Below, piece by piece: positions 1-64,000 of a stretch of DNA of 64,000 bases (within the stretch, counting starts at the first letter, position 1; each line of letters opens with the position of its first letter). The stretch is from Enterobacter cancerogenus (GTDB lineage Bacteria > Pseudomonadota > Gammaproteobacteria > Enterobacterales > Enterobacteriaceae). The notes under the pieces are model-generated. The model worked only from the letters and a program-made list of their open reading frames with translations. It had not been told where the DNA came from and ran no database searches. The DNA lies in the NCBI RefSeq assembly GCF_019047785.1, contig NZ_CP077290.1:3844001-3908000 (forward strand), written 5' to 3'. Position numbers and translations under genes: made by a program.

Positions 1-3000
1 GCCTTTCACATCGCCCGTGACCGGGCCTTCATTGTCTATCAGGGTGGCGATCACCGGGACAGCCGGCAGGTCCGGCACGTCGACGACGGTGAACGGCGTT
101 TCAGCGCTTACGTTACCGGCGAGGTCGGTGGCCGTGACCTCCAGCGTGGTTGGGTTGGTTTGCGCAGGCGTCAGGGCGATAGAGAAGGTCCCGTCTTGCC
201 CCACAACCCCGGTGCCGATAACGGTGGTGCCATCGCGGACAGTGATGGTTGAACCGGCATCACCCGTACCGGTAAGCGGCGTGCCTTGCTCCGTCAGCGC
301 CAGGTCGGCAGGCGCGCTCGGCGGCAGATTGTCCACGTTGAGGGTAACGGTGGTCGATCCCGATAGGTTGCCTGCCGCATCGGTGGAGGTGACCACGAGA
401 GTGTGAGAGGTGTTATCCGCCAGCGCAGGGTCGGGTGACCATGTCCAGGTGCCGTCCGGCTGAACCACGGCGGTGATGGTCGATGGCGTATTGTCGATGC
501 TGACCGTGATGGTCGCACCCGGTTCACCGGTCCCGCTCAGCGTCGGTGTCGTATCCTGAGTGTAGTGAACGCCGCCGACCAGATTACTGTCGGAAACGCT
601 ATCCACCAGCGGTGTCGTTGGCGCAACGGTATCGATCGTCACGCTGTAGACCGGGCTGGTGCCGCTGACGTTGCCCGCCGCATCAATCGATGAAGCGGTG
701 AGGTTCAGCGTGCCGTTTGGCAATGCGGTGTCTGGCGTGTATGTCCAGACGCCAGCGTTAACGACCACGCGCGCGATTTCGATGCCGTTATTGTAAATAA
801 TCACCTGATCGCCGGTGGTGCCCGTCCCGGAGAGGGTTGGGGTGGCATCATCGGTTGCTCCCCCGGTAGCAACGCCTGCGACATCGGTAATGACCGGCGT
901 GACGGGTGGCGTGGTATCCACGGTAAAGGTGATATCCGAAGACGGAACAGAGACGTTACCGGCTTCATCGGTGGCGGTGGTGGTGATCGCATGCTGCGCA
1001 TTGCCCAGCGGCGTGTCAGGACGCCACGTCCAGTTGCCGTCCGCCCCGACGGTGACCACCCCAATCTGCTGGGTTGCACCGCCGTTCACGCTGTCGAAGA
1101 TGGTGATGACATCGTTTGGCGTGCCGGTTCCGCTCAGGACCGGACGCGGATCGTTGATGCTGTCCCCTGCGGTGACTGGCCCCGTCACCTCGTTGACGTT
1201 ATCAACGACGGTTGGCGGAGTTGGTGCATCCGGTGCTTCGGTGTCAATGGTTATCGAAACCGGTTGTGACGGCGCGCTTTCGTTACCGGCCCCGTCCTTC
1301 GCGGTGACGGTCAGCGTCAGGTTATATGTGCCATCGTCTAACCCACCCGGCGGGGTCCAGGTCCAGACGCCGCCCGGCGGGATCACCACGGTGCCGAGAG
1401 CTTCGTTCCCGTTATAAATGGTGATGGTATCGCCTTCGGTGCCGGTACCAGACAGCACCGGGTTGGTATCACGGGTAATATCGCCTGAACCGAGCGTAAC
1501 CTCTGAACCGTCCGGATTCACCGTGACGGCAGGGGCGTCCGGCGTATCCGGGGCCAGCGTATCCACCCGGATAACGATTGGATCCGAGGTGGTCGTTGTC
1601 CCCGCGCTGTTGGTGGCGACGACGGTCAGCGAATGTGTGCCGTCGGGCAGGGGAGAGGATGGTGTGAAGGTCCACTGGCCAGTGCCGTTCACTGTTGCAG
1701 TACCGATAGGGTTCGCCCCGTCGAAGACGGTAATGGTGGTGCCCGGATCGGTGGTCCCCTGCAGCAGAGGCGAAGAATCGTCAGTGACTGCGCCGTCAGT
1801 CAGGCCGCCAGTCACTGGCCCAACGTCGTCGGTAATCGACTCGATCACCGGTACCGACGGTGCGTCGGTGAAAATGTTCAGGTTAAAGCCTGGGGAGGCC
1901 GGGCTTTGGTTCCCGGCAGCATCGGTGGCAACCGTTGTCAGGACATAATTGCCATCAGGAATGTCGGCAGGCGGCGTAAAGACCCATGCGCCGTTCTGCC
2001 CCACCACTGCGGTCCCGAGCGGATTACCATCGAGGAGAATGGTGATGGTCGCACCCGGCTCGCCGGAGCCGTTGAGCGTTGGGCGGTTATCGTTAGTCTG
2101 TTGACCGCTGGTCAGCGCCCCGGTCACGCCTTCGACGTCGTCCACCACGCTGCTGACCACCGGTGCGGCAGGCAGTTGGGTGTCTACCGTGATGCTCCAG
2201 CTGTTGGACAAGCCGCTGCTGTTCCCGGCCGTATCGGCTGCTGAAACGGTAAAGATGTGCCCGCCCTCGGCCAGCGCCGGTGGCGTGAAGCTCCAGTTTC
2301 CGGTTCCGTCGACCTGGACCGTATCGACAAGCCTGCCGTTATCGAAGATCGAGAGCGTCGATCCAGCCTCGCCGGTTCCACGAAGCAGCGGGGTGTTGTC
2401 ATTGGTGGTCACGCCATTGCCGAGCAGGCCCGTATTCGCTTCAACGTTATCCTCCACGGAGACAATCACCGGCACCGCTGGCGGAGTAACATCCGGTGCG
2501 TTGACCGGGGTGGAATCGCCGATATTACCGGTAGGATCCTTGGCGCTAACGTCGAGGGTTTCGCCATTTTTCTGCGGCGGATTAAGGGTGACCGTGAAGT
2601 TACCCGCATCATCAACCGGGCCAGTGCCGATGGTGGTGGTGCCCTGTTTCACCGTCACCGTGGTGCCTGGCTCTGCTGTACCGGTCAGGGTGGTGCCATC
2701 CGGGCTAACGGTCAGACCCGACGGTGCATCAGGTGCCGTGGTATCCGGGGCTGTGGTTTGCGCCGGCGTGCTGATATTGCCGGTACCGTCTGTGGCCGTT
2801 ACGTCGAGCACTTCGCCATTATTTTGCGCCGGGCTTAATGGAATGGTGAATGTACCATCCTGGCCGACAGGGCCTTCGCCGACCGTCGTGCCGTCTGGAT
2901 CTTTAATGGTCACGGTACTGCCTGGTTCAGCGCTACCTGAAATACTTCCTCCGTCAGGCGCAACGACCACACCGGTTGGGCTGTTCGGGGCCGTGCTGTC

Positions 3001-5808
3001 CGGGGCTTCAACCGGGGTGGCGAGACTTCCGTTACCTGCTTTGTCTGTCGCGGTAACGTTCAGGGTTTCGCCATTTTTTTGTGCCGGGGTGATGGACACC
3101 GTGAAGCTGCCATCGTTTCCGGCGACGCCCGTGCCTATCGTCACGCCGTTAGCATCTTTTACGGTGATGGTGCTGCCCGCTTCGGCGCTGCCGGTGACCT
3201 GAGTCCCGTTCGCCACAACGTCAACATCGTCAGGCGCAACGGGAGGAACGGTATCGATAATCACGGTAAAGGAGATTGAATCACCGCTGGTGCCCGCTGG
3301 CGTGGTGGCCGTTGCGGTTATCACGTGCGTGTTATCGAGCAGGATTGGTGAAGGGAAGCTCCACTCACCGCTGCCATTCGCCTGCGCGGTGCCAAGCAGA
3401 ACGCCATTGTCATAGAGGGTGATAGTGGCATTCGGTGCCGACGTCCCGCTAATCAGCGGGGTGTTATCATTTGTCGCCTGACCGAAACCGACGGAGACGG
3501 GGTCGTCTCCATTATCGTTATCCACGCGGATGATCACTGGCGTGTCCGGGAAGCCGGAATTACTGGCGGTGAAGGTCGTGGCGTTGCCGAGGTTACCGGC
3601 GGCATCTTCGGCGACGGCGGTCAGCGTTTTGCCATCGGTTTGCGCTGGCGTCACGCGAACGGAATAGCGTCCGTCCGTGCCGGCGATCCCCTGTCCAATT
3701 AACGTGGTGCCGTCATAGATAAAGACCGTGCTGCCCGCTTCCGCTATGCCGGTCACGAAGATCCCGGTATCGGCCATCGGCTCGACCTGAGGCGGTTCGG
3801 GCGGGGTGGTATCAACCACAAAGTTGATCGGCTGTGACGGCTGGCTCTGGTTGCCCGCCGGGTCGGTTTCCCGCACGGTGATGGCGTGCGGCCCTTCAGC
3901 CAGAGCGCCCGTTGGCGTGTAGCTCCAGGTTCCGTTCGCGCTGACGGGAACGGTGGCAATAGGCTGGCCGTTATCGTAGATGGTAATGGTGTCGCCCGCG
4001 GTACCTGTACCGCTCAGTCGTGGGCGCGTTTCATCCGTTAGCCCGCCGTTCTCGACCGCCCCCACGATGCTGCCGCTGGTGTCATTGACAATGACGGCCA
4101 CCGGCGTGGCGGGTGGCGTGACGTCGACGGTGAAGGTAAAACTTCCGCCCGCAGCCGTGGTGTTACCCGCCGCGTCGGTGGAACGCACGGTTATCTGATG
4201 CGACCCCTCAGCGAGATCGGCCGACGGCGTGAAGGCCCATGTTCCGTTAGAAGAAACGGTCGTTTGACCCAGGTAGACACCTTTGTCATAGACGGAAATG
4301 ATGGTCCCGGCTTCGCCTGTCCCGTTGAACGTCGGACGGGCGTCATCGGTCACCTGCCCGCTGGTGAGCGGGCCTTTGAGGGTGCCCACATCGTCCGTCA
4401 CGCTGCTTAAAACGGGCACCGTTGGGGCGACGCTGTCTACGATCACCGTGTACGCGCCGGATGCCGCACCGGTGTTTCCGGCGGCATCGGTGGCTTTGAC
4501 GGTGAACTGATGGCTGCCTTCACCCAGCGTAATGTCTGGGGTAAATGTCCATTTGCCGCTGCCATCCGCCTTCACGGTGCCAATAGCGATCCCTTTATCG
4601 TAAATGGTGACGGTGGAATTAGCTTCGGCGGTACCGGTCAGGGTCGGACGCTGATCGTTGGTGCTGCCGCCGTTACCCACAGCGCCGGTATTGGGGGAGA
4701 CATCATCGGTCACGCCGGTAATGACGGGGGCCTGAGGTGCCAGGGTGTCTACGATGAACGAGACGTTTGTCGAGGCGGGGCTGGTATTTCCGGCTGCATC
4801 TGTCGCCGTGGCCGTAAGAGTATGGCTGCCTTCTGCCAGCGCGGTTGCGGGCGTAAAGCTCCATTTTCCTTCGGCATCCACCTTCGTGGTGCCAATGGCT
4901 TTGCCGTTATCGTAAACGGTGATGGTCGCACCCGCCTCACCAATGCCGCTTAGCGTAGGGGTTGCATCGTTGGTCGGCTTGCCGTTGCCGACGGGGCCAG
5001 CGTCAGAGCCAACGTTGTCATTGACCAGCACAATCTCAGGGGCGTCCGGCGCGGTGGTGTCCGGGGCGGTGGCGTGCGCCTCCTGGCTGACATTTCCGGA
5101 GGGATCGGTTGCCGTCGCAACAATTTGCTGCCCATTCGTGAGCGGTGTGCCAAGCTCAATGGTGAAGGTGCCATCGCTGTTGGTTTTACCCGTGCCGATC
5201 AGGTTACCTTCGCTGTCTTTCAAGGTGATGGTACTGCCGGGTTCGGCTCTGCCCGTCACCGTTTTGCCATCGCCTGAAATCTGTAGGCCGGTCGGTGCAT
5301 CAGGCGGCGTGGTATCCGGATTGTTTGGGTTTCCGGGGTTGCCCGGGTTACCGGGATTTGAATTATTATCGTCATCTCCGCCGCCACCACCACCGCTACT
5401 TGCCGCGATAGCCACCCCGCCAGCAGCGGCTAACCCGCCCAGCACCCAGGGCCAGACGGCTGCGCCACCGGTTTCGCTCCCCGAGGCGGCAAGCAATACG
5501 TCTGTCGACGCAATGGATTCATACGTGGCAGCCCCGGTAGGATCTTCTATCCACCACAGCGCGCCGTCGCTCTCGGAAAGCACCAGCTGGCTCACGCCTT
5601 GCGCATCCGCGACGTAAAAATTCTTGAGGGTAATCACTTCGCCGGAGTGAAGGGAAATGACCAAATCGTTCCCGTTGCGCGCGTAGTTGGCAATATCGGC
5701 TCGCTCGACATGAAGCTCCACGATCGAGGAATGACTCAGCGTAACCTGAGATCCCTCCATTGTTGTTTCCACGCCGGTAAGTTTTGAGATAACAGAGATT
5801 TGGCTCAT
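1..5808 (-). CDS. bapA: BapA/Bap/LapF-type large surface adhesin, N-terminal part (runs off left edge)
   Basis: Predicted giant cell-surface adhesin of the biofilm-associated-protein type, normally exported by a dedicated type I system. It starts at the ATG at 5808 after a GGAG motif and stays open for all 1936 codons to the window edge, so the C-terminal secretion signal is not visible. Residues 1 to about 120 form the BapA-prefix-like domain (MSQISVISKLTGVETT onwards). Next come a hydrophobic Ala/Gly stretch and a low-complexity linker rich in G, D, N and P (about residues 130-170). After that there are 18 complete Ig-like modules and part of a nineteenth. Long modules (about 100 residues) carry a TDD-PTLSGTGEAG...YDNG..IGT...W.FTP...L.EG.H..TV.ATDAAGN pattern; short ones (about 85-90 residues) carry AEPGSTITVKD...DGTFT. 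Three short modules are consecutive (about 3250-2520). The family assignment is firm; the name bapA rests on the N-terminal domain and the ssrA-linked location. Confidence 0.9.
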   Translation of the reverse strand, partial: MSQISVISKLTGVETTMEGSQVTLSHSSIVELHVERADIANYARNGNDLVISLHSGEVITLKNFYVADAQGVSQLVLSESDGALWWIEDPTGAATYESIASTDVLLAASGSETGGAAVWPWVLGGLAAAGGVAIAASSGGGGGGDDDNNSNPGNPGNPGNPNNPDTTPPDAPTGLQISGDGKTVTGRAEPGSTITLKDSEGNLIGTGKTNSDGTFTIELGTPLTNGQQIVATATDPSGNVSQEAHATAPDTTAPDAPEIVLVNDNVGSDAGPVGNGKPTNDATPTLSGIGEAGATITVYDNGKAIGTTKVDAEGKWSFTPATALAEGSHTLTATATDAAGNTSPASTNVSFIVDTLAPQAPVITGVTDDVSPNTGAVGNGGSTNDQRPTLTGTAEANSTVTIYDKGIAIGTVKADGSGKWTFTPDITLGEGSHQFTVKATDAAGNTGAASGAYTVIVDSVAPTVPVLSSVTDDVGTLKGPLTSGQVTDDARPTFNGTGEAGTIISVYDKGVYLGQTTVSSNGTWAFTPSADLAEGSHQITVRSTDAAGNTTAAGGSFTFTVDVTPPATPVAVIVNDTSGSIVGAVENGGLTDETRPRLSGTGTAGDTITIYDNGQPIATVPVSANGTWSYTPTGALAEGPHAITVRETDPAGNQSQPSQPINFVVDTTPPEPPQVEPMADTGIFVTGIAEAGSTVFIYDGTTLIGQGIAGTDGRYSVRVTPAQTDGKTLTAVAEDAAGNLGNATTFTASNSGFPDTPVIIRVDNDNGDDPVSVGFGQATNDNTPLISGTSAPNATITLYDNGVLLGTAQANGSGEWSFPSPILLDNTHVITATATTPAGTSGDSISFTVIIDTVPPVAPDDVDVVANGTQVTGSAEAGSTITVKDANGVTIGTGVAGNDGSFTVSITPAQKNGETLNVTATDKAGNGSLATPVEAPDSTAPNSPTGVVVAPDGGSISGSAEPGSTVTIKDPDGTTVGEGPVGQDGTFTIPLSPAQNNGEVLDVTATDGTGNISTPAQTTAPDTTAPDAPSGLTVSPDGTTLTGTAEPGTTVTVKQGTTTIGTGPVDDAGNFTVTLNPPQKNGETLDVSAKDPTGNIGDSTPVNAPDVTPPAVPVIVSVEDNVEANTGLLGNGVTTNDNTPLLRGTGEAGSTLSIFDNGRLVDTVQVDGTGNWSFTPPALAEGGHIFTVSAADTAGNSSGLSNSWSITVDTQLPAAPVVSSVVDDVEGVTGALTSGQQTNDNRPTLNGSGEPGATITILLDGNPLGTAVVGQNGAWVFTPPADIPDGNYVLTTVATDAAGNQSPASPGFNLNIFTDAPSVPVIESITDDVGPVTGGLTDGAVTDDSSPLLQGTTDPGTTITVFDGANPIGTATVNGTGQWTFTPSSPLPDGTHSLTVVATNSAGTTTTSDPIVIRVDTLAPDTPDAPAVTVNPDGSEVTLGSGDITRDTNPVLSGTGTEGDTITIYNGNEALGTVVIPPGGVWTWTPPGGLDDGTYNLTLTVTAKDGAGNESAPSQPVSITIDTEAPDAPTPPTVVDNVNEVTGPVTAGDSINDPRPVLSGTGTPNDVITIFDSVNGGATQQIGVVTVGADGNWTWRPDTPLGNAQHAITTTATDEAGNVSVPSSDITFTVDTTPPVTPVITDVAGVATGGATDDATPTLSGTGTTGDQVIIYNNGIEIARVVVNAGVWTYTPDTALPNGTLNLTASSIDAAGNVSGTSPVYSVTIDTVAPTTPLVDSVSDSNLVGGVHYTQDTTPTLSGTGEPGATITVSIDNTPSTITAVVQPDGTWTWSPDPALADNTSHTLVVTSTDAAGNLSGSTTVTLNVDNLPPSAPADLALTEQGTPLTGTGDAGSTITVRDGTTVIGTGVVGQDGTFSIALTPAQTNPTTLEVTATDLAGNVSAETPFTVVDVPDLPAVPVIATLIDNEGPVTGDVKG

Positions 5809-6458
5809 ATTGTTATTACTCCAGAAGAGTTGTCATGGACGGCAAATAAGACATGGCCATCTCTTTGTGGAGGGACAAGCGCGCCCCCGGCAAAGCTGCT
5901 GATGTTTAATCAGCGCTTACCGTACTTTTTTCGGCGCGATCGATGCCCGCCAGCGTGAAAAGTGGCAACATCAGAATGAAACTATTTATTTAGAACAGAT
6001 TACGTTGCGTGATTAATTTCCTGTAATAGGCAAAACCCTGTTATTAATAAAGGAAATAAATATTTAGGTGTAAAAATGATATAGCTACAAACGCATTAAT
6101 ATGCAAATTAAGCTTCTGTAAAGCTATCGAGAAACAATGAAGGGGAAATTAAATGATTTACGGCTAATAAAAAACACGCTATTTATTTGTGGGTTTTTTA
6201 TCTGTGTAAAACAATGAGTTGTGTGATTCTCCATCTGTGTTTTTCGGCGCAAATTTTCCAGGGATTATTTAACACAGTTCTATGTTGTATGGGTGCTTAA
6301 TTAATATTTAAGTTAGGGTAAACTTATCTGCTATAGGATATATTATGTGTGTTCGCATTTTTTAAATATATTCCTGTGCATACTGTATCTTCTGCTATGG
6401 ACGAAAATTTAAGCGTTAAGAAATAAAGCATAAAAACGGAAAGTTTATTCGCAGAAAT
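5809..6458. other. AT-rich intergenic region upstream of the adhesin
   Basis: About 650 bases without a convincing coding sequence. The segment is strongly AT-rich compared with the adhesin gene and probably holds the adhesin promoter and its regulatory sites. I could not single out a promoter with confidence. Confidence 0.5.
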
Positions 6459-6485
6459 AAAAAAGGCCGCTGGCGCGGCCTTTTA
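6459..6485 (-). terminator. Rho-independent terminator of the small secreted protein gene
   Basis: A GC-rich hairpin with arms AAGGCCGC and GCGGCCTT around a short loop lies just past the stop codon at 6499. A run of T on the minus strand follows it (A-run at about 6459-6464 on the plus strand). The plus side also ends in TTTT, so it may work in both directions. Confidence 0.8.
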
Positions 6486-6498
6486 AGTTCACAGAGAA

Positions 6499-6855
6499 TT
6501 ATTCAGTGACTTTCTTTTCTAAGTCGCTGGCACCTTGTTTGGTTTTATTCCAGCCTTTCTCGGTCCCTTCTTTAGTGGCATCCCACCCTTTCTCGGTACC
6601 TTCTTTGGTTTTGTGCCAGGCTTTCTGCGAATCTTCGCTTACCTTGCTGCCGACGCTGTCACCCTTACCTTCAGCGGCATGCTGTTGCTTCAGCTTCAGC
6701 TCTTCACCCTTGTCCTGCTCTTCATGCAGCTTTTGCTTCGCGTCGTTAGCGTTAGCATGGGCGGCCGCTACGGTATCATCTGTTGCATGTGTAGTTGCCG
6801 CTAAAACAGGGGAAGCCAGCAGAATGGCAGAAAGTGCAATAATTGTTTTTTTCAT
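6499..6855 (-). CDS. Small secreted hypothetical protein with KEGTEKGW repeats
   Basis: Unrecognised 118-residue protein. The start at 6855 is chosen because the product then begins with a clean signal peptide (MKKTIIALSAILLASPVLA, cleavage after Ala-Leu-Ala likely) and a GAGGAT ribosome site lies seven bases upstream; an in-frame upstream ATG would bury the signal peptide. The mature part is very hydrophilic and Lys/Glu/Asp-rich, with no cysteine. It contains two consecutive 11-residue units, KEGTEKGWDAT and KEGTEKGWNKT, followed by the weaker KQGASD. This 11-residue periodicity recalls late-embryogenesis-abundant-type amphipathic proteins, suggesting a periplasmic stress or disordered protein; that is inference only. 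It is a single-gene unit with its own terminator. Confidence 0.75.
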   Translation of the reverse strand: MKKTIIALSAILLASPVLAATTHATDDTVAAAHANANDAKQKLHEEQDKGEELKLKQQHAAEGKGDSVGSKVSEDSQKAWHKTKEGTEKGWDATKEGTEKGWNKTKQGASDLEKKVTE

Positions 6856-7717
6856 AATATCCTCATCTAACGTTTCGGTTGTGAGCGTGATTAAGGGTGA
6901 CACAGACGAAACGGTGTGGCTCTAGGAAAAAACTGTAATGAGATCAAGACCCCGATCGCGCAAGTGGATCCTGAGGGCAGGGGAGGGGGCTGGGAATGGC
7001 TATCCTGAGCGAAAGTGGATAAATACCATCAATCGGAATTTTTCATTTTTATTGAGAATTATTCATCTGAGAAATAATGTTGAAAGAGAAGAACAGGCAT
7101 ATGCAGATTTTTTTATCCTGCTTTGCCAAGCTGCAATCAATAAACCTTTATAATCGAACCCAGCACCTCATCGCAGCCCGATAAATGGCTAGAGGTACGG
7201 GTATCTCCTCTCTTTTGAAATATAAATAAAGAATATTAGTCTGGCGAATCAATCATTGATGGATGAAATGTGTTTTTTTAAAAGTATCTATTAGCCGGGA
7301 TAGACGGTATTTTAAACCCGATTATAGTCCATTATTGGACTGTTTTAGAGTAGCGCCATACTTCAGAATCTGGTGATTATTACTTTCTTTAAAATCTTTG
7401 TTAAGTATTGATGTTGCTGGGATTGAGATTCCGTATTGATTTAAATCAATAAAAAAGACGATATTCTTTATTTGTCTACTCTTTGTCTCATTTGTGGCTA
7501 TTAATTCGGCATTTATGTAAAAAAGTAGTCAATGTTTCTTGTATTTAATGCTATGAAAGCATGACTTCTTGTTTACATTTAGTGGAAAATTCTTAAGAAA
7601 TATCCTATTGAAGATCATCGATCTGCCAAGTTGATCTTGGGTAGTTATTTGTTCTAGTATTGCTGTGTAAAGAAACGTCGTTCGTTTAACAATCATTCCT
7701 TAAGGAAAGGGACTGCT
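6856..7717. other. AT-rich intergenic region upstream of the T6SS operon
   Basis: About 860 bases with no supported gene; short open frames here lack ribosome sites and family resemblance. The tssB promoter should lie at the right end. A possible sigma-70 pair is TTGATC at 7631-7636 and TAGTAT at 7655-7660 (18-base spacer), but this is weak. The region is much more AT-rich than the core T6SS genes that follow. Confidence 0.4.
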
Positions 7718-8209
7718 ATGGCTGATACGTTCCAGAATGAAGTGCCTAAGGCACGCATTAATTTAAAGTTAGCTTTACACACCGGGGGCGCGCAAAAGAA
7801 AGTCGAACTGCCCCTTAAACTCCTTACCGTTGGTGATTTCAGTAATGGCAAAGAGTCCCGTCCATTATCTGAACGCGAAAAAATCAACGTCAACAAGAAT
7901 AACTTCAACAGTGTGCTCTCAGAATTTTCTCCAGAGGTTAATCTGACTGTCCGTAATACGCTGGCTGGAGACGGTTCAGAAGAGAACGTCAAATTACGTT
8001 TCTCCGATATGAAAGACTTCGAACCAGAGCAGGTTGCCCGCCAGATCCCTCAGCTTCGCGCCATGCTGGCAATGCGTAATTTATTACGCGACCTTAAATC
8101 CAATCTTCTTGATAACGCCACTTTCAGAAAAGAACTCGAGAAAATTCTTAAAGACCCGGCGCTGTCCCGGGAATTACGCGACGAAATGAGCGCGCTTGCC
8201 CCGAAATAA
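7718..8209 (+). CDS. tssB: Type VI secretion sheath small subunit TssB
   Basis: TssB (VipA/IglA family) pairs with TssC to build the contractile sheath around the Hcp tube in the cytoplasm. The 163-residue product has the usual family length and shows the characteristic RPLSEREKINVNKNNF-type and VRNTL segments. A helical C-terminus (ALSRELRDEM) matches the part that interacts with TssC and contains the ClpV-recognised region in the family. The start at 7718 follows AAGGAAAGGG, a strong ribosome site. It is the first gene of the T6SS run, 42 bases before tssC. Confidence 0.96.
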   Translation: MADTFQNEVPKARINLKLALHTGGAQKKVELPLKLLTVGDFSNGKESRPLSEREKINVNKNNFNSVLSEFSPEVNLTVRNTLAGDGSEENVKLRFSDMKDFEPEQVARQIPQLRAMLAMRNLLRDLKSNLLDNATFRKELEKILKDPALSRELRDEMSALAPK

Positions 8210-8251
8210 GCTGCGTGCACGTTTTTTAATGGATTAAAAGAGAGAATGCTG

Positions 8252-9787
8252 ATGTCTGTTAATACTGAAACAAGCCCGGCACAGGGGCAAACCACGGTTC
8301 TTGAGAAAGATGGCGTTTACGCCTCCCTGTTTGAAAAAATCAACCTGGCCCCGGCGTCCAGCCTGGGGGATATCAACGCCTTTCTGGACGATGCTGCCCT
8401 GTCTGACGCCCCGGCGGGTGAACGTCTGACCGCGGCGATGCAGGTCTTTATGGACTGCATTCGTAAATCGGGTCAGCAGGTTGAAAAGCTCGACAAGACG
8501 CTGATTGACCATCACATCGCTGAACTGGACTATCAGATCAGCCGCCAGCTGGACGCGGTAATGCACCATGAAGCGTTCCAGAAGGTGGAATCCCTGTGGC
8601 GCGGCCTGCAGCAACTGGTCGACAACACGGATTATCGCCAGAACGTGAAAACCGAAATCCTGGACGTCTCAAAAGACGATCTGCGTCAGGACTTCGAGGA
8701 TGCGCCGGAGCTGGTCCAGAGCGGCCTGTACTGGCACACCTACACCGCCGAGTACGACACCCCGGGCGGCGAGCCGATCGGTTCGGTGATCTCCTCTTAC
8801 GAGTTCGACGCCAGCCCGCAGGACATCGCGCTGCTGCGCAACATCTCCAAAGTCTCCGCCGCGGCACACATGCCGTTTATCGGCTCCGTCGGCCCGGCAT
8901 TCTTCCTGAAAGACTCCATGGAAGAGGTGGCCGCGATTAAGGATATCGGCAACTACTTCGACCGCGCCGAATACATCAAGTGGAAATCCTTCCGCGACAC
9001 CGACGATTCCCGCTACATCGGGCTGGTGATGCCGCGCGTGCTGGGCCGCCTGCCGTATGGTCCGGACACCGTGCCGGTGCGCAGCTTCAACTACGTTGAG
9101 CAGGTGAAGGGCCCGGATCACGAGAAATACCTGTGGACCAGCGCGGCGTTCTCCTTCGCCTCCAATATGGTGAAGAGCTTCATCAACAACGGCTGGTGCG
9201 TGCAAATTCGTGGCCCGCAGGCGGGCGGCGCGGTGAAAGATCTGCCTATCCACCTGTATGATCTCGGCACCGGTAACCAGGTGAAAATCCCGTCAGAGGT
9301 GATGATCCCGGAAACCCGCGAGTTCGAGTTCGCCAACCTGGGTTTCATTCCGCTGTCCTACTACAAGAACCGCGATTACGCCTGCTTCTTCTCGGCGAAC
9401 TCCGCCCAGAAACCGGCGCTGTACGACACCGCCGATGCGACCGCCAACAGCCGCATCAACGCGCGTCTGCCGTACATCTTCCTGCTGTCGCGCATTGCCC
9501 ACTACCTGAAGCTGATCCAGCGTGAAAACATCGGCACCACCAAGGATCGCCGCCTGCTGGAGCTGGAGTTAAACACCTGGGTGCGGGGTCTGGTGACCGA
9601 AATGACCGATCCGGGCGACGAACTGCAGGCATCCCATCCGCTGCGCGATGCGAAGGTGGTGGTGGAAGACATCGAGGACAACCCGGGCTTCTTCCGCGTG
9701 CGTCTGTATGCGGTGCCGCACTTCCAGGTGGAAGGGATGGACGTGAACCTGTCTCTGGTCAGCCAGATGCCGAAAGCGAAAGCGTAA
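8252..9787 (+). CDS. tssC: Type VI secretion sheath large subunit TssC
   Basis: TssC (VipB/IglB family) forms the sheath with TssB. The product is 511 residues, the usual size, and carries the conserved core (ESLWRGLQQLV; LYDTADATANSRINARLPYIFLLSR; IAHYLKLIQRENIG). I choose the ATG at 8252 over the one at 8246 because AGAGAG sits directly before 8246, giving a sensible spacing only to the second ATG. The gene is GC-rich with strongly biased codon use, as expected for an abundant structural protein. It lies 13 bases upstream of tssK. Confidence 0.97.
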   Translation: MSVNTETSPAQGQTTVLEKDGVYASLFEKINLAPASSLGDINAFLDDAALSDAPAGERLTAAMQVFMDCIRKSGQQVEKLDKTLIDHHIAELDYQISRQLDAVMHHEAFQKVESLWRGLQQLVDNTDYRQNVKTEILDVSKDDLRQDFEDAPELVQSGLYWHTYTAEYDTPGGEPIGSVISSYEFDASPQDIALLRNISKVSAAAHMPFIGSVGPAFFLKDSMEEVAAIKDIGNYFDRAEYIKWKSFRDTDDSRYIGLVMPRVLGRLPYGPDTVPVRSFNYVEQVKGPDHEKYLWTSAAFSFASNMVKSFINNGWCVQIRGPQAGGAVKDLPIHLYDLGTGNQVKIPSEVMIPETREFEFANLGFIPLSYYKNRDYACFFSANSAQKPALYDTADATANSRINARLPYIFLLSRIAHYLKLIQRENIGTTKDRRLLELELNTWVRGLVTEMTDPGDELQASHPLRDAKVVVEDIEDNPGFFRVRLYAVPHFQVEGMDVNLSLVSQMPKAKA

Positions 9788-9800
9788 GGCGGTAGCAGGG

Positions 9801-11141
9801 ATGAAAATTTATCGTCCGTTATGGAGTGACGGGGCGTTTCTCGCCCCGCAACAGTTCCAGCAGCAGGCCCGCTGGGATGCGCACGTTGCTGATAACGTCG
9901 CGCGAATGGCGCTGGCGCATCCCTGGGGTGTGCTGTGCGCTGAGTTTGACGACAGCGCACTGTCGCTCTCCCGCCTCAATGCCACGCGTCTGGCGGTACG
10001 TTTTGCCGACGGAACGTTGGTGGACACGGATCTGGCGGATAACCTGCCGCCGGTATGTGATGTGTCTGCAGTGGGGCAAGAGAGTGTGGAGGTGCTGCTG
10101 TGCCTGCCACTGCTCAGCGCGAACGGCGGTAATCTGGATGACGGGCGCGACAGCGCCCGTCCTCGTCGCTGGATGTCTGAGCGGGTGACGGTTCAGGAGC
10201 TTGCCGGTCATGAACGTAGCGATCTGGCGGTACTGCGTCATGCGCTGTCGTTGCGGCTGTCCACTCAGGAAAACAGCGCGTACCTGACCTGCCCGGTGGC
10301 GAGGCTTACCCGCAATACGCAGGGGCAGTGGGTCCGGGATGCCGAATTTATCCCACCGCTACTGTCGCTGGAGGCCAGCCCCGTACTGACGGGGGAACTC
10401 AGGGATCTCCTGCACCGCCTGTCAGCAAGACGTAAGCGTCTGATGTCGATGCGACGTGAAAGCAATGAGCGGATGGCGGATTTCGCCGTGGCGGACGTTT
10501 CCCTGTTCTGGCTGCTTAATGCCCTGAACAGCGCCGAGCCCGTGCTGACTGAGTTACACCAGACGCCGACACGCCACCCTGAACTGCTGTATCGGGAGCT
10601 GGCACGGCTTGCCGGCAGCCTGTTGACGTTTTCTCTCGAGCACAACGCCGACGATATACCTCCTTACCGGCACGACACGCCGGAGCGAGTGTTTCCGCCG
10701 CTGTTTACCCTTCTGGACCATCTTCTGGAGGCCAGCCTGCCGTCGCGGGTTATCGCCATTGCGCTGGAACAGGGTGAGGACCAGGAAATCTGGCGCGGAA
10801 AACTGCACGATGCGCGGCTGCGCGAAGGCGCGGATTTCTATCTCTCCGTGCGTTCTTCCATGCCAAACCACGAACTGCAGACCCGCTTCCCGCAGCTGTG
10901 TAAAGCAGGTAGCCATGACGATGTGTCTGAGGTGGTCAATATCGCCCTGAGCGGCATGGTCATTAAACCGCTGAGCCATGTCCCTGCGGCTATCCCGCTG
11001 CGTCTGGAGAACCAGTACTTTGCGCTTGACCTGTCCACCGATGCGGCCCGCGCCATGCTGGAAGCAGGAAACTGCACCTTCTACACGCCGCAATCGCTGG
11101 GTGACGTGAAACTTGAACTCTTTGCGGTGCTGCGCTCATGA
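9801..11141 (+). CDS. tssK: Type VI secretion baseplate protein TssK
   Basis: TssK is the trimeric baseplate adaptor that links the TssF/TssG wedge to the membrane complex. The 446-residue length is typical, and the N-terminus (IYRPLWSDGAFLAPQQFQQQ) is the family signature, as is the GDVKLELFAVLR ending. The stop codon overlaps the tssL start by four bases (ATGA at 11138), indicating translational coupling of baseplate adaptor and membrane anchor. Confidence 0.95.
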   Translation: MKIYRPLWSDGAFLAPQQFQQQARWDAHVADNVARMALAHPWGVLCAEFDDSALSLSRLNATRLAVRFADGTLVDTDLADNLPPVCDVSAVGQESVEVLLCLPLLSANGGNLDDGRDSARPRRWMSERVTVQELAGHERSDLAVLRHALSLRLSTQENSAYLTCPVARLTRNTQGQWVRDAEFIPPLLSLEASPVLTGELRDLLHRLSARRKRLMSMRRESNERMADFAVADVSLFWLLNALNSAEPVLTELHQTPTRHPELLYRELARLAGSLLTFSLEHNADDIPPYRHDTPERVFPPLFTLLDHLLEASLPSRVIAIALEQGEDQEIWRGKLHDARLREGADFYLSVRSSMPNHELQTRFPQLCKAGSHDDVSEVVNIALSGMVIKPLSHVPAAIPLRLENQYFALDLSTDAARAMLEAGNCTFYTPQSLGDVKLELFAVLRS

Positions 11142-11791
11142 ATACCCCGGATATAGACCTGATTAACCAAACGTTTTATCCAGGCTGGCTGATGGTCAGC
11201 CAGTTGCGAAGTGGCCATGAGATACAGGACGGCGAGGCGCTTTACCGCCGCGCCTGCCGGTGGGTGAAGGACGCCCGCGAGTCTCTGACCCAGGCGGGCT
11301 TCAGCGAGCTGAGCTGTGACCGGATGTTATATGCCTACTGCGCCTTGCTGGATGAGAGCGTGCTCAACCGTGACAGGCAGGATGATGGCTACCGCAGGTG
11401 GCGTAAAGATCCGTTGCAGGCCCGGTTTTTTAGCACCCTGAACGCGGGTGAAGAGCTGTGGGAGCGCATCCGCCTCATCCTGCGGGAACCCGCGCCGGAT
11501 GTTGCGGTACTGACCTGCCTGTACCGGACGTTACAGCTCGGTTTTGTCGGCGAATACCGTGCGCAAAATGACGAGCGGCGCGAGGACGTGATCCGTGCGC
11601 TCAGCGAGCATGTACCGCCCTTTACCCTGACGCAGGATTCGCCTGTGGTGGTCAAGGCACCAGGACTGCGCAGTGGACGCAGGCTGTACTGGCTGGGCTG
11701 GGCGGCAGGTTTTGTGGTGCTGGTGGCGCTGTGGTTCACCTTTTCCTCAGTACTGGCGCAGATGGTGTCACAAATTGCAGGGCAGGGATAA
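11138..11791 (+). CDS. tssL: Type VI secretion membrane-complex protein TssL (DotU family)
   Basis: TssL is the inner-membrane DotU-like partner of TssM. The 217-residue product has the cytoplasmic helical domain (YRRACRWVKDARESL; YCALLDESVLNR; FFSTLNAGEELWERI) and a single C-terminal membrane segment at about residues 183-203 (WLGWAAGFVVLVALW). This is the short form without a fused peptidoglycan-binding domain. The next gene supplies an OmpA-type domain on a separate polypeptide, so anchoring to the cell wall is split between two proteins. Confidence 0.95.
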   Translation: MNTPDIDLINQTFYPGWLMVSQLRSGHEIQDGEALYRRACRWVKDARESLTQAGFSELSCDRMLYAYCALLDESVLNRDRQDDGYRRWRKDPLQARFFSTLNAGEELWERIRLILREPAPDVAVLTCLYRTLQLGFVGEYRAQNDERREDVIRALSEHVPPFTLTQDSPVVVKAPGLRSGRRLYWLGWAAGFVVLVALWFTFSSVLAQMVSQIAGQG

Positions 11792-11794
11792 GGG

Positions 11795-13516
11795 ATGCGT
11801 GAATTATCCCGGGTAGTACTGACGATGCTCGCCACTGTACTGGCGCTGTGGCTGGTCCTGGGTTTCTGGCCGCTTTCCGGCGGGAGTCGGTTTGCCCTCT
11901 GCCTGTGTATTTTACTGACGGGCGGCGCGGTGCTGTGGCGGCAGTGGCGACGGTTTCGCCGTGTATCTGCGGCCCGTGAGCAGCGCGAAGAGAGCAGTCT
12001 GCCGCCGGAGGGATTTCAGGGGGCAGTGGTATTCGTCTGTGGCGATACCGCATCGCTGTTTTCGCAGGGTCTGGCGCATCGGGAAACGCGCCAGGGCTGG
12101 TATCTGCGGGTAGAGAATGCTGAGCAACTGCCGTTGCTGGCCCAGCATCTGGCGAACGCCCGTCCTGACCTGATACCCCAGGTTTCGGTACTGCTGGCGG
12201 TCGTGCCGGAGCAGCATCATTCAGAAGAGGGGCTGGCGCAGTCCCTGCGCGGATGGCGGCGAAGCATTGCGCTGTGCCGCGCGTGGCTGAATGGCCTGCC
12301 GCCGGTCTGGAGCACAGTCTGGGTAACGCCGCCGGACGGCGAATGCCCGCAAGAGGAGCGCTGGTTTACCGTGACGCCGGACCTGCCGGGTGTGCGGGTG
12401 CGTCAGAGTAGCCATGTTCCGCTTCCGGTTGAGGACTGGCAGCGTGAGGCCACCGGTCACGTTTCCCGGCTCTACCACGCGCTCTGGCTGGACAGCGTGC
12501 TTGCGTTGACGGAGCGTCATATTAACCCGCCGCTGAGTACCCGACAGGCAGAACTTCCGGCCCTGAAACTCTGCGCCTGCGGTGTCAGCCTGACGCCGGT
12601 CTCTGCCGTTGCGGATAATCTCTGGCAGCAGCAAATAGGGGAGATCACCACGCTCGCCCCGGACAGTGCGCCCGTGTCGGAAATGCTCTCTCTCCCGGAT
12701 GTCCTTCTTCCGTATCTGCCGCGCCGCCAGGGTGTCAGTCGCCGGATGCAGGATATACGTCTGGCTGGGGGCGTCTGTTTTCTTTTCCTCGCGCTGGCGA
12801 TGCTGGCTTCCTTTATTAACAACCAGCGGCTGGTCCGCAGCGTCGGCGATCACCTTGCCGTCTATCACCGCCTTAGCGGTACGCCGCCTGAGCCAAAACT
12901 GCAGGCTCAGCAGCGTCTTCGCGCCGACAGCCGCCTGCTTGATGACTGGCTGCGTCGCGGCGAGCCGCTGCGCTACGGTCTGGGGCTGTATCAGGGGATG
13001 CGTCTGATCCCGCCAGTGGAGGCAGCCATAAACGACTGGACGCCGCCACCTCCGCCTCGTCCGATCATCAAGCAGATCGTGCAGGGACCGCAGACGATCC
13101 GCCTCGACAGCATGTCGCTGTTCGACACCGGCAGGTGGGCGCTGAAGCCCGGTTCCACGAAGCTGCTGGTCAACTCGCTGGTGGGCATTAAGGCGAAGCC
13201 CGGCTGGCTCATCGTGGTGGCGGGCCATACCGACAGCACCGGCGACGACAAATCCAACCAGGTGCTTTCCCTTAAGCGCGCGGAATCGGTGCGCGACTGG
13301 ATGCGTGACACCGGCGATGTGCCGGAAAGCTGTTTTGCGGTGCAGGGCTACGGCGAAAGCCGGCCTGTCGCAACCAATGACACGCCGGAAGGCCGGGCGC
13401 TGAACCGCCGTGTCGAAATCAGCCTGGTGCCGCAGGCGAACGCCTGCCAGACGCCGGGCAACACCCGTGCGCCATCGCAGGATGATGGCGCATTAAAAAA
13501 TGAAATGGAGAAATAA
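11795..13516 (+). CDS. T6SS-associated OmpA-domain membrane protein (TagL-like cell-wall anchor)
   Basis: 573-residue protein that probably anchors the T6SS membrane complex to peptidoglycan. Two N-terminal hydrophobic segments (about residues 7-25 and 30-45) and another at about 327-342 (FLFLALAMLASF) place it in the inner membrane. The C-terminal OmpA-like domain (about residues 430-550) shows the diagnostic VAGHTDSTGDD, LSLKRAESVRDWM and GRALNRRVEI motifs, including the Asp and Arg positions used to bind diaminopimelate in this family. It follows tssL by three bases and ends one base before hcp. Its role is the same as that of TagL, but the domain layout differs, so I leave the symbol blank. 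Confidence 0.9.
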   Translation: MRELSRVVLTMLATVLALWLVLGFWPLSGGSRFALCLCILLTGGAVLWRQWRRFRRVSAAREQREESSLPPEGFQGAVVFVCGDTASLFSQGLAHRETRQGWYLRVENAEQLPLLAQHLANARPDLIPQVSVLLAVVPEQHHSEEGLAQSLRGWRRSIALCRAWLNGLPPVWSTVWVTPPDGECPQEERWFTVTPDLPGVRVRQSSHVPLPVEDWQREATGHVSRLYHALWLDSVLALTERHINPPLSTRQAELPALKLCACGVSLTPVSAVADNLWQQQIGEITTLAPDSAPVSEMLSLPDVLLPYLPRRQGVSRRMQDIRLAGGVCFLFLALAMLASFINNQRLVRSVGDHLAVYHRLSGTPPEPKLQAQQRLRADSRLLDDWLRRGEPLRYGLGLYQGMRLIPPVEAAINDWTPPPPPRPIIKQIVQGPQTIRLDSMSLFDTGRWALKPGSTKLLVNSLVGIKAKPGWLIVVAGHTDSTGDDKSNQVLSLKRAESVRDWMRDTGDVPESCFAVQGYGESRPVATNDTPEGRALNRRVEISLVPQANACQTPGNTRAPSQDDGALKNEMEK

Positions 13517-13517
13517 C

Positions 13518-14009
13518 ATGGCAATTCCTGTTTATCTGTGGCTCAAGGACGACGGCGGCGCGGACATCAAAGGGTCCGTGGACGTTAAGGACCGCGAGGG
13601 CAGTATCGAAGTGGTGGCGCAGGAGCATAACCTGTACATCCCGACCGACAACAACACCGGCAAGCTGACCGGCACGCGTATCCACACGCCGTTCCTGTTC
13701 ACCAAGGAAATCGACTCCTCCAGCCCGTACCTGTACAAGGCGGTGACCACCGGCCAGACCCTGAAATCGGCTGAATTCAAATGGTACAAAATCAACGACG
13801 CGGGCCAGGAAGTGGAGTACTTCAACACAAAACTGGAAAACGTGAAGCTGGTGAAGGTTGCGCCAAAAATGCACGACATCAAGGACCCGGCGTTCGAGAA
13901 GCACAACCATCTGGAACAGATTGAGCTGCGCTACGAGAAAATCACCTGGACCTATAAAGACGGCAACATCATTCATTCTGACTCGTGGAACGAACGCACG
14001 ACTGCCTAA
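13518..14009 (+). CDS. hcp: Type VI secretion tube protein Hcp (TssD)
   Basis: Hcp hexamers stack to form the expelled inner tube. The 163-residue product begins MAIPVYLWLKDDGGADIKGS, typical of enterobacterial Hcp, and includes IHTPFLFTKEIDSSSPYLYKA. The start at 13518 follows ATGGAGAAATAAC, which supplies GGAG and the stop codon of the preceding OmpA gene; an in-frame ATG at 13500 lies inside that gene. Highly biased codon use suggests strong expression. A terminator and repeat array follow directly, so hcp probably ends a transcript segment. Confidence 0.97.
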   Translation: MAIPVYLWLKDDGGADIKGSVDVKDREGSIEVVAQEHNLYIPTDNNTGKLTGTRIHTPFLFTKEIDSSSPYLYKAVTTGQTLKSAEFKWYKINDAGQEVEYFNTKLENVKLVKVAPKMHDIKDPAFEKHNHLEQIELRYEKITWTYKDGNIIHSDSWNERTTA

Positions 14010-14010
14010 T

Positions 14011-14199
14011 TACCCGTCATCCTTCGCGCCGCAGGTGCGTTGGCTGCGTTCGCTCACCCCGGTCACATAGTTATCTATGCTCCCGGGGATTCGCGAACTT
14101 GCCGCGTTACTCGGCCTGCGGCCTCGCCCCTTATGGGGCCAGCGCAGGCGCTGTTCAAGGCACAAGTGCCTTGTCCTGCGACACGAATGATTTAGGGTA
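14011..14199 (+). repeat. ERIC element with an internal ~62-bp insertion
   Basis: Starting two bases after the hcp stop, the sequence matches the enterobacterial repetitive intergenic consensus. It has the TACCCGTCAT end, the GGCTGCGTTCGCTCACCCC block (ERIC2 primer region), TGCTCCCGGGGATTCGC (ERIC1R region), CTTGCCGC and the closing GAATGATTTAGGGTA end. A normal element is about 127 bp; this one is 189 bp because about 62 bp (14110-14172) interrupt it. The insert consists almost entirely of four small perfect or near-perfect hairpins: GGCC/GGCC at 14113-14123, GCCCC/GGGGC at 14126-14139, CAGCGC/GCGCTG at 14140-14153 and AAGGCAC/GTGCCTT at 14157-14172. Confidence 0.88.
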
Positions 14200-14208
14200 A
14201 TCGTCTTT

Positions 14209-14237
14209 GCGGACAGGGGCCCCTGTCCGCCGTTTTT
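14209..14237 (+). terminator. Terminator after hcp (22-bp perfect palindrome plus T-run)
   Basis: Positions 14209-14230 are a perfect 22-bp palindrome (GCGGACAGGGG and its complement) followed after two bases by TTTTT. It lies about 200 bases after hcp and 125 bases before clpV. It could partly decouple the very abundant Hcp message from clpV. Confidence 0.75.
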
Positions 14238-14269
14238 GCTGAGCGCCTGCCCCGCGGGCGCTCAGCAAA
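14235..14269 (+). other. Second hairpin in the hcp-clpV gap
   Basis: A perfect 13-bp stem, TTTGCTGAGCGCC with GGCGCTCAGCAAA, encloses a nine-base GC-rich loop. It shares the T-run of the preceding terminator as its left arm, so the two structures are mutually exclusive in RNA over those bases. No T-run follows on the plus strand; on the minus strand a T-run is present at the left. Confidence 0.6.
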
Positions 14270-14361
14270 GAACACACAATCTGCCTGCCTGACCTGATGC
14301 GCTTTGGTAAGTCAACAGCGAGGGGCGGTAGCGTGCCCGGAACTGACAAAGAGAGAATCTC

Positions 14362-17001
14362 ATGGAAAATCCAGCCATCCTGCTACGTCGTCTTAACCCT
14401 TACTGCGCCCGTGCAATGGAAGGAGCCGCCTCCCTGTGTCAGACCCGGGCGCATGCGGAAATCCTGCCCGAGCACTGGCTGCTGAAGCTGCTGGAGCAGG
14501 GCGAGGGGGACATCACGGTGATTGCCCGCCGCTACGAGTGGGACATGGAGGCGATATGGCAGGACCTGCTGGCATTCCTGGAGACACTTCCGCGTTCGGT
14601 GCGCAGCCGCCCGCAGCTCTCGGACGGTTTGCAGACCCTGATGCAGAACGCGTGGCTGCACGCCTCGCTGGCGGGGGAGACGCATATCCGCAGCCAGCAC
14701 CTGCTGATGGCGGTGGTGGAAAAGCCGTCGCTCCTGCGCTGCGACGGCCTGTGGCCGCTGACCACCACCGGGCAGAGCCAGCTTGCGCGCCTGCGCGGGC
14801 TGCTGGATACGCAGTCCGACGAGCGGGAGGAGGTGCAGCAGGAAGAGGAATTAACCAAAAGTGATGAGGTTGAATTTGTGGGCCGCCCGGTGAATGCGGA
14901 TATAAAAGAAGGGGAGCTCAGTCCGGCGCTGCAGAACGCCCTGGACAGGTTCACCCTCGACGTCACCGCCCGTGCCCGCGACGGTAAAATCGACCCGGTG
15001 TTCGGCCGCGACAATGAAATCCGCCAGATGGTGGACATCCTCTCACGCCGGCGCAAGAACAACCCGATTCTGGTCGGCGAGCCGGGTGTCGGCAAGACCG
15101 CCCTGGTGGAGGGGCTGGCGCTGCGCATTGCCGGAGGCAACGTCCCGGAGAGCCTGAAACCCGTCGCCGTGCGCACCCTCGACCTCGGCCTGCTGCAGGC
15201 GGGGGCGGGCGTGAAGGGGGAGTTCGAGCAGCGCCTGAAAAACATCATTGAGGCGGTGCAGCAGTCCCCGCTGCCCGTTCTCCTTTTCATTGACGAGGCC
15301 CACACCATCATCGGGGCGGGCAACCAGGCGGGCGGCGCGGATGCGGCCAACCTGCTCAAGCCCGCGCTGGCGCGCGGGGAGCTCAGGACCATCGCCGCCA
15401 CCACCTGGAGCGAGTACAAGCAGTACTTCGAGCGCGACGCCGCGCTGGAGCGCCGCTTCCAGATGGTGAAGGTCGACGAGCCGGACGACGACACCGCCTG
15501 CCTGATGCTCAGGGGGCTGAAATCCCGCTACGCGCAGCACCACGGGGTGCACATCACGGATGAGGCGGTCCGCGCCGCCGTCACCCTCTCAAGACGCTAC
15601 CTCACGGGCCGCCAGCTGCCGGACAAGGCGGTGGACCTGCTCGACACCGCCTCGGCGCGTGTGCGCATGAGCCTCGACACCGTTCCGGAGCCGCTGACCC
15701 GGATGAAGGCGCAGCTCACGGCGCTGGATATGGAGAAGCAGGCGCTGCTGGAAGATACCGCCATGGGCAGCCCCCTGTCCGGCGAACGTCTGGCGGCGAT
15801 TGAGCAGGAGGAGAGCCGCATCACCCGCGACCTCGGTGCCCTGGAAGCCCGGTACGGGGAAGAGCTGAACCTCACAAAACAGCTCTCGGAATGCCGCCAG
15901 GACATCTCCCGCCAGGCGGACATCGCGGACCTGCAGCAGCAGCTCACCGGCGTGCAGCAGGGCAGCCCGCTGCTGGGCCTGGACGTGGACGCCCGGACGG
16001 TGGCAACGGTGATTGCCGACTGGACCGGGGTCCCGCTCTCCTCGTTAATGAAGGACGAGCAGACGGGGCTGCTGAGCCTTGAGGATAACCTGGCCCGGCG
16101 CGTGGTGGGCCAGGACGCGGCGCTGAACGCCATCGCACAGCGCCTGCGCGCCGCCAAAACCGGCCTCGCGCCGGAGAACGGCCCGCAGGGCGTGTTCCTG
16201 CTGACCGGGACCAGCGGCACCGGCAAGACCGAGACCGCGCTGGCGCTGGCTGACGAGCTGTTCGGCGGTGAGAAATCGCTGATAACCATCAACCTCTCCG
16301 AGTACCAGGAGCCGCACACCGTCAGCCAGCTCAAGGGCTCCCCGCCGGGTTATGTGGGCTACGGCCAGGGCGGCATTCTTACCGAAGCCGTCAGGAAACG
16401 CCCGTACAGTGTGGTGCTGCTTGATGAGGTCGAGAAAGCGCACCGGGACGTGATGAACCTGTTCTACCAGGTGTTTGACCGGGGCTTCATGCGCGACGGC
16501 GAGGGGCGTGAAATCGACTTTCGCAACACGGTCATCCTGATGACCTCGAACCTCGGCAGCGACCACCTGATGCAGATGCTGGAGGAACAGCCGGAGGCCA
16601 GCGACGGGGACCTGCACGAACTGCTGCGCCCCATCCTGCGCGACCACTTCCAGCCCGCGCTGCTGGCGCGCTTCCAGACGGTGATTTACCGCCCGCTGAC
16701 ACAACCGGCCATGCGCACCATCGTCGGGATGAAGCTGAACCAGGTGAGCAAACGCCTGGCGCGCCACTACGGCATGAAAACCGTCATTGCCGACGGTCTG
16801 CTGGACGCGCTGACCGGTGCCTGCCTGCTGCCGGACACCGGGGCGCGCAACATCGACAGCCTGCTGAACCAGCAGATACTGCCGGTGCTGAGCCAGCAAC
16901 TGCTGACGCACATGGCGGCGGGGCAGAAGCCGGAGCATCTTACCCTCGGCTGGGATGAGGAAGAGGGGATAGTCATTGAGTTGCAGCAGGCAGGTGAATG
17001 A
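14362..17001 (+). CDS. clpV: Type VI secretion AAA+ ATPase ClpV (TssH)
   Basis: ClpV disassembles contracted TssB/TssC sheath for recycling. The 879-residue length is typical. The N-terminal double-Clp domain (about 1-150) precedes two AAA+ modules. The first has Walker A GEPGVGKT near residue 240 and Walker B LLFIDEAH near 310; the second has Walker A GTSGTGKT near residue 616 and SVVLLDEVEKAH near 680. A coiled M domain (about 410-520) separates them. The start at 14362 follows AAAGAGAG. The stop overlaps the ATG of the following HExxH gene by four bases. Confidence 0.97.
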   Translation: MENPAILLRRLNPYCARAMEGAASLCQTRAHAEILPEHWLLKLLEQGEGDITVIARRYEWDMEAIWQDLLAFLETLPRSVRSRPQLSDGLQTLMQNAWLHASLAGETHIRSQHLLMAVVEKPSLLRCDGLWPLTTTGQSQLARLRGLLDTQSDEREEVQQEEELTKSDEVEFVGRPVNADIKEGELSPALQNALDRFTLDVTARARDGKIDPVFGRDNEIRQMVDILSRRRKNNPILVGEPGVGKTALVEGLALRIAGGNVPESLKPVAVRTLDLGLLQAGAGVKGEFEQRLKNIIEAVQQSPLPVLLFIDEAHTIIGAGNQAGGADAANLLKPALARGELRTIAATTWSEYKQYFERDAALERRFQMVKVDEPDDDTACLMLRGLKSRYAQHHGVHITDEAVRAAVTLSRRYLTGRQLPDKAVDLLDTASARVRMSLDTVPEPLTRMKAQLTALDMEKQALLEDTAMGSPLSGERLAAIEQEESRITRDLGALEARYGEELNLTKQLSECRQDISRQADIADLQQQLTGVQQGSPLLGLDVDARTVATVIADWTGVPLSSLMKDEQTGLLSLEDNLARRVVGQDAALNAIAQRLRAAKTGLAPENGPQGVFLLTGTSGTGKTETALALADELFGGEKSLITINLSEYQEPHTVSQLKGSPPGYVGYGQGGILTEAVRKRPYSVVLLDEVEKAHRDVMNLFYQVFDRGFMRDGEGREIDFRNTVILMTSNLGSDHLMQMLEEQPEASDGDLHELLRPILRDHFQPALLARFQTVIYRPLTQPAMRTIVGMKLNQVSKRLARHYGMKTVIADGLLDALTGACLLPDTGARNIDSLLNQQILPVLSQQLLTHMAAGQKPEHLTLGWDEEEGIVIELQQAGE

Positions 17002-17570
17002 TGACTATCCATGATACAAAAAAGGACGAAAAAAAGGGGAATAAAAAGGAAGGGACGTTACGGTTACTGACGCCAGGAGAAATCAAACTGGCAAAATCCG
17101 TCTTCATGTCCACAATTCCCTATAACAAAGTTTGGATCCACTGCGACAGCTATCTGCCTTTTGGTCTTCAGGATAACCATACGGCAATGTCTCCGAATGG
17201 AGAGATCTATTTTCGGCTACCGTTATACCATAAAGATTTTTCCCAATCGGTAGACGATTTCCAGCACCTTTTTATCCATGAGATGAGTCATGTCTGGCAA
17301 CGCGGCCATGGGATGAATGTTATTGCCCGGGGCCTGGGCAGTTGGCTGGTAAGTTACCGATATACCCTGGATGGCAGGCTGTTAAGCGAATATCCCATGG
17401 AGCAGCAGGCCCAGATTATTGCCGACCACTTTGTACTGGACAGTTGCGGATATTATTTATGGAACCGCTTGCGTCAAGGAAAAGAACCGGTAATCACCTG
17501 CGATGATAATATCCCTGAAGTAATTATCAGAGAGAAATATAAACACTGTCTGAGGGGGTTCCCATGGTAA
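16998..17570 (+). CDS. HExxH putative zinc metallopeptidase, T6SS accessory or effector candidate
   Basis: 190-residue protein with an unmistakable zinc-binding motif, HEMSHVWQ at about residues 92-99, in a helix followed by RGHGMNV. This matches the group of small HE[ML][ST]HVWQ proteins repeatedly found beside vgrG genes. The N-terminus is Lys-rich (KKDEKKGNKKEG) with no signal peptide, as expected for a T6SS payload or cytoplasmic accessory. The start overlaps the clpV stop (ATGA), while base composition drops sharply relative to clpV, suggesting acquisition in place of another accessory gene. Its C-terminus overlaps the following lipoprotein gene by seven bases, a layout typical of effector-immunity pairs. 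Catalytic activity and effector status are inference. Confidence 0.75.
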   Translation: MMTIHDTKKDEKKGNKKEGTLRLLTPGEIKLAKSVFMSTIPYNKVWIHCDSYLPFGLQDNHTAMSPNGEIYFRLPLYHKDFSQSVDDFQHLFIHEMSHVWQRGHGMNVIARGLGSWLVSYRYTLDGRLLSEYPMEQQAQIIADHFVLDSCGYYLWNRLRQGKEPVITCDDNIPEVIIREKYKHCLRGFPW

Positions 17571-18034
17571 TGAGAAATCGTATTCGCACCTGGTACCGTT
17601 GTGCCCTGCTAGTGGGAGGTTCACTCCTCCTGATGGGATGCCCAGGCCCAGGAGACAGGATGCAGTTTGATGAAACCGCGAGCGTGTACTCCTCCGGGGA
17701 TGATGTTTGTTTCTCCATTGCTTCTTCAAATGGCTACCGACTTTACGATATCGCGATAAATTTACGAGGGACGCCACCGAAGGATAAGAAATTCATATTT
17801 AATCCAGCGCTTATTATTAGCGACGGCCGTTTATGTATATCCCCCTCTTTTTATCGCTTTGCAGACGATGGGGAGTTCATCGTCGAATATCTTCTGGTTT
17901 CCAACACTAATAAAGATGACAGGGTCGCCAGAAAGATAGTTGTCGGGGTCGGCATGAAAAACAAGCGTGCTTATAACCTGCAACTAACTGACAGGGAGAT
18001 TGCGCGTCCATATGGTGAATTATCCCCACAATAA
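17564..18034 (+). CDS. Putative T6SS immunity lipoprotein (periplasmic)
   Basis: 156-residue lipoprotein: basic N-terminus, hydrophobic core (CALLVGGSLLLMG) and a lipobox ending in Cys at about residue 26 (LLLMGC followed by PGPGDR). The mature domain is mostly beta-type (DDVCFSIASSNGYRLYDIAINL; CISPSFYRFADDGEFIVEYLL). It resembles the small periplasmic lipoproteins annotated as putative T6SS immunity proteins. The start at 17564 follows GAGGGGG with short spacing; ATG at 17570 is also possible. Overlap with the HExxH gene suggests the two are translated together. If that protein is an effector, this lipoprotein is its natural immunity candidate, but no direct evidence is visible. Confidence 0.75.
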   Translation: MVMRNRIRTWYRCALLVGGSLLLMGCPGPGDRMQFDETASVYSSGDDVCFSIASSNGYRLYDIAINLRGTPPKDKKFIFNPALIISDGRLCISPSFYRFADDGEFIVEYLLVSNTNKDDRVARKIVVGVGMKNKRAYNLQLTDREIARPYGELSPQ

Positions 18035-18091
18035 AAACAGATCCTGAACTGTCTTTTATTGCGCAAAGTTTATTAATCTGGAATCAGAGCC

Positions 18092-20599
18092 ATGAGTCTA
18101 AAAAACACGCTTTCTGAAACTCTCACATCTTCGCTTAACCGTTATCGCCTTGATATCCCGTCCTGCACGTCACCTCTGGACGTTGAAGAGTTCAGTGGCC
18201 GCGAATGTATGAGTGCGTTGTATCTGTACACCATTCGTTTCACCAGTGTTGACCACGATATTTCTGCAGAACAGTTACTGAATAAGTCTGCCACTCTCTC
18301 AATGGGAACAGGCTCCCTGGCTGCCATGACTGGAATGAAGGTGATCCATGGCACCGTGACACATTTTCGACGTATCAGTGGCTCAGCAGATCAGTCTACT
18401 TACCAGATTCTCGTTGAACCGTTTTTTGCGCTTTTGGGCCGGCAGTTCCGTACTCACCGTTTTTTTGTTAACAAATCCGTCCCGGAAGTGGTGGAGCAGG
18501 TATTGCAAGAACACGGCCTGCACGGCTGGGAGTACGAGTTCAATCTCAAACAGAACTACCCGAAGCGTGAGCAGATAAACCAGTATCAGGAGAGCGACCT
18601 TACCTTTATTCAGCGTTTGCTGGCCGAGGTGGGGATATTTTACTGGTTCACTCTCCAGGAGGATACGCAGTCGGAAGTAGTACACTTTGCCGACGCACAG
18701 CGTGCGCTGATGTTTGGTAAAACGTTGCCAGTAAACAGTCCGTCCGGGATGAGTGACAGCGGCACGGATTCGGTGTGGGGGCTCAACGTCTCACACAACG
18801 TGGTGGAAGCGAACGTCACCACGAAAGATTACAACCACCGTGACGCGCAAAGCATACTCCAGTCCGCCCCTGCCGATATGACGCGGGGCGACGGGGAAGG
18901 GATGACCTACGGCGAGGTGTATCACTACCGACTGCGCCACCTTGAGCGCGGCGATAAAATTGATCCGCAGGCGGAAACCGCCAACTTCTATGCACGTCTT
19001 GACCATGAGCGTTTTCTGGCGGATCAGACGTTGATAACCGCTGCCAGTACCGATTCCACCCTTTCTCCGGCGCAGGTTCTTACCATCACCGACAGCCTGC
19101 CGCCGACTTTGCCAGAAACGTTTCAGGCACCAGTGTTGATTGTCAGTACACATTTCACCGCCAGCCGAAAAGATGCACTGCGTGTGGATATCATAGCTGT
19201 CCCGTACAGCGAAACGCTGTGCTGGCGTCCGCCGCTGCTGCCGCGCCCGAAGGTGACCGGTACCATGACCGCGCGCGTCACCAGCGCAAAGGCTAACGAT
19301 ATCTATGCCTGGCAGGATGCGTCCGGCCTGTACCGGGTGAAGTTTGATGCCGACCGGGATGACAAGTCGCAGGGCCAGGAGAGTATGCCGGTGCGCCTCG
19401 CCAAACCCTACGGCGGTGATGTGTACGGCTTCCACTTCCCGTTAATTCAGGGGACAGAAGTGGCAATAGCGTTTCATGAGGGCGACCCTGACCGGCCGTA
19501 TATCGCCCATGCCCTGCACGACTCCCGCCACGTCGACCATGTCACGGAGAAGAACAGCACCCGCAACGTGATCCGCACGCCGGCGAACAACAAACTGCGG
19601 ATGGAGGACAAACGCGGCGCGGAGCATATCAAGCTCAGTACCGAGTACGGCGGCAAAACGCAGCTGAACCTGGGGCATAATGTGGATGCCGGGCGGACAC
19701 TTCGGGGAGAAGGATTTGAGCTGAGAACTGACTCGTGGGGAGCCATACGTGGTGGGAAGGGGATTTTTATCAGCGCTGATATACAGCAATCAGCCGAAGG
19801 GGTAATGCTGGATATGGCTGCGGCTCTTAACCAGCTGCAGCAGGCTCAGAGTCTGGTAGAGTCTTTGAGCAGTGCGGCAGAAACGGCGAAAGCAGAACTG
19901 GCTGACATGCAGATCCAGAAAACCTTACTCAGCGAGGCTCTGACAGAGCTTAAAAAATCTGCATTGTTACTGTCCGCTCCTGCGGGGATAGCGCAGGTTA
20001 CACCAAAATCTCTGCAATTATCTGCCGGTGAAAATATCATTGCCACGAGTGGTGGTAATACCGATTTCAGCATCATGAAGAAACTGACAGTGGCAGTTGG
20101 CGAGCGAATCAGTCTTTATGCCCAGAAGCTAGGTATCAAACTGTTTGCCAGTAAAGGTAAAGTGGAGATACAGGCTCAGGGAGATGAAATGACGCTGGAT
20201 GCACTGAAGGATATCCGGGTTAGCAGTAGTGAGGGAAAAATAATAATTAGTGCGAAAAAGGAAATTATCCTGACCAGTGGTGGTGGGTATATTCGGATCG
20301 CTGATGGGACGGTTGAGTGTGCAGCGCCAGATAAAATAATTGAGCGTGGTGCGGTATGGCAGAAATTCGGTGGTCAGAGTATTAGTGAAGCGGCCCAGCA
20401 GTGGGATAGCGCAGATTTTGCTATTACACCGGAAGTGCGCTGGCCGTATGATGATGCCCCTATTGCAGGACAGTTGATCAGATTAGTTAGTGAAGATGGA
20501 ACCGAACAGAAACTTACAACCTCAGGTTCAGGAAGTGCTCCAAAGCAATCAGGAATCAATGCTGAATTGTTAAAAGCGTATTTAGAGGATAAGGACTAA
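18092..20599 (+). CDS. vgrG: Type VI secretion spike protein VgrG (TssI)
   Basis: VgrG trimers cap the Hcp tube and carry effectors. The 835-residue product has the gp27-like part (about 1-380, including FFALLGRQFRTHRFF and EVGIFYWF), the gp5-like OB domain (about 385-480, MPVRLAKPYGGDVYGFHFPLIQGTEVAIAFHEGDPDRPYI) and the conserved NKLRMEDKRGAEHI stretch. A helical segment (about 570-640) and a DUF2345-type beta region (about 640-750) follow. The last roughly 100 residues form an extension probably used for effector loading. Base composition falls markedly after about 19,700, so the C-terminal extension looks exchanged together with the downstream effector module. It lies three bases upstream of the lipase gene. 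Confidence 0.95.
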   Translation: MSLKNTLSETLTSSLNRYRLDIPSCTSPLDVEEFSGRECMSALYLYTIRFTSVDHDISAEQLLNKSATLSMGTGSLAAMTGMKVIHGTVTHFRRISGSADQSTYQILVEPFFALLGRQFRTHRFFVNKSVPEVVEQVLQEHGLHGWEYEFNLKQNYPKREQINQYQESDLTFIQRLLAEVGIFYWFTLQEDTQSEVVHFADAQRALMFGKTLPVNSPSGMSDSGTDSVWGLNVSHNVVEANVTTKDYNHRDAQSILQSAPADMTRGDGEGMTYGEVYHYRLRHLERGDKIDPQAETANFYARLDHERFLADQTLITAASTDSTLSPAQVLTITDSLPPTLPETFQAPVLIVSTHFTASRKDALRVDIIAVPYSETLCWRPPLLPRPKVTGTMTARVTSAKANDIYAWQDASGLYRVKFDADRDDKSQGQESMPVRLAKPYGGDVYGFHFPLIQGTEVAIAFHEGDPDRPYIAHALHDSRHVDHVTEKNSTRNVIRTPANNKLRMEDKRGAEHIKLSTEYGGKTQLNLGHNVDAGRTLRGEGFELRTDSWGAIRGGKGIFISADIQQSAEGVMLDMAAALNQLQQAQSLVESLSSAAETAKAELADMQIQKTLLSEALTELKKSALLLSAPAGIAQVTPKSLQLSAGENIIATSGGNTDFSIMKKLTVAVGERISLYAQKLGIKLFASKGKVEIQAQGDEMTLDALKDIRVSSSEGKIIISAKKEIILTSGGGYIRIADGTVECAAPDKIIERGAVWQKFGGQSISEAAQQWDSADFAITPEVRWPYDDAPIAGQLIRLVSEDGTEQKLTTSGSGSAPKQSGINAELLKAYLEDKD

Positions 20600-20602
20600 G
20601 AG

Positions 20603-22201
20603 ATGAGTAATGTATCTTGGGATAATCATGAAAGTATTCTTCGGGGTCACTCTATAGTAATGGATGCAAAAGAGAAGGATGCCAAGGCGGTAATTTATAA
20701 AACGCCTGATAGAGTTATTCCTGTAATTTTCCTACCTGGTGTTATGGGTAGTAATTTAATGACAAAAAATGGGAATGGACCTTCTGATGCTCTTTGGCGA
20801 TTAGATGATAACAAAACTGTCGCTAAATGGTTTTTCCGAGGTCCCAAGGATAGACGGCAAAAATTAGATCCAAATAAAGTTGTAGTGGACCCTGGTGGCA
20901 AAATTGATAAAGATTTAGCAGACTGCCATTTTATTTCACGGCGTAAGCGTGGATGGGGAGAGGTCTCTTATTTGAGTTATGGGCAGTTTTTGCCGTGGTT
21001 ACAATCTGCTCTTGATGATTTCGACAATGCAAAAGAAGATTTACGAACAAGACTTATAGGTATGAATCTTAATCTCGAATTAGGTGAGGAACCATTGGGA
21101 AAAGATGAAGTGAGTCTTAGTTATAAGTATTTATATCCTGTACATGTAGTGGGGTATAACTGGCTTGATAGCATTGTGCCTTCATCGGAAATATTGCTTT
21201 CGAAAATAATTGAAATTATACAGTCCTATAAAGATTTAAATAAAATGTGTGAAAAGGTTATTTTGGTAACCCACTCGATGGGAGGATTGGTTGCACGATA
21301 TTGTTCTGAATTGAAAAAAGGTAATAATCTTATTTTGGGGGTGGTGCATGGAGTGCTGCCAGCGATAGGGGCTGCTTCAGCCTATCGACGTATGAAAGCA
21401 GGGATGGAGTATGAAGGGGTCAAAGGAAAGGCTGTATCTTTGGTTGCTGGGGGAAATGCTGCAGAAATGACAGCTGTTCTTTCTCAATCACCAGGCCCAC
21501 TGCAGTTATTGCCTGGTATTGAATATGGCCGAAATTGGTTTAAGATTAAGGATGGAGAGCAAATATATCAAAAGCCAAATTTGAATCCATTTGTGGAAAT
21601 ATATAAGGTTCGTGGGTATTGGTGGAGTTTATGTGAAGAAAACTTGATTGATCCAAATGTTAAAACATCAAATAAAGAACAGATTGATAATGCCTGGCAA
21701 TCATATAGAAGAATGATGGATGAAAAAGTTCAACCAGTAATAGAAGCATTGAGTGGATGTTATCACAATTGTACTCATTCTTTTTATGGAGGTTCAACTC
21801 CTACCTTGGGAGATTTAATTTGGGAAGGTAGTACAAATTACCTGGATGAAAGATTAGCGAGGAATCAGAGAAGGTTTCCTTTGGATGGGCGAGCATTAGG
21901 GAAAGAAGGTGAAGAGATTTTTACAAGTAGAACGGTGGCAACACCGTTAGGCGGGGGCGGTTGGAAAACTGGAATATACCAGGAGTACAAAATTGCTGAT
22001 CCAACTGATTTAGGTGATGGTACAGTTCCTGTTCGTTCTTCTAAAATACCGGATAGATATTTACGTTCGCGTTGTAAATTGTCCGTGGCGCATGAACCAG
22101 CCTATACAGATCCAGATGCGCAAGTTTATACTTTATGGGCAATCATAAAAATAGTACAAGAAATAAAACAAACCTCTTTGAGATATCACGATGCATACTA
22201 A
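20603..22201 (+). CDS. Tle4-type T6SS phospholipase effector (PGAP1-like alpha/beta hydrolase)
   Basis: 532-residue predicted antibacterial lipase delivered by the neighbouring VgrG. It shows the alpha/beta-hydrolase start VIPVIFLPGVMGSNL (about residues 38-52) and the nucleophile elbow VTHSMGGLVARY with Ser near residue 225. A DLGDGTVPVRS acid region lies near residue 472 and SVAHEPAY with a candidate catalytic His near 496. This order fits PGAP1-like lipases of the Tle4 class, best known from Pseudomonas TplE. The call is supported by the downstream gene being of the Tli4 immunity type. No signal peptide is present, as expected for T6SS cargo. The gene is AT-rich compared with core T6SS genes. 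Its end overlaps the immunity gene by 11 bases. Confidence 0.85.
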   Translation: MSNVSWDNHESILRGHSIVMDAKEKDAKAVIYKTPDRVIPVIFLPGVMGSNLMTKNGNGPSDALWRLDDNKTVAKWFFRGPKDRRQKLDPNKVVVDPGGKIDKDLADCHFISRRKRGWGEVSYLSYGQFLPWLQSALDDFDNAKEDLRTRLIGMNLNLELGEEPLGKDEVSLSYKYLYPVHVVGYNWLDSIVPSSEILLSKIIEIIQSYKDLNKMCEKVILVTHSMGGLVARYCSELKKGNNLILGVVHGVLPAIGAASAYRRMKAGMEYEGVKGKAVSLVAGGNAAEMTAVLSQSPGPLQLLPGIEYGRNWFKIKDGEQIYQKPNLNPFVEIYKVRGYWWSLCEENLIDPNVKTSNKEQIDNAWQSYRRMMDEKVQPVIEALSGCYHNCTHSFYGGSTPTLGDLIWEGSTNYLDERLARNQRRFPLDGRALGKEGEEIFTSRTVATPLGGGGWKTGIYQEYKIADPTDLGDGTVPVRSSKIPDRYLRSRCKLSVAHEPAYTDPDAQVYTLWAIIKIVQEIKQTSLRYHDAY

Positions 22202-23267
22202 AAAAAATCTTTCAGTTATGCTATTGATTGTTATAACTATAGCTACGGTTTTGTTTTGGCCAAAATCACCGGTGCCTACAGAACAGTTAACTGCAAATGA
22301 GCGTAAGGTTATGGATGAGAAAATGGGTAATTATACTCCACGTTGTATTGGAAGGTATTTAATTGATCTTCCTGAGGATTTTGTTTTTAAAGGCGGGTTA
22401 ACTATGATAAATGATAAACAAATAGAAACTCAGCGAATGTATCTTCCAGCATTTGAACAACGAATCCGACTAAGAGAAAAAGAATTGCAGGAGTTAAAAC
22501 CAATTCATACGATAAATTCTCCGTTCTTAAAAAAAATTTATAAATTGCCCGCTGGAATGAATGGTGTAATATTTGAGTATGCAAGCAGTGAAGTTGCTCC
22601 AGATGCATTTCGGAATTTAGAAGGACATGTATATGATAATGGAGTAGCCTTTAAATTAATAATCGATGCTGTTAATGCTGATGGGGAGCGCTATGCAGAA
22701 GAGCGTAATAATGAACCAGATGTTTATTATAATAATGTCGATAGAAAGGTTCATAGTATGATTTCATTTCTGGGAAGATTACAAGGGCGCGAAGCAGATG
22801 TTATACCTAAGAGCAAAGGCTTGTGCATACCCAATGGCATAATCGAAGGGACCAGTGATGAAAAAGAAGAAGTTTCTTTTTCTTATCAATCTAGTGCTAA
22901 TTCAAATGTATACGTGAATATTGAGACTAATAATTTTCTTCAGGAGGACCATTCAATGTTAGAGCGTAGTTCTGATATATCGAGTGTGTTATCCAGAGAA
23001 AAAATGAGAACAATAATGAAAGGTTATAAAAAAATAAATGGACTAGAAGCAGAGGAGTGGTTGACGGTAGGCCTGGGGGATGATGTTCTTAGTGGGCACA
23101 ATTTTATTCTAAATATAAATGAAAAACATGGTGATTATAAATCTCCTTTTTTACGCGTCAATATGATGCATGGTCCATTACCTGATCAGCACTTATCAGA
23201 AAAAGAGATTCATTATCTTTGGCAGAAAATTATTGAAACCACACGTATTCGTTCTAATGCTATTTAG
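22191..23267 (+). CDS. Tli4-family T6SS lipase immunity protein, copy 1
   Basis: 358-residue membrane-anchored protein: an N-terminal hydrophobic segment (MLLIVITIATVLFWP, residues about 9-23) with the rest predicted periplasmic, where it would meet the incoming lipase. The PRCIGRYLIDLPEDF motif near residue 50 is characteristic of Tli4-type immunity proteins. Other marks are QRMYLPAFEQRIRLREKEL and the C-terminal HYLWQKIIETTRIRSNA. The start lies 11 bases inside the end of the lipase gene, coupling translation of toxin and antidote. A second, clearly related copy follows at 23620. Confidence 0.88.
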   Translation: MHTKKNLSVMLLIVITIATVLFWPKSPVPTEQLTANERKVMDEKMGNYTPRCIGRYLIDLPEDFVFKGGLTMINDKQIETQRMYLPAFEQRIRLREKELQELKPIHTINSPFLKKIYKLPAGMNGVIFEYASSEVAPDAFRNLEGHVYDNGVAFKLIIDAVNADGERYAEERNNEPDVYYNNVDRKVHSMISFLGRLQGREADVIPKSKGLCIPNGIIEGTSDEKEEVSFSYQSSANSNVYVNIETNNFLQEDHSMLERSSDISSVLSREKMRTIMKGYKKINGLEAEEWLTVGLGDDVLSGHNFILNINEKHGDYKSPFLRVNMMHGPLPDQHLSEKEIHYLWQKIIETTRIRSNAI

Positions 23268-23276
23268 TTTGAGGAA

Positions 23277-23630
23277 GTGTTTTCCATTAACCGCAGTATA
23301 AAAAATAACAACAGAGGAATTGCCGATAGTGGTGTTATATTTTATCCACCACACGTGAGTAATAAAACAACCAGATTTGTCGGGTTGATTGCTGAGGATG
23401 GTGAGCATCAGTACAATAAATTTGAGCTTTTACCACCGGATGCTGACGGCGATGGTACGGTTCCAGTATGCGGAGCCATTTTTAAGGCTCCAGGTCTTAA
23501 ATCACAGGCAGGATTTAGTGTGGATCACGAAGGTGCCTATAAAAGCGAGGAGTCGCGCTGGTTTACCTTGAGGGCCATTCTTAAAATTGCGCAAGACATA
23601 AAAAATACAGGGTTGGTCTATGAAGATTAA
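23277..23630 (+). pseudogene. C-terminal stub of a second Tle4-type lipase
   Basis: An open stretch of 117 codons with no nucleophile elbow. From about 23310 it parallels the C-terminal quarter of the complete lipase upstream. DADGDGTVPVCGAIFKAPGLKS matches its DLGDGTVPVRSSKIPDRYLRS, FSVDHEGAYKSEESRWFTLRAILKIAQDIKNTGL matches LSVAHEPAYTDPDAQVYTLWAIIKIVQEIKQTSL, and VYED matches its end. The N-terminal three quarters, including the catalytic Ser, are missing, so it is a remnant of a displaced effector. It overlaps the following tli4 copy by 11 bases, exactly as the intact lipase overlaps its own partner, so the two are the remains of an earlier effector-immunity pair. Confidence 0.85.
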
Positions 23631-24753
23631 TAAAAATTTAAGTGTTGCTTTTTTTATTATTTCTGCTGGTGCGATACTTTGGTGGTATAACCGACCCTAT
23701 CCCCCAAAGGAAAATCTTACGTCCCGCCAGGAGGCAAATGTGGAAAAAATGTTGAAAGAAATGAAAACTCGCTGTGTTGGACGTTACTTAATTGACTTGC
23801 CCGCATCATTCTTACCATATCGGGATTCTCAGCGGTTGGAGGATCCGGATAGTTGGGATACAACTATTAATATGCCTGATGATGATCGAAGGAGAAGATC
23901 ATTTATTTCAACCAAACGTATGTATTATCCTGCATTCCTGCAGTTCATTCAACGGCGCGAAAAAGAATTAAGAAATGAAACAGTAGTGGAACCTCAGGAT
24001 GGCCCTTATCTGAAAAAAGTCTGGAAGTTACCAGATGGATTGAAAGGGATAATGTTTCAACGGAATGAAAGCCTTATTACCCCGGATGCTGTACAAATAA
24101 TAGAATCTTATTTATACACAAATGGTGTAGCTATTAAATTGCTAAAAAGAACTTATAATGACTCGTCTCCACGCTACGAAAAAGAAAGAGATGGCGATCC
24201 AATTCAGAATTTTGTTGTCCGTGATATTGACAGAATGAATAATCTGCTTTCACGGATAACGGGCAGACAGGAAGACGAAATTCCAAAGATCCCTGGGAGT
24301 TGCGTTGCCGATGCTTTTATCGCTACTGATAAATATGCTCAGGAACAGGAAGATATTTATCGTAATTATTTGAGCGATGAGGTTCGTGGATTAAAAGTTT
24401 CTTTGAATATGGATAATTTCACAAAAGGGAGTGACGCTGTACTACAGCGAACCGGACAAATTGAGCATGATTTCGCGCAGGTGAATGGTCGTATTGTCAG
24501 GAAGGGGGCTTTCGATGTTAACGGACTGTACGTCGAAGAAATGCTGATGATGGCACCACAACCACCGGATAGTAAACCCAGATATAGTTTCGGTCTTTAT
24601 ATTAATGAAAAAACGACCAGTTATAACAATCCTGAATTGACGGTAGAATTGAACAATTTTCCTCAAACTCCTTTACCTTATTCGCAGGAAGAACTCATTG
24701 CTTTCTGGGATGCGATAACACATACAATACGTTTGCGCCCGAATGCTTTTTAA
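23620..24753 (+). CDS. Tli4-family T6SS lipase immunity protein, copy 2 (orphan)
   Basis: 377-residue paralogue of the protein encoded at 22191. It has the same layout: MKINKNLSVAFFIISAGAILWW membrane anchor, TRCVGRYLIDLPASF motif near residue 52, KRMYYPAFLQFIQRREKEL, and the AFWDAITHTIRLRPNAF ending that parallels the TTRIRSNAI end of copy 1. Its cognate effector survives only as the upstream stub, so it is an orphan immunity gene. Such genes can protect against kin that still carry the old effector. The sequence has diverged well beyond a recent duplication. Confidence 0.87.
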   Translation: MKINKNLSVAFFIISAGAILWWYNRPYPPKENLTSRQEANVEKMLKEMKTRCVGRYLIDLPASFLPYRDSQRLEDPDSWDTTINMPDDDRRRRSFISTKRMYYPAFLQFIQRREKELRNETVVEPQDGPYLKKVWKLPDGLKGIMFQRNESLITPDAVQIIESYLYTNGVAIKLLKRTYNDSSPRYEKERDGDPIQNFVVRDIDRMNNLLSRITGRQEDEIPKIPGSCVADAFIATDKYAQEQEDIYRNYLSDEVRGLKVSLNMDNFTKGSDAVLQRTGQIEHDFAQVNGRIVRKGAFDVNGLYVEEMLMMAPQPPDSKPRYSFGLYINEKTTSYNNPELTVELNNFPQTPLPYSQEELIAFWDAITHTIRLRPNAF

Positions 24754-24770
24754 AAAAAAGAGGAAAGACT

Positions 24771-25031
24771 ATGCCAGCATTAGTCTGTCTTGGAGATTCA
24801 ACCACACACGGTGGTAAAGTTATTTCAGCGTCTTCCACAATGTTTATTAGCGGTGTTCAGGTCGCACTGGTTGGTGACTTGATATCCTGTCCGGAACATG
24901 GACCAAACCGTATTATTGAAGGTGATTCTACAGCATCAGAAGAAGGAGTGTCTGTAGTTGTGGATAATTGCTTATGCGAATGCGGTTGCCGCGTCATTAG
25001 TTCTTATGCCGAAAACAGTATTGAGTCATAA
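24771..25031 (+). CDS. PAAR-domain spike-tip protein
   Basis: 86-residue PAAR protein that sharpens the VgrG spike. It shows the expected pattern: CLGDSTTHGGKVISAS, FISGVQVALVGDLISCPEHG and RIIEGDSTASEEG, with the His and Cys zinc-ligand positions present (THGG, CPEHG, CECGC). It consists of the PAAR domain only, without a fused toxin, so it serves as tip for the lipase delivered by VgrG or for other cargo. It lies 17 bases after the second tli4, with an AGAGGAAAG ribosome site, and two bases before the next gene. Confidence 0.9.
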   Translation: MPALVCLGDSTTHGGKVISASSTMFISGVQVALVGDLISCPEHGPNRIIEGDSTASEEGVSVVVDNCLCECGCRVISSYAENSIES

Positions 25032-25033
25032 TT

Positions 25034-26143
25034 ATGCAATGGCCTGTTCCTGATATTCCAGTGAAACATCCCGTCTCTCGTCCTGTGAATAAAAAGTGGG
25101 GAGGGATGCTTTTTCTTATGGTGATTACCGGGGGAGCGCTGTTAGTTTTTGTGGGCAGAGCGACCAGTTACGGAGAGGTAATTCTTTATGGAGCACTACC
25201 TGCGTTTTTGATCTGGCTATGCTTCTATGGGATAATCTGGCACCGTTATGAGCAATCTGTCAACAATGCGCTGCTATGGAATAAAGAGTCAGAACGTATA
25301 AAAATATATTGGCAAAACTGGTGTATGCAGCAATGGGGGATTGTGAGCAATGTGGTTTTGACACCAGAAAAAGAAGGAGTAAGTGCTTTGCTTGGGGATT
25401 ATGCGGATATACCCGCTTATCCTTGCAAACCCCGCCCATTATATGTCACCCTTATAGGGTTGTATAACCGACTGAAATATATTGATATTCATTCAGAAAG
25501 GCAATGCCCAGGTTATCGTCACTTTCTTTTCTCGATCCAAATACTTCTTCCTGATATGCGCATGCAACACTCTGTCAGTAAAGCTGTTTATGAACAGTGG
25601 GATTTGTATCCTGAATATATTAACTCAGTAGATGATGTCCAGTCTGAAGCAGAATCGAAGGGACTTATTCTTTTGCTTTGCATTCAGGACTGGTTTACTG
25701 ATAATAACAAAAAACACAGTGAGTTTATTTCTGCACAGATTATCACATCAGTTTCATTCGCTTCAGAGCATAAATTACCAATTATAGCCGGGGTTGGACG
25801 GGTTTTGTCTTCTGATTCCCTAAGTGAAGGTCTGGATATTTTGTGTGAGTACAGTAGATTAACTGATATACGGTTACGTCACGTCTGGTTGACGGGCACT
25901 GACGGTGATGATCGGGTGAACATTATTCAGTATGCCGCAGATCTGCCGTGGGAACTGCCGGCGAAGCTCCCCTGCCATTTACTTGATCATACATTTGGCC
26001 CCAGTGGACCACTATCATTCCCTGTCTCTGTTGCGTTGATGGTTGATGCAGCCGTAAATACAGGTGAAATACAATTGATCATTTCCTGTCAGAAAGGAAA
26101 AGGATATTCATTTTGTCTGGTTGCTCAGGAGTTATTTTTATGA
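25034..26143 (+). CDS. T6SS-locus membrane protein of unknown function
   Basis: 369-residue protein that I do not recognise. Two membrane segments lie near the N-terminus (MLFLMVITGGALLVFVG at about 25-41 and VILYGALPAFLIWLCFYGII at about 49-68). They are followed by a roughly 300-residue soluble region with many aromatic residues and a C-terminal segment TFGPSGPLSFPVSVALMVDAA. Its position between PAAR and tssM, with a four-base ATGA overlap into tssM, suggests a T6SS accessory role rather than an effector. Likely functions include a membrane-complex accessory or a cargo-handling protein, but nothing in the sequence decides this. Composition is AT-rich like the effector module upstream. Confidence 0.7.
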   Translation: MQWPVPDIPVKHPVSRPVNKKWGGMLFLMVITGGALLVFVGRATSYGEVILYGALPAFLIWLCFYGIIWHRYEQSVNNALLWNKESERIKIYWQNWCMQQWGIVSNVVLTPEKEGVSALLGDYADIPAYPCKPRPLYVTLIGLYNRLKYIDIHSERQCPGYRHFLFSIQILLPDMRMQHSVSKAVYEQWDLYPEYINSVDDVQSEAESKGLILLLCIQDWFTDNNKKHSEFISAQIITSVSFASEHKLPIIAGVGRVLSSDSLSEGLDILCEYSRLTDIRLRHVWLTGTDGDDRVNIIQYAADLPWELPAKLPCHLLDHTFGPSGPLSFPVSVALMVDAAVNTGEIQLIISCQKGKGYSFCLVAQELFL

Positions 26144-29100
26144 CGGCGAAAAAACTAATAGCTGAGAACCGCTACAGTATTACTGGATATATTATTCTGA
26201 TAATCGGTCTCGCCGGAATATGTGCGTTGTTACTGTTCCTTAATCAGAACAGAGTGGTTGCGTTTGGTGTGACGATGCCGACGGCATGGATGATCTGGGG
26301 AGTGGTATTTTCCGGGTTATTATCTGGTGTGATTGTATTTCCATTCTGGTTGCGGCGAAAGTTTAGAAAGGAGCAACACATTTACAATCCAGAAAATATT
26401 CTGGCCAGTAAAGGAATTCAGAAAGCAACAACGAAAGTTAATTCATTTGTTTCACTGCCATCGAATGAAATCCGCCAGGCTATGCGCTACCAGTATGGCC
26501 GCACCTGGTCCCGCAAGCTCCGCATCCTGCTCGTGACCGGCAGCACCGCTGACATCGAACAACTCACCCCAAACCTCACGCAGGAGCTTTGGCAGGAAGA
26601 TCAAGGCACGCTGCTTTTGTGGGGCGGTGACCTGAAGACCCCGGCAGACACCGACTGGCTGGCAGCCTTGCGTAAACTGCGCCGCCGCCCGGTGGACGGC
26701 ATCGTGTGGGTCACGTCACAACTGGAACGACAGGCAGAAAACGATGCGCCGGCACTCTCGCCAGATGCGATGGACAGCCTCGCCGCGTCGCTCAGTGCGC
26801 GTTATGCTGCCCTGGGCTGGCAACTGCCGCTGTACGTCTGGTCCCTGCATACCCGCGCCGGGCAGCAGGCCGATCGGATCACCCAGCCCGTTGGTTTTCT
26901 GCTGCCATCTGGCAGTCGCCCGGAAGGGCTAAGCAATCAGCTTGCCACCCTGACACCTGCTCTTATTGCACAGGGTATTCAGCAGATATGCACGAAGGTC
27001 CAGCATAATTTCCTGTTGAATCTGGCCGACCAGCTCTCACGCATGCCGGAAACGGTGGCAGGGCCGCTGTCGATTCTGCTCAATCCATACCGTCCACTCC
27101 CGCTGGCAGGCGTGGTGTTCAGCCCGCCGTCAGCGGGAGCCGCGCGCAGCGTGAAACACCACTGGGGTAAGGATAACCGCTGGGACATTATTACTGATTC
27201 GGTGCAGTCGCTCCCGGCGGGCCTGCGCCCGCGTAAGCCCGGCATCAGCGCTCCAAAAATACTCCTGGGTGCGGTCATTGTATTGATGGTGGGATGGGGC
27301 ATTTCGATGATGGTCTCCTTCACCGCCAACCGCAGTCTGGTAGCGTCCGCACAGGAGCAAGTTCAACAGGCCTCCGCAGACAATCAGCCGCTGGCTGCGC
27401 GTCTGCAGGCGCTTTCGGAACTGCAGAAAACCCTTTCCCGCCTTCAGTATCGCGCGGAACACGGTGCGCCGTGGTACGCCCGCGGCGGCCTTAGCCAGAA
27501 TGATGAACTCCTGGCGGCCTTGCTGCCGCGCTACGGCGAAAATGCGATACCGCTGCTGCGCGATGCGGCGGCTACCCATCTTCAGAAACAGCTGAGCGCC
27601 TTCGTGCAACTTCCGCCGGACAGCCCACTACGCGAGAAGATGACCAAAACCGCTTACGACCAGTTGAAACTGTACCTGATGCTGGCCCGACCGGAGCGAA
27701 TGGACGCCGCCTGGTTCTCCGGCATGCTGATGCAGGACTGGCCGCAGCGTTCGGGTGTGAAAGACGGCATCTGGCAGGGAAGCGGCACTTCGCTGCTTCG
27801 GTTCTACGGCGCCAATCTGGTGACCCACCCGCAGTGGCGATTGCATCCTGATGAAGGGCTGATTAGCCAGGCACGGACGCTGCTGATCCGCCAGATGGGG
27901 ATGCGTAACAGCGAATCCACGCTGTACCAGAAGATGCTCGCGCAGGTGGCAAACCAGTATGCCGACATGCGCCTGTCGGACATGACCGGCGATACGGATG
28001 CGTCGCGCCTGTTCACGACCGGTGAAGTGGTGCCGGGGATGTTCACCCGCCAGGCGTGGGAGCAGGCGGTGCAGCCCGCCATTGAAAAGGTCGTCAGGGA
28101 GCGTCGCGATGAAATGGACTGGGTACTGAGCGACACTAAACAGCCAGCCACACAGCAGGCCTCCCCGGACGCGCTGAAAGCGCGCCTGACGGAACGATAC
28201 TTTGCTGATTTTGGCGGCGTCTGGCTCGACTTCCTCAATAGCCTGCGACTCCAGCCGGCAGCCACGCTGTCGGACGCTATTGACCAGTTGACCCTGATGG
28301 CCGATGTGCGTCAGTCGCCGCTGGTAGCCCTGATGAACACCCTGAGCGTACAGGGACGCACCGGGCAGACCGGGGAGGCAATATCCGATTCGCTGGTCAA
28401 ATCGGCGAAAAACCTGTTTAACCGCGATGAGCAACCCGCCATCGACCAGCAGGTCGGTGCTCATGGCCCGCTCGATGCAACCTTTGGGCCGGTACTGGCG
28501 CTGATGGGCAGTCAGACGAAAGGGACGGGCAATGCGGACCTCAGCCTGCAAACCTTCCTGACTCGCGTGACTCAGGTGCGCCTGCGCCTACAGCAGGTGA
28601 CCAATGCCACCGATCCGCAGGCGATGACCCAGGCGCTGGCTCAGACGGTGTTCCAGGGAAAGGCGGTGGATTTAACCGAAACCCGGGACTACGGCAGCCT
28701 GGTGGCGGCGGGACTGGGCCAGGAGTGGAGCGGCTTCGGGCAGACGGTATTCGTTCGCCCCATGGAACAGGCCTGGCAGCAGGTGCTGACCCCGGCAGCG
28801 GAAAGCCTCAATGCCCAGTGGCAAAGCGCGGTGGTCGCGGACTGGAACACGGCGTTTGGCGGCAGGTATCCGTTTAAGGATGTCAGCAGCGAGGTATCCC
28901 TGCCGCTGCTGGCGAAATACCTCAATGCCGATTCCGGACGCATTACGCAGTTTCTGCAGACCCGGCTAAACGGCGTACTGCATAAAGAAGGAAGTCACTG
29001 GGTGCCGGACAGCATAAACGCTCAGGGGTTAACCTTTAATCCGGCCTTCATTCGCGCGGTCGATACCCTGAGCCACCTCTCCGATGTGGTGTTTACCAAC

Positions 29101-29568
29101 GGCGAGGCCGGGCTTTCTTTTGAGATCCGCCCCGGCACGGCTGATGGCGTTATGCAAACCACGCTGGTGATTGATAGCCAAAAGCTGAGTTATATGAACC
29201 AGATGCCCGCCTGGAAGCGATTCACCTGGCCTGCGGATACGGAAGCCCCGGGGGCGGCCCTGAGCTGGATCAGTACCCAGGCCGGAACGCGGCAGTACGC
29301 CGATATGTCCGGCGCATGGGGCTGGATACGGCTCCTGGACAAAGCCACGGTCAGCGCCTACCCGGGAACGGGCAGTAGCTGGAGTCTGAGCTGGCAGGCT
29401 CAGGATGGCAGGCCGCTGAACTATACCCTGCGCACCGAAGCGGGAGAAGGGCCGCTGGCTCTGTTGAAATTACGTAATTTTAGCCTGCCGGAGGCCATAT
29501 TCAGCGTCAGCGCACCTGCAATGGCCTACCCGACAGAGGACGAAGATAATACAGAGGAGACGTACTGA
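26140..29568 (+). CDS. tssM: Type VI secretion membrane-complex protein TssM (IcmF family)
   Basis: TssM spans the periplasm and forms the channel-like core of the membrane complex with TssL and TssJ. The start at 26140 (ATG after AGGAG, overlapping the previous stop) gives 1142 residues, a usual length. Two N-terminal membrane segments (about 13-33 and 46-66) and a third at about 377-397 (KILLGAVIVLMVGWGISMMV) bound the cytoplasmic and periplasmic parts. The cytoplasmic domain has no intact P-loop: where IcmF proteins often carry GxxGxGKT, this one reads LLVTGSTADIEQ, so ATP binding is doubtful. Composition changes from AT-rich to GC-rich at about 26,460, inside the gene. Confidence 0.95.
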   Translation: MTAKKLIAENRYSITGYIILIIGLAGICALLLFLNQNRVVAFGVTMPTAWMIWGVVFSGLLSGVIVFPFWLRRKFRKEQHIYNPENILASKGIQKATTKVNSFVSLPSNEIRQAMRYQYGRTWSRKLRILLVTGSTADIEQLTPNLTQELWQEDQGTLLLWGGDLKTPADTDWLAALRKLRRRPVDGIVWVTSQLERQAENDAPALSPDAMDSLAASLSARYAALGWQLPLYVWSLHTRAGQQADRITQPVGFLLPSGSRPEGLSNQLATLTPALIAQGIQQICTKVQHNFLLNLADQLSRMPETVAGPLSILLNPYRPLPLAGVVFSPPSAGAARSVKHHWGKDNRWDIITDSVQSLPAGLRPRKPGISAPKILLGAVIVLMVGWGISMMVSFTANRSLVASAQEQVQQASADNQPLAARLQALSELQKTLSRLQYRAEHGAPWYARGGLSQNDELLAALLPRYGENAIPLLRDAAATHLQKQLSAFVQLPPDSPLREKMTKTAYDQLKLYLMLARPERMDAAWFSGMLMQDWPQRSGVKDGIWQGSGTSLLRFYGANLVTHPQWRLHPDEGLISQARTLLIRQMGMRNSESTLYQKMLAQVANQYADMRLSDMTGDTDASRLFTTGEVVPGMFTRQAWEQAVQPAIEKVVRERRDEMDWVLSDTKQPATQQASPDALKARLTERYFADFGGVWLDFLNSLRLQPAATLSDAIDQLTLMADVRQSPLVALMNTLSVQGRTGQTGEAISDSLVKSAKNLFNRDEQPAIDQQVGAHGPLDATFGPVLALMGSQTKGTGNADLSLQTFLTRVTQVRLRLQQVTNATDPQAMTQALAQTVFQGKAVDLTETRDYGSLVAAGLGQEWSGFGQTVFVRPMEQAWQQVLTPAAESLNAQWQSAVVADWNTAFGGRYPFKDVSSEVSLPLLAKYLNADSGRITQFLQTRLNGVLHKEGSHWVPDSINAQGLTFNPAFIRAVDTLSHLSDVVFTNGEAGLSFEIRPGTADGVMQTTLVIDSQKLSYMNQMPAWKRFTWPADTEAPGAALSWISTQAGTRQYADMSGAWGWIRLLDKATVSAYPGTGSSWSLSWQAQDGRPLNYTLRTEAGEGPLALLKLRNFSLPEAIFSVSAPAMAYPTEDEDNTEETY

Positions 29569-31145
29569 TGGCGACCGTTGAGACATTGATTAGCGCCTGC
29601 CAGGCCAATGCGGATGACGTGGCTGCGCGGACGCAACAGCGTCTGTCGCTATGGGAAAACTGGCTGCAACCGGTATCAGCTGAAAATCCAGTCGGGGAAG
29701 ACCCGGGCTACGATGATGATTTTCAGCAGATGCGGGAGGAGGTAAACAAACTCTCCGGCGCAGACACGGACCTGGTCTGTCAGCTTGCCGAAAAACTGCT
29801 GACCACCACAACCAAAGATATTCGCGTGGTCTCTTATTATGCCTGGGCGCGCCTGCATCGCGATGGTGAGGCGGGCCTGGCAGACGGTCTTGAGCTGATG
29901 GCAGCATTAGTGCTGCGTTATGGCGTACAACTGCATCCGCAGCGCGAGCGCAGTCGCCAGGGGGCGTTCGAATGGCTTGCCAGCGCCAGAATGCTCGACA
30001 GCCTCGCACGTTACCCGGAAGTCAACAATGCCGATACCCTGCGTACTGCCGGTGCACTGTTACTGCTGGAGCAGGCAGGAGAAATCGTTTTACCGGCTGG
30101 GCTTTACACCGCGCTGGAAACGCGTCTGCAAAAATCCGGCGGCCCGGAGGCCGTTGTGCCGCAAAACGTTAGCGATACCGGTCATACATCCATGACGGAC
30201 GCGAACGTGCCCTCGCTGGGCGGAATCGCGTCAGGGCAGGAGCTGCTGGCGCAGGCGCGAGTGCTGGCTGATTACCTGAGAAACCAGCCGGAAGGCTGGC
30301 TGTCCGCCCACCGTTTAATAAAAAACCTTCGCCACGACACGCTTCACCAGCTACCGGCTCTCCTGGCAGACGGCAGAACCCGCATTGAGCCGCCGAAACC
30401 CGACCAGCGGGCGCTTCTGAAACGCCTGTATTTGCAGCAGAGCTGGCGGGAGTTGATGGAGGAGGCGGACAACCTGCTGTCACGCGGGGCCAACCATCTG
30501 TGGCTGGATGTGCAGTGGTATCTGCATCAGGCGCTGGTAAAATCAGGCCGTGAACACGAGGCGGCCATTATCCAGGCTGACCTGAAAGGGTTTCTCTCAC
30601 GTCTGACGGGGCTGGAGACGCTGGCCTTTAACGACGGTACGCCCTTTGCCGACGAAGTGACGCTTAACTGGATCCAACAGCAAGTGCAGGAGAGTACGAC
30701 AGGCTGGTCTGAGGCACACACGCTCGGGGCTTCTCCCGCAGTGGGCGATGAGGACATTCTGCAGCTTGAGACAGAAGCCTTAGCCCTTGCCGATAGCGAA
30801 GGGACGGAGGCTGCGCTGGCGTGGCTGCAAAATCGCCCTGGCATCACCTCAAGGCGCAACCGCTGGCTGCTGCGTCTGTTGATGGCGAGAGTCGCCGAGC
30901 AGACGGGCAAAAATGAGCTGGCGCTGCACCTTTTGGGTGAGCTGGACGACGGGGCGACAACCGTCACGCTCACCCAGTGGGAACCCGGGCTGCTGTTTGA
31001 AGTAAAAGCCCGCCGCCTGAAACTGCTGCGCATGAAAGCAGGACGTAGCGAGGCTGATAAGGCACGTCTGAATCCGGAAATGGAGCTGCTGCTGGCTGGG
31101 CTGGTTGCAATTGATCCGGTAAAAGCCGCAGTACTGTGTAACTGA
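29568..31145 (+). CDS. tssA: Type VI secretion sheath-assembly protein TssA
   Basis: TssA primes and follows sheath and tube polymerisation. The 525-residue product has an ImpA-type N-terminal domain (about 30-150, with NPVGEDPGYDDDFQQMREEVNKLSG and YYAWARLHRDGEAGLADGLELM). A long helical middle and a C-terminal VasJ-like domain (SRRNRWLLRLLMARVAEQTGKNELALHLL; LLAGLVAIDPVKAAVLCN) follow. It has no membrane segment, unlike the TagA-like paralogue at 35750. The start shares one base with the tssM stop (TGATG). The gene is followed by an AT-rich lipoprotein gene that interrupts the run to tssF. Confidence 0.93.
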   Translation: MATVETLISACQANADDVAARTQQRLSLWENWLQPVSAENPVGEDPGYDDDFQQMREEVNKLSGADTDLVCQLAEKLLTTTTKDIRVVSYYAWARLHRDGEAGLADGLELMAALVLRYGVQLHPQRERSRQGAFEWLASARMLDSLARYPEVNNADTLRTAGALLLLEQAGEIVLPAGLYTALETRLQKSGGPEAVVPQNVSDTGHTSMTDANVPSLGGIASGQELLAQARVLADYLRNQPEGWLSAHRLIKNLRHDTLHQLPALLADGRTRIEPPKPDQRALLKRLYLQQSWRELMEEADNLLSRGANHLWLDVQWYLHQALVKSGREHEAAIIQADLKGFLSRLTGLETLAFNDGTPFADEVTLNWIQQQVQESTTGWSEAHTLGASPAVGDEDILQLETEALALADSEGTEAALAWLQNRPGITSRRNRWLLRLLMARVAEQTGKNELALHLLGELDDGATTVTLTQWEPGLLFEVKARRLKLLRMKAGRSEADKARLNPEMELLLAGLVAIDPVKAAVLCN

Positions 31146-31190
31146 TTACGCTCTCACCACATTATTTGTTCTATAAGGAAATAGAAACAT

Positions 31191-31931
31191 ATGCGTTTCG
31201 TAAAAAACGTTTTGTTGTCTTTTGTATTTTTGGCGTCAGGATGCACAGCTCTGCTTTGGAGCGGTAATGAAGTCGTTGAACATCGATATGGATATTCAAC
31301 GGTTATTGAGGACAATGTAACGGCGGTTTTTCAGTATAAAAACCTTTCTGTCACGGCCTTGCAGGGTACATCTTCAATAAAAATAGCTATTCCTGAAAAT
31401 GGGGTTGCATTTCTGGGGAAAAAGAATGTTTATATTCTTACCGCTGGGGCTAATGATCTTCTGGCGCTAGACAAAATATCGACTCAATACCCTTTAGTCT
31501 CGGGCTTCGAGAAAAAAGATGCTTTAAGGCTTAAACTTAAAAATCCAAATAATGATGATGCAGTATTAAGTTTATCCGATGAACTCTTTGTATTCGTCAA
31601 TCAACACATTAAAACAATTACAGACCACGATGTCGAAACGTTAAAGCAGGCTGGTTTTCAGCGTAAAGGTGAAGATTATGTCAAACGTATATCTTTAGCT
31701 GGGGTAATACTTCCTCGTGAGAAAAATAACAGTTTGTTCAACGATATGACGTTACTGGATAAACCCCATAAGGTCGAATTTTATGTCGATAATGATTCTA
31801 CAGAATTCCATCCTGTTAATTTAGTGACAAATGTCGTTCTCACGCCTTTCGCCGCGGTTGCTGATATCGTTTTTTTCCCAATTAGTATTCGCGTGTTAGG
31901 GCTAATTACCAACTCCGCTACTGGACGTTAA
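31191..31931 (+). CDS. Lipoprotein of unknown function inserted between tssA and tssF
   Basis: 246-residue protein with a short signal peptide and lipobox (LLSFVFLASGC, Cys at about residue 18). The mature part is mixed alpha/beta (EDNVTAVFQYKNLSVTAL; LRLKLKNPNNDDAVLSLSDELFVFV). A hydrophobic C-terminal stretch (VTNVVLTPFAAVADIVFFPISI) is similar in character to proteins that end in a membrane-adjacent helix. I do not recognise the family. It is clearly AT-rich between two GC-rich core genes and has its own ribosome site (AAGGAAATAG). Candidate roles are an immunity protein for an effector encoded elsewhere or an envelope accessory of the T6SS; neither is shown. Confidence 0.75.
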   Translation: MRFVKNVLLSFVFLASGCTALLWSGNEVVEHRYGYSTVIEDNVTAVFQYKNLSVTALQGTSSIKIAIPENGVAFLGKKNVYILTAGANDLLALDKISTQYPLVSGFEKKDALRLKLKNPNNDDAVLSLSDELFVFVNQHIKTITDHDVETLKQAGFQRKGEDYVKRISLAGVILPREKNNSLFNDMTLLDKPHKVEFYVDNDSTEFHPVNLVTNVVLTPFAAVADIVFFPISIRVLGLITNSATGR

Positions 31932-31944
31932 CGATCTGGAATCT

Positions 31945-33708
31945 ATGGAAGATTTAACCCTGCGTTATTTTGACGCCGAAATGCGCTACCTGCGCGAGGC
32001 GGCAAAGGAGTTCGCGCAAACCCACCCGGACCGGGCGGCGATGCTGGATCTTGATAAGGCCGGTACGCCAGACCCGTACGTCGAGCGCCTGTTTGAAGGC
32101 TTTGCCTTCTCGATGGGCCGTCTGCGCGAAAAAATTGATGACGACCTGCCGGAGCTGACGGAAGGGCTGGTCAGCATGCTGTGGCCACACTACATGCGCA
32201 CCATTCCGTCGCTGTCGATTGTGGCGTTCAGCCCGGACGTTGCGGCGATGAAGATGAGTGAAGTCATTCCCGCCGGGCTGGAAATCTTGTCCCGCCCGGT
32301 AGGGCAGAAAAATACCGTTTGCCGCTACCGCACCACCCGTGATCTGGTGCTCGACCCACTGGTGGTGTCAGACGTGGTGATGACCACAGAGCCGGACGGA
32401 CGTTCAGTCCTGCGGTTACGCTTCACTTGCAGCGGCCAGGCCGACTGGTCGCAGGTCGATCTGCGCCGACTGCCGTTGTATCTCGGGGAAGAGGTTGTGA
32501 CGGGCAGCGCCCTGCACCTGTGGCTGACCAAACGCCAGGCCAGTCTTTACCTGCGTTTGCCGGGTCAGACGGATCGCATCGCGTTCGACGGTTACTTCTC
32601 GCCAGGCGGCTTTGGCGATGAAGACGGCCTGTGGCCCAAAGCGGGCAGTGCGTTTAGCGGGTATCAGCTGCTGCTGGAGTATTTCACGTTCCGCGAAAAA
32701 TTTATGTTCGTGCACCTTAACGGCCTGGAAAACATCACACTGCCGTCGGGGACAGAACATGTTGATATCGAAGTGGTGTTCAGCCAGGTCTGGCAGAGCG
32801 ATTTGCCGGTGACCCGCGACGCCCTGCGCCTGCACTGCGTGCCGGTGATCAACCTGTTCACGCTTGAGGCCGATCCGCTGACCATCAGCGGGCTGGAAAG
32901 CGAGTACCTGCTGCGTCCGAAGCGCCTGCAGGACGGGCACACCGAGATTTACTCCGTTGACAGCGTTACCGGCTCCGGGCGTACCGGGGATGCGCGCTAT
33001 GTGCCGTTCACCAGCTTCCGTCATCAGGGCGGGATGATGCGCCGCCACGCGCCGGAACGCTATTTCCACACTCGCGTGAAGCGGGGCGTGAACGGCATGC
33101 ACGATACCTGGCTGATCCTCGGCGGCCAGCAGTGGGAGGCTGACCGGGAAATAGCCCGGGAAACCGTGTCGTTGCGTATCACCGGCACCAACGGCCAACT
33201 GCCGCGCCGGGCGCTGCAAAGCACGCTGCTTGACCGCTGTGAACAGGTCTCCGAAACGCCGCTAACCGTGCGCAACCTGTGTAAGCCGACGCTCCCGGCC
33301 TACCCCCCTGCGGAAGATCGTTTCCACTGGCGGGTGATGAGCCATCTGGGAACCCGTTTTCTGAACATGATGAGCAGCGCTGATGTGCTGCGCGGCACGC
33401 TGTCGCTCTATAACTGGCGGGACGATGAGTTAAACAACCGTCGCCTGGACGCCATTCTGGACGTCAGGCACCACCGTATTCAGCGTTTCGAAGAGGGGTT
33501 TCTGCTGCGGGGTCTGGACGTGGAAGTGACGCTCGACAGCAACGGCTTTACGGGTGAAGGCGACATCCACCTGTTTGGTGAAATGCTCAACCGCTTTTTC
33601 GCCCTGTACGCCGACATGAACCAGTTTAACCAGCTCACGCTGATTGTTCAGCCTGAAGGGAAGTGTATCCGGTGGAAAGAAAATCAAAGTCCGCGCCTGC
33701 CCGGATAA
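31945..33708 (+). CDS. tssF: Type VI secretion baseplate protein TssF
   Basis: TssF forms the baseplate wedge with TssG and TssE. The 587-residue length is typical. The N-terminus carries the family signature (LRYFDAEMRYLREAAKEFAQTHPDRAAML; PDPYVERLFEGFAFSMGRLREKIDDDLPELTEGLVSMLWPHYMR). The C-terminus ends with FGEMLNRFFALYADMNQFNQLTLIVQPEGK. The last bases overlap the beginning of tssG, keeping the two wedge components coupled, as in other T6SS loci. Confidence 0.96.
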   Translation: MEDLTLRYFDAEMRYLREAAKEFAQTHPDRAAMLDLDKAGTPDPYVERLFEGFAFSMGRLREKIDDDLPELTEGLVSMLWPHYMRTIPSLSIVAFSPDVAAMKMSEVIPAGLEILSRPVGQKNTVCRYRTTRDLVLDPLVVSDVVMTTEPDGRSVLRLRFTCSGQADWSQVDLRRLPLYLGEEVVTGSALHLWLTKRQASLYLRLPGQTDRIAFDGYFSPGGFGDEDGLWPKAGSAFSGYQLLLEYFTFREKFMFVHLNGLENITLPSGTEHVDIEVVFSQVWQSDLPVTRDALRLHCVPVINLFTLEADPLTISGLESEYLLRPKRLQDGHTEIYSVDSVTGSGRTGDARYVPFTSFRHQGGMMRRHAPERYFHTRVKRGVNGMHDTWLILGGQQWEADREIARETVSLRITGTNGQLPRRALQSTLLDRCEQVSETPLTVRNLCKPTLPAYPPAEDRFHWRVMSHLGTRFLNMMSSADVLRGTLSLYNWRDDELNNRRLDAILDVRHHRIQRFEEGFLLRGLDVEVTLDSNGFTGEGDIHLFGEMLNRFFALYADMNQFNQLTLIVQPEGKCIRWKENQSPRLPG

Positions 33709-34763
33709 TGGAAAGGGTACGGCCCCAACTGCCGTACATGAATTTTTACCGCTTCTGCCGGTTGCTTGAACAAAGTCAACCGGATGCGCCGGTGCCCGGC
33801 AGCGACTGGCAGCTACGTCAGGAGCCTGTCCGTTTCCGCCCGCATCCGGGGATGGGGTTTCCGGCCAGTGAAATCAGGGGGCTGACGGAGCCGGAACCGG
33901 AACATACGCATCTGTCGCCATCGGTCAATATCACCTTTATGGGCCTGTACGGCGTCGAATCGCCGCTGCCGACGCACTATATCGACGATATCGCCCAGCG
34001 GCGGGAGGGAGTTGAAGCCACACGCGATTTTCTCGATATCTTCAACCATCGGCTGATCGCCCAGTATTACCGTATCTGGCGGAAGTACTCTTATCCGGCG
34101 ACCTTTGAGGCGGGCGGCACGGACAATACCTCGCAGTATCTGCTTGGGCTGGCGGGGCTGGGGATACCCGGTTGTGCGGACAATACCGCCACGCCGCTGT
34201 CGCGCTTTCTGGCGCTGCTGCCGGTCATGTTGCTACCGGGACGCACGGCGGAGGGGATCGCTGCGCTGGTTCAACTCCTGGCACCGGATACCCGTGCGAC
34301 GGTGTATCCCCACGACCGTTGCCGCATCGAGCTGAAGCATCCGCTCACCATGAGTACGCAGCGGCCGATTGGCCTGCGGATTCGCCCTGTCATGGGCACG
34401 CACGGAACGGACGTGAATGGTCAGGTGCTGTTGCAGTTGACCTCAGATAACCCCGAAGAGGTGCGCGGCTGGCTACCCGGCGGGGAGCTGCACGGCGATC
34501 TGATGGCGCTGCTGCATGTCTATCTGGGATCGCATCTGGACGTGCGGATGCAGCTGTGCGTGGCGCGGTATCTGCTGCCGGATGCCCGGCTGGCATGCAA
34601 TGACGTCCAGGGGAGCCAGATCGGACGGACGGCGGTACTGCGGCCGCTCAATGCGCAGCAAAACAATAATGACGTTATCACCATTCACCTGGGCCGTTAT
34701 CAGCGCGTTCAGGAAAATATTCACCGAAGGGAGAGCGATGAAGATGGCGATTACCGCTGGTAA
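33672..34763 (+). CDS. tssG: Type VI secretion baseplate protein TssG
   Basis: TssG is the TssF partner in the baseplate wedge. The core is recognisable from LPYMNFYRFCRLLEQSQPDAPVPGSD and VRFRPHPGMGFPASEIRGL, through DIFNHRLIAQYYRIWRKYSY, to IHLGRYQRVQ. The exact start is uncertain. GTG at 33672 lies eleven bases after AAGGG; GTG at 33663 is too close to that site; ATG at 33708, overlapping the tssF stop as TAATG, has no clear ribosome site. I use 33672 (363 residues). The end overlaps tssJ by 26 bases. Confidence 0.92.
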   Translation: MERKSKSAPARIMERVRPQLPYMNFYRFCRLLEQSQPDAPVPGSDWQLRQEPVRFRPHPGMGFPASEIRGLTEPEPEHTHLSPSVNITFMGLYGVESPLPTHYIDDIAQRREGVEATRDFLDIFNHRLIAQYYRIWRKYSYPATFEAGGTDNTSQYLLGLAGLGIPGCADNTATPLSRFLALLPVMLLPGRTAEGIAALVQLLAPDTRATVYPHDRCRIELKHPLTMSTQRPIGLRIRPVMGTHGTDVNGQVLLQLTSDNPEEVRGWLPGGELHGDLMALLHVYLGSHLDVRMQLCVARYLLPDARLACNDVQGSQIGRTAVLRPLNAQQNNNDVITIHLGRYQRVQENIHRRESDEDGDYRW

Positions 34764-35280
34764 CACCACCGCTACGCTGCTGGCATTAACACTCGCCACG
34801 GCCTTAACCGGCTGCGGGCTGACGCAAACGGTAAAAGACGGGACGGTCTCAATGACCCGCTCCATTTTTTACAAACAGGTTAAAACCCTGCATCTGGATA
34901 TTCAGGCGCGCTCGGGGGTAAATAACAACGCGAAAGGGGCGTCGCTGGCGACGGTCGTACGCATTTACCAGCTGAAAGACCGCAAGGCATTCGACAGCAC
35001 CGATTATCCGTCGCTGTTTGCCGATGACAGCCAGGCCATTAAAGCTGACCTGGTGGCCGAAAAAGATATCCGTCTTCGTCCTGGAGAATCCGTGACGCTG
35101 GACATGCCGCTGGAAGAGGCGGCGCAGTTTGTCGCGGTGGCGGGGATGTTTATGTCGCCGGACCAGGCGAACAATACATGGCGCCTGGTCCTCACCCGCG
35201 ACGAACTCGACCCGGATAAACCTCGTATTATTGAAGCCAGCAATAACCGCCTGACCCTGCAACCGCTTAAGGAGGACTGA
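34738..35280 (+). CDS. tssJ: Type VI secretion outer-membrane lipoprotein TssJ
   Basis: TssJ is the outer-membrane lipoprotein that docks TssM. The start at 34738 follows GGGAGAGCG and yields a 180-residue precursor with a lipobox (ATALTGC, Cys at about residue 23). The mature domain shows the SciN/TssJ features: helix KQVKTLHLDIQARSGVN, then the beta-sandwich strands (ASLATVVRIYQLKDRKAFDSTDY; DIRLRPGESVTLDMPLEEAAQFVAVAGMF) and WRLVLTRDELDPDKPRIIEASNNRLTL. An upstream in-frame extension is only the shadow of tssG. Confidence 0.95.
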   Translation: MKMAITAGNTTATLLALTLATALTGCGLTQTVKDGTVSMTRSIFYKQVKTLHLDIQARSGVNNNAKGASLATVVRIYQLKDRKAFDSTDYPSLFADDSQAIKADLVAEKDIRLRPGESVTLDMPLEEAAQFVAVAGMFMSPDQANNTWRLVLTRDELDPDKPRIIEASNNRLTLQPLKED

Positions 35281-35281
35281 A

Positions 35282-35725
35282 ATGCCACGTCCGTCTCTGT
35301 ATGAAACGCTTTTCGGCAACTTCGCCGGCGGCCTCGACCTGAACAGCGTCAGCGAGGAGAACCAGCTCATCCTTTCAGTGCTGGACAACATGCAGCGCAT
35401 TCTCAACTGCCGCGCCGGGACGCTGGCACATCTGCCGGACTACGGCCTGCCGGATATGACCAAAATCCTCCAGGGGATGCCCGGCACCGCGCACCAGCTG
35501 ATCACGACGCTCTCCGCCGTGCTGCTGAAATACGAGCCGCGCCTGAGCAAAATCACCGTAGTGATGCTGGATCAGAGGCAGCCTGGCGAGCTGCGCTACG
35601 CCATTGATGCGGAACTAAAGGGCATCGGACTGGTGCGCTACGGTACCGAGTTTATGCCGGAAGGCAGGGTCTTAATCCGCCATCTGAAACAGCAGCAGTA
35701 CCTCGATGTACGCGCCGCAATCTAG
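35282..35725 (+). CDS. tssE: Type VI secretion baseplate protein TssE (gp25-like)
   Basis: TssE resembles phage T4 gp25 and nucleates sheath polymerisation at the baseplate. The 147-residue product has the usual form: N-terminal SLYETLFGNFAGG, then ENQLILSVLDNMQRILNCRAGTLAHLPDYGLPDM with the gp25-type RxGxL-x-PDYGLPD element. The strand-helix C-terminus ends at QQQYLDVRAAI. It starts one base after the tssJ stop, with AAGGAGG upstream. Confidence 0.95.
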   Translation: MPRPSLYETLFGNFAGGLDLNSVSEENQLILSVLDNMQRILNCRAGTLAHLPDYGLPDMTKILQGMPGTAHQLITTLSAVLLKYEPRLSKITVVMLDQRQPGELRYAIDAELKGIGLVRYGTEFMPEGRVLIRHLKQQQYLDVRAAI

Positions 35726-35749
35726 TTTTTTTCTCAGGCAAAAACGGTT

Positions 35750-37081
35750 ATGACGACACATTCTGAGCGCCACCTTAATACCGGCGGCGATCCGCGCACG
35801 CTTGCGGATTATGCCGCCCTTCGCGATGAGATGAACAAGCTGACGCATCCGGCACGCCCGGATGTTAACTGGCAGCTTGCGGAAACGCTCTGCCTCTCGC
35901 TGTTTGAGCACAACGGGATTGAGCTGCAGACCACCGCCTGGTATACGCTTGCCCGTACTCAACTGGCCGGTTTGTATGGCATGAATGAAGGTCTGGCGAT
36001 CCTGGCTACGCTGGTTGCCCGGCAGTGGGGAGAAATCTGGCCGCAGCCGGTCCACGCGCGAATGGAGATCCTCAGCGCGCTGAGCAGGCGGCTACAGCAG
36101 GCGATGCGCACCCGGACGCTAACGTATGCGGATTTGAGCCAGCTCTACCAGGCGGAGGAACATCTGAATACCCTGGGTGAGGTGTTGCAGCGTCTGGAAT
36201 TGAAACACGCCAGCCAGCTTGATGCCCTGCGCATCCTGATGCATAACACGGCGGCGCGGCTGGAAAACAGCGACAACACCGGCGTGAGTGTGCCCCATGA
36301 CGCGGCGCTCACGCCTGAAAAAAGCCTCTCCAACCCGGAAGAGCAGGTGAAATGGGTATACGTGGTACAGCCCGATCCGCTGCCGAATGTGCAGGTGGCG
36401 ACCGAAAGTACACCCCCGGTTAAACCCTGGAAGCCGTTTGCGGCCGGTATGCTGACCATGCTGGTGGTGGCAGGTGCGGCCGCGTGGGGTTGGCAGGCAC
36501 TTCATCAGCCTGACCCGGCACAGACGCAGCTCGCCGCCACGCTGGCCCCGTTACCCGCCGCGCTATCCACCGAACAGCTACAGTCCCTGCGACACATGTC
36601 GCCATCCCCCGCGTCGGGTATCGACAAAACGCAGCAACAGCTGACGCAGCTGTTACGGCTGAAACCGGACTGGGCCGTCAGCTATGGCGATAGTCTGGTG
36701 CGTCAGGCCCTTACTCTGTGGCCCGAACAAGCGAAACCGCTGGCACAGCAGTGGCAGCAGCAGGTCGCTGCCGCCGCGCTTCCTGCACCGGAGCTGAACG
36801 GCTGGCATGAGGGGATGATCCAGCTCCAGCAGCTGGCGAACCGGCTCAACGCGCTGGATGAAAAGCGTGGCAAATACATGACGGTCAGCGAACTCAAGTC
36901 GGCAGTGTTTGCGATGACGCAGTCGTTTACCCGCGCCATACCGGCAGAAGAACAACTGCGCCAGCTTTCAGTCCTGCCGCACGATCGGCCCTGGCCAGCG
37001 GCACAGCAGAGCCAGACGGAGCAGCATCTGCAACAGCTTATTACCCGCTATGCGGTGCTCAAACAACAAACGGCACAATAA
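35750..37081 (+). CDS. TssA-like membrane-anchored T6SS protein (TagA/VasL type)
   Basis: 443-residue protein with an ImpA-type N-terminal domain (about 15-110, GGDPRTLADYAALRDEMNKL; TAWYTLARTQLAGLYGMNEGLAILATLVARQW). A linker, one membrane segment at about residues 226-245 (PFAAGMLTMLVVAGAAAWGW) and a C-terminal helical VasL-like domain (KYMTVSELKSAVFAMTQSF) follow. The layout matches the TagA class of TssA-like proteins, which stop the growing sheath at the opposite membrane and hold it extended. Together with cytoplasmic TssA at 29568, the locus therefore encodes both a primer and a stopper candidate. It follows tssE by 24 bases. The function is inferred from architecture. Confidence 0.85.
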   Translation: MTTHSERHLNTGGDPRTLADYAALRDEMNKLTHPARPDVNWQLAETLCLSLFEHNGIELQTTAWYTLARTQLAGLYGMNEGLAILATLVARQWGEIWPQPVHARMEILSALSRRLQQAMRTRTLTYADLSQLYQAEEHLNTLGEVLQRLELKHASQLDALRILMHNTAARLENSDNTGVSVPHDAALTPEKSLSNPEEQVKWVYVVQPDPLPNVQVATESTPPVKPWKPFAAGMLTMLVVAGAAAWGWQALHQPDPAQTQLAATLAPLPAALSTEQLQSLRHMSPSPASGIDKTQQQLTQLLRLKPDWAVSYGDSLVRQALTLWPEQAKPLAQQWQQQVAAAALPAPELNGWHEGMIQLQQLANRLNALDEKRGKYMTVSELKSAVFAMTQSFTRAIPAEEQLRQLSVLPHDRPWPAAQQSQTEQHLQQLITRYAVLKQQTAQ

Positions 37082-37209
37082 CCCTCGTGCAATGATGAGT
37101 TTCAGACTCCCGATTACAGCATTACAACGATAAAATTGAAGATGGCCGCTCAGCGCACGGTGCGCTGGACCAGGCTTAACAGCATGTGAAAATGAACAGG
37201 GACGACAGC

Positions 37210-37689
37210 GTGTCAGCCAAAGAACGTTTTTTTAAAAAAGTGCAGCAAAATAATGACATCACCCCACCCGGCAAATCGTCTGCGGAGGCTGAGATCCGGC
37301 TGTTTTGTGGGCGGATGGACGAGCTGGCGGAGCAAATCAGCGAGTGGTTTGCGGGGTCAAGCATCGAGGTTGTCGTATCGACAAAACATATACACGACCT
37401 CAGTACGATTGGTTACAGTCTGAACTGCGGCATATGCCGGTATCCGGTAACCACTATCCGGATCCAGAACGCAGACCGTAGCGCCAGCATTGTACCGGAA
37501 CAACTCTGCCGCGGAGCGGAGCGGGGCTGTGTGACAATGCGGATAGAGACGCCTGAAAGTCGCCAGGCGTATCACCTGAGCATGGCACCGGAAACCGGCT
37601 GGTTTATCCGGCGTGAGCATCAGGATGCAAAAGCGAATGTCGTCATGACGGAAGATCGCTTTTTCCAGGCGCTCGACAAGCTGGCCTGA
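37210..37689 (+). CDS. Hypothetical protein at the end of the T6SS locus
   Basis: Unrecognised soluble protein of 159 residues. It has no signal peptide or membrane segment. The N-terminus is helical and basic (AKERFFKKVQQNND), followed by AEAEIRLFCGRMDELAEQISEWF and a beta-rich part with a short Cys-containing segment (LNCGICRYPVTTIRIQNADRS). I choose the GTG at 37210 because AGGGA lies seven bases upstream; GTG at 37186 and ATG at 37192 are alternatives without a clear ribosome site. It is separated from the TagA-like gene by about 130 bases and is convergent with the metabolic cluster, so it may be an accessory of the T6SS or an independent gene. Confidence 0.65.
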   Translation: MSAKERFFKKVQQNNDITPPGKSSAEAEIRLFCGRMDELAEQISEWFAGSSIEVVVSTKHIHDLSTIGYSLNCGICRYPVTTIRIQNADRSASIVPEQLCRGAERGCVTMRIETPESRQAYHLSMAPETGWFIRREHQDAKANVVMTEDRFFQALDKLA

Positions 37690-37749
37690 CCGGGGCCGGA
37701 AAGCGGGCGCAGGCAACCTGCTGCGCCAGTTTTCGTTTCAGGCATACCT

Positions 37750-38925
37750 TCAGGCATCTGCCTGCCATTTTTCACGTTTTGCCCCAGCCCGGCGGGCCGT
37801 GGCGGGCAGTATATCGGCATCGGCGACATAACCATCCGGATCGAGACAGCGGTTATGATTTTTCGCCTGCTGCAGGATCTCCTCATCCCAGTACAGGCGT
37901 TTACGTTGATCGCCCTGGGTTGTCAAAATGCATTCCATATTCCCCTCTATCGCGCGGTAGCGCCGCCAGCTGTTTGCCGGAATGGAGATGACCGACCGTT
38001 CCGGTGCGATAATACTCACTTCCTTGCCCGCCTCATTCCAGGTGACCTCAAGCTTACCTTTAAAGACCATGATGACCTGCACGTCAGGACACACATGTCG
38101 GCCCGTGACGCAATTGTCCGCGAGCCGCAGCCACTCGACGGAAAAACCGTGCGGGCTGACAATCGCAGGGCAGGAATCCCGGTCCTGGGAAATGCCAAAG
38201 CCGATAACGGGCGCGATTTCGCCGCCGTGTCCCGGCAACACCGAGTCCAGCAGTCCCCGTGCCGACCAGCAACGGTCATCGCCTGTCACCGCGCGCTTGC
38301 GCATCTCCTCAACGCTGTAATCACGTAGCCCGGCAATATACGCCTCCGACAGCGGCGTCAGCAGCGTGGCGGGGTCAGGCTGCGGCTCGCCGGGTTCCTG
38401 CGTAATCAACATATTCTCTTTGCTTAAATACATACCGTACTCACTGGCGGCCGCGAGCACCGACGGATGCCAGATGATCCCGCCCGTGTTGTCGCCGCCC
38501 AGAACGGTGAACACCATGCCGCTGGTGTCCTCTTTACTGACGTTAGTAAACCCCCGGAAAATCCAGGTGGGGATGGAGAGGATCGCCGGGGCGCTGAATT
38601 CCGCTTCATGTTCACCCTGCGCGCCCCAGCGAAAACGCCATGTCCCTTCATGGATTAAGAACACTTCCGCCGTAAAATGCAGATGCAGGTTGTTGGTTAC
38701 CCCTTTCGGCATGGCCGCCGCGCCTATGTTAAAACCGTGCGGCTCGGGAATATTCACCACCTGCTCGGAGGACTGAGTGACGCCCGGGCCAATAAACGAA
38801 TAGTTTTGCTTCAGGTGCGAGCCGGGCAGCTTGCAGTCAATAAAAGCAAGGTTGCAGGAGACCATATCATCGGGGGTGATGAGTCGGCTTCTCGCCTGGC
38901 TCTGGGTAAGATGGATAGCGTTCAT
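37750..38925 (-). CDS. Bicupin protein of the catabolic cluster
   Basis: 391-residue protein with two cupin domains. The N-terminal one (about 60-170) includes GVTNNLHLHFTAEVFLIHEGTWRFRWG followed by LSIPTWIFRGFTNVS; the HLHFTAEVF stretch supplies metal-binding His/Glu residues. The C-terminal one (about 255-345) includes HVCPDVQVIMVFKGKLEVTW and RSVISIPANSWRRY, but its metal-ligand set looks reduced. Bicupins of this kind act as isomerases, dioxygenases or ligand-binding proteins, so the reaction cannot be named. The start at 38925 follows AAAGGAGAAACG. It is the last gene of the minus-strand arm, 11 bases after the aldolase gene, and is convergent with the T6SS end. Confidence 0.82.
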   Translation of the reverse strand: MNAIHLTQSQARSRLITPDDMVSCNLAFIDCKLPGSHLKQNYSFIGPGVTQSSEQVVNIPEPHGFNIGAAAMPKGVTNNLHLHFTAEVFLIHEGTWRFRWGAQGEHEAEFSAPAILSIPTWIFRGFTNVSKEDTSGMVFTVLGGDNTGGIIWHPSVLAAASEYGMYLSKENMLITQEPGEPQPDPATLLTPLSEAYIAGLRDYSVEEMRKRAVTGDDRCWSARGLLDSVLPGHGGEIAPVIGFGISQDRDSCPAIVSPHGFSVEWLRLADNCVTGRHVCPDVQVIMVFKGKLEVTWNEAGKEVSIIAPERSVISIPANSWRRYRAIEGNMECILTTQGDQRKRLYWDEEILQQAKNHNRCLDPDGYVADADILPATARRAGAKREKWQADA

Positions 38926-38936
38926 CGTTTCTCCTT

Positions 38937-39728
38937 TTAATAGCCGGATGTGCCGGTGGCAGGAATGGCGTTACCGCGCGCAAGGGCGATGGCTTCGCGC
39001 GAGGCGCGGCCCAGTTGCATGACGTCGTTTGCCGGGGTAACGAAATGAAACCCCTGGGCAATACGCGCTGCGGCAGCCGCGCCGGAGGTGCAGAAGATCC
39101 CGGCGATTTTTTGCTGCTGGCGACAGCGGTCGATCACCCGCTCAACGGCAGCAAGCATCTCCGGGTGTTGGGATTCGGCGCTGGCGTTGCCCGTCAGCGT
39201 CAGCGAGAGATCGTTAGGGCCTATAAACACGCCATCCAGCCCGTCGGTGTCGAGAATGGCGTCAAGATTTGCCAGCCCTTCGCGGGTTTCGATCATCGCC
39301 AGCGTCAGGATTTCATCGTTGGCGTGCTGCGGATAATCGCTGCCGCCGTAAAGCAGGCCCCGCGCCGGACCAAAGGAACGTACGCCCAGCGGCGGATAAC
39401 GGCAGGCGGCGACGAAGCGGCGGGCCTCCTCGGCGCTGGAGATCATCGGACAAATCACCCCGTAAGCCCCGGCATCCAGTACGCGCATGATTTGCGCCGG
39501 ATCGTTATCCGCCACCCGCACCAGCGGCACCGCAGGCGTGGCCGACAGCGCCTGCAGCATCGTCAGCGCGCTGGCAAAATCAATCATGCCGTGCTGGAGA
39601 TCGACGGTTACGGCATCAAAGCCCTGCTGCCCGACAATTTCCGCACTGTAGCCGGAGGGGATCGCCAGCCAGCCGTTGATGATGGGGGTATTGTCCTGAA
39701 AGGCGGTTTTTAGTGTGTTCTTGCGCAC
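38937..39728 (-). CDS. HpcH/HpaI-family aldolase
   Basis: 263-residue class II aldolase-type protein that would cleave a 2-keto-3-deoxy or hydroxy-keto acid to pyruvate and an aldehyde. Family marks are NGWLAIPSGYSAEIVGQQGFDAVTVDLQHGMID (with the catalytic-region DLQHG), PLVRVADNDPAQIMRVLDAGAYGVICPMI, GVRSFGPARGLLYGG and LDGVFIGPNDLSLTL. Metal-binding Glu (MIETREGLANLD) and Asp are present. GTG at 39728 is preferred because ACGGAG lies eight bases upstream; a GTG at 39749 lacks a ribosome site. It overlaps the hydrolase gene upstream by 19 bases. Confidence 0.9.
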   Translation of the reverse strand: MRKNTLKTAFQDNTPIINGWLAIPSGYSAEIVGQQGFDAVTVDLQHGMIDFASALTMLQALSATPAVPLVRVADNDPAQIMRVLDAGAYGVICPMISSAEEARRFVAACRYPPLGVRSFGPARGLLYGGSDYPQHANDEILTLAMIETREGLANLDAILDTDGLDGVFIGPNDLSLTLTGNASAESQHPEMLAAVERVIDRCRQQQKIAGIFCTSGAAAAARIAQGFHFVTPANDVMQLGRASREAIALARGNAIPATGTSGY

Positions 39729-40453
39729 GATATGCACTCCGTAATCCACTGGCGCAGCGGCGATGCGACCTCATCCGGGGTCTCGAGCGGAATAAAATGC
39801 CCGCCAGATGCCACCGTATGCCAGGTTGCGTTCGCGGCGCTTGCCGCCAGTAAGTGATGATGATGGGGCGTGCAGATCGGATCCTGCGCGCCGTTAAGGA
39901 TCACTACCGGGCAGGAGAGATGGCCCAGCGCCGCCCGGTTGTCCTGCCGGTGAATGGCGATTTCCGTTTGCTGAGCAAAGGTCGTTACACCGCACTCGCT
40001 TGCCATCTGACAGATAATGTCCTGTAAAGCCCGGTCGTTGAGGCGCGACGGGGCGACGTAACGTTGCCACAGCGCCGGGACCAGCCAGTCAACTATTCCC
40101 TGCGCCCGGGCGGTGCGCACCGCGTCCCGCCGTGGTGCGGCGTTTTCCGGCGGATCGGCAAGCGGGTTGGCAGATATCAGCGCCAGCCCGCTAAGCCTTT
40201 CCGGCGCGTCAGCGGCTATGTGCAGCGCGACGATTGCCCCCAGCGAAAACCCGGCCAGCAAAAAGCGCGGCGGCAGCGCGCTGAGCAGACGCTGCGATGC
40301 CTGCCGCGCCGATTCCGCCCCCGTCAACGTGACGCACAGCACCGCCGTCACGTTTAACCGCTCAATCACAGGCTGCCAGAGCCGGGCGTTGCACAGCGTG
40401 CCGCCAAGCAGCACCAGCGGCAGGTCGGTGTTATCCAGCAGAGCGTTTTCCAT
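39710..40453 (-). CDS. Alpha/beta-fold hydrolase
   Basis: 247-residue hydrolase with LVLLGGTLCNARLW (oxyanion-hole region), the nucleophile elbow FLLAGFSLGAIVAL (GFSLG, Ser near residue 92), LNGAQDPICTPHHH (acid) and VASGGHFIPLETPDEV (catalytic His). It resembles carboxylesterases and lactone or ester hydrolases rather than lipases. ATG at 40453 is chosen because GAGG lies nine bases upstream; a GTG at 40465 would overlap the SDR stop. Within the cluster it would hydrolyse an ester, thioester or lactone. The substrate is unknown. Confidence 0.87.
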   Translation of the reverse strand: MENALLDNTDLPLVLLGGTLCNARLWQPVIERLNVTAVLCVTLTGAESARQASQRLLSALPPRFLLAGFSLGAIVALHIAADAPERLSGLALISANPLADPPENAAPRRDAVRTARAQGIVDWLVPALWQRYVAPSRLNDRALQDIICQMASECGVTTFAQQTEIAIHRQDNRAALGHLSCPVVILNGAQDPICTPHHHHLLAASAANATWHTVASGGHFIPLETPDEVASPLRQWITECISCARTH

Positions 40454-40461
40454 TGCGTGCC

Positions 40462-41226
40462 TCACGTTGCCGTCCAGCCGCCGTCAACCATCAGGGCGCT
40501 GCCGGTGATCATCGCGGCGGCCTCGGAGGCGAGGAACACCACCGGCCCCATAATGTCTTCCAGTCGGCCTAACCGGCGCAGCTTGATGTTCTCCAGCACG
40601 TAGCGGCGAAATGCCGGATCTTCCAGCGCCGATCGCGACAGATCGGTTTCAATGAAAGTCGGGCACAGCGTATTGACCCGGATCCCGGCCTCGCCCAGCT
40701 CCAGCGCCATCGTGCGGGTTAACCCTTCAAGCGCAAACTTAGAGGCGCAGTAAACGCTCCGCTCGGGGCCGCCCACGTGCCCCATTTGCGATGAGATATG
40801 GATGATTGATCCGGCGCGACCACCCGCCCGCATACGCCGCGCCACGCGCTGGCTGACGAAAAAAGTGGCGCGGAGGTTAAGCGACATCACCGCATCGAAG
40901 TCGTCTTCGTTGACCTCAAGAAACGGCTGGTGGCGGGCCAGCCCGGCGCTGTTCACCAGAATGTCGATCTCCGGCAGGGTCGCCAGCACGCGGTCCACCT
41001 CCCGGGCGTCGGTGATATCCAGCGTTACCGTCTGAAGAGTGAGCCGATGCCCGGCGGCGAGATCGGCCGCCTGGTCCAGCGCCTCGCGGTTGCGGGCGGC
41101 AATCCACACCTCTGCGCCCGCCTGCGCGAGGGCGACGGCAGCGGCGAAGCCAATCCCTCGCGAGCCACCTGTCACCAGCGCGCGTTTGCCGTGCAGAGCG
41201 AAAGAGGGCGTTTGTACAAGCGTCAT
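40462..41226 (-). CDS. Short-chain dehydrogenase/reductase (SDR)
   Basis: 254-residue classical SDR. It has the nucleotide-binding TGGSRGIG motif at residues 19-26, VNSAG near 91, the catalytic Ser in IIHISSQMGH and YCASK with Tyr and Lys near 158-162. VMVDGG closes the domain. Arg in AARNRE after the second strand suggests preference for NADP, though this is only indicative. It sits three bases after the HisD-like gene and a few bases before the hydrolase gene, so it belongs to one transcript. Its likely role is oxidation or reduction of a hydroxyl on the cluster substrate. Confidence 0.92.
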   Translation of the reverse strand: MTLVQTPSFALHGKRALVTGGSRGIGFAAAVALAQAGAEVWIAARNREALDQAADLAAGHRLTLQTVTLDITDAREVDRVLATLPEIDILVNSAGLARHQPFLEVNEDDFDAVMSLNLRATFFVSQRVARRMRAGGRAGSIIHISSQMGHVGGPERSVYCASKFALEGLTRTMALELGEAGIRVNTLCPTFIETDLSRSALEDPAFRRYVLENIKLRRLGRLEDIMGPVVFLASEAAAMITGSALMVDGGWTAT

Positions 41227-41229
41227 GGA

Positions 41230-42552
41230 TTACACCTTTTCCCTGACCGGGGCCGGCATCGCGTAGGGCACGTCTGTCTGGCCATAGCGACGCACGCGAA
41301 TATTGGCCTGCTCGGCGTGTCCGGCAAATCCTTCAAGCAGCGACAGGCGGGAGCAATAGCTGCCGATTTCGGCCGTGGCTTCGTCGCTGAGGACCTTCTG
41401 GAAGGTGCAGGTTTTCATGAACTTGCCGACCCACAGCCCGCCGGTATAGCGCGCGGCTTTTTGCGTTGGCAGCGTGTGGTTGGTGCCGATCACCTTATCG
41501 CCGTAGGCGACGTTAGTGCGCGGGCCGAGGAACAGTGCGCCGTAGTTGGTCAGCCTGGCGAGGAACCAGTCGTCCCGGTCGGTCATCACCTGAACATGCT
41601 CGGAGGCGATGCGATCGGCCTCGGCCAGCATCTCTTCGTAGCTGTCACAGACGATGATTTCGCCATAATCCTGCCACGACTGGCGGGCGATATCGGCAGT
41701 GGGAAGTTTTTCCAGCAGCCGCTCCACTTCCTGCTGCGTCTCTTTAGCAAGCGTCAGGGAGTTGGTCAGCAGAATGGCAGGGGTGGTGACGCCGTGTTCG
41801 GCCTGCCCGAGCAGGTCCGTGGCGCATATTTCTGCGTCTACGGTGTCATCGGCGATGACCAGCGTTTCCGTCGGTCCGGCAAACAGATCGATACCCACCC
41901 GGCCAAAGAGCTGGCGCTTGGCCTCCGCAACAAAGGCGTTGCCGGGGCCGACCAGCATATCTACCGGTGCCAGCGAGTCGGTGCCCAATGCCATTGCGCC
42001 AATCGCCTGAATGCCGCCCAGGGCATAGATTTCCGTTGCGCCCGCCATCTTTTGTGCCGCGACAATCGCCGGAGCGGGTTCGCCGTTAAACGGCGGGGCA
42101 CAGCTGATGATCCGCGAGCAGCCCGCCACGCTGGCGGTAATGATGGACATATGGGCAGAGGCCAGCAGTGGATATTTCCCGCCGGGGACATAACACCCCA
42201 CGGCATTGATCGGAATATTTTTATGGCCGAGGATCACGCCGGGGCGCGTTTCAATTTCGAGATCCCGCAGGCACTCTTTCTGCGCGCGGGCAAAATTCGC
42301 CACCTGCTGTTGGGCAAATTCAATATCCTGAATATCCTGGCGGCTTAACTGTTTTATACAGCGGTCGATCTCCGCTGGCGTCAGGCGATAATCCTGACGG
42401 TCATAGCGATCGAATTTAATCGATAATTCACGAATGGCTTTATTTCCCCGCTTCTCAATATCCGCCAGGATATGTTCAACTTTTTCTCTGACCTGCTGAT
42501 TCGCCTGCTGGCGCTCTTCGGTACTTTTACCGCTTTTTAATTTCCAGGACAC
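41230..42552 (-). CDS. HisD-family dehydrogenase, copy 1 (sulfopropanediol/histidinol dehydrogenase-like)
   Basis: 440-residue zinc- and NAD-dependent dehydrogenase of the histidinol dehydrogenase family, which performs two-step alcohol-to-acid oxidations. The zinc and catalytic positions of the family are conserved: [13 protein letters not shown] (Glu-His pair), [14 protein letters not shown] (Asp) and EGFAGHAEQ (His). The stretch [18 protein letters not shown] is closer to sulfopropanediol 3-dehydrogenase (HpsN) than to true HisD, and there are no other his genes here. It is therefore a catabolic paralogue, not histidine biosynthesis; sulfonate specificity is not established. The start is GTG at 42552 after GGAG. 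A second paralogue lies at 47553. Confidence 0.88.
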
Positions 42553-42627
42553 ACGCTTCTCCTTACCTTTTTAAGATGTCAGTTGCCCTCCCGGCGAACC
42601 GGGATAAATGAATTACTGCAGAATGTG

Positions 42628-43866
42628 TTATTGATCCGGCGCGGCGGCGTAAGCCCCGTTTTTTAATAAGCGGGACGCGTGTTGCGCCTTACGGGCATAA
42701 ACCCAGCGTGCGGACAGCGGCGTGGCAATCGCAGCGACGACCGAGAGCGCGGCAATTAACAGGTAACCGGACGAGATATTAATATGTTGCATCATCACGC
42801 CCATCATCACCGGCCCGACAAACATGCCGCAGGAATAGATCGTCTGGAATAATCCCATGCGGGTGGATTGTTCATCGGCGGTGGTATTCACCACGCTGAG
42901 CGACATAAATGCCGCAAACGCCATGCCGAAGGAAAAACCTGCCAGCGCCTGGAGCGAATAAATGACATATAAATTGCTGGTAAAAGGAATGCCAAGCGTC
43001 GAGATCACCTGTAACACGATGCCGAGCACGGCGGTTTTTACCAGCCCAAGGCGCTGATAAAACACCGAGCTGCACAGGGCGATGGCCAGCCCGTAAAAAA
43101 GAAGATGGATATTACCGAGCAGGGCGAGGATCCCTGCCCGGGCGCCCAGTTGTTCGGCGTAGACCGGCGTCAGGGTGTCGCGAGTGGCAAAGGGAACCAG
43201 AATCACGATGGTCGCCAGGATGCCAATCAACCAGACGGAACGGTCGGCCAGCTGCTGTCGCGCCCCGGTGATGCAGGCTTTCAGCGTGGGAGCCTGCACC
43301 GGATCATGAACGTCCTGAATGCGGGTCGTCAGGATCAGCGCCACCAGGGCCGAGATGCAGGAGACGAAAAAGGCGATGTTGTTGGCGAAGTAGTGGATCA
43401 GCACGGCGCCAATACAGTTGCCGAGGAACACGCCGATCGGCCCGGCCAGCGCCAGCAGCGCCACGGCCGCCGGGGCTTCGTTACGGTCGAAATAGCGAAT
43501 GAACAAGATGTTATACAGCACCCACGTGGCCGCCGTGACGCCGTCAGCCGCTTTAGCCATATATAACGTGACGGCGTTAGGCTCGAACCAGGCGATCGGC
43601 CAGGCGATAATGGGCAGCAGTAAACCGATTTGAATAAAAATCCTGCGGCTCTTTACCACGTCGGAGATGATCCCCAACGGGAAACGGATAAGCAGCGTAG
43701 CCAGCCCGGACGCCCCCATAATGATGCCCATTATCTGTGGCTCGAAGCCCTGGTTGATCATCATTGGTGCCAGGAAGGCATCGATGCTGTGAATACAGAT
43801 AAAGAACAGGACGCTGATGATGAAAAAGAGCCGGGCTTCCCGACGGCGTAACAGTGCTCGAAACAT
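42628..43866 (-). CDS. MFS transporter of the catabolic cluster
   Basis: 412-residue major facilitator with about 12 membrane segments. The loop between the second and third helices reads IRFPLGIISDVVKSRR, the family pattern with Arg/Asp/Lys/Arg charges. It begins after AGAGG with ATG at 43866. It is the first gene of the minus-strand arm and faces the LacI-type regulator gene across a 343-base control region with two operators. It is probably a proton-coupled importer of the cluster's substrate; direction and substrate are inference. A 75-base gap separates it from the HisD-like gene. Confidence 0.9.
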   Translation of the reverse strand: MFRALLRRREARLFFIISVLFFICIHSIDAFLAPMMINQGFEPQIMGIIMGASGLATLLIRFPLGIISDVVKSRRIFIQIGLLLPIIAWPIAWFEPNAVTLYMAKAADGVTAATWVLYNILFIRYFDRNEAPAAVALLALAGPIGVFLGNCIGAVLIHYFANNIAFFVSCISALVALILTTRIQDVHDPVQAPTLKACITGARQQLADRSVWLIGILATIVILVPFATRDTLTPVYAEQLGARAGILALLGNIHLLFYGLAIALCSSVFYQRLGLVKTAVLGIVLQVISTLGIPFTSNLYVIYSLQALAGFSFGMAFAAFMSLSVVNTTADEQSTRMGLFQTIYSCGMFVGPVMMGVMMQHINISSGYLLIAALSVVAAIATPLSARWVYARKAQHASRLLKNGAYAAAPDQ

Positions 43867-43980
43867 GGTTTTGAACCTCTTAAAAGTAATGGGTTACAAC
43901 CAGCCAAGTACGACGTTTACCGGTTCAATCCTTTGGGCGACTCCTGTTCTCTCCGGTACCTTTGACGGTATGAAAACTCT

Positions 43981-43996
43981 TTGCATACGTATTCAA
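43981..43996. promoter_or_regulatory. LacI-type operator 1
   Basis: TTGCATACGTATTCAA is a near-perfect 16-bp palindrome centred on CG, the usual form of operators for LacI/GalR regulators. It lies about 115 bases upstream of the MFS start. Confidence 0.7.
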
Positions 43997-44070
43997 GATT
44001 TGAAGTTACGAAAAGGTTTCATGTTTGTAAAGTGATCTCGATCTTGTTGTGAGAATTTTATTTTTTTGTG

Positions 44071-44086
44071 TTGCATACGCATGCAA
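44071..44086. promoter_or_regulatory. LacI-type operator 2
   Basis: TTGCATACGCATGCAA differs from operator 1 at only two positions and is also palindromic around CG. It lies about 124 bases upstream of the regulator gene, and its start is 90 bp from that of operator 1. Confidence 0.7.
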
Positions 44087-44209
44087 AGGTGGTGTAAGTA
44101 TAAAAAACACCCACCTGCTGAAGCGTCCGGAACAGGTGAAAAAAGGGGCTTTTTCGCGGTCCGTGAACAGAATGAACGTGGGTAAGTCGTTGATAAGGAA
44201 AACGGGGTA

Positions 44210-45280
44210 ATGAAACGTAAGACTTTTGCAGCAGTCACATCTCAACAGGTCGCGCAGCTGGCGGGGGTATCGCAATCCGCGGTGTCGCGAACGTTCACGC
44301 CCGGGGCCAGCATTTCACCGGCAACACGTGAAAAAGTGCTGAAAGCGGCGCGTGAGCTTGGTTATCGTCCAAACGCGATAGCCCGGTCGCTCAACACGGC
44401 CCGCTCGCGCATTATTGGGGTGGTGATCTCTTACTTCGATAACCCCTTTTACTCGCAGGTGCTGGAGGCGCTGGCACAAAAGCTGGATACGCTGAACTAT
44501 CACCTGCTGCTGTTTGTCGGCGACCGGGAAGGCAATGTCGACCGCATTTTCGACCAGATTATGCAGTACCGCGTGGACGGTATCGTGCTGGCATCGGTCA
44601 CGCTATCGCTGGAGTTATCCGAGGAGTGCCTCGCCGCCGGGATCCCGGTGGTGTTGTTTAACCGCAGCGAAGAGAGTGGGATGGCCTCCAGCGTCAACAG
44701 CAATAACGAGGCGGCGTCACGGCAGATAGCCGAGTTTCTGTTGGCGGGGGAGCACAAGCGTTTCGCCTACGTTGGCGGCGTGCCTGACTCCCCGGTCAAT
44801 ATCGCCCGTCAGCGCGGGTTTATCTCCACCCTGCAAGAGCACGGCATCACCGATGTGCAGGTGGTGAATGGCAATTACGACGTTCAGCACACCACGCAGG
44901 CAGCCTATGCTCTGTTTTCGGCACCGCCTGTGCCGGATGCGGTCTTTGTCGCCAACGATCATATGGCCGTGACGGTGATGGATGTGGCACGCTATGCGTT
45001 TGGTTTGCGCATTCCCGAGGAGGTGTCCGTTGTCGGGTACGACGACATCGGTCCCTCAGGCTGGCCCTCCTATGCCTTAACCTCTGCATCACAGCCGGTG
45101 GGCGAAATGGTGGACGCCACGGTCGAGTTATTAATGAAGCAAATTGAAAGCGAAACCATAGAGCCTGAGCAGATTACGGTGCCCGGTACGCTGGTTATTC
45201 GCCACTCAGCCCGCCGCCCGCGCAGTGGCGTTATCGAAAAAGATGGCTTATCGCTATTCCAGACTAAGGAGCTCAAATGA
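44210..45280 (+). CDS. LacI-family transcriptional regulator of the catabolic cluster
   Basis: 356-residue repressor. The N-terminal helix-turn-helix (about 10-30: TSQQVAQLAGVSQSAVSRTFTP) and hinge region (GYRPNAIARSLNTARS) are typical. The periplasmic-binding-protein-like core runs IIGVVISYFDNPFYSQVLEAL to VSVVGYDDIGPSGWPSYALTS. Effectors of the family are usually sugars, sugar acids or similar polyols, which hints at the type of substrate. A GGGG ribosome site precedes the ATG. It overlaps the following double-NTF2 gene by four bases (ATGA), so regulator and enzyme-like genes share a transcript and probably autoregulation. Confidence 0.93.
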   Translation: MKRKTFAAVTSQQVAQLAGVSQSAVSRTFTPGASISPATREKVLKAARELGYRPNAIARSLNTARSRIIGVVISYFDNPFYSQVLEALAQKLDTLNYHLLLFVGDREGNVDRIFDQIMQYRVDGIVLASVTLSLELSEECLAAGIPVVLFNRSEESGMASSVNSNNEAASRQIAEFLLAGEHKRFAYVGGVPDSPVNIARQRGFISTLQEHGITDVQVVNGNYDVQHTTQAAYALFSAPPVPDAVFVANDHMAVTVMDVARYAFGLRIPEEVSVVGYDDIGPSGWPSYALTSASQPVGEMVDATVELLMKQIESETIEPEQITVPGTLVIRHSARRPRSGVIEKDGLSLFQTKELK

Positions 45281-46248
45281 CCAGATTGCGGGGCTTCAGC
45301 CCACAGTTCGACTCCATCCAGCAGTTTATTTTGACGCTGACACACGTGGTATGGGAGCAGAAAGACATAGGCCAGCTGGCGGATTTTTACGCCACGCCAG
45401 TGGTATTTACCACCCCGGAAAAACAGCTGCATGAGCTGTCACAGTTTATGCGCCTCACCCTTGAGGCGATGCACAGTTTTCCGCAGCGCACCGTGCTGAC
45501 CGAGGACATCCTCTGTAGCCAGAATCCGGGTGACGAGTACTATGCCGCTCAGCGCACCGTCGCGCGGATCCAGCATCAGGGGGAGGGCTTTTTTGGTCCG
45601 CCAACCGGCAAAAATGTCTGGGTACGTACGTGGGCCGATCGCATTTGCGTCGACGGAGCCGTGCGTCAGGAGTGGCTGCTGCAGGATCGCGCCGCTATCG
45701 TGTCGCAACTGGGGCTGGATATCCGCGAGTTTGCTTTTAACCTGGCGACCATGCGTCAGCAGCTTGGGCTGGAGTCTGTTTCCGCCGAGACGCTGGATGC
45801 GCGCTGGGCGGGAGGCCCAGAAGGCGATGATGTGGAAGGTGTACTTGCAGGCGTGGTGGAGCGCTACCTGACGATGTGGGCGGGCGGCAACAGCGGCGTG
45901 GTACCCGGTTTATACCACCCGGCGGCAACGCTCTATGCGCCCGGCCATTGCACCTGTACCGGTGAACAGGAGATCGGCGCACAGCTTTCCGGCTACCGCG
46001 CCTCGTTTGCCGACAGCGAAACGCAACTGCACCACCTGGTTGTGCGTAAAGATCCCAACGAGCCGGTTCGCATTTCATTGCGCTGGTCGCTGCTGACCTG
46101 GCATGACGGATACGGCAAGTTTGGCGCGCCGACGCGTAAACCTGTTTCAGTCACCGGTATTACCCAGCTTGAATTACGCGATGGGTTAATTTTCCGTGAA
46201 TATTTAGGTATTGATGAATTAGCGATTTGGTCGCAAATATTTAATTAA
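45277..46248 (+). CDS. Double NTF2/SnoaL-like protein, copy 1
   Basis: 323-residue protein made of two consecutive NTF2/SnoaL-like halves. The first (about 15-150) includes WEQKDIGQLADFYATPVVFTTPEKQLHE and ends QEWLLQDRAAIVSQLGLD. The second (about 190-320) includes YLTMWAGGNSGVVPGLYHPAATLYAPGH and ends FREYLGIDELAIWSQIFN. This fold is used by polyketide cyclases, dehydratases, isomerases and hydroxylases, so the activity cannot be read from sequence. It overlaps the regulator gene by four bases. It is related to the 380-residue protein at 46410, but a truncated ERIC repeat lies between the two genes. Confidence 0.8.
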   Translation: MTRLRGFSPQFDSIQQFILTLTHVVWEQKDIGQLADFYATPVVFTTPEKQLHELSQFMRLTLEAMHSFPQRTVLTEDILCSQNPGDEYYAAQRTVARIQHQGEGFFGPPTGKNVWVRTWADRICVDGAVRQEWLLQDRAAIVSQLGLDIREFAFNLATMRQQLGLESVSAETLDARWAGGPEGDDVEGVLAGVVERYLTMWAGGNSGVVPGLYHPAATLYAPGHCTCTGEQEIGAQLSGYRASFADSETQLHHLVVRKDPNEPVRISLRWSLLTWHDGYGKFGAPTRKPVSVTGITQLELRDGLIFREYLGIDELAIWSQIFN

Positions 46249-46324
46249 CGGGGCGGCAGCCTCCTTATTTCCGCTGCCAATACTCATCATTTTTAATTCA
46301 CCCTCACTTACGGGTGCGGGTTCT

Positions 46325-46382
46325 TATACCCTAAATAATTCGCGTAGCCAACGCATCTGCAACGCGAAGTATTACGGGTATA
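46325..46382 (+). repeat. Internally deleted ERIC element (58 bp)
   Basis: The sequence begins TATACCCTAAATAATTCG and ends GAAGTATTACGGGTATA, matching the two ends of an ERIC element, with CCAACGCATCTGCA from its inner part. About 70 bp of the normal element, including both classic primer regions, are missing. It lies between the two double-NTF2 genes, close upstream of the second. Confidence 0.8.
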
Positions 46383-46409
46383 TTTTCTGAAAATAGAGCA
46401 GGAGTTTAT

Positions 46410-47552
46410 ATGTCTTCCACTGAAGCAACAAATAAAGCACCAGCCGTACCCGAAAAAAGCAGCGTGAAAGCGCTTAAAGAAGAGTCCGTATTACAGGTCG
46501 AGCGCCGTGATTTTGTCGATCTGGTGCCGGAGAATCGCCCGCGTGCGCAGTCATTAAGAGGCTTTGACGACTGCTATACCGATATCGTCGATTATATTGT
46601 TCGCTGCACCCATAAAATATGGGATGAGCGAGACGTGGGCTTAATTTATTCCCACTATACCCATAACTGCGTGCTTTATAACGCGCTGGGGACGTTATAT
46701 AACCGCGAACAGGTGGTGCAGGATACATTGCAGCGCCTGGTTGCTTTCCCGGAACGCCGCGGCATGGCAACCCAGGTTATCTGGAACGGAAATGATGTCG
46801 ACGGTTTTTATACCTCGCATCTGGTCACGGGAAGCGGGCGCCATACCCAGTACAGCCATTTAGGCAAACCGACCAACCGCACATTTGTTACCCGGACCGT
46901 GGCGGATTGCATGATCCACGAGAACAAAATTTATCGCGAGTGGGTGGTCAGCGACAACATGTCGTTAATGAAACAGCTTGGCCTTAACACCGATGAAGTC
47001 GCCTTTAATATGGCCAAAGAGCAGTTTGATAAAGGCTTCCGCGTGATGGATATCGGCGAAAACGGCCGCATGCTGGGGCAATATCCGCCGGAGATCGCGT
47101 GCGATGTTTCTCTTGCGCACAGCGATACGGAAGAGCAGTGCCTGCGTTGGCTGCATGAGATCTACAACCGCCGGATGTTCGGCAAAATCAAAGAGGTGTA
47201 TGCCCCGAACGTGCAGTGGCACGGCCCGTTGATGAAAGAGCTGTACGGAACGGCGGCAGTGACCCACCAGACGCTGGCGCTGGTGGGTATGATCCCTGAC
47301 GGCGCGTGGCTGCCGCAGCATATCTGCTCCACCCCTTGCGACGAGGGCGGCGTGAAGGTGGCGGTTCGCTGGATTATCGAAGGGCATCACCTGGGTTACG
47401 GCGAGCTGGGTAAACCGACCGGAGAACGGCTGTTCGTGATGGGGATGTCGCACTACCACATCCTCAACGGGAAAATTGTTGATGAGTGGGTGGTTTACGA
47501 TCACCTGGCGCTGCTGGCGCAAATCAAACTTGGCCAGATGGAGGATGCGTAA
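46410..47552 (+). CDS. Double NTF2/SnoaL-like protein, copy 2
   Basis: 380-residue protein with an about 55-residue charged N-terminal extension and two NTF2/SnoaL-like halves. The first includes CTHKIWDERDVGLIYSHYTHNCVLYNALG and IYREWVVSDNMSLMKQLGL; the second includes WLHEIYNRRMFGKIKEVYAPNVQWHGP and KIVDEWVVYDHLALLAQIKLG. Both halves share the [RD]EW-x-[VL]-x-D ending with the first copy, indicating common ancestry. The start follows AGCAGGAG. It is immediately followed by the second HisD-like gene with no intergenic base, so the two proteins probably act in sequence or as a complex. Confidence 0.82.
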   Translation: MSSTEATNKAPAVPEKSSVKALKEESVLQVERRDFVDLVPENRPRAQSLRGFDDCYTDIVDYIVRCTHKIWDERDVGLIYSHYTHNCVLYNALGTLYNREQVVQDTLQRLVAFPERRGMATQVIWNGNDVDGFYTSHLVTGSGRHTQYSHLGKPTNRTFVTRTVADCMIHENKIYREWVVSDNMSLMKQLGLNTDEVAFNMAKEQFDKGFRVMDIGENGRMLGQYPPEIACDVSLAHSDTEEQCLRWLHEIYNRRMFGKIKEVYAPNVQWHGPLMKELYGTAAVTHQTLALVGMIPDGAWLPQHICSTPCDEGGVKVAVRWIIEGHHLGYGELGKPTGERLFVMGMSHYHILNGKIVDEWVVYDHLALLAQIKLGQMEDA

Positions 47553-48848
47553 ATGTTGAATGACGTAATCTGGATCAAGCATCCGCAGGGGCAGGATGCA
47601 CAGGCCGATCGTTCGCTGACGGAGACGGTCAGCGGCATTATTGCGCGGGTAAAAGATGAAGGTGACGCGGCGCTAAGGGCCTATTCACAGCAGTTCGATA
47701 AGGTTGTGCCAGCCCAGTTCGAAGTGAGCGAGCAGGAGATTGCCGAAGCACTTGCCGGTATGGACGCCCAGACCCGTCGCGACAGTGAATTTGCCATCAG
47801 TCAGGTGCGCCGTTTTGCCCAGGCGCAGCTGGCGACCATGCAGCCGCTGGAGGTCGAGACCCTGCCGGGCGTGCACCTGGGGCACCGGATCATCCCGGTG
47901 CAGACGGTGGGCTGCTACGTCCCCGGAGGACGCTATCCGATCCTCTCCGCGCCGGTGATGTCGATTGTTCCGGCGACGGTGGCGGGCTGCGAACAGATCA
48001 TTGCCTGTCTGCCGCCGGGCGCGCATCCGGCGATGATCGCGGTGTGCCATCTGGCGGGCGCGCATCGCATCTTCAAAGTTGGCGGCGCGCAGGCGATTGC
48101 GGCCATGGCCTGGGGAACGGACAGCATACCGTCGGTGGATAAAATCGTGGGGCCAGGCAACGCCTTTGTTAACGAGGCGAAACGTCAGGTGTTTGGCAAA
48201 GTCGGCATTGATGCCCTCGCCGGGCCGAGCGAGATTTTCACCATAGCGGACGACAGCGCCGACCCGCGTATTCTGGCCGCTGATATGCTGGCCCAGGCAG
48301 AGCATGACGTACATACCCGCGTCGGGCTGGCGACGACCAGCCGGGAGATTGCCGAGCGTACGCTGGCTGAGGTTGAGCGCCAGTTGGCCAGCCTGCCCAC
48401 GGCGGCAACGGCAGGCGAGGCGTGGCGTCGACAGGGCGAGATTGTACTTTGCGAAGACGAAGCGCAACTTATCGCTTTTGCTGACCATATGGCGACGGAA
48501 CATCTGCAGGTGCATACCCGCGATCCGCACGCCACGGCGGCGAAGATCCGCAACTACGGCTCGCTGTTTATTGGGCAGAACGCCAGCGTGGTGTTCTCCG
48601 ATAAATGCTGCGGGACCAACCACACGTTGCCAACCATGGCGGCGGCGCGCTATACCGGCGGCTTGTGGGTGGGGGCGTATGTCAAAATCTGCACCCATCA
48701 GTGGATTGATGAGCAGGGCATCCCGGCAATTGCGGAACCGGCGATCCGCCAGAGCCGTACTGAAGGGATGCAGGGGCATCGACGGGCGGCGGAGATCCGA
48801 TTGCGTGCGCAGGACATCGATGCGATCACCTCAGGCATGCGGGACTAA
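47553..48848 (+). CDS. HisD-family dehydrogenase, copy 2
   Basis: 431-residue paralogue of the enzyme at 41230. The zinc and catalytic residues are kept: [34 protein letters not shown] and EGMQGHRRAAEIR. The [20 protein letters not shown] region again marks it as a catabolic HisD relative. The two copies diverge strongly outside the active-site segments, so they are probably not redundant and may oxidise different intermediates or stereoisomers. The ATG directly follows the stop codon of the double-NTF2 gene. A hairpin with T-run follows the gene, before the amidase. Confidence 0.88.
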   Translation: MLNDVIWIKHPQGQDAQADRSLTETVSGIIARVKDEGDAALRAYSQQFDKVVPAQFEVSEQEIAEALAGMDAQTRRDSEFAISQVRRFAQAQLATMQPLEVETLPGVHLGHRIIPVQTVGCYVPGGRYPILSAPVMSIVPATVAGCEQIIACLPPGAHPAMIAVCHLAGAHRIFKVGGAQAIAAMAWGTDSIPSVDKIVGPGNAFVNEAKRQVFGKVGIDALAGPSEIFTIADDSADPRILAADMLAQAEHDVHTRVGLATTSREIAERTLAEVERQLASLPTAATAGEAWRRQGEIVLCEDEAQLIAFADHMATEHLQVHTRDPHATAAKIRNYGSLFIGQNASVVFSDKCCGTNHTLPTMAAARYTGGLWVGAYVKICTHQWIDEQGIPAIAEPAIRQSRTEGMQGHRRAAEIRLRAQDIDAITSGMRD

Positions 48849-48860
48849 ATCAAAGACAGC

Positions 48861-48886
48861 GCCGGGCGACATGCGCCCGGCTTTTA
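48861..48886 (+). terminator. Hairpin terminator or attenuator before the amidase gene
   Basis: GCCGGGCG and CGCCCGGC form an eight-base stem with a five-base loop, followed by TTTT. It lies 12 bases after the HisD-like gene and about 20 bases before the amidase start, so it could lower amidase expression rather than end the operon. Confidence 0.65.
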
Positions 48887-48904
48887 GCACAGGAATTCTC
48901 ACGC

Positions 48905-50230
48905 ATGACCATGATGCGCCTGATACCACCGGAGGATTGCCCGGATGAAATCGCCCGTCGGCTTAACGCGATAAAACAGCAGCCTGGGCTAAACGCCATC
49001 CTCGGCGTTAACCCCGACGCCATGCTACTGGCGAAACGGTGCCAGCAGCAGCGTCAACGCGGAGAGCATATCGGGCCTTTGCACGGGGTGCCGTTGATTA
49101 TCAAGGATAATATTGCCTGCGCGCCGCTGCCCATTACCCTTGGCTGCCGGGCGCTGGCCTCGCTCAGGGCGTCCTCAGACGCGCGGGTGATACAGCGTTT
49201 GCGCCGGGCCGGCGCCATTATTCTCGCCAGGGCCAATATGTCCGAGTTTGCATTTGACGTGCGGTCCCGAAGCTCGCTGGGCGGTGATGTGGCAAACCCG
49301 CTTCTCCCGTCGGTGACCGCCGGCGGTTCCAGCGGAGGATGCGCCGCCGCGGTGGCCGCTGGCATGGCCGATGGTGCGCTGGGAACTGACACCGGCGGCT
49401 CTATTCGTATTCCCTGTAGCTATACCGGGCTGGTAGGGCTGCGCCCAGCCTATCGCCGCGCGCAGCTGGACGGTGTGGCGCCGCTCTCTCCCAGTAAAGA
49501 TACCGTTGGGCCCATGGTTCACAGCGTGGAAGATGCGGCCATGTTGCACGCCATCATCCACGGTCTGCCGCCGATTCCGCTGCCGCCACGTTCGCTGAAA
49601 GGTGTGCGCTTCGGCGTGATAACCGCGTTGCAGGGAAGCGATGACGTGCAGCTGGCGGTCTGGAACCTGGCGCTGCATGCGTTGAGTCGGGCAGGGGCGA
49701 CGCTGGTTGAGATAGCATTACCTTTTATGGATGAAGTCAGACAGGCGACCTGCCTGAGCCTGTCTGAATTTCGCGTGGCGATCGATCACTGGCTGACAAA
49801 ACAGCCTGATGCACCTGCCGGGCTGAAGCACATTATCGACTCCGGCGCATTTTTGCCTGAGTTCGCCCCCTTTCTCAGGCAGATGCTGACGTATAACACG
49901 CTCAAAACCCCGCTCTGGCTGGCGGGGCGGCGTTTTCAGCGCCAGCTGCGCCAGAACCTGTGCCATGTAGCGGAGGAGCTGCGGCTGGATGGATTTGTGT
50001 ATCCCACGGTACAGCGGTTGCCGGACAGCATGGCGAAAATGCCGCCCGGCTGCGCGCCTGAGTTGTCCGCGATAAGCGGTCTGCCTGCAATAACCTTGCC
50101 CTGTGGCGTGAGCCGCAGTGGGCTGCCAGTAGGCATGGAGATTTTATCGGTGCAGGCGGAGGAGACGGGGTTGTTGGCGCTGGCGCGGGGTTGTGAGGAG
50201 GTGTTGGGTGGGAAGTGGTGGAAGGGTTAG
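48905..50230 (+). CDS. Amidase-signature family hydrolase
   Basis: 441-residue amidase-signature enzyme with the full Ser-cisSer-Lys triad. Lys lies in GVPLIIKDNIA (near residue 66), the central Ser in TAGGSSGGCAAAVAAG (near 143) and the nucleophile Ser in GALGTDTGGSIRIPCSYTGLVGLRP (near 166). It hydrolyses a carboxamide, urea-type or similar bond; the substrate is not evident. It is the last gene of the plus-strand arm. The position suggests the cluster's growth substrate or an intermediate contains an amide. The start at 48905 follows CAGGAATTC; ATG at 48911 or 48914 is possible. Confidence 0.9.
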   Translation: MTMMRLIPPEDCPDEIARRLNAIKQQPGLNAILGVNPDAMLLAKRCQQQRQRGEHIGPLHGVPLIIKDNIACAPLPITLGCRALASLRASSDARVIQRLRRAGAIILARANMSEFAFDVRSRSSLGGDVANPLLPSVTAGGSSGGCAAAVAAGMADGALGTDTGGSIRIPCSYTGLVGLRPAYRRAQLDGVAPLSPSKDTVGPMVHSVEDAAMLHAIIHGLPPIPLPPRSLKGVRFGVITALQGSDDVQLAVWNLALHALSRAGATLVEIALPFMDEVRQATCLSLSEFRVAIDHWLTKQPDAPAGLKHIIDSGAFLPEFAPFLRQMLTYNTLKTPLWLAGRRFQRQLRQNLCHVAEELRLDGFVYPTVQRLPDSMAKMPPGCAPELSAISGLPAITLPCGVSRSGLPVGMEILSVQAEETGLLALARGCEEVLGGKWWKG

Positions 50231-50247
50231 GGTGCACACATTTCGTA

Positions 50248-50316
50248 GGGCTTGTGCAGTGCAGGCTCTCAGGAGGTCTTCGGATAATTCTGATCATCAC
50301 AGATCGAGAATTTTGG
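50248..50316 (-). repeat. Diverged direct copy A of the ssrA-downstream region
   Basis: 69 bases match copy B (55856-55924) at 57 of 69 positions without gaps, in the same orientation. In copy B this stretch is the region just downstream of the ssrA 3' end. Copy A lacks the tRNA-like end and the terminator T-run. The two copies enclose about 5.5 kb, consistent with the outer end of an older integrated element. Confidence 0.75.
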
Positions 50317-50329
50317 AAAAACGGACAAC

Positions 50330-50350
50330 ATAGTTAACACCGTTAACTAT
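50330..50350. promoter_or_regulatory. Inverted repeat operator upstream of the MarR-GNAT gene
   Basis: Perfect 9-bp arms ATAGTTAAC and GTTAACTAT are separated by three bases. It lies 43 bases before the ATG at 50393, a typical location and form for a MarR-type autoregulatory operator. Confidence 0.7.
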
Positions 50351-50392
50351 TTTATGTATCATACGCCTTCACATCATTGAAGGTCCCGGACT

Positions 50393-51310
50393 ATGGAACA
50401 GTCAGAAATTCGTTCTTTCCGCGCAACATTGCGTGAAATGGTCAGAGAACTGGGTATGCTCAGCCGTAAAGCAAGTGGAACCGAGTTATCCCCTCTCCAG
50501 AGTCATATATTGATTGAACTCAGCAATCGTCCTGAGGGGTGTACCGAACTCGCCTCGAAGCTTTGCGTTGAGAAAGCAAGTATGAGCCGCACACTAAAGA
50601 ATCTTAGTGATGAGGGATACCTGCTTAAAGAAAATGACGCCCAGGATGGCAGAGCCTCTCTGTACAGATTAAGCGACTCCGGAAAGCAACTCCTGTCTAA
50701 GCTTGAAGAAAACGCCGACAGATTTGTTGTGGACGCTCTCGCATCATCATCTGAGGAAGAAATTCAGGTTTTACGTAAATCCTTACTGCACTTTTCAGGT
50801 AGTTTGCGTAATGCACGTCGCCAGCGTGAATCAAATATCGTTATCAGGCGTCTGGAGCCACAAGATAACGCCGCAATCGCAGAAATTATCCGTAATAGCT
50901 TTCGTGAGAATAAAATCGATCATCTTGAAGGCGTAAGTCTCCATGATCCAGAACTCGATTCCTTAAGTGAAGCCTATAAGCATCCCGGTTCCGGATATTG
51001 GGTTGCTGAAGCAAATGGAATGATTGTTGGGGGAGCGGGACTCTCGTCACTGGACGGAGAAACTGGCATTTGCGAAATGCAGAAGTTATTTTTCAAAAGC
51101 GAAGTACAAGGGATGGGGCTGGGCAGACGAATGATCGCTTTTATTCTTTCTCAGGCTTCAGTCATGGGATACCACGCCTGTTATCTTGAAACACTTAAAG
51201 AGCTGAAGCATGCCGTGCATCTCTACGAAGCTTTTGGATTCAAGCATATTGCACGACTTGGCAATACCGGCCATGACAGCTGTGACATATACATGTTGAA
51301 AAAAATGTAG
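50393..51310 (+). CDS. MarR-GNAT fusion protein (regulator plus N-acetyltransferase)
   Basis: 305-residue two-domain protein. Residues 1 to about 145 are a MarR-type winged helix (LSPLQSHILIELSNRPEGCTELASKLCVEKASMSRTLKNLSDEGYL; DGRASLYRLSDSGKQLL). Residues about 150-305 are a GNAT acetyltransferase (IVIRRLEPQDNAAIAEII; WVAEANGMIVGGAGLSSL; the acetyl-CoA loop QGMGLGRRMIAFIL; YLETLKELKHAVHLYEAFGFKHI). Such fusions are a known architecture in bacteria; here an adjacent inverted repeat suggests autoregulation. It lies at the left end of the segment bounded by the ssrA-like repeats and is less GC-rich than the catabolic cluster. The acetylation substrate is unknown. Confidence 0.92.
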   Translation: MEQSEIRSFRATLREMVRELGMLSRKASGTELSPLQSHILIELSNRPEGCTELASKLCVEKASMSRTLKNLSDEGYLLKENDAQDGRASLYRLSDSGKQLLSKLEENADRFVVDALASSSEEEIQVLRKSLLHFSGSLRNARRQRESNIVIRRLEPQDNAAIAEIIRNSFRENKIDHLEGVSLHDPELDSLSEAYKHPGSGYWVAEANGMIVGGAGLSSLDGETGICEMQKLFFKSEVQGMGLGRRMIAFILSQASVMGYHACYLETLKELKHAVHLYEAFGFKHIARLGNTGHDSCDIYMLKKM

Positions 51311-51360
51311 CAATCGTCTTCTTGTATTTCTGTTTTGTATAAACCAAAGATGAATACCAT

Positions 51361-51391
51361 CTGGTACCAGTTTCCTTAATTTGGTACCAGT
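51361..51391. promoter_or_regulatory. Paired TGGTACCA palindromes upstream of the adhesin
   Basis: CTGGTACCAG at 51361-51370 and TTGGTACCAG at 51381-51390 share the palindrome TGGTACCA, with centres exactly 20 bp apart (two helical turns). They lie about 150 bases before the adhesin start and 50 bases after the MarR-GNAT stop, so they are likely binding sites for a dimeric regulator. Confidence 0.55.
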
Positions 51392-51537
51392 ACGTGTAGT
51401 GACGCCTTAAGGGTATGAACAACATATAACTACAGTCAGATTAACTGCGTTTTACATGGCAATACCGTCGCCAGTGAAGATGAATTTTCATCTCATTTAT
51501 GGAGAGCGACTATTTAAATTATGGAGCAATTATCAAT

Positions 51538-54500
51538 ATGGTGGTCAGCTGTCTACCTTCTCTTAAACGTAAACATGGACTTTATATTGTACTTTTTATG
51601 CAGCCCGGACTGGCTACCGGAAGTGAAGTCAATATAAATGAACAAACCATGAATGCCAGAGAAAGTATATATCGCGCGTTACATGAAGGGCAAAATAGCC
51701 GTGAAGAAACTCTCGCACGGACAAGAGCGGGTGCAGGCGCAAAACTCGCACAGGTGTTAGGGCAGGACGCTTCCGCCCAACGCATCAGCGCCGTAGGGGG
51801 AAGCATGGCCTCCGGACTCTTCAGCTCAGCCGTACAGCAAAGTCTTTCTTCTTTTGGTACAGCAAGAGTAAAGCTGAATTTAAGCAGCGCACATCTTGAA
51901 GGCAGTGAATTTGATTTTTTACTGCCCCTTTATGAAAACCGCAGCCATCTGTTTTTTTCCCAGACGGGAATAAGACGGATTGACGACAGGACCATGGCGA
52001 ATCTCGGTATGGGTTATCGATTCTGGCCTTCTGACACCGCCATGTTCGGTGCCAATATGTTTTACGATTACGACGTCAGTCGCCAGCATAAGCGCCTTGG
52101 CACAGGTCTTGAGTATGCGCGCGATTTCTTTCGTGTTTCTGCGAATGGCTATTACCGGCTCAGCGACTGGAAACGCTCGCGCGATCTCACGGACTATCAC
52201 GAACGCGTCGCTAATGGCTTTGATATTCGGACAGAGGCCTGGCTTCCTCGTTTGCCGCAGTTGGGCGGAAAAATCACCTGGGCGCGATATTATGGCGATC
52301 GGGTCGGCATTTTTGGTCCGGATGATCTTCAGAAAGATCCTCAGGTACTGACCCTCGGTCTGAATTACACACCTGTACCCCTGGCGGGCATTTCACTGCA
52401 AAAAACGGTTAATACGCGTGGCGGGGGAGACGAATTTTCCGTAGGGCTGAACTTCTCCTGGCAGTTTGGCTTGCCGCTCAAAACGCAGCTTGACCCGGAC
52501 CGCGTTCGTTTTAACCGCACGCTGGCGGGCTCCCGCTATGACCTGGTGGACAGAAACAACGTTATTGTTCTGGAATATAAAAAGGATCGCCTGTTTAACG
52601 TGGCTCCGCATCACAAGGTTTCGGGCGTTGAAAGCAGCCAGCTCGCGCTAAACCTGGACATTTCTTCGCGCTATGCCGTGACCGGGATTGGCTGGCAGGG
52701 CGAGGCGTTCTTCGCCGCCGGTGGTGATATTACCTATGTAAACGGCGCCTACGTTATGGCTCTGCCCGAATGGCAAACAACCGGAAGTAATCATTACCAG
52801 CTGGAAGGACGCGCCATTGATGAAAAAGGCAATCTTTCAGCGCCGTTCCGCGTCGAGGTGGATGTTCTGCCGATGGATGTCAAAATCTCGCTTGCGGGCG
52901 ATCTGAAGGGCGAAGAGGGACAAACGCTGGCGATCGGCCTCAATGTTCGCACTACCAGCGCCATTGGCAAAGTTGACTGGAAGGCGCCTGAATTTCTTGC
53001 TGCCGGGGGCAAATTTATCCAGACGCGTGCTGCAAAAGCAGACAGCCTGAGCCTGAACTATAGCGCCGTTCTGCCTCCTTATAAGGCTGGCGGTGAAAAC
53101 AGTTATCCCATTGAAGTGACGGTGAGTGACAGCGAGGGGAACATGTCTAACACCGCTTCAGCCCGAATCGTGGTTGAGCCTCGCTCTATTGTGCTCACCG
53201 TTCCGCCAGAGGTAGCGGGTAATGAGGGGGAGCGTATTGCGCTGCCGCTGACGATTGATGCAAGAACTCCCGTGACCCGGCTCGACTGGGAGGCGCCCGA
53301 GTTTATTGCCCGTGGGGGTAAAGTCAGCGTGGAAAAAGAAAAAGTCTGGCTGGAACTGCCTGCGTGGTCGGACGTGGGCTCCAACCAGTATGCCATTACC
53401 CTTACCGCAGGTGACGATCAGAATCACCGTTCCGCGCCGGTAACCGCCACTGTTTCAGTGGCTTCAGCGACCGTTAACCTTGTTCTTGATGAAAATATGA
53501 CGGGTAAATCAGGTGAGGAACTTGTCGTTACGCCGCAGGCCAGCGCCCAGTCCGGCATCGATCGCATCGAGTGGCAGGGTGAGGCATTTTTCAGCGCTGG
53601 CGGGAAAATCACGCAGGACGGCACGAATGCCTGGCGGTTCACCCTGCCTTTATGGAAAAAAGAGGGGACCAACCGCTATTCTGTGCGCGCTGTCGCATGG
53701 GATAAGTCTGGCCGTTCATCGACACCGGTCACCCTGACGCTAGAGGTGCAGCCTGTCAACATTGCCGTTTCGGCGCCCGGCACGCTGACAGGAACCGAGC
53801 AGGAGACGGTGGATGCCACCCTGAACGTGGTGTCAGAAGGAACTACCGTAAGTGACGTCCAGTTCAGCGCGGAGGATTTCCTTGCCGCAGGCGGTAAAAT
53901 TACCGGCACACTGCCTGACTATCATTTTGTTATGCCCGCATGGCAGGCAACGGGAAGCAACCACTACAGCATCACGGTTACCGGAAAGGACGCGCACGGC
54001 AATATCAGTGAACCGACGAAGATAGATATCGCCGTCAGTCAGGCCCCGTTCGTCATCACCGCGGATACGGCCGTCACGGGCTTTGAGGGCAGTACAACCG
54101 AGGTGACGCCGGAGGTTCAGAGTCTGTACGGTGTGGCGAATTACAAGATTGACGCTTCCGCCTTCAAAGCCGCCGGGGGCACTATCATGGAGAAAGAGGG
54201 AAGCTTTAAGTTGACCCTGCCGGGCTTTATCGTGGGTGGGGAAAACCGATACCCAGTAACGATACGGGCCGTCGATAAGAGAGGCCGGGTATCCTCACCG
54301 CTGGATTTGAACATCGTTGTTACAACACGACTTCTGGATGCGAGCGGCCAGTGCTCTGTTGTGGGTGGGGGCGAGGGTTATGCGAACCAGATTGATAAAG
54401 AGAGTGTGAATTATCAGGAAGCGACCGATTATACGACGCTGAAGGCGCTGGTTGATGCCGGAACGCCCTATATCTATATCCCGGGCGATGTTGAAATTGA

Positions 54501-55380
54501 ATTACCGGTCACGAAAAATGCACTCTTTATTAAAAGCGGAACGACTATTTTCAGCGACCGCGGTTCTGACGGTAGCGAGGGAGCTCGCCTCAGCATTCCC
54601 TATTTGAGCGAACAAAATAATCAGTTCCCGATTATCGTTATGGACAGCAATACGCGAATGTCTGGCATTCGCTATGAGGGGCCCTATAAAGGTACGCTGA
54701 CTAAAAATACCACTATTGGTATCCAGACGGTGGAAGGCAGCCATAATGTTGAGGTGGATAATATGGAACTCTGGGGATGGCCATGGGCAGCCGTGAGTGT
54801 GAAAAAATCGACAAATGTGCGAGTACATCACAGCTATATCCATGACAATATCAAATCTGAACTCGGTTATGGCGTTGTTGTTCAAAACGGTAATGCCACG
54901 GCGGAAGTTGCATGCAATCTTTTTAACAGCAACAGACATTCGATTGCCGGCAGCGGCAAGGCTGGAGAAGGATATGCGGCGCATCACAATTTGGTATTAA
55001 ATGGTGGCGGGCGCGGCGCTTATCATCAGTTTGACATGCATAAATATCAGTCTGAAGGGGCCGGCGCGTTTATGGAAGTCACGCAAAACTGGTTTGACTA
55101 TGGCCGCTACGGTACCAGCAATCGATCCTCAATTGGCGTGCGTGGTCAGCCATCGAGGGGGCCTATTACCGTGACCGATAACTGGTTCAGTCAGCCCTGG
55201 AAAAATGGAACCCAGTATGCAGTAGCGGGAGAATATGGCACCTGGGTTCCCACTGTTGAATCTATACTGGCGACCAATAAATTCAGCGTGAAGTTTAACT
55301 ATCTAGAAAAGGGTAATAACCAGTGCGTGATTGACTGGCTAAGTTACAGCCAGAGCATTAACTGTTCGGCTGTAAATTAA
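51538..55380 (+). CDS. Inverse autotransporter adhesin (intimin/invasin type) with C-terminal beta-helix domain
   Basis: 1280-residue outer-membrane adhesin. After a poorly conserved N-terminal region, residues about 75-330 form the inverse-autotransporter beta-barrel (VKLNLSSAHLEGSEFDFLLPLYENRSHLFFSQTGIRRIDDRTMANLGMGYRFWPSDTAMFGANMFYDYD, given here as the region only). Six Ig-like repeats of about 95 residues follow (about 380-955), each with an AAGGKI-type and a LPxWxxxGxNxYxIT motif. The last about 320 residues are rich in NVRVHHSYIHDN-type turns, the pattern of a right-handed parallel beta-helix or pectate-lyase-like fold. I prefer ATG at 51538, which follows TATGGAGC; ATG at 51499 has no ribosome site. 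It ends at a strong terminator. Confidence 0.9.
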   Translation: MVVSCLPSLKRKHGLYIVLFMQPGLATGSEVNINEQTMNARESIYRALHEGQNSREETLARTRAGAGAKLAQVLGQDASAQRISAVGGSMASGLFSSAVQQSLSSFGTARVKLNLSSAHLEGSEFDFLLPLYENRSHLFFSQTGIRRIDDRTMANLGMGYRFWPSDTAMFGANMFYDYDVSRQHKRLGTGLEYARDFFRVSANGYYRLSDWKRSRDLTDYHERVANGFDIRTEAWLPRLPQLGGKITWARYYGDRVGIFGPDDLQKDPQVLTLGLNYTPVPLAGISLQKTVNTRGGGDEFSVGLNFSWQFGLPLKTQLDPDRVRFNRTLAGSRYDLVDRNNVIVLEYKKDRLFNVAPHHKVSGVESSQLALNLDISSRYAVTGIGWQGEAFFAAGGDITYVNGAYVMALPEWQTTGSNHYQLEGRAIDEKGNLSAPFRVEVDVLPMDVKISLAGDLKGEEGQTLAIGLNVRTTSAIGKVDWKAPEFLAAGGKFIQTRAAKADSLSLNYSAVLPPYKAGGENSYPIEVTVSDSEGNMSNTASARIVVEPRSIVLTVPPEVAGNEGERIALPLTIDARTPVTRLDWEAPEFIARGGKVSVEKEKVWLELPAWSDVGSNQYAITLTAGDDQNHRSAPVTATVSVASATVNLVLDENMTGKSGEELVVTPQASAQSGIDRIEWQGEAFFSAGGKITQDGTNAWRFTLPLWKKEGTNRYSVRAVAWDKSGRSSTPVTLTLEVQPVNIAVSAPGTLTGTEQETVDATLNVVSEGTTVSDVQFSAEDFLAAGGKITGTLPDYHFVMPAWQATGSNHYSITVTGKDAHGNISEPTKIDIAVSQAPFVITADTAVTGFEGSTTEVTPEVQSLYGVANYKIDASAFKAAGGTIMEKEGSFKLTLPGFIVGGENRYPVTIRAVDKRGRVSSPLDLNIVVTTRLLDASGQCSVVGGGEGYANQIDKESVNYQEATDYTTLKALVDAGTPYIYIPGDVEIELPVTKNALFIKSGTTIFSDRGSDGSEGARLSIPYLSEQNNQFPIIVMDSNTRMSGIRYEGPYKGTLTKNTTIGIQTVEGSHNVEVDNMELWGWPWAAVSVKKSTNVRVHHSYIHDNIKSELGYGVVVQNGNATAEVACNLFNSNRHSIAGSGKAGEGYAAHHNLVLNGGGRGAYHQFDMHKYQSEGAGAFMEVTQNWFDYGRYGTSNRSSIGVRGQPSRGPITVTDNWFSQPWKNGTQYAVAGEYGTWVPTVESILATNKFSVKFNYLEKGNNQCVIDWLSYSQSINCSAVN

Positions 55381-55464
55381 CCGTCAGGCAGTGGCATTCT
55401 CATCAGCGCGGGTACAGGTACGTCGCGATTATGGGGGAAAAAGACACAGCGCTGAGTTAAAGAT

Positions 55465-55496
55465 AAAAACACAGGGGAAAATCCCCTGTGTTTTTT
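55465..55496 (+). terminator. Terminator of the adhesin gene
   Basis: CACAGGGGA and TCCCCTGTG form a nine-base perfect stem with a three-base loop, followed by TTTTTT, 85 bases after the adhesin stop codon. Confidence 0.9.
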
Positions 55497-55842
55497 ATCC
55501 TGAATGTGGTGACAGGGGAAAACATTTTCCCTCTCAACTTGATGTGTAGTGCTACTCACAGTACATGACTATTCGTGAGGCTGTTTCAGCATGCTGTAAT
55601 TTCCTGCGCCTCACTCAGGCTTCTGAAGCGATAAAAATACAGTGTCTCTGCCCGGTACGTCCGACGTAGTCTGCTTCCTTGAGTTGAGCAGATTCGATTT
55701 TCTTGATCGATAGAAATATGTCTTGCCATTGCTGGGTTTTCATCGATTATGGCATCTCAACAACAATAATGCTTAAAGAGGAACCTAACAGGTTCGGATT
55801 TAATGAGTTGGCATCAGACTTCGCGGGACAAAATGCAGGCAC
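55497..55842. other. Intergenic region between adhesin and attachment site
   Basis: About 350 bases without a supported gene. One open frame of 78 codons (55703-55939) overlaps the ssrA-derived sequence and has no ribosome site or family resemblance, so I do not call it. Confidence 0.5.
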
Positions 55843-55952
55843 AAAAAAGCCCGCAGGGCTTGTGCCATGCGGGCTCTTAGGACTTCATCGGATGACTCTG
55901 ATAATCACCGATGGAGAATTTTGGGCTGGCGGGAGTTGAACCCGTGTCCGAA
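55843..55952 (-). other. Prophage attachment site: ssrA (tmRNA) 3'-end fragment and its terminator
   Basis: On the minus strand this reads TTCGGACACGGGTTCAACTC, then CCGCC, the T-arm and acceptor part of tmRNA. It is followed by the region downstream of ssrA and a hairpin with arms GCCCGC/GCGGGC plus a six-base T-run. Only the last about 29 bases of the RNA are present, upstream of which lies the integrase gene instead of tmRNA. It is therefore the distal attachment site left by integration at ssrA; the intact gene should lie beyond the right edge. Compared with the E. coli 3' end as I remember it, a few bases around the CCA are missing. Confidence 0.85.
55856..55924 (-). repeat. Direct copy B of the ssrA-downstream region
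   Basis: Partner of the 69-base copy A at 50248-50316 (57 identical positions). It includes the hairpin CATCGG/CCGATG that follows ssrA. Copy B is contiguous with the ssrA 3' end. Confidence 0.78.
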
Positions 55953-56076
55953 TAATGATTAACCTATTGAATATTAATGATTTCTGTTTTTTGGAAGGCC
56001 TTAAGTGCATTTTAAGTGCATATCGTGGTCCCTCTAACGTCCTGATTCCGTCCAACATTTTGAAATATTCACCACG

Positions 56077-57249
56077 CTACTGAGCTGCAGAAATGGCGGT
56101 TTTTCCGTCGTATTCAGCCAGATATCTACCGTAATTGCGGAACAGCATTTCCGGCCCTTTATGCCCCATCTGCCCGGCAAGCCAGAAAAGGTTTACGCCC
56201 TGGCTAATGTGTCTGGTGGCGAATGTGTGGCGGGTCTGGTACGGGTTACGGTATCGAACGCCAGCTTTTGTGAGGGTTGGCACCCATGCTTTTTTTCGTA
56301 TTGCGTCGGCGTTCGCCCAGGGCTCTCCCGTTTTAGGGTCGCTGAAAATAAACTCGCTTTTCATGAAAGTGAATTGTTTCTGCGCCTGCAGCGCGGCCAG
56401 CGCCTCGCTGTTTAATTCTACTTTACGGGTACCGGCTTTTGTTTTGGTACCTTTCAGAACGCCAACAACACTCGCCGCCTGAACGTGAGCTGTTTTAGCG
56501 ATATTGTCGAGATCAGGCCAGCGCAACGCACACAGCTCAGAGCTGCGTAAACCTGTATTGAATGAGAAACGGAACAGATTTTCCCATTCCGGATATCTGC
56601 AGCTCTGGTAAATAGCGCTAATTTCCGATGGTGTGAACGGATCAACTTCGTAATCGTCACTATTCGGGCTGCTGTCGATCACGTGGTACCGACTCGCGCT
56701 GACAAGGGTTACCGGGTTGATTGTCAGCAGGCCGTCTGTCACCGCTTCATCTATGGCGCTGCGCAGAAACGAGAGGTTATTTCTTATCGTTTTCAGCTTT
56801 GTTTTTCTGCTGGCGATCCAGTTTTTGAGGACCGCAGGGGTCAGTTCCGATACATGCATTTTGTGCAGCGCAGATAGCGCAGACAGGCACTTTTCATAAC
56901 CGCCAATAGTGGACGGCGAAAGGTTGCGGTTCTGGCAGATTTTCAGATACTCGTCCAGGTAGGACTTAATATTTTTGGTTTTCTTCACTACCCCGAACAG
57001 CTCCAGTTTTTTGGAGGTGGGGAAGTATTTCGCATAATCAAATGTGCCGCCGGCGATCTGGTTCTGTATCTCTCCCAGCAGGCGCTCGGCATACTTCACG
57101 CCGCGCGCGTTTGCTTCCATTCTGGATAGGGGCTCCCGGCAGAGAACCCCCTTGTAGGTGAATGTGATCACCAAGGTATCGCCAGTTTTATGCTGGCGAA
57201 TTGTTACTCCTCTTGGGAGAGATAATGATCCTTGTTCTTTCTTGCCCAC
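56077..57249 (-). CDS. int: Prophage tyrosine integrase
   Basis: 390-residue tyrosine recombinase that integrates the prophage at ssrA. The catalytic set is present: Arg in FNTGLRSSELCALRW, Lys in the KTKAGTRKVELN region, HxxR in QTRHTFATRH, His/Trp-box in LAGQMGHKGPEM and Tyr in RNYGRYLAEYD. The N-terminal part includes an AP2-like arm-binding region and a SAM-like domain (NLSPSTIGGYEKCLSAL). GTG at 57249 is chosen because GGAGG lies seven bases upstream; the longer open frame would extend into the excisionase gene. It lies about 125 bases from the attachment site, its 3' end pointing to it, and overlaps xis by 46 bases. Confidence 0.95.
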   Translation of the reverse strand: MGKKEQGSLSLPRGVTIRQHKTGDTLVITFTYKGVLCREPLSRMEANARGVKYAERLLGEIQNQIAGGTFDYAKYFPTSKKLELFGVVKKTKNIKSYLDEYLKICQNRNLSPSTIGGYEKCLSALSALHKMHVSELTPAVLKNWIASRKTKLKTIRNNLSFLRSAIDEAVTDGLLTINPVTLVSASRYHVIDSSPNSDDYEVDPFTPSEISAIYQSCRYPEWENLFRFSFNTGLRSSELCALRWPDLDNIAKTAHVQAASVVGVLKGTKTKAGTRKVELNSEALAALQAQKQFTFMKSEFIFSDPKTGEPWANADAIRKKAWVPTLTKAGVRYRNPYQTRHTFATRHISQGVNLFWLAGQMGHKGPEMLFRNYGRYLAEYDGKTAISAAQ

Positions 57250-57413
57250 TTTGAAACCTCCGTTAAGTCTATCCAGCGTTCTTTGACGCCATCGACTTTT
57301 AATACATGGACACCCTCTTTCCATAACCCCCTTTGTATCCGTTTGTTAACAGCTTCAACCGTTTCTCCGGCGTCCCGGCAGTAGGTTGAAAGTGGTACGC
57401 AATCAAGACTCAT
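57204..57413 (-). CDS. Excisionase-like protein
   Basis: 69-residue small DNA-binding protein immediately upstream of and overlapping int, the expected location of an excisionase. The sequence CVPLSTYCRDAGETVEAVNKRIQRGLWKEGVHVLKVDG (residues about 4-41) has the winged-helix layout of Xis proteins, with a basic recognition helix and a following ERWIDLTEVSKW strand-helix. ATG at 57413 follows GGAGG. The 46-base overlap with int suggests coupled translation. A longer in-frame extension exists but is the shadow of the neighbouring gene. Confidence 0.85.
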   Translation of the reverse strand: MSLDCVPLSTYCRDAGETVEAVNKRIQRGLWKEGVHVLKVDGVKERWIDLTEVSKWARKNKDHYLSQEE

Positions 57414-57687
57414 GACCGGCCTCCCGCCCAAATGCCTGGGCATTTTCCAGTTCATTTGCCGCATAGATAAGTGCGTTGTGGTGCGCTCTAAAACCGGCAT
57501 CAAGCTCGCTGGCCGCTCTCTTGCGCAAAAAATCGATTCCAGCCTGATAGTCTTTACTGGCTGGCAGATCTCCCAGGACCATCAGCATGTTTTCCGGGTC
57601 GATAGGGATAGTGGTGAGCCCCAGCTGCTTGGCCTCCGTTGCCAGACGGGTCCAACGCTTAATAATTTCTAAAACTGGCTTATTCAT
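57403..57687 (-). CDS. Hypothetical prophage early-left protein (94 aa)
   Basis: 94-residue helical protein with no recognised domain (VLEIIKRWTRLATEAKQL; SELDAGFRAHHNALIYAANELE). It overlaps the excisionase start by 11 bases and has an AGGCG ribosome site. It belongs to the run of short, tightly overlapping minus-strand genes between int and the repressor, which in lambdoid phages encode host-takeover or recombination accessory functions. Confidence 0.75.
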   Translation of the reverse strand: MNKPVLEIIKRWTRLATEAKQLGLTTIPIDPENMLMVLGDLPASKDYQAGIDFLRKRAASELDAGFRAHHNALIYAANELENAQAFGREAGHES

Positions 57688-57698
57688 GGAGCGCCTCG

Positions 57699-57791
57699 CT
57701 ACCTCACCAAAAATTTATATTCAATCAGCGCGCCGATAACGGTGGCCGCCAGCAGCATGGAAACAATGATGCTGAAAATGAAGGGCTTCAT
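57699..57791 (-). CDS. Tiny predicted membrane protein (30 aa)
   Basis: A 30-codon gene that is too short for usual gene finders. The product has a single membrane segment (FIFSIIVSMLLAATVIGALI, residues 4-23) followed by EYKFLVR. ATG at 57791 (or 57794) follows AGGGG, seven bases upstream. It fits exactly between its neighbours, overlapping the end of the alternative frame of the upstream gene and ending 12 bases before the next gene's start. Tiny membrane proteins are common at this position in phage early operons; function unknown. Confidence 0.6.
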   Translation of the reverse strand: MKPFIFSIIVSMLLAATVIGALIEYKFLVR

Positions 57792-57795
57792 CATT

Positions 57796-58212
57796 TCACC
57801 CCTGCTGGTTTGATGGCCTGCAGTGCATCAACCTCTTTAACGAATCGGTCATGCATCGCGTCCCATTTCTCACACCATTTCTCCATTTCTCCATTTCTCG
57901 CTTGCGCGCCAGGATGCGACGCAGACGGCGAACACAACGCTGGTGGGCGGCCAGATACTCAGCCTTTGTTTCCCCGTCTCGCCATACCTCCCTGTCATCG
58001 CGATCAATACGCACCCGCGGGTGACGCTGCGGAAAACCTGAACGCTCAAAAGCCTCGGTGGTCATGAAGAAAGCCAGATAGCGGATCGCTGTATCTTGCG
58101 TGAAGCATTTTTTGATACGACCGTGACGTACTGCCACGAACAGTGGGCCAACTGGCGTATCGTGTTTCTGTAATGCCAGGTCAATCATGCTTACGGTGCG
58201 TTTATCGTTCAT
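57796..58212 (-). CDS. Hypothetical prophage protein with a probable frameshifted C-terminus
   Basis: 138 residues as read. The first 104 or so look like a real protein (LFVAVRHGRIKKCFTQDTAIRYLAFFMTTEAFERSGF; YLAAHQRCVRRLRRILARKREMEKW). The last about 34 are Arg/Cys-rich and unlike a normal fold. At 57875-57898 an 8-bp unit occurs three times. Removing one unit shifts the frame to EKWCEKWDAMHDRFVKEVDA and LQAIKPAGVK, ending at a TGA that overlaps the next gene. I therefore think the ancestral protein had the second ending and that repeat expansion changed the frame. Function unknown. Confidence 0.7.
   Translation of the reverse strand: MNDKRTVSMIDLALQKHDTPVGPLFVAVRHGRIKKCFTQDTAIRYLAFFMTTEAFERSGFPQRHPRVRIDRDDREVWRDGETKAEYLAAHQRCVRRLRRILARKREMEKWRNGVRNGTRCMTDSLKRLMHCRPSNQQG
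57875..57898 (-). repeat. Tandem 8-bp repeat (three copies) inside a coding region
   Basis: CCATTTCT on the plus strand occurs three times without interruption (57875-57882, 57883-57890, 57891-57898), with a further partial copy at 57863-57870. Eight is not a multiple of three, so each added or lost copy shifts the reading frame of the minus-strand gene. Confidence 0.9.
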
Positions 58213-58430
58213 TTCCGGTCCTTAACTTTGCTGTATCGTTCGTGACTCATTACTTCCCAGTTCTTTCCGCCATCGCGGGAGAGTAGCCTCCAGCGGTGAT
58301 TGACCTTGAGGCTCAAATTACCGGAGCCGTGCATACGGCAGGGGTGGATGCGCCTTGCCCTGAACTGGCTTAAAACGTGAGCCGCCTTGAGGTGAACCCA
58401 CTCAGGAATTCGTATCGCTGTCAGTGCCAC
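58209..58430 (-). CDS. Hypothetical prophage protein (73 aa, basic)
   Basis: 73 residues, strongly basic, no recognised domain (VHLKAAHVLSQFRARRIHPC; LSLKVNHRWRLLSRDGGKNWEVMSHERYSKVKDRK). The C-terminal half, with a WRLLSR...WEVMSHERY strand-turn-helix, resembles small toxin-like (RelE/ParE-like) folds only in its general character; I do not claim that. GTG at 58430 follows GGAGG. It overlaps the next upstream gene by 29 bases and the downstream gene by four. Confidence 0.7.
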   Translation of the reverse strand: MALTAIRIPEWVHLKAAHVLSQFRARRIHPCRMHGSGNLSLKVNHRWRLLSRDGGKNWEVMSHERYSKVKDRK

Positions 58431-58656
58431 CAGCTACCTCCTCAAATCTCAGCTCAATTTCGCGCGCCATTTCGATAAACGTGGCCAGTGAGCAAATGTG
58501 CTCGTCGTCGGACAGCCGGCGGTCACATATCACCCTCCCGTGCTCGATGTGCAGGACTACCCGCCCGGTAAAATCAGGGAGGACATGCAGATCCACGTTC
58601 AACACGGGGCGGGGGATCAGCACACCCTGATAGAGCATTGTTTGTTGGTTAGCCAT
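58402..58656 (-). CDS. Hypothetical prophage protein (84 aa)
   Basis: 84-residue acidic protein, beta-rich in its middle (LNVDLHVLPDFTGRVVLHIEHGRVICDRRLSDDEHICSL), then a helix (ATFIEMAREIELRFEEV). No family recognised. ATG at 58656 follows GGAGATC and is preferred to an upstream in-frame codon at 58671. It overlaps the genes on both sides, as is usual in this operon. Confidence 0.72.
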   Translation of the reverse strand: MANQQTMLYQGVLIPRPVLNVDLHVLPDFTGRVVLHIEHGRVICDRRLSDDEHICSLATFIEMAREIELRFEEVAGGTDSDTNS

Positions 58657-59017
58657 TGCCGATCTCCGCATTAACTGGTTTCTGCTTTTTGACGAACTCC
58701 ACCAGCTCAGAAATGAGCTCGTCGATTAATTCCTTCCCGCTATCCGTAAGGAATTCACCGCTGCCATTAACATCAACAGCGCTGCTGTAAATTCCCTTAA
58801 TAGCTTTTACGCCTTCGACATTCCCGTACTCACTGATCGCAAGCCTTTCGAATTTTCGTAATAATCCATCGAGAAGAATCTCTGTTAACTCGACCGTGTT
58901 AATGCCGCCTTTATTGAGTTTAATAACAAGGCAGTTACTGCCTGTTTTACGCAGGTGGCGTAATAACGCTGCCTTTAAAATTCTGCGTCGGTAGGTGTTG
59001 ATTAAATTATCCATCAT
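58649..59017 (-). CDS. Hypothetical prophage protein (122 aa)
   Basis: 122 residues, mostly helical: basic N-terminus (NLINTYRRRILKAALLRHLRKTG), a central LNKGGINTVELTEILLDGLLRKFERLAISEYG and an acidic C-terminal helix (ELIDELISELVEFVKKQK). No family recognised. ATG at 59017 is chosen since it overlaps the stop of the upstream gene; a longer in-frame reading from 59077 would run deep into that gene. AT-rich composition. Confidence 0.68.
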   Translation of the reverse strand: MMDNLINTYRRRILKAALLRHLRKTGSNCLVIKLNKGGINTVELTEILLDGLLRKFERLAISEYGNVEGVKAIKGIYSSAVDVNGSGEFLTDSGKELIDELISELVEFVKKQKPVNAEIGNG

Positions 59018-59222
59018 TGTTTTCGTTCGCCCCAAACCATGCGTTAATATCGGATGAGTGATTCCAGGCCATTTCAATCAATGCGAAGCGCTGGGCATCT
59101 TCCATTTTTAAGAAATTCTCAGAAATTGTTTGAAGCAAGTAATACAACTGCTCGGCATGCACACTCATTTCCTGCGCTGTCCAGTTACGAGCATTTACCG
59201 TCGTTGGAGTTCGTTTACTCAT
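59007..59222 (-). CDS. Hypothetical prophage protein (71 aa)
   Basis: 71 residues with a short helical domain (AQEMSVHAEQLYYLLQTISENFLKMEDAQRFALIEMAWNHSSDI) and an acidic tail. No family recognised. ATG at 59222 follows GGAG with eight-base spacing. It lies four bases downstream of a 38-codon gene and overlaps the gene downstream. Confidence 0.7.
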   Translation of the reverse strand: MSKRTPTTVNARNWTAQEMSVHAEQLYYLLQTISENFLKMEDAQRFALIEMAWNHSSDINAWFGANENNDG

Positions 59223-59225
59223 AAT

Positions 59226-59342
59226 CTATACTCCATAGGCTTTTCGCATAAATAAGTTTGCAATGTGATAATAATCATTGCCGTAATTAGTAATCATTAA
59301 AATTGCTGTTCTGAAGGCGTGTCTACCTTTAATAAATGTCAT
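59226..59342 (-). CDS. Small prophage protein (38 aa)
   Basis: 38-codon gene with GGAGAAAG before ATG at 59342, overlapping the stop of the upstream gene by four bases (ATGA). The product is TFIKGRHAFRTAILMITNYG followed by NDYYHIANLFMRKAYGV, slightly basic and helical, without a membrane segment. The tight packing and good ribosome site support it as real; function unknown. Confidence 0.6.
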   Translation of the reverse strand: MTFIKGRHAFRTAILMITNYGNDYYHIANLFMRKAYGV

Positions 59343-59605
59343 GGCTGCTTTCTCCTGTTTAGGTTTTTATTTGTCATGTAAGTCATGGTGCACAGTTCAT
59401 TAATGAGTGATGTAAAACGCCCCGCAATGCGTACGTCGATGCGTGTTATTGCTGGCATGAGTAATTCTATAAATTCAGCGCGCAATTCCTGAGCGTACTT
59501 ATTTGCAGCTTCTGCGGTTTTTGCTGTGTCATCAATATAGAGATCGGCTGGATTGCGATATGTGCGATTAACTTCTGGCAACTGAATAACTTTATTGTTT
59601 TTCAT
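59339..59605 (-). CDS. Hypothetical prophage protein (88 aa)
   Basis: 88 residues, helical (TAKTAEAANKYAQELRAEFIELLMPAITRIDVRIAGRFTSLINELCTM), with a Tyr/Arg-containing N-terminal segment (VIQLPEVNRTYRNPADLYID). No family recognised. It belongs to the early-left operon, overlapping the 38-codon gene downstream by four bases. Confidence 0.72.
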   Translation of the reverse strand: MKNNKVIQLPEVNRTYRNPADLYIDDTAKTAEAANKYAQELRAEFIELLMPAITRIDVRIAGRFTSLINELCTMTYMTNKNLNRRKQP

Positions 59606-59665
59606 AAAATATTTCTCAAGGTGAGTTTGTTAGCACCAATAAAGGCGTTTATTGATAAATTAATT

Positions 59666-59887
59666 TCAAAGTTTATTTGTATCGAAATCTGCAATTCTGT
59701 CGTTAACTTCTTCCAGTGTTTTAACGACCAGAGTTATAAGAGCATGCTCACGTTCTTCTTCCTGGCTGACCATCATTTCAAGTAATAGCCATAAAGAAGC
59801 AGAGCAACAGCGTAAATCGTGTGACCAGCTCATGAGCATATCGCTTGTTTCAAGGCGGTCTAAATGAACTGTTTTCTGGATTTCCAT
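59666..59887 (-). CDS. Hypothetical prophage protein, first gene of the early-left operon (73 aa)
   Basis: 73-residue helical acidic protein (DMLMSWSHDLRCCSASLWLLLEMMVSQEEEREHALITLVVKTLEEVNDRI). No family recognised. ATG at 59887 follows GGAGG. It is the promoter-proximal gene of the leftward operon; the operator-like repeats begin about 14 bases upstream of its start. Confidence 0.74.
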   Translation of the reverse strand: MEIQKTVHLDRLETSDMLMSWSHDLRCCSASLWLLLEMMVSQEEEREHALITLVVKTLEEVNDRIADFDTNKL

Positions 59888-59900
59888 GCTGCCTCCTACA

Positions 59901-59942
59901 TTAAGTGATTTAAGTAATTAAGAATGTCGTTTAATTACTTAA
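59901..59942. promoter_or_regulatory. Early-left control region with repeated AAGTRATT operators
   Basis: TTAAGTGATT (59901), then TTAAGTAATTAA (59910-59921) and its exact reverse complement (59931-59942). Further copies, TAAAGTGATT at 59985 and TAAAGTAATT at 60009, lie to the right. These are probably binding sites for the CI-like repressor at the leftward promoter. Confidence 0.6.
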
Positions 59943-60039
59943 GTTTTAGTAAGGATGGATCGTTACACGGAAAAGGTCAACCACTAAAGTGATTTTATTT
60001 TTAATGGGTAAAGTAATTTATTGTTTGATAAGCAAAAAA

Positions 60040-60060
60040 AAAGACCGCCTAAGCGGTCTA
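60040..60060 (-). terminator. Terminator of the repressor gene
   Basis: GACCGC and GCGGTC form a hairpin around a four-base loop. It is followed on the minus strand by a run of nine or so T (A-run at 60034-60042 on the plus strand), 20 bases after the repressor stop. Confidence 0.85.
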
Positions 60061-60079
60061 ATTCGATAAATTGGAGGGG

Positions 60080-60781
60080 TTAGGCAAAGCGTTTGATCGC
60101 GGCAGATTGCTTAACTAATACCTTCGCTAAAACGCGGAACTGATCTTCATCAGTGGCATCAATTTGCCAAGAGCTATACAGCTTGTTATCTGATAGGACA
60201 ACCAAGCTGTTCTTCTGCATCTGTAGTCGTTTTATATGGATGGTTTTACCGAAAACAAACACGTAGATTCCGTCCCCTTCGAAGTAATTAACCGTTGTGT
60301 CAACAAAGATAAAGTCACCAGGATCAATGGTTCCCTCCATGCTGTCGCCCCTGACTGTAATCACTTTTATTGCGGAAGCTGGTCGGTTACCAAACATGCT
60401 TCTGGCATGCTCCTCTGTGAACTCAATGGCGCGTATGGTTTCGATAAACTCAGAAGTCAAAAATGTGCCGGGGCCTGCACTCGCCTGTATATCCAGCAAG
60501 TCAACCCTGTAAGCGCCGGTGCTAACAGGCGCCACTACCTTCATGGGCAACAGCTCAGAAGATTGATCGGTTACTGGCATTTCACCTGAAGCAAGCCATT
60601 CAGGTCGAACATTCAGAGCTTTTGCTAGCTCTACTGTTCTGCGCGAGCCAGAGGCATTGCCTGACGTTAACTTCCAAATACTTGATTGCGACATCCCAAC
60701 CAATTTAGCCAGGGATGCTTGAGTCATTCCCGCCGCTCTCATGGCTTCCGTAAGCCTATCTGCAAAAGTGTTGTTAGACAT
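60080..60781 (-). CDS. CI-like prophage repressor with LexA-type autocleavage domain
   Basis: 233-residue lysogeny repressor. Residues 5-60 form the helix-turn-helix (DRLTEAMRAAGMTQASLAKLVGMSQSSIWKLTSG). Residues about 95-230 form an S24 peptidase domain with Ser147 in VRGDSMEG and Lys184 in HIKRLQ. The Ala102-Gly103 pair in QASAGPG is a candidate cleavage site. All parts needed for SOS-induced self-cleavage are thus visible, suggesting an inducible prophage. It is transcribed leftward from the control region shared with the Cro-like gene and ends at a terminator. Confidence 0.95.
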   Translation of the reverse strand: MSNNTFADRLTEAMRAAGMTQASLAKLVGMSQSSIWKLTSGNASGSRRTVELAKALNVRPEWLASGEMPVTDQSSELLPMKVVAPVSTGAYRVDLLDIQASAGPGTFLTSEFIETIRAIEFTEEHARSMFGNRPASAIKVITVRGDSMEGTIDPGDFIFVDTTVNYFEGDGIYVFVFGKTIHIKRLQMQKNSLVVLSDNKLYSSWQIDATDEDQFRVLAKVLVKQSAAIKRFA

Positions 60782-60905
60782 AGTGATTACTCCAAAAGTT
60801 GTTAAAAATTTAGACCAAATGAAGAATCAAGTCAAAAAGTAATTGGCATCCTTGCAAGTAACCCTCTCAATCGCTAAAGTTATATTTAATTACTAAGGGG
60901 GTTTT
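60782..60905. promoter_or_regulatory. Repressor/Cro divergent control region
   Basis: 124 bases between the divergent repressor and Cro-like genes. It contains AAAAGTAATT (60835) and the inverted form TTTAATTACTAAG (60885), matching the motif repeated near 59.9-60.0 kb. AAGGGGG precedes the Cro-like start. Confidence 0.6.
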
Positions 60906-61133
60906 ATGATTTCAGAGCCTATCGATATAGCGATCAGATGTGCCGGAAGCCAGGGGGCGCTTGCAAAGCAGTGTGGTGTATCGCAAGCAACGGTCTGGAA
61001 ATGGCGTCATGGGAAAAAAGTTAAGGCCGAGCATGTATTGAAAATTGTGGCTGCGGCCAGTGGCCAAATAGCTGCATATCAAATCAGACCTGACTTGCCG
61101 GAGCTATTCCCAAAGCCAGAGAAAGAGCAGTGA
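60906..61133 (+). CDS. Cro-like/YdaS-type DNA-binding protein
   Basis: 75-residue helix-turn-helix protein divergent from the repressor, the position of Cro. The core AIRCAGSQGALAKQCGVSQATVWKWRHGKKVKAEHVLKIV matches the YdaS/Cro family, with the recognition helix SQATVWKWRHG. Such proteins turn off the repressor promoter and steer toward lytic growth. A strong AAGGGGG ribosome site precedes the ATG. It is followed after one base by the next gene, so the two are co-transcribed. Confidence 0.9.
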   Translation: MISEPIDIAIRCAGSQGALAKQCGVSQATVWKWRHGKKVKAEHVLKIVAAASGQIAAYQIRPDLPELFPKPEKEQ

Positions 61134-61134
61134 T

Positions 61135-61428
61135 ATGGCACTTGATTATCAACCGGTTGATTTGCCCGGGGCTTTTAGCCAGGCCGATGCCGATTGGCTC
61201 AAGCAGCAGTTACTGAGCCTGACGCCAGCAGCACGACTAAAAGCCATTCAGCGTTATGCAGCTGTGTATCAGGAATCGTTCGAAGCCGAGCCCGTTTCCT
61301 ACCGCAAGGAGAACCGGGCAAGGCATGAAGCTAACGTAAGGCTTCGCCGGTTCGTTGAAACACACGGGCGGGCAATTCAGGGGTACACGGCTCAACCGCT
61401 CCTGGCAGGAACGCAACACCGCTCCTGA
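61135..61428 (+). CDS. Prophage protein of unknown function (97 aa), CII position
   Basis: 97 residues, helical (SQADADWLKQQLLSLTPAARLKAIQRYAAVYQESF; RKENRARHEANVRLRRFVETHGRA). No recognisable helix-turn-helix. It occupies the position of a CII-type activator directly after the Cro-like gene, but sequence alone does not support that function. Arg-rich C-terminal half suggests nucleic-acid binding. Similar genes often accompany YdaS-type Cro in prophages; function unknown. Confidence 0.75.
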   Translation: MALDYQPVDLPGAFSQADADWLKQQLLSLTPAARLKAIQRYAAVYQESFEAEPVSYRKENRARHEANVRLRRFVETHGRAIQGYTAQPLLAGTQHRS

Positions 61429-61756
61429 TTGATACCGGGCTTAAAGGTGCCTGGTTGCAGTCTGACTTAAAGGTGTCAGCTGCTGGTGGGGTGGTAGCTC
61501 CCGATTGCCTTTTACTGTCTCGTTGTACTCTTTTGCTAGTACATGAATAAGGGAGAGGTAAGAGGGGGGTAAGGGGGGAGATCGGAGAGGGATGGGAATA
61601 GGCCTTTTCCAGAAGGCAGCTCCATTGGTTAGGTAGGTGCAGATCTCAGAGACAGAGCCCAAAAACGCCACCGTACTAGCAATGTAGTACATGGTTGGTC
61701 GGGTATGAAATCGGGAAAGGTTTTTCCTGGAAGAGTGAAATGTAGGGGGGTTGATA
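61429..61756. other. Non-coding leader before the helicase gene, with long inverted repeat and purine tract
   Basis: 328 bases without a supported gene. They contain TTGCTAGTAC (61533-61542) and its exact reverse complement GTACTAGCAA (61673-61682), plus a second TAGTAC copy next to the latter. A purine-rich tract of about 45 bases, nearly all G and A (about 61548-61594), lies between. The layout could be a leader, an antitermination site or a control region. Confidence 0.5.
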
Positions 61757-63379
61757 ATGATGAACATCACACCGAATTTTGCACAGGAACGCGCACTCCA
61801 TATGCTGCGCCGTGACTGGAAGGCATACGAATCTTTCATGATGTATATGCCGACCGGCAGCGGCAAAACTGGTCTGGCTGCTTTCGTTGCTGCTGGTCTG
61901 GTAAGTCGTGGTATGCGCGTTCTGTTTGTCGCCCCTTACACCATCCTGATTAACCAGACGGCTCAGCGCTTCGCTCAGTATGGCCTTCCGGAGGACCAGA
62001 TCAGCTTTATCTGGCGTGACCATCCGAACTATGACCCAAGCCTGCAGATTCAGATCGCCAGCGCTGACACGCTGATCCGCCGAGAATTTCCTCAGGATAT
62101 CGATCTGTTGATTGTGGATGAAGCTCACTTGCGCAAACGTCGCATTCTGAAAGAGATTGAACGGATCACCACAGAAACCAAAGCGAAGGTTATTGGCCTT
62201 TCCGGAACCCCGTTTTCACCCTTCTTGGGGAATTACTACCAGCGTCTGATTAAGCCGACCACCATCGGAGAACTTATTCAGCGCGGTGATCTGAGTAATT
62301 ACGAATTTTTCGCGCCAACTAAACCGGATCTGAAAGGCGTTAAGACAAAAGCCTCGATGGAGTATGGCAGCGACTACGACGAAGCGCAGCTGGCAGAGAT
62401 TATGTGCGGCTCTGATCTGGTGGGAGATATTGTCGATAACTGGCTGCGTAATGGCCGTGACCTGCCGACGGTGGCGTTCTGCGTCAATAAAGCGCATGCC
62501 AATTACGTCACCATGCAATTCAACAAAGCCGGTGTTAATGCCGAAGTCATGGTGGCTGAAACGCCACACGAAGAACGCCAGCTGATGATCCACCGTTTCG
62601 AGACGGGCGCTACAAAAATCATCGTCAGCGTCGGCGTACTGGTGGCGGGTTTCGACAGTGACGTTCGTTGCATCATTTACGCCCGACCGACAAAAAGCGA
62701 AATTCGCTGGCTTCAGGCACTGGGACGTGGTCTGCGAACTGCCCCGGGGAAAGATGCCTGCCTTATCTTCGATCACAGCGGCACCGTCCATCGCCTGGGA
62801 TTTCCTGACGCCATCGAGTACAACGATCTGCCCTCCACAAACGACGGGATGAAAGAAGTTGCAGCTCGCGTAGCCGAAGAACGGGAGGAAAAACTCCCGA
62901 AGGAATGCCCGGAATGTCATTTCATGAAGCCAGCAGGTGTCTACGTCTGCCCGAAATGCGGATTTAAACCGCTGGTCGGCGAGGATGTGGAAACTGACAC
63001 GCAACGCAATATCAAAAAGCTCAGCAAGGGCGAAAAGGTTTACACCAAATCGGACAAACAGTCCTGGTGGAGCCAGATCAAATTCTATCAGCGCCAGCGC
63101 ACTTCGATGGGGAAACCCATCAGCGACGGCTGGTGTGCGCATACATTCCGCGAAAAATTCAACGAATGGCCCAACGGGCTGAGCGATTTTCCGATGGAGA
63201 TTACCCCGGAGGTAAACAACTACATCAGGCACAAACTCATCAAATTTGCGAAGGGACGGGAGAAGGCCGACAGCCTGGCGGGTGAGCCTGCCAGCAGTGC
63301 GGACACCACAAGCCGGATCATTTCCGCAAAGAATAAGGTTGCTAACATTCGTAGTATGTTGGGGAGAAGAACAGCGTGA
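61757..63379 (+). CDS. Prophage DEAD/DEAH-box helicase
   Basis: 540-residue superfamily 2 helicase for phage replication. Motif I PTGSGKT lies near residue 33, motif II VDEAH near 120, motif III SGTPFSPF near 150 and motif VI region QALGRGLRT near 320. A C-terminal zinc-ribbon CPECHFMKPAGVYVCPKCG (about 377-395) follows. ATG at 61757 is used because AGGGGGG lies six bases upstream; a TTG at 61751 is in frame but unlikely. The stop overlaps the primase start by four bases (GTGA). Helicase followed by primase is a common replication module of Enterobacteria prophages. Confidence 0.93.
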   Translation: MMNITPNFAQERALHMLRRDWKAYESFMMYMPTGSGKTGLAAFVAAGLVSRGMRVLFVAPYTILINQTAQRFAQYGLPEDQISFIWRDHPNYDPSLQIQIASADTLIRREFPQDIDLLIVDEAHLRKRRILKEIERITTETKAKVIGLSGTPFSPFLGNYYQRLIKPTTIGELIQRGDLSNYEFFAPTKPDLKGVKTKASMEYGSDYDEAQLAEIMCGSDLVGDIVDNWLRNGRDLPTVAFCVNKAHANYVTMQFNKAGVNAEVMVAETPHEERQLMIHRFETGATKIIVSVGVLVAGFDSDVRCIIYARPTKSEIRWLQALGRGLRTAPGKDACLIFDHSGTVHRLGFPDAIEYNDLPSTNDGMKEVAARVAEEREEKLPKECPECHFMKPAGVYVCPKCGFKPLVGEDVETDTQRNIKKLSKGEKVYTKSDKQSWWSQIKFYQRQRTSMGKPISDGWCAHTFREKFNEWPNGLSDFPMEITPEVNNYIRHKLIKFAKGREKADSLAGEPASSADTTSRIISAKNKVANIRSMLGRRTA

Positions 63380-64000
63380 AGACAGCGGAAGCGGCGAAAG
63401 GTCGCTGGACAGAAATTCTTGAACATTACGGCCTGCCGCCAATAACCGGGAAAAATCACTATAAGGGTGAATGTCCGGTATGTGGCGCACGCAGCAAGTT
63501 TCGTATTGACGACCGTGGTGGTGCCGGAACGTGGATCTGCGTGTGCGGCAGCGGTGACGGCATGAAACTGCTTTCCCTCACGCAGACCGGGAAGACTTTC
63601 TCGGCACTTTGCGCCGAGGTGGATCAGCTCATTGGCAATGACTACCGACGGGAGAAAATCTCGGCCAACAGCTCTGCGGCGAAGCTACGCCAGCGTGCCA
63701 TCAGTAAATTCGCGAAGCTGCTACCCTTGCGGGGTACCAACGGGGAAGGTTATTTGCGCCAGCGCGGGATCAACAAACTACCCTCTGAGGCGATCCGGTT
63801 CTGCGAAAAGCAGCGCCATGCAGGCAGGATTTATCATGCTCTCTATGCTCTTGCCACCGATGATAAAGGTGAGCTGTGCTATCTCCACCGGACCTTGCTC
63901 GAAGGGGATCGCAAAGCGCCGCTGGGCGAAAGCGCCAAACGGCAAAAATCCCTGCAGGAAGACAACTACCTCGAACACGCCCGCTCGGTAGCCATCCGTA
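63376..64000 (+). CDS. Prophage primase (partial, runs off right edge)
   Basis: 208 visible codons of a replication primase or primase-helicase. The N-terminal zinc-binding region reads YKGECPVCGARSKFRIDDRGGAGTWICVCGSGDG, with four Cys in the CPxC...CxC arrangement of phage P4-type and T7-type primases. A YLRQRGINKLPSEAIRFC segment and LYALATDDKGELCYLHRTLLEGDRKAPL follow, as in toprim-associated primases. The GTG start overlaps the helicase stop. The catalytic toprim and any helicase part lie outside the window. Confidence 0.88.
   Translation, partial: MKTAEAAKGRWTEILEHYGLPPITGKNHYKGECPVCGARSKFRIDDRGGAGTWICVCGSGDGMKLLSLTQTGKTFSALCAEVDQLIGNDYRREKISANSSAAKLRQRAISKFAKLLPLRGTNGEGYLRQRGINKLPSEAIRFCEKQRHAGRIYHALYALATDDKGELCYLHRTLLEGDRKAPLGESAKRQKSLQEDNYLEHARSVAIR

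Follow-up and report, generated by a model that had tools for sequence, protein, structure and literature searches.

Eleven genes of Enterobacter cancerogenus probably form a single inducible catabolic regulon that is made of two modules and serves one class of small, polar, nitrogen-bearing hydroxymethyl compound. They lie at positions 37750 to 50230 of the window, the 64,000-nt stretch of contig NZ_CP077290.1 that was analysed, and are marked by their gene content, by operator-like sites shared between the arms, by conservation of the set across phyla, by intact catalytic residues in the HisD proteins, by enzyme replacements in relatives and by the separability of the arms. The left arm, on the minus strand, comprises the cupin, HpcH/HpaI aldolase, alpha/beta hydrolase, SDR, HisD1 and MFS genes; the right arm, on the plus strand, comprises lacI, NTF2a, NTF2b, HisD2 and the amidase gene. 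The coordinates, strands and families given in a sequence-only reading of the same DNA were all recovered, but its count of twelve genes has to be lowered to eleven.

37750..38925, minus strand: bicupin, 391 aa; PF07883 at 27.8 bits against a cut-off of 27.2
38937..39749, minus strand: HpcH/HpaI class II pyruvate aldolase, 270 aa; GTG start; PF03328
39710..40465, minus strand: alpha/beta hydrolase, 251 aa; G-F-S-L-G nucleophile elbow; PcaD/BioH-like
40462..41226, minus strand: SDR dehydrogenase, 254 aa; YxxxK present
41230..42552, minus strand: HisD1, HisD-superfamily alcohol dehydrogenase, 440 aa; groups with HpsN
42628..43866, minus strand: MFS transporter, presumed importer, 412 aa
43981..43996, no strand assigned: presumed LacI operator 1, TTGCATACGTATTCAA; 115 bases 5' of the MFS start codon
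44071..44086, no strand assigned: presumed LacI operator 2, TTGCATACGCATGCAA; 124 bases 5' of the lacI start codon and 90 bases from operator 1
44210..45280, plus strand: LacI-family regulator, 356 aa; recognition helix VSQSAVSR
45277..46248, plus strand: NTF2a, tandem SnoaL/NTF2 protein, 323 aa; two SnoaL stretches
46410..47552, plus strand: NTF2b, tandem SnoaL/NTF2 protein, 380 aa; two PF07366 stretches
47553..48848, plus strand: HisD2, HisD-superfamily alcohol dehydrogenase, 431 aa
48905..50230, plus strand: amidase-signature amidase, 441 aa; GGSSGG motif

The aldolase and hydrolase genes overlap by 40 bases; given this overlap, the true aldolase start codon may lie slightly downstream of the called GTG.

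A predicted operator precedes both arms

An operator-like site stands before each arm, which agrees with the earlier description of a catabolic cluster around one LacI regulator. The sequence TTGCATACGNATKCAA has only two perfect copies in the 4.82 Mb genome, both in the divergent promoter and one per arm, and the 16 bases of operator 2 are present in all 31 Enterobacterales MFS-LacI gaps examined. Allowing up to one mismatch gave 142 sites across 84 loci, of which 141 lie outside called genes. In a control scan of the loci the operator pattern gave 254 strand hits against none for the reversed pattern, and the palindrome gave 145 hits against 0 to 2 for each of 20 shuffled patterns; as the pattern was derived from the same loci, these controls cover composition and not the choice of pattern. 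The same or a close site lies beside related gene sets in Alphaproteobacteria, Deinococcus (sites resembling ATGCATACGTATGCAA) and Priestia, whose locus contains TTGAATACGTATTCAA twice. The recognition helix VSQSAVSR was found in 11 of 12 LacI proteins compared, Priestia having VSQSTVSR.

Taken with its presence beside related sets, the confinement of the two perfect copies to the divergent promoter makes the arms look co-regulated. LacI, presumably binding at these candidate sites, would repress both arms through one operator before each until an inducer binds. Counting against a single regulon, a search at one mismatch found no site in 11 of the 84 loci. A scan of the window at three mismatches returned 4 hits against 3.58 expected, all four being operators 1 and 2. 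The site also precedes HisD1-LacI sets that contain no NTF2 genes (Roseomonas L005 and Geobacillus L125) and thus marks a LacI subfamily rather than the full gene set. Several Devosia loci have it between the amidase gene and HisD1, so that the amidase may there escape LacI control. No site was found at two mismatches in the HisD-SDR-aldolase-LacI set of Alloyangia (L109), and a simple scan of the divergent region found no sigma-70-like promoter.

The gene set recurs across phyla and its arms can occur separately

A neighbourhood search, proposed in the earlier reading, was carried out on 31 enterobacterial loci, found through NTF2b, and on a comparison set of 49 other loci, with genes called by codon-usage scoring. 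Among the enterobacterial loci, nine of the ten genes besides NTF2b are each present in 25 to 31 loci; the amidase gene is found in 16 and was not found in the other 15 (14 of the 25 loci that span at least 20 kb). Pantoea dispersa has all eleven genes in identical order. Beyond the Enterobacterales, related sets are present in Alphaproteobacteria, Deinococcota and Bacillota; in Priestia filamentosa amidase, aldolase, cupin, hydrolase, SDR, HisD, NTF2, MFS and LacI genes lie together. In the comparison set, HisD1, HisD2, SDR, LacI, hydrolase and cupin are each found in 32 to 37 loci, while 12 loci have no called HisD2 and 13 no HisD1, in some cases because contigs end. This recurrence, together with the order kept in Pantoea, argues that the cluster is more than a chance neighbourhood. 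A plasmid search matched 19 records, Pantoea alone over a large part (41%). Counting against our reading, NTF2 relatives (34.6% and 25.8%) lie on plasmids of Phaeobacter piscinae and Vibrio pelagius beside a sugar-type ABC transporter, with no HisD listed. Megablast found no near-identical copies in 20,395 E. coli records.

Either arm can stand by itself: the left arm occurs alone on a Klebsiella michiganensis plasmid and the right arm alone in two loci (L030 and L031). Such cases are what would be expected if the arms were two unrelated pathways that became neighbours by accident. We regard that explanation as highly improbable, given that one type of site precedes both arms, that the arms co-occur in three phyla and that they are joined in a fusion protein: the alpha/beta hydrolase of the left arm is fused to NTF2b of the right arm in 23 of the 49 non-enterobacterial loci. 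The cross-phylum spread, the operator, this fusion and the isolated arms are all absent from the sequence-only reading.

PF07366 was found twice in each NTF2 protein, bearing out the earlier designation of two double-NTF2 proteins, although one rescan placed the second stretch of NTF2a just below the cut-off (25.6 against 28.4). This repeated domain and their distant PDB relatives, which are ester or polyketide cyclases, liken them to SnoaL-type polyketide cyclases ("ester cyclase"), from which they differ in their tandem build, their catabolic setting and, in relatives, the fusion to the hydrolase. The structure model of NTF2b has a mean pLDDT of 65.9, with residues 1-121 mostly below 50. Counts of NTF2a in the non-enterobacterial loci are unusable, as the query also matches NTF2b.

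Both HisD proteins keep the catalytic residues and lack the sulfonate-recognition histidine

The two divergent HisD paralogues of the earlier reading are 45.6% identical to each other. HisD1 is 46.8% identical to CpHpsN and has the full catalytic set. An alignment was made of 122 proteins of 400-470 aa drawn from the HisD proteins called in loci L004 to L087 (HisD cluster of 129); Q248, H251, E318, H319, D352, H359 and H411 (CpHpsN numbering) are kept in all 59 HisD1 and all 63 HisD2 rows. HpsN has a G-R-Y-A/S-H motif in which His126 binds the sulfonate (PMC11382572, in excerpt). Neither paralogue has this motif: at the position of His126, HisD1 has L or M (59/59 rows) and HisD2 has L or I (63/63 rows), within G-K-Y/F-P-L/M and G-R-Y/F-P-L/I, respectively. 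Since both proteins retain the catalytic set and are without the sulfonate-recognition histidine, a sulfonate pathway is largely refuted. Catabolism of a DHPS-like sulfonate would fit the grouping of HisD1 with HpsN and the Lys353 carried by both HisDs; it is exceedingly improbable in view of the replaced histidine and of the absence of a sulfonate lyase, already noticed earlier, among the eleven proteins. The likeness to sulfopropanediol-type enzymes pointed out in the sequence-only reading is thus real, in that HisD1 is nearest to sulfopropanediol dehydrogenase, yet it is not one.

The DHPS degradation cluster of Cupriavidus pinatubonensis (hpsRNOUPsuyAB) encodes HpsN, the partner 2-oxidoreductases HpsO and HpsP, an MFS importer and a regulator (PMC11382572, in excerpt). 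The Enterobacter set resembles it in having a HisD-superfamily dehydrogenase, a partner oxidoreductase, an MFS importer and a regulator of its own. Unlike it, the Enterobacter set is without His126 and SuyAB, and it includes another HisD, a pair of tandem NTF2 proteins, a cupin, an alpha/beta hydrolase, an aldolase and an amidase.

Zinc ligands, the Glu-His catalytic pair and the family score are shared with histidinol dehydrogenase. The TIGR00069 scores of 443.4 and 452.3 bits (cut-off 243.8) leave HisD activity undecided, since solved HpsN chains are HisD relatives as well. Unlike HisD, the window proteins have GKYPL or GRYPI for GSAPL and Lys for Tyr at position 353. The genome contains a third PF00815 gene elsewhere, the only one of the three with GSAPL, which we take to be the biosynthetic hisD. 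By these residues and the presence of this gene, a second histidine-biosynthesis gene in the cluster is unlikely. In Deinococcus QL22 the second HisD shares 52% identity with HisD1 and 49% with HisD2, near-equal values that count against our reading. Neighbourhoods of other HisD relatives named no substrate.

Enzyme replacements point to amide hydrolysis and pyruvate release

The aldolase belongs to the HpcH/HpaI superfamily (PF03328, 124.3 bits; cut-off 25) and the PDB entries nearest to it carry the name HpcH/HpaI or hydroxyketoacid aldolase. It matches four named families, each of them under the equivalog cut-off, including HpaI, the 4-hydroxy-2-oxoheptanedioate aldolase (TIGR02311, 191 bits against 368.8). 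HpaI-type aldolases are found in 28 of the 31 enterobacterial loci and RraA in none; at the same score cut-off RraA is found in 27 of the 49 other loci and HpaI in one, L082 having a more distant HpaI. The RraA protein of L057 falls within its superfamily (PF03737, 62 against 24.5) and far below the cut-off for CHA aldolase LigK/PcmE (TIGR02798, 25.1 bits against 304.5). The mutually replacing proteins belong to the pyruvate-releasing superfamilies of the RraA/LigK-type 4-carboxy-4-hydroxy-2-oxoadipate (CHA) aldolase and HpaI steps of aromatic catabolism, but score far under the curated thresholds for those enzymes. In one cluster, that of Deinococcus QL22, the gene after the second HisD encodes a carbon-nitrogen hydrolase instead of the amidase. 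Because relatives exchange these enzymes for unrelated ones that catalyse the same type of reaction, amide hydrolysis and pyruvate-forming cleavage, both foreseen in the sequence-only reading, are probably real steps.

The amidase scores 316 against 532 for indoleacetamide hydrolase (NF005688), and the alpha/beta hydrolase 70.9 against 255.85 for 3-oxoadipate enol-lactonase PcaD (TIGR02427). The N-terminal domain of the cupin keeps H81-x-H83-x3-E87 and R124, invariant in eight aligned rows, and the C-terminal domain is missing from the Priestia and Deinococcus versions. The cupin motif usually has a fourth metal ligand where this protein has Arg, which counts against our reading. A PDB search with the single cupin sequence gave no match; the cupin profile matched mostly through the second, dispensable domain, so no mechanism can be read from it. 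The cupin is the sole candidate for a dioxygenase among the eleven proteins.

A rival reading is a route for a sugar acid or 3-deoxy-polyol in which no ring is cleaved: HisD and SDR would convert R-CHOH-CH2-CHOH-CH2OH to a 2-oxo-3-deoxy acid, a lactone would be opened by the hydrolase, the NTF2 proteins would dehydrate and the aldolase would yield pyruvate and an aldehyde. The families that the SDR matches best, none of them above cut-off, include those of glucose, gluconate and deoxygluconate dehydrogenases; the aldolase matches GarL and keto-deoxy-rhamnonate aldolase below cut-off, and the Sphingomonas aldolase is nearest to GarL; the regulator is a LacI protein. Relatives have an ABC transporter of the sugar/polyol class in place of the MFS protein, which fits the polyol or sugar-acid guess of the sequence-only reading without being proof; their MetE-like and solute-binding proteins gave distant PDB matches only. 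However, this route leaves the amidase and the cupin without a clear task, and we know of no NTF2-fold sugar-acid dehydratases. We consider it unlikely, though a serious contender.

A pyridoxine-like N-heterocycle, whose ring CH2OH groups would be oxidised by the HisDs before the cupin cleaves the ring and the hydrolase and amidase finish, would give work to both HisDs, the cupin and the amidase, and the zinc site of true HisD binds imidazole (PMC11382572, in excerpt). The sugar-type transporter of relatives speaks against such a substrate, as do the known vitamin B6 routes, which rely on other enzyme families. We consider it very improbable.

A proposed order of reactions

For the single two-module regulon we infer an order of reactions in which the MFS protein would import the compound and HisD1 would convert a CH2OH beside a carbinol carbon to a carboxylate in two NAD steps, as in HpsN and HisD. 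The SDR may oxidise or invert a neighbouring secondary alcohol, the cupin may open or rearrange the scaffold, the hydrolase would cut an ester or lactone and the aldolase would release pyruvate. NTF2a, NTF2b, HisD2 and the amidase may strip or process a side group, allowing the core to enter the lower pathway. As each arm also occurs alone, the left arm would be a self-sufficient lower pathway and the right arm an add-on.

One concrete substrate class would be the mycosporines, UV-screening cyclohexenones of fungi, algae and cyanobacteria, whose C5 bears a hydroxyl. The ring also has a hydroxymethyl on C5 and a methoxyl on C2, C4 and C6 are CH2 groups, and an amino compound is attached (PMC7828830 and PMC3083659, both in excerpt). 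HisD1 would turn the C5 hydroxymethyl into a carboxylate, and cleavage of the enaminone C=C by the cupin would produce an amide at one end of the break and an alpha-keto methyl ester at the other. Once the amidase had freed the amino compound and the hydrolase methanol, the remainder would be, atom for atom, 4-carboxy-4-hydroxy-2-oxoadipate, the substrate for which an RraA-family aldolase is named. The RraA/HpaI aldolase would split it into pyruvate and oxaloacetate, HisD2 may act on amino-alcohol side chains such as glutaminol, and the NTF2 proteins on the enaminone or an imine. That the regulon degrades mycosporines fully to central metabolites is a long shot.

Significance

A search of an open-licence library by gene-family words found no publication on this gene set, in line with the earlier statement that no pathway of this composition was known, and a search by operator letters found unrelated publications only. 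The cluster appears to be a widespread nutrient pathway, of which no description was found. That it and its switch have stayed together in Enterobacterales, Alphaproteobacteria, Deinococcus and Bacillota, several times on plasmids, implies a common environmental compound. It places non-sulfonate HisD-type dehydrogenases, tandem NTF2 proteins and a cupin, all from poorly known groups, in fresh reaction contexts. Mycosporines are a specific, falsifiable guess at the substrate that arises from the cluster itself, and the predicted operator would provide a ready reporter for finding the inducer.

Organization of the cluster and its surroundings

Gene calls and family matches place eleven genes at 37750-50230 of the window (G000:C1:3844001-3908000 of the 4.82-Mb source genome), where the sequence-only reading had counted twelve.

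Within 37750-50230, minus strand (left arm): bicupin, HpcH/HpaI aldolase, alpha/beta hydrolase, SDR, HisD1, MFS (family matches)
Within 37750-50230, plus strand (right arm): LacI, NTF2a, NTF2b, HisD2, amidase (family matches)
43981, site 1: TTGCATACGTATTCAA, palindrome-like, in the MFS-LacI gap, 115 bases before the MFS start
44071, site 2: TTGCATACGCATGCAA, palindrome-like, in the MFS-LacI gap, 124 bases before the lacI start

Neighboring genes of an arm overlap or are separated by no more than 75 bases, apart from a 161-base gap between NTF2a and NTF2b. A type VI secretion gene (VasL/ImpA-type; 35750-37081, plus strand) lies to the left. The neighborhood also includes a very large surface protein (51499-55380, plus strand) that combines an inverse autotransporter beta-domain with weak Ig-like matches and, at its C-terminus, a right-handed beta-helix region; a C-terminal end of this kind is unusual in intimin/invasin-type proteins.

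Related gene sets in Proteobacteria

The sequence-only reading had proposed searching for the same gene set across Enterobacteriaceae and other Proteobacteria. One genome per species was scanned with an NTF2b alignment as query. This gave 315 stretches encoding a relative, of which the best 80 were retained; these comprise 31 enterobacterial loci and 49 others, mostly labelled Alphaproteobacteria. A locus labelled Chryseobacterium (L030) was counted as enterobacterial; its gene order is that of L031, from Citrobacter. A Pantoea dispersa megaplasmid carries all eleven genes in identical order. Among these best 80, Enterobacter wuhouensis (97%), E. hormaechei (96%) and E. cloacae (95%) have the nearest NTF2b proteins.

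Table. Gene content of the loci (enterobacterial; other). NTF2b is present in all 80 by construction of the survey. Absences partly reflect contig ends, since only 25/31 and 34/49 loci reach 20 kb. HpaI counts rest on a fixed score; a more distant member is present in L082.
LacI: 31/31; 36/49
NTF2a: 31/31; not listed
HisD2: 31/31; 37/49
MFS: 30/31; 0/49
Site: 30/31; 40/49
HpaI: 28/31; 1/49
Hydrolase: 27/31; 34/49
SDR: 27/31; 34/49
Cupin: 26/31; 32/49
HisD1: 25/31; 36/49
Amidase: 16/31; 27/49
RraA: 0/31; 27/49
ABC ATPase: not listed; 27/49
MetE-like: not listed; 12/49
Fused hydrolase-NTF2b: not listed; 23/49

The fused protein joins a left-arm to a right-arm product and is direct evidence of the arms working together. 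NTF2b is strongly conserved, the window protein being 64-73% identical (best segments) to those of the 49 non-enterobacterial loci; confidence in its predicted model is limited to the C-terminal two thirds. Of the bicupin, just the N-terminal cupin is common to all aligned versions, in which its H-x-H-x3-E motif and a downstream Arg are invariant; the protein may be a dioxygenase or an isomerase. Tandem NTF2 relatives accompanied by a sugar-type ABC transporter were also seen on plasmids of Phaeobacter piscinae (L113) and Vibrio pelagius (L115), with no HisD among the genes listed; the Vibrio set adjoins sarcosine oxidase genes.

The distribution of the cluster is patchy: of 392 family genomes sampled, 18 carry NTF2b, as do 20 of the 60 from the genus. 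Two of these twenty (G428 and G442) have one in-frame TGA in NTF2b, suggesting decay in some strains. In G414, NTF2b lies about 9 kb from a match to the window's type VI secretion stretch, and in G397, G415 and G428 about 1 Mb or more from one, although such matches may be other copies because they are mostly 66-77% identical. The right-flank MarR-GNAT gene occurs in 2/60 genus genomes, namely the source genome and G439, where an NTF2b match was not found. The cluster has probably moved.

Sets outside Proteobacteria

A Priestia filamentosa (Bacillota) plasmid carries, in one direction, genes for LacI, SDR, a single-domain cupin, alpha/beta hydrolase, HpaI and NTF2, together with one HisD (nearer HisD2), two MFS proteins and an amidase, the products being 28-48% identical to their window counterparts. 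Deinococcus (Deinococcota) plasmids carry SDR, LacI, HisD1, HpaI, hydrolase and cupin genes, then a sugar-type ABC transporter and at least two NTF2 proteins; strain QL22 adds a second HisD (52% to HisD1, 49% to HisD2) followed by a carbon-nitrogen hydrolase. A contig labelled Solirubrobacterales (Actinomycetota; L063) encodes an NTF2b (67%) alongside cupin and ABC genes, and represents either a fourth phylum or assembly contamination.

An operator-like site common to both arms

The pattern TTGCATACGNATKCAA, derived from such sites, has perfect matches in the whole genome only at sites 1 and 2. Allowing two mismatches gave 16 strand matches in the genome, versus 6 with a reversed control pattern. 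Looser scans were uninformative, since at three mismatches the window yielded 4 matches, all at sites 1 and 2, versus 3.58 expected. With at most one mismatch, 84 loci (L004-L087; 1.59 Mb) contain 142 sites, 141 of them outside called genes and most adjoining the start of an MFS, LacI, HisD, cupin, NTF2b or hydrolase gene. The reversed pattern gave 0 strand matches in these loci versus 254 for the true one, and 20 shuffled palindromes gave 0 to 2 each versus 145. At this threshold 11/84 loci lack a site (L006, L016, L037, L045, L048, L050, L061, L063, L064, L081 and L087).

The sequence TTGCATACGCATGCAA is present in all 31 Enterobacterales MFS-LacI gaps examined. In the other loci, a site occupies 24/25 divergent HisD2-NTF2b/hydrolase gaps, the 25th (L079) having one with a single pattern mismatch. 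Many Devosia clusters have three sites: one precedes HisD1-SDR-LacI, another precedes cupin-RraA, and the third separates HisD2 from the fused hydrolase-NTF2b. Priestia filamentosa has two copies of TTGAATACGTATTCAA, and Deinococcus sites differ from the pattern by one or two mismatches. In 11/12 rows compared, the recognition helix of LacI is VSQSAVSR; in Priestia it is VSQSTVSR. We infer that LacI binds these putative sites, and the shared sites predict that the two arms form one regulon.

Because it also precedes HisD1-LacI sets without NTF2 genes (L005, L125), the site is the mark of a LacI subfamily and not of the full gene set alone. L125, an 11.4-kb Geobacillus subterraneus plasmid, has two operator-like sites in front of LacI and a HisD1-like gene (63%), with just two further genes listed.

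The arms also occur separately

A conjugative IncFIB plasmid of Klebsiella michiganensis K5-3 (L124, 5764-12987) carries just the left arm, accompanied by a LacI of its own (identities: LacI 42%, HisD1 73%, SDR 71%, MFS 45%, hydrolase 52%, HpaI 75%, cupin 69%). NTF2, a second HisD and amidase are all absent from the stretch read, and its operator-like sites have two mismatches. Conversely, L030 and L031, with MFS, LacI, NTF2a, NTF2b and HisD2, show the right arm alone; peptide-type ABC transporter and dipeptidase-like genes (named from sequence reading) replace the left arm. In our reading the left arm is a lower pathway that could function by itself, with the right arm as an addition that would broaden substrate range. 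The arms are linked, yet not inseparable, and this limits the one-pathway claim.

The HisD dehydrogenases

Zinc ligands and a catalytic Glu-His pair have been named for HpsN of Cupriavidus pinatubonensis, a DHPS dehydrogenase (PMC11382572). In its numbering, Q248, H251, E318, H319, D352, H359 and H411 are invariant in 59/59 HisD1 and 63/63 HisD2 rows (proteins of 400-470 aa only; the full HisD cluster has 129). Sulfonate recognition in HpsN is ascribed to His126 (PMC11382572), and Lys353 likewise contacts the sulfonate. Position 126 is Leu/Met in 59/59 HisD1 and Leu/Ile in 63/63 HisD2 rows; position 353 is Lys in all 122, and the third PF00815 protein of the genome has Tyr there. HisD1 and HisD2 share with HpsN the zinc ligands, the Glu-His pair and Lys353, but not His126. 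Since the catalytic set is kept and His126 replaced, both should be four-electron alcohol dehydrogenases with a substrate other than DHPS; histidinol is probably not the substrate either, which perhaps carries an anionic group.

In a tree of 37 rows (quick short search, long branches, SH-aLRT support only) HisD1 clusters with HpsN. The HisD1 and HisD2 groups each mix enterobacterial and alphaproteobacterial rows, which argues that both paralogues have long belonged to the cluster. On four other plasmids (L120-L123; Rhizobium, Sinorhizobium, Paraburkholderia and Microvirga), HisD2 relatives (58-68%) lie near a cupin gene and, in 3/4, also close to aminotransferase genes. This is a weak hint that HisD2-type enzymes act amid nitrogen compounds; the four plasmids possibly encode another HisD-type pathway.

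Possible substrate and reaction types

As a low-probability proposal, from chemistry, the substrates might be mycosporines. The mycosporine ring carries hydroxymethyl (C-5) and methoxyl (C-2) groups, with CH2 at C-4 and C-6 (PMC7828830). Mycosporine-glycine hydrolyses to a beta-diketone and glycine, Vibrio harveyi is a suggested hydrolyser of shinorine and porphyra-334, and mycosporine-glutaminol has been reported from fungi and terrestrial cyanobacteria (PMC3083659). Family names tie 4-carboxy-4-hydroxy-2-oxoadipate (CHA), as substrate, to an RraA-superfamily aldolase; that HpaI-type enzymes also take it is our assumption. Against mycosporines, the RraA protein tested scores far under the named CHA aldolase model, no mycosporine-specific neighbor gene was seen, and the NTF2 and SDR proteins are left without an assigned task. 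The main alternative is a sugar-acid route.

LacI-controlled catabolic clusters are a known kind. A description of such a gene set was not found in the open-licence full-text literature, which leaves most subscription journals outside; as far as could be seen, the gene composition and the cross-phylum regulon are undescribed. Two kinds each of aldolase and transporter and, in QL22, another kind of amide hydrolase serve equal roles. We therefore read the reaction types as fixed: uptake, amide hydrolysis and pyruvate-releasing cleavage.
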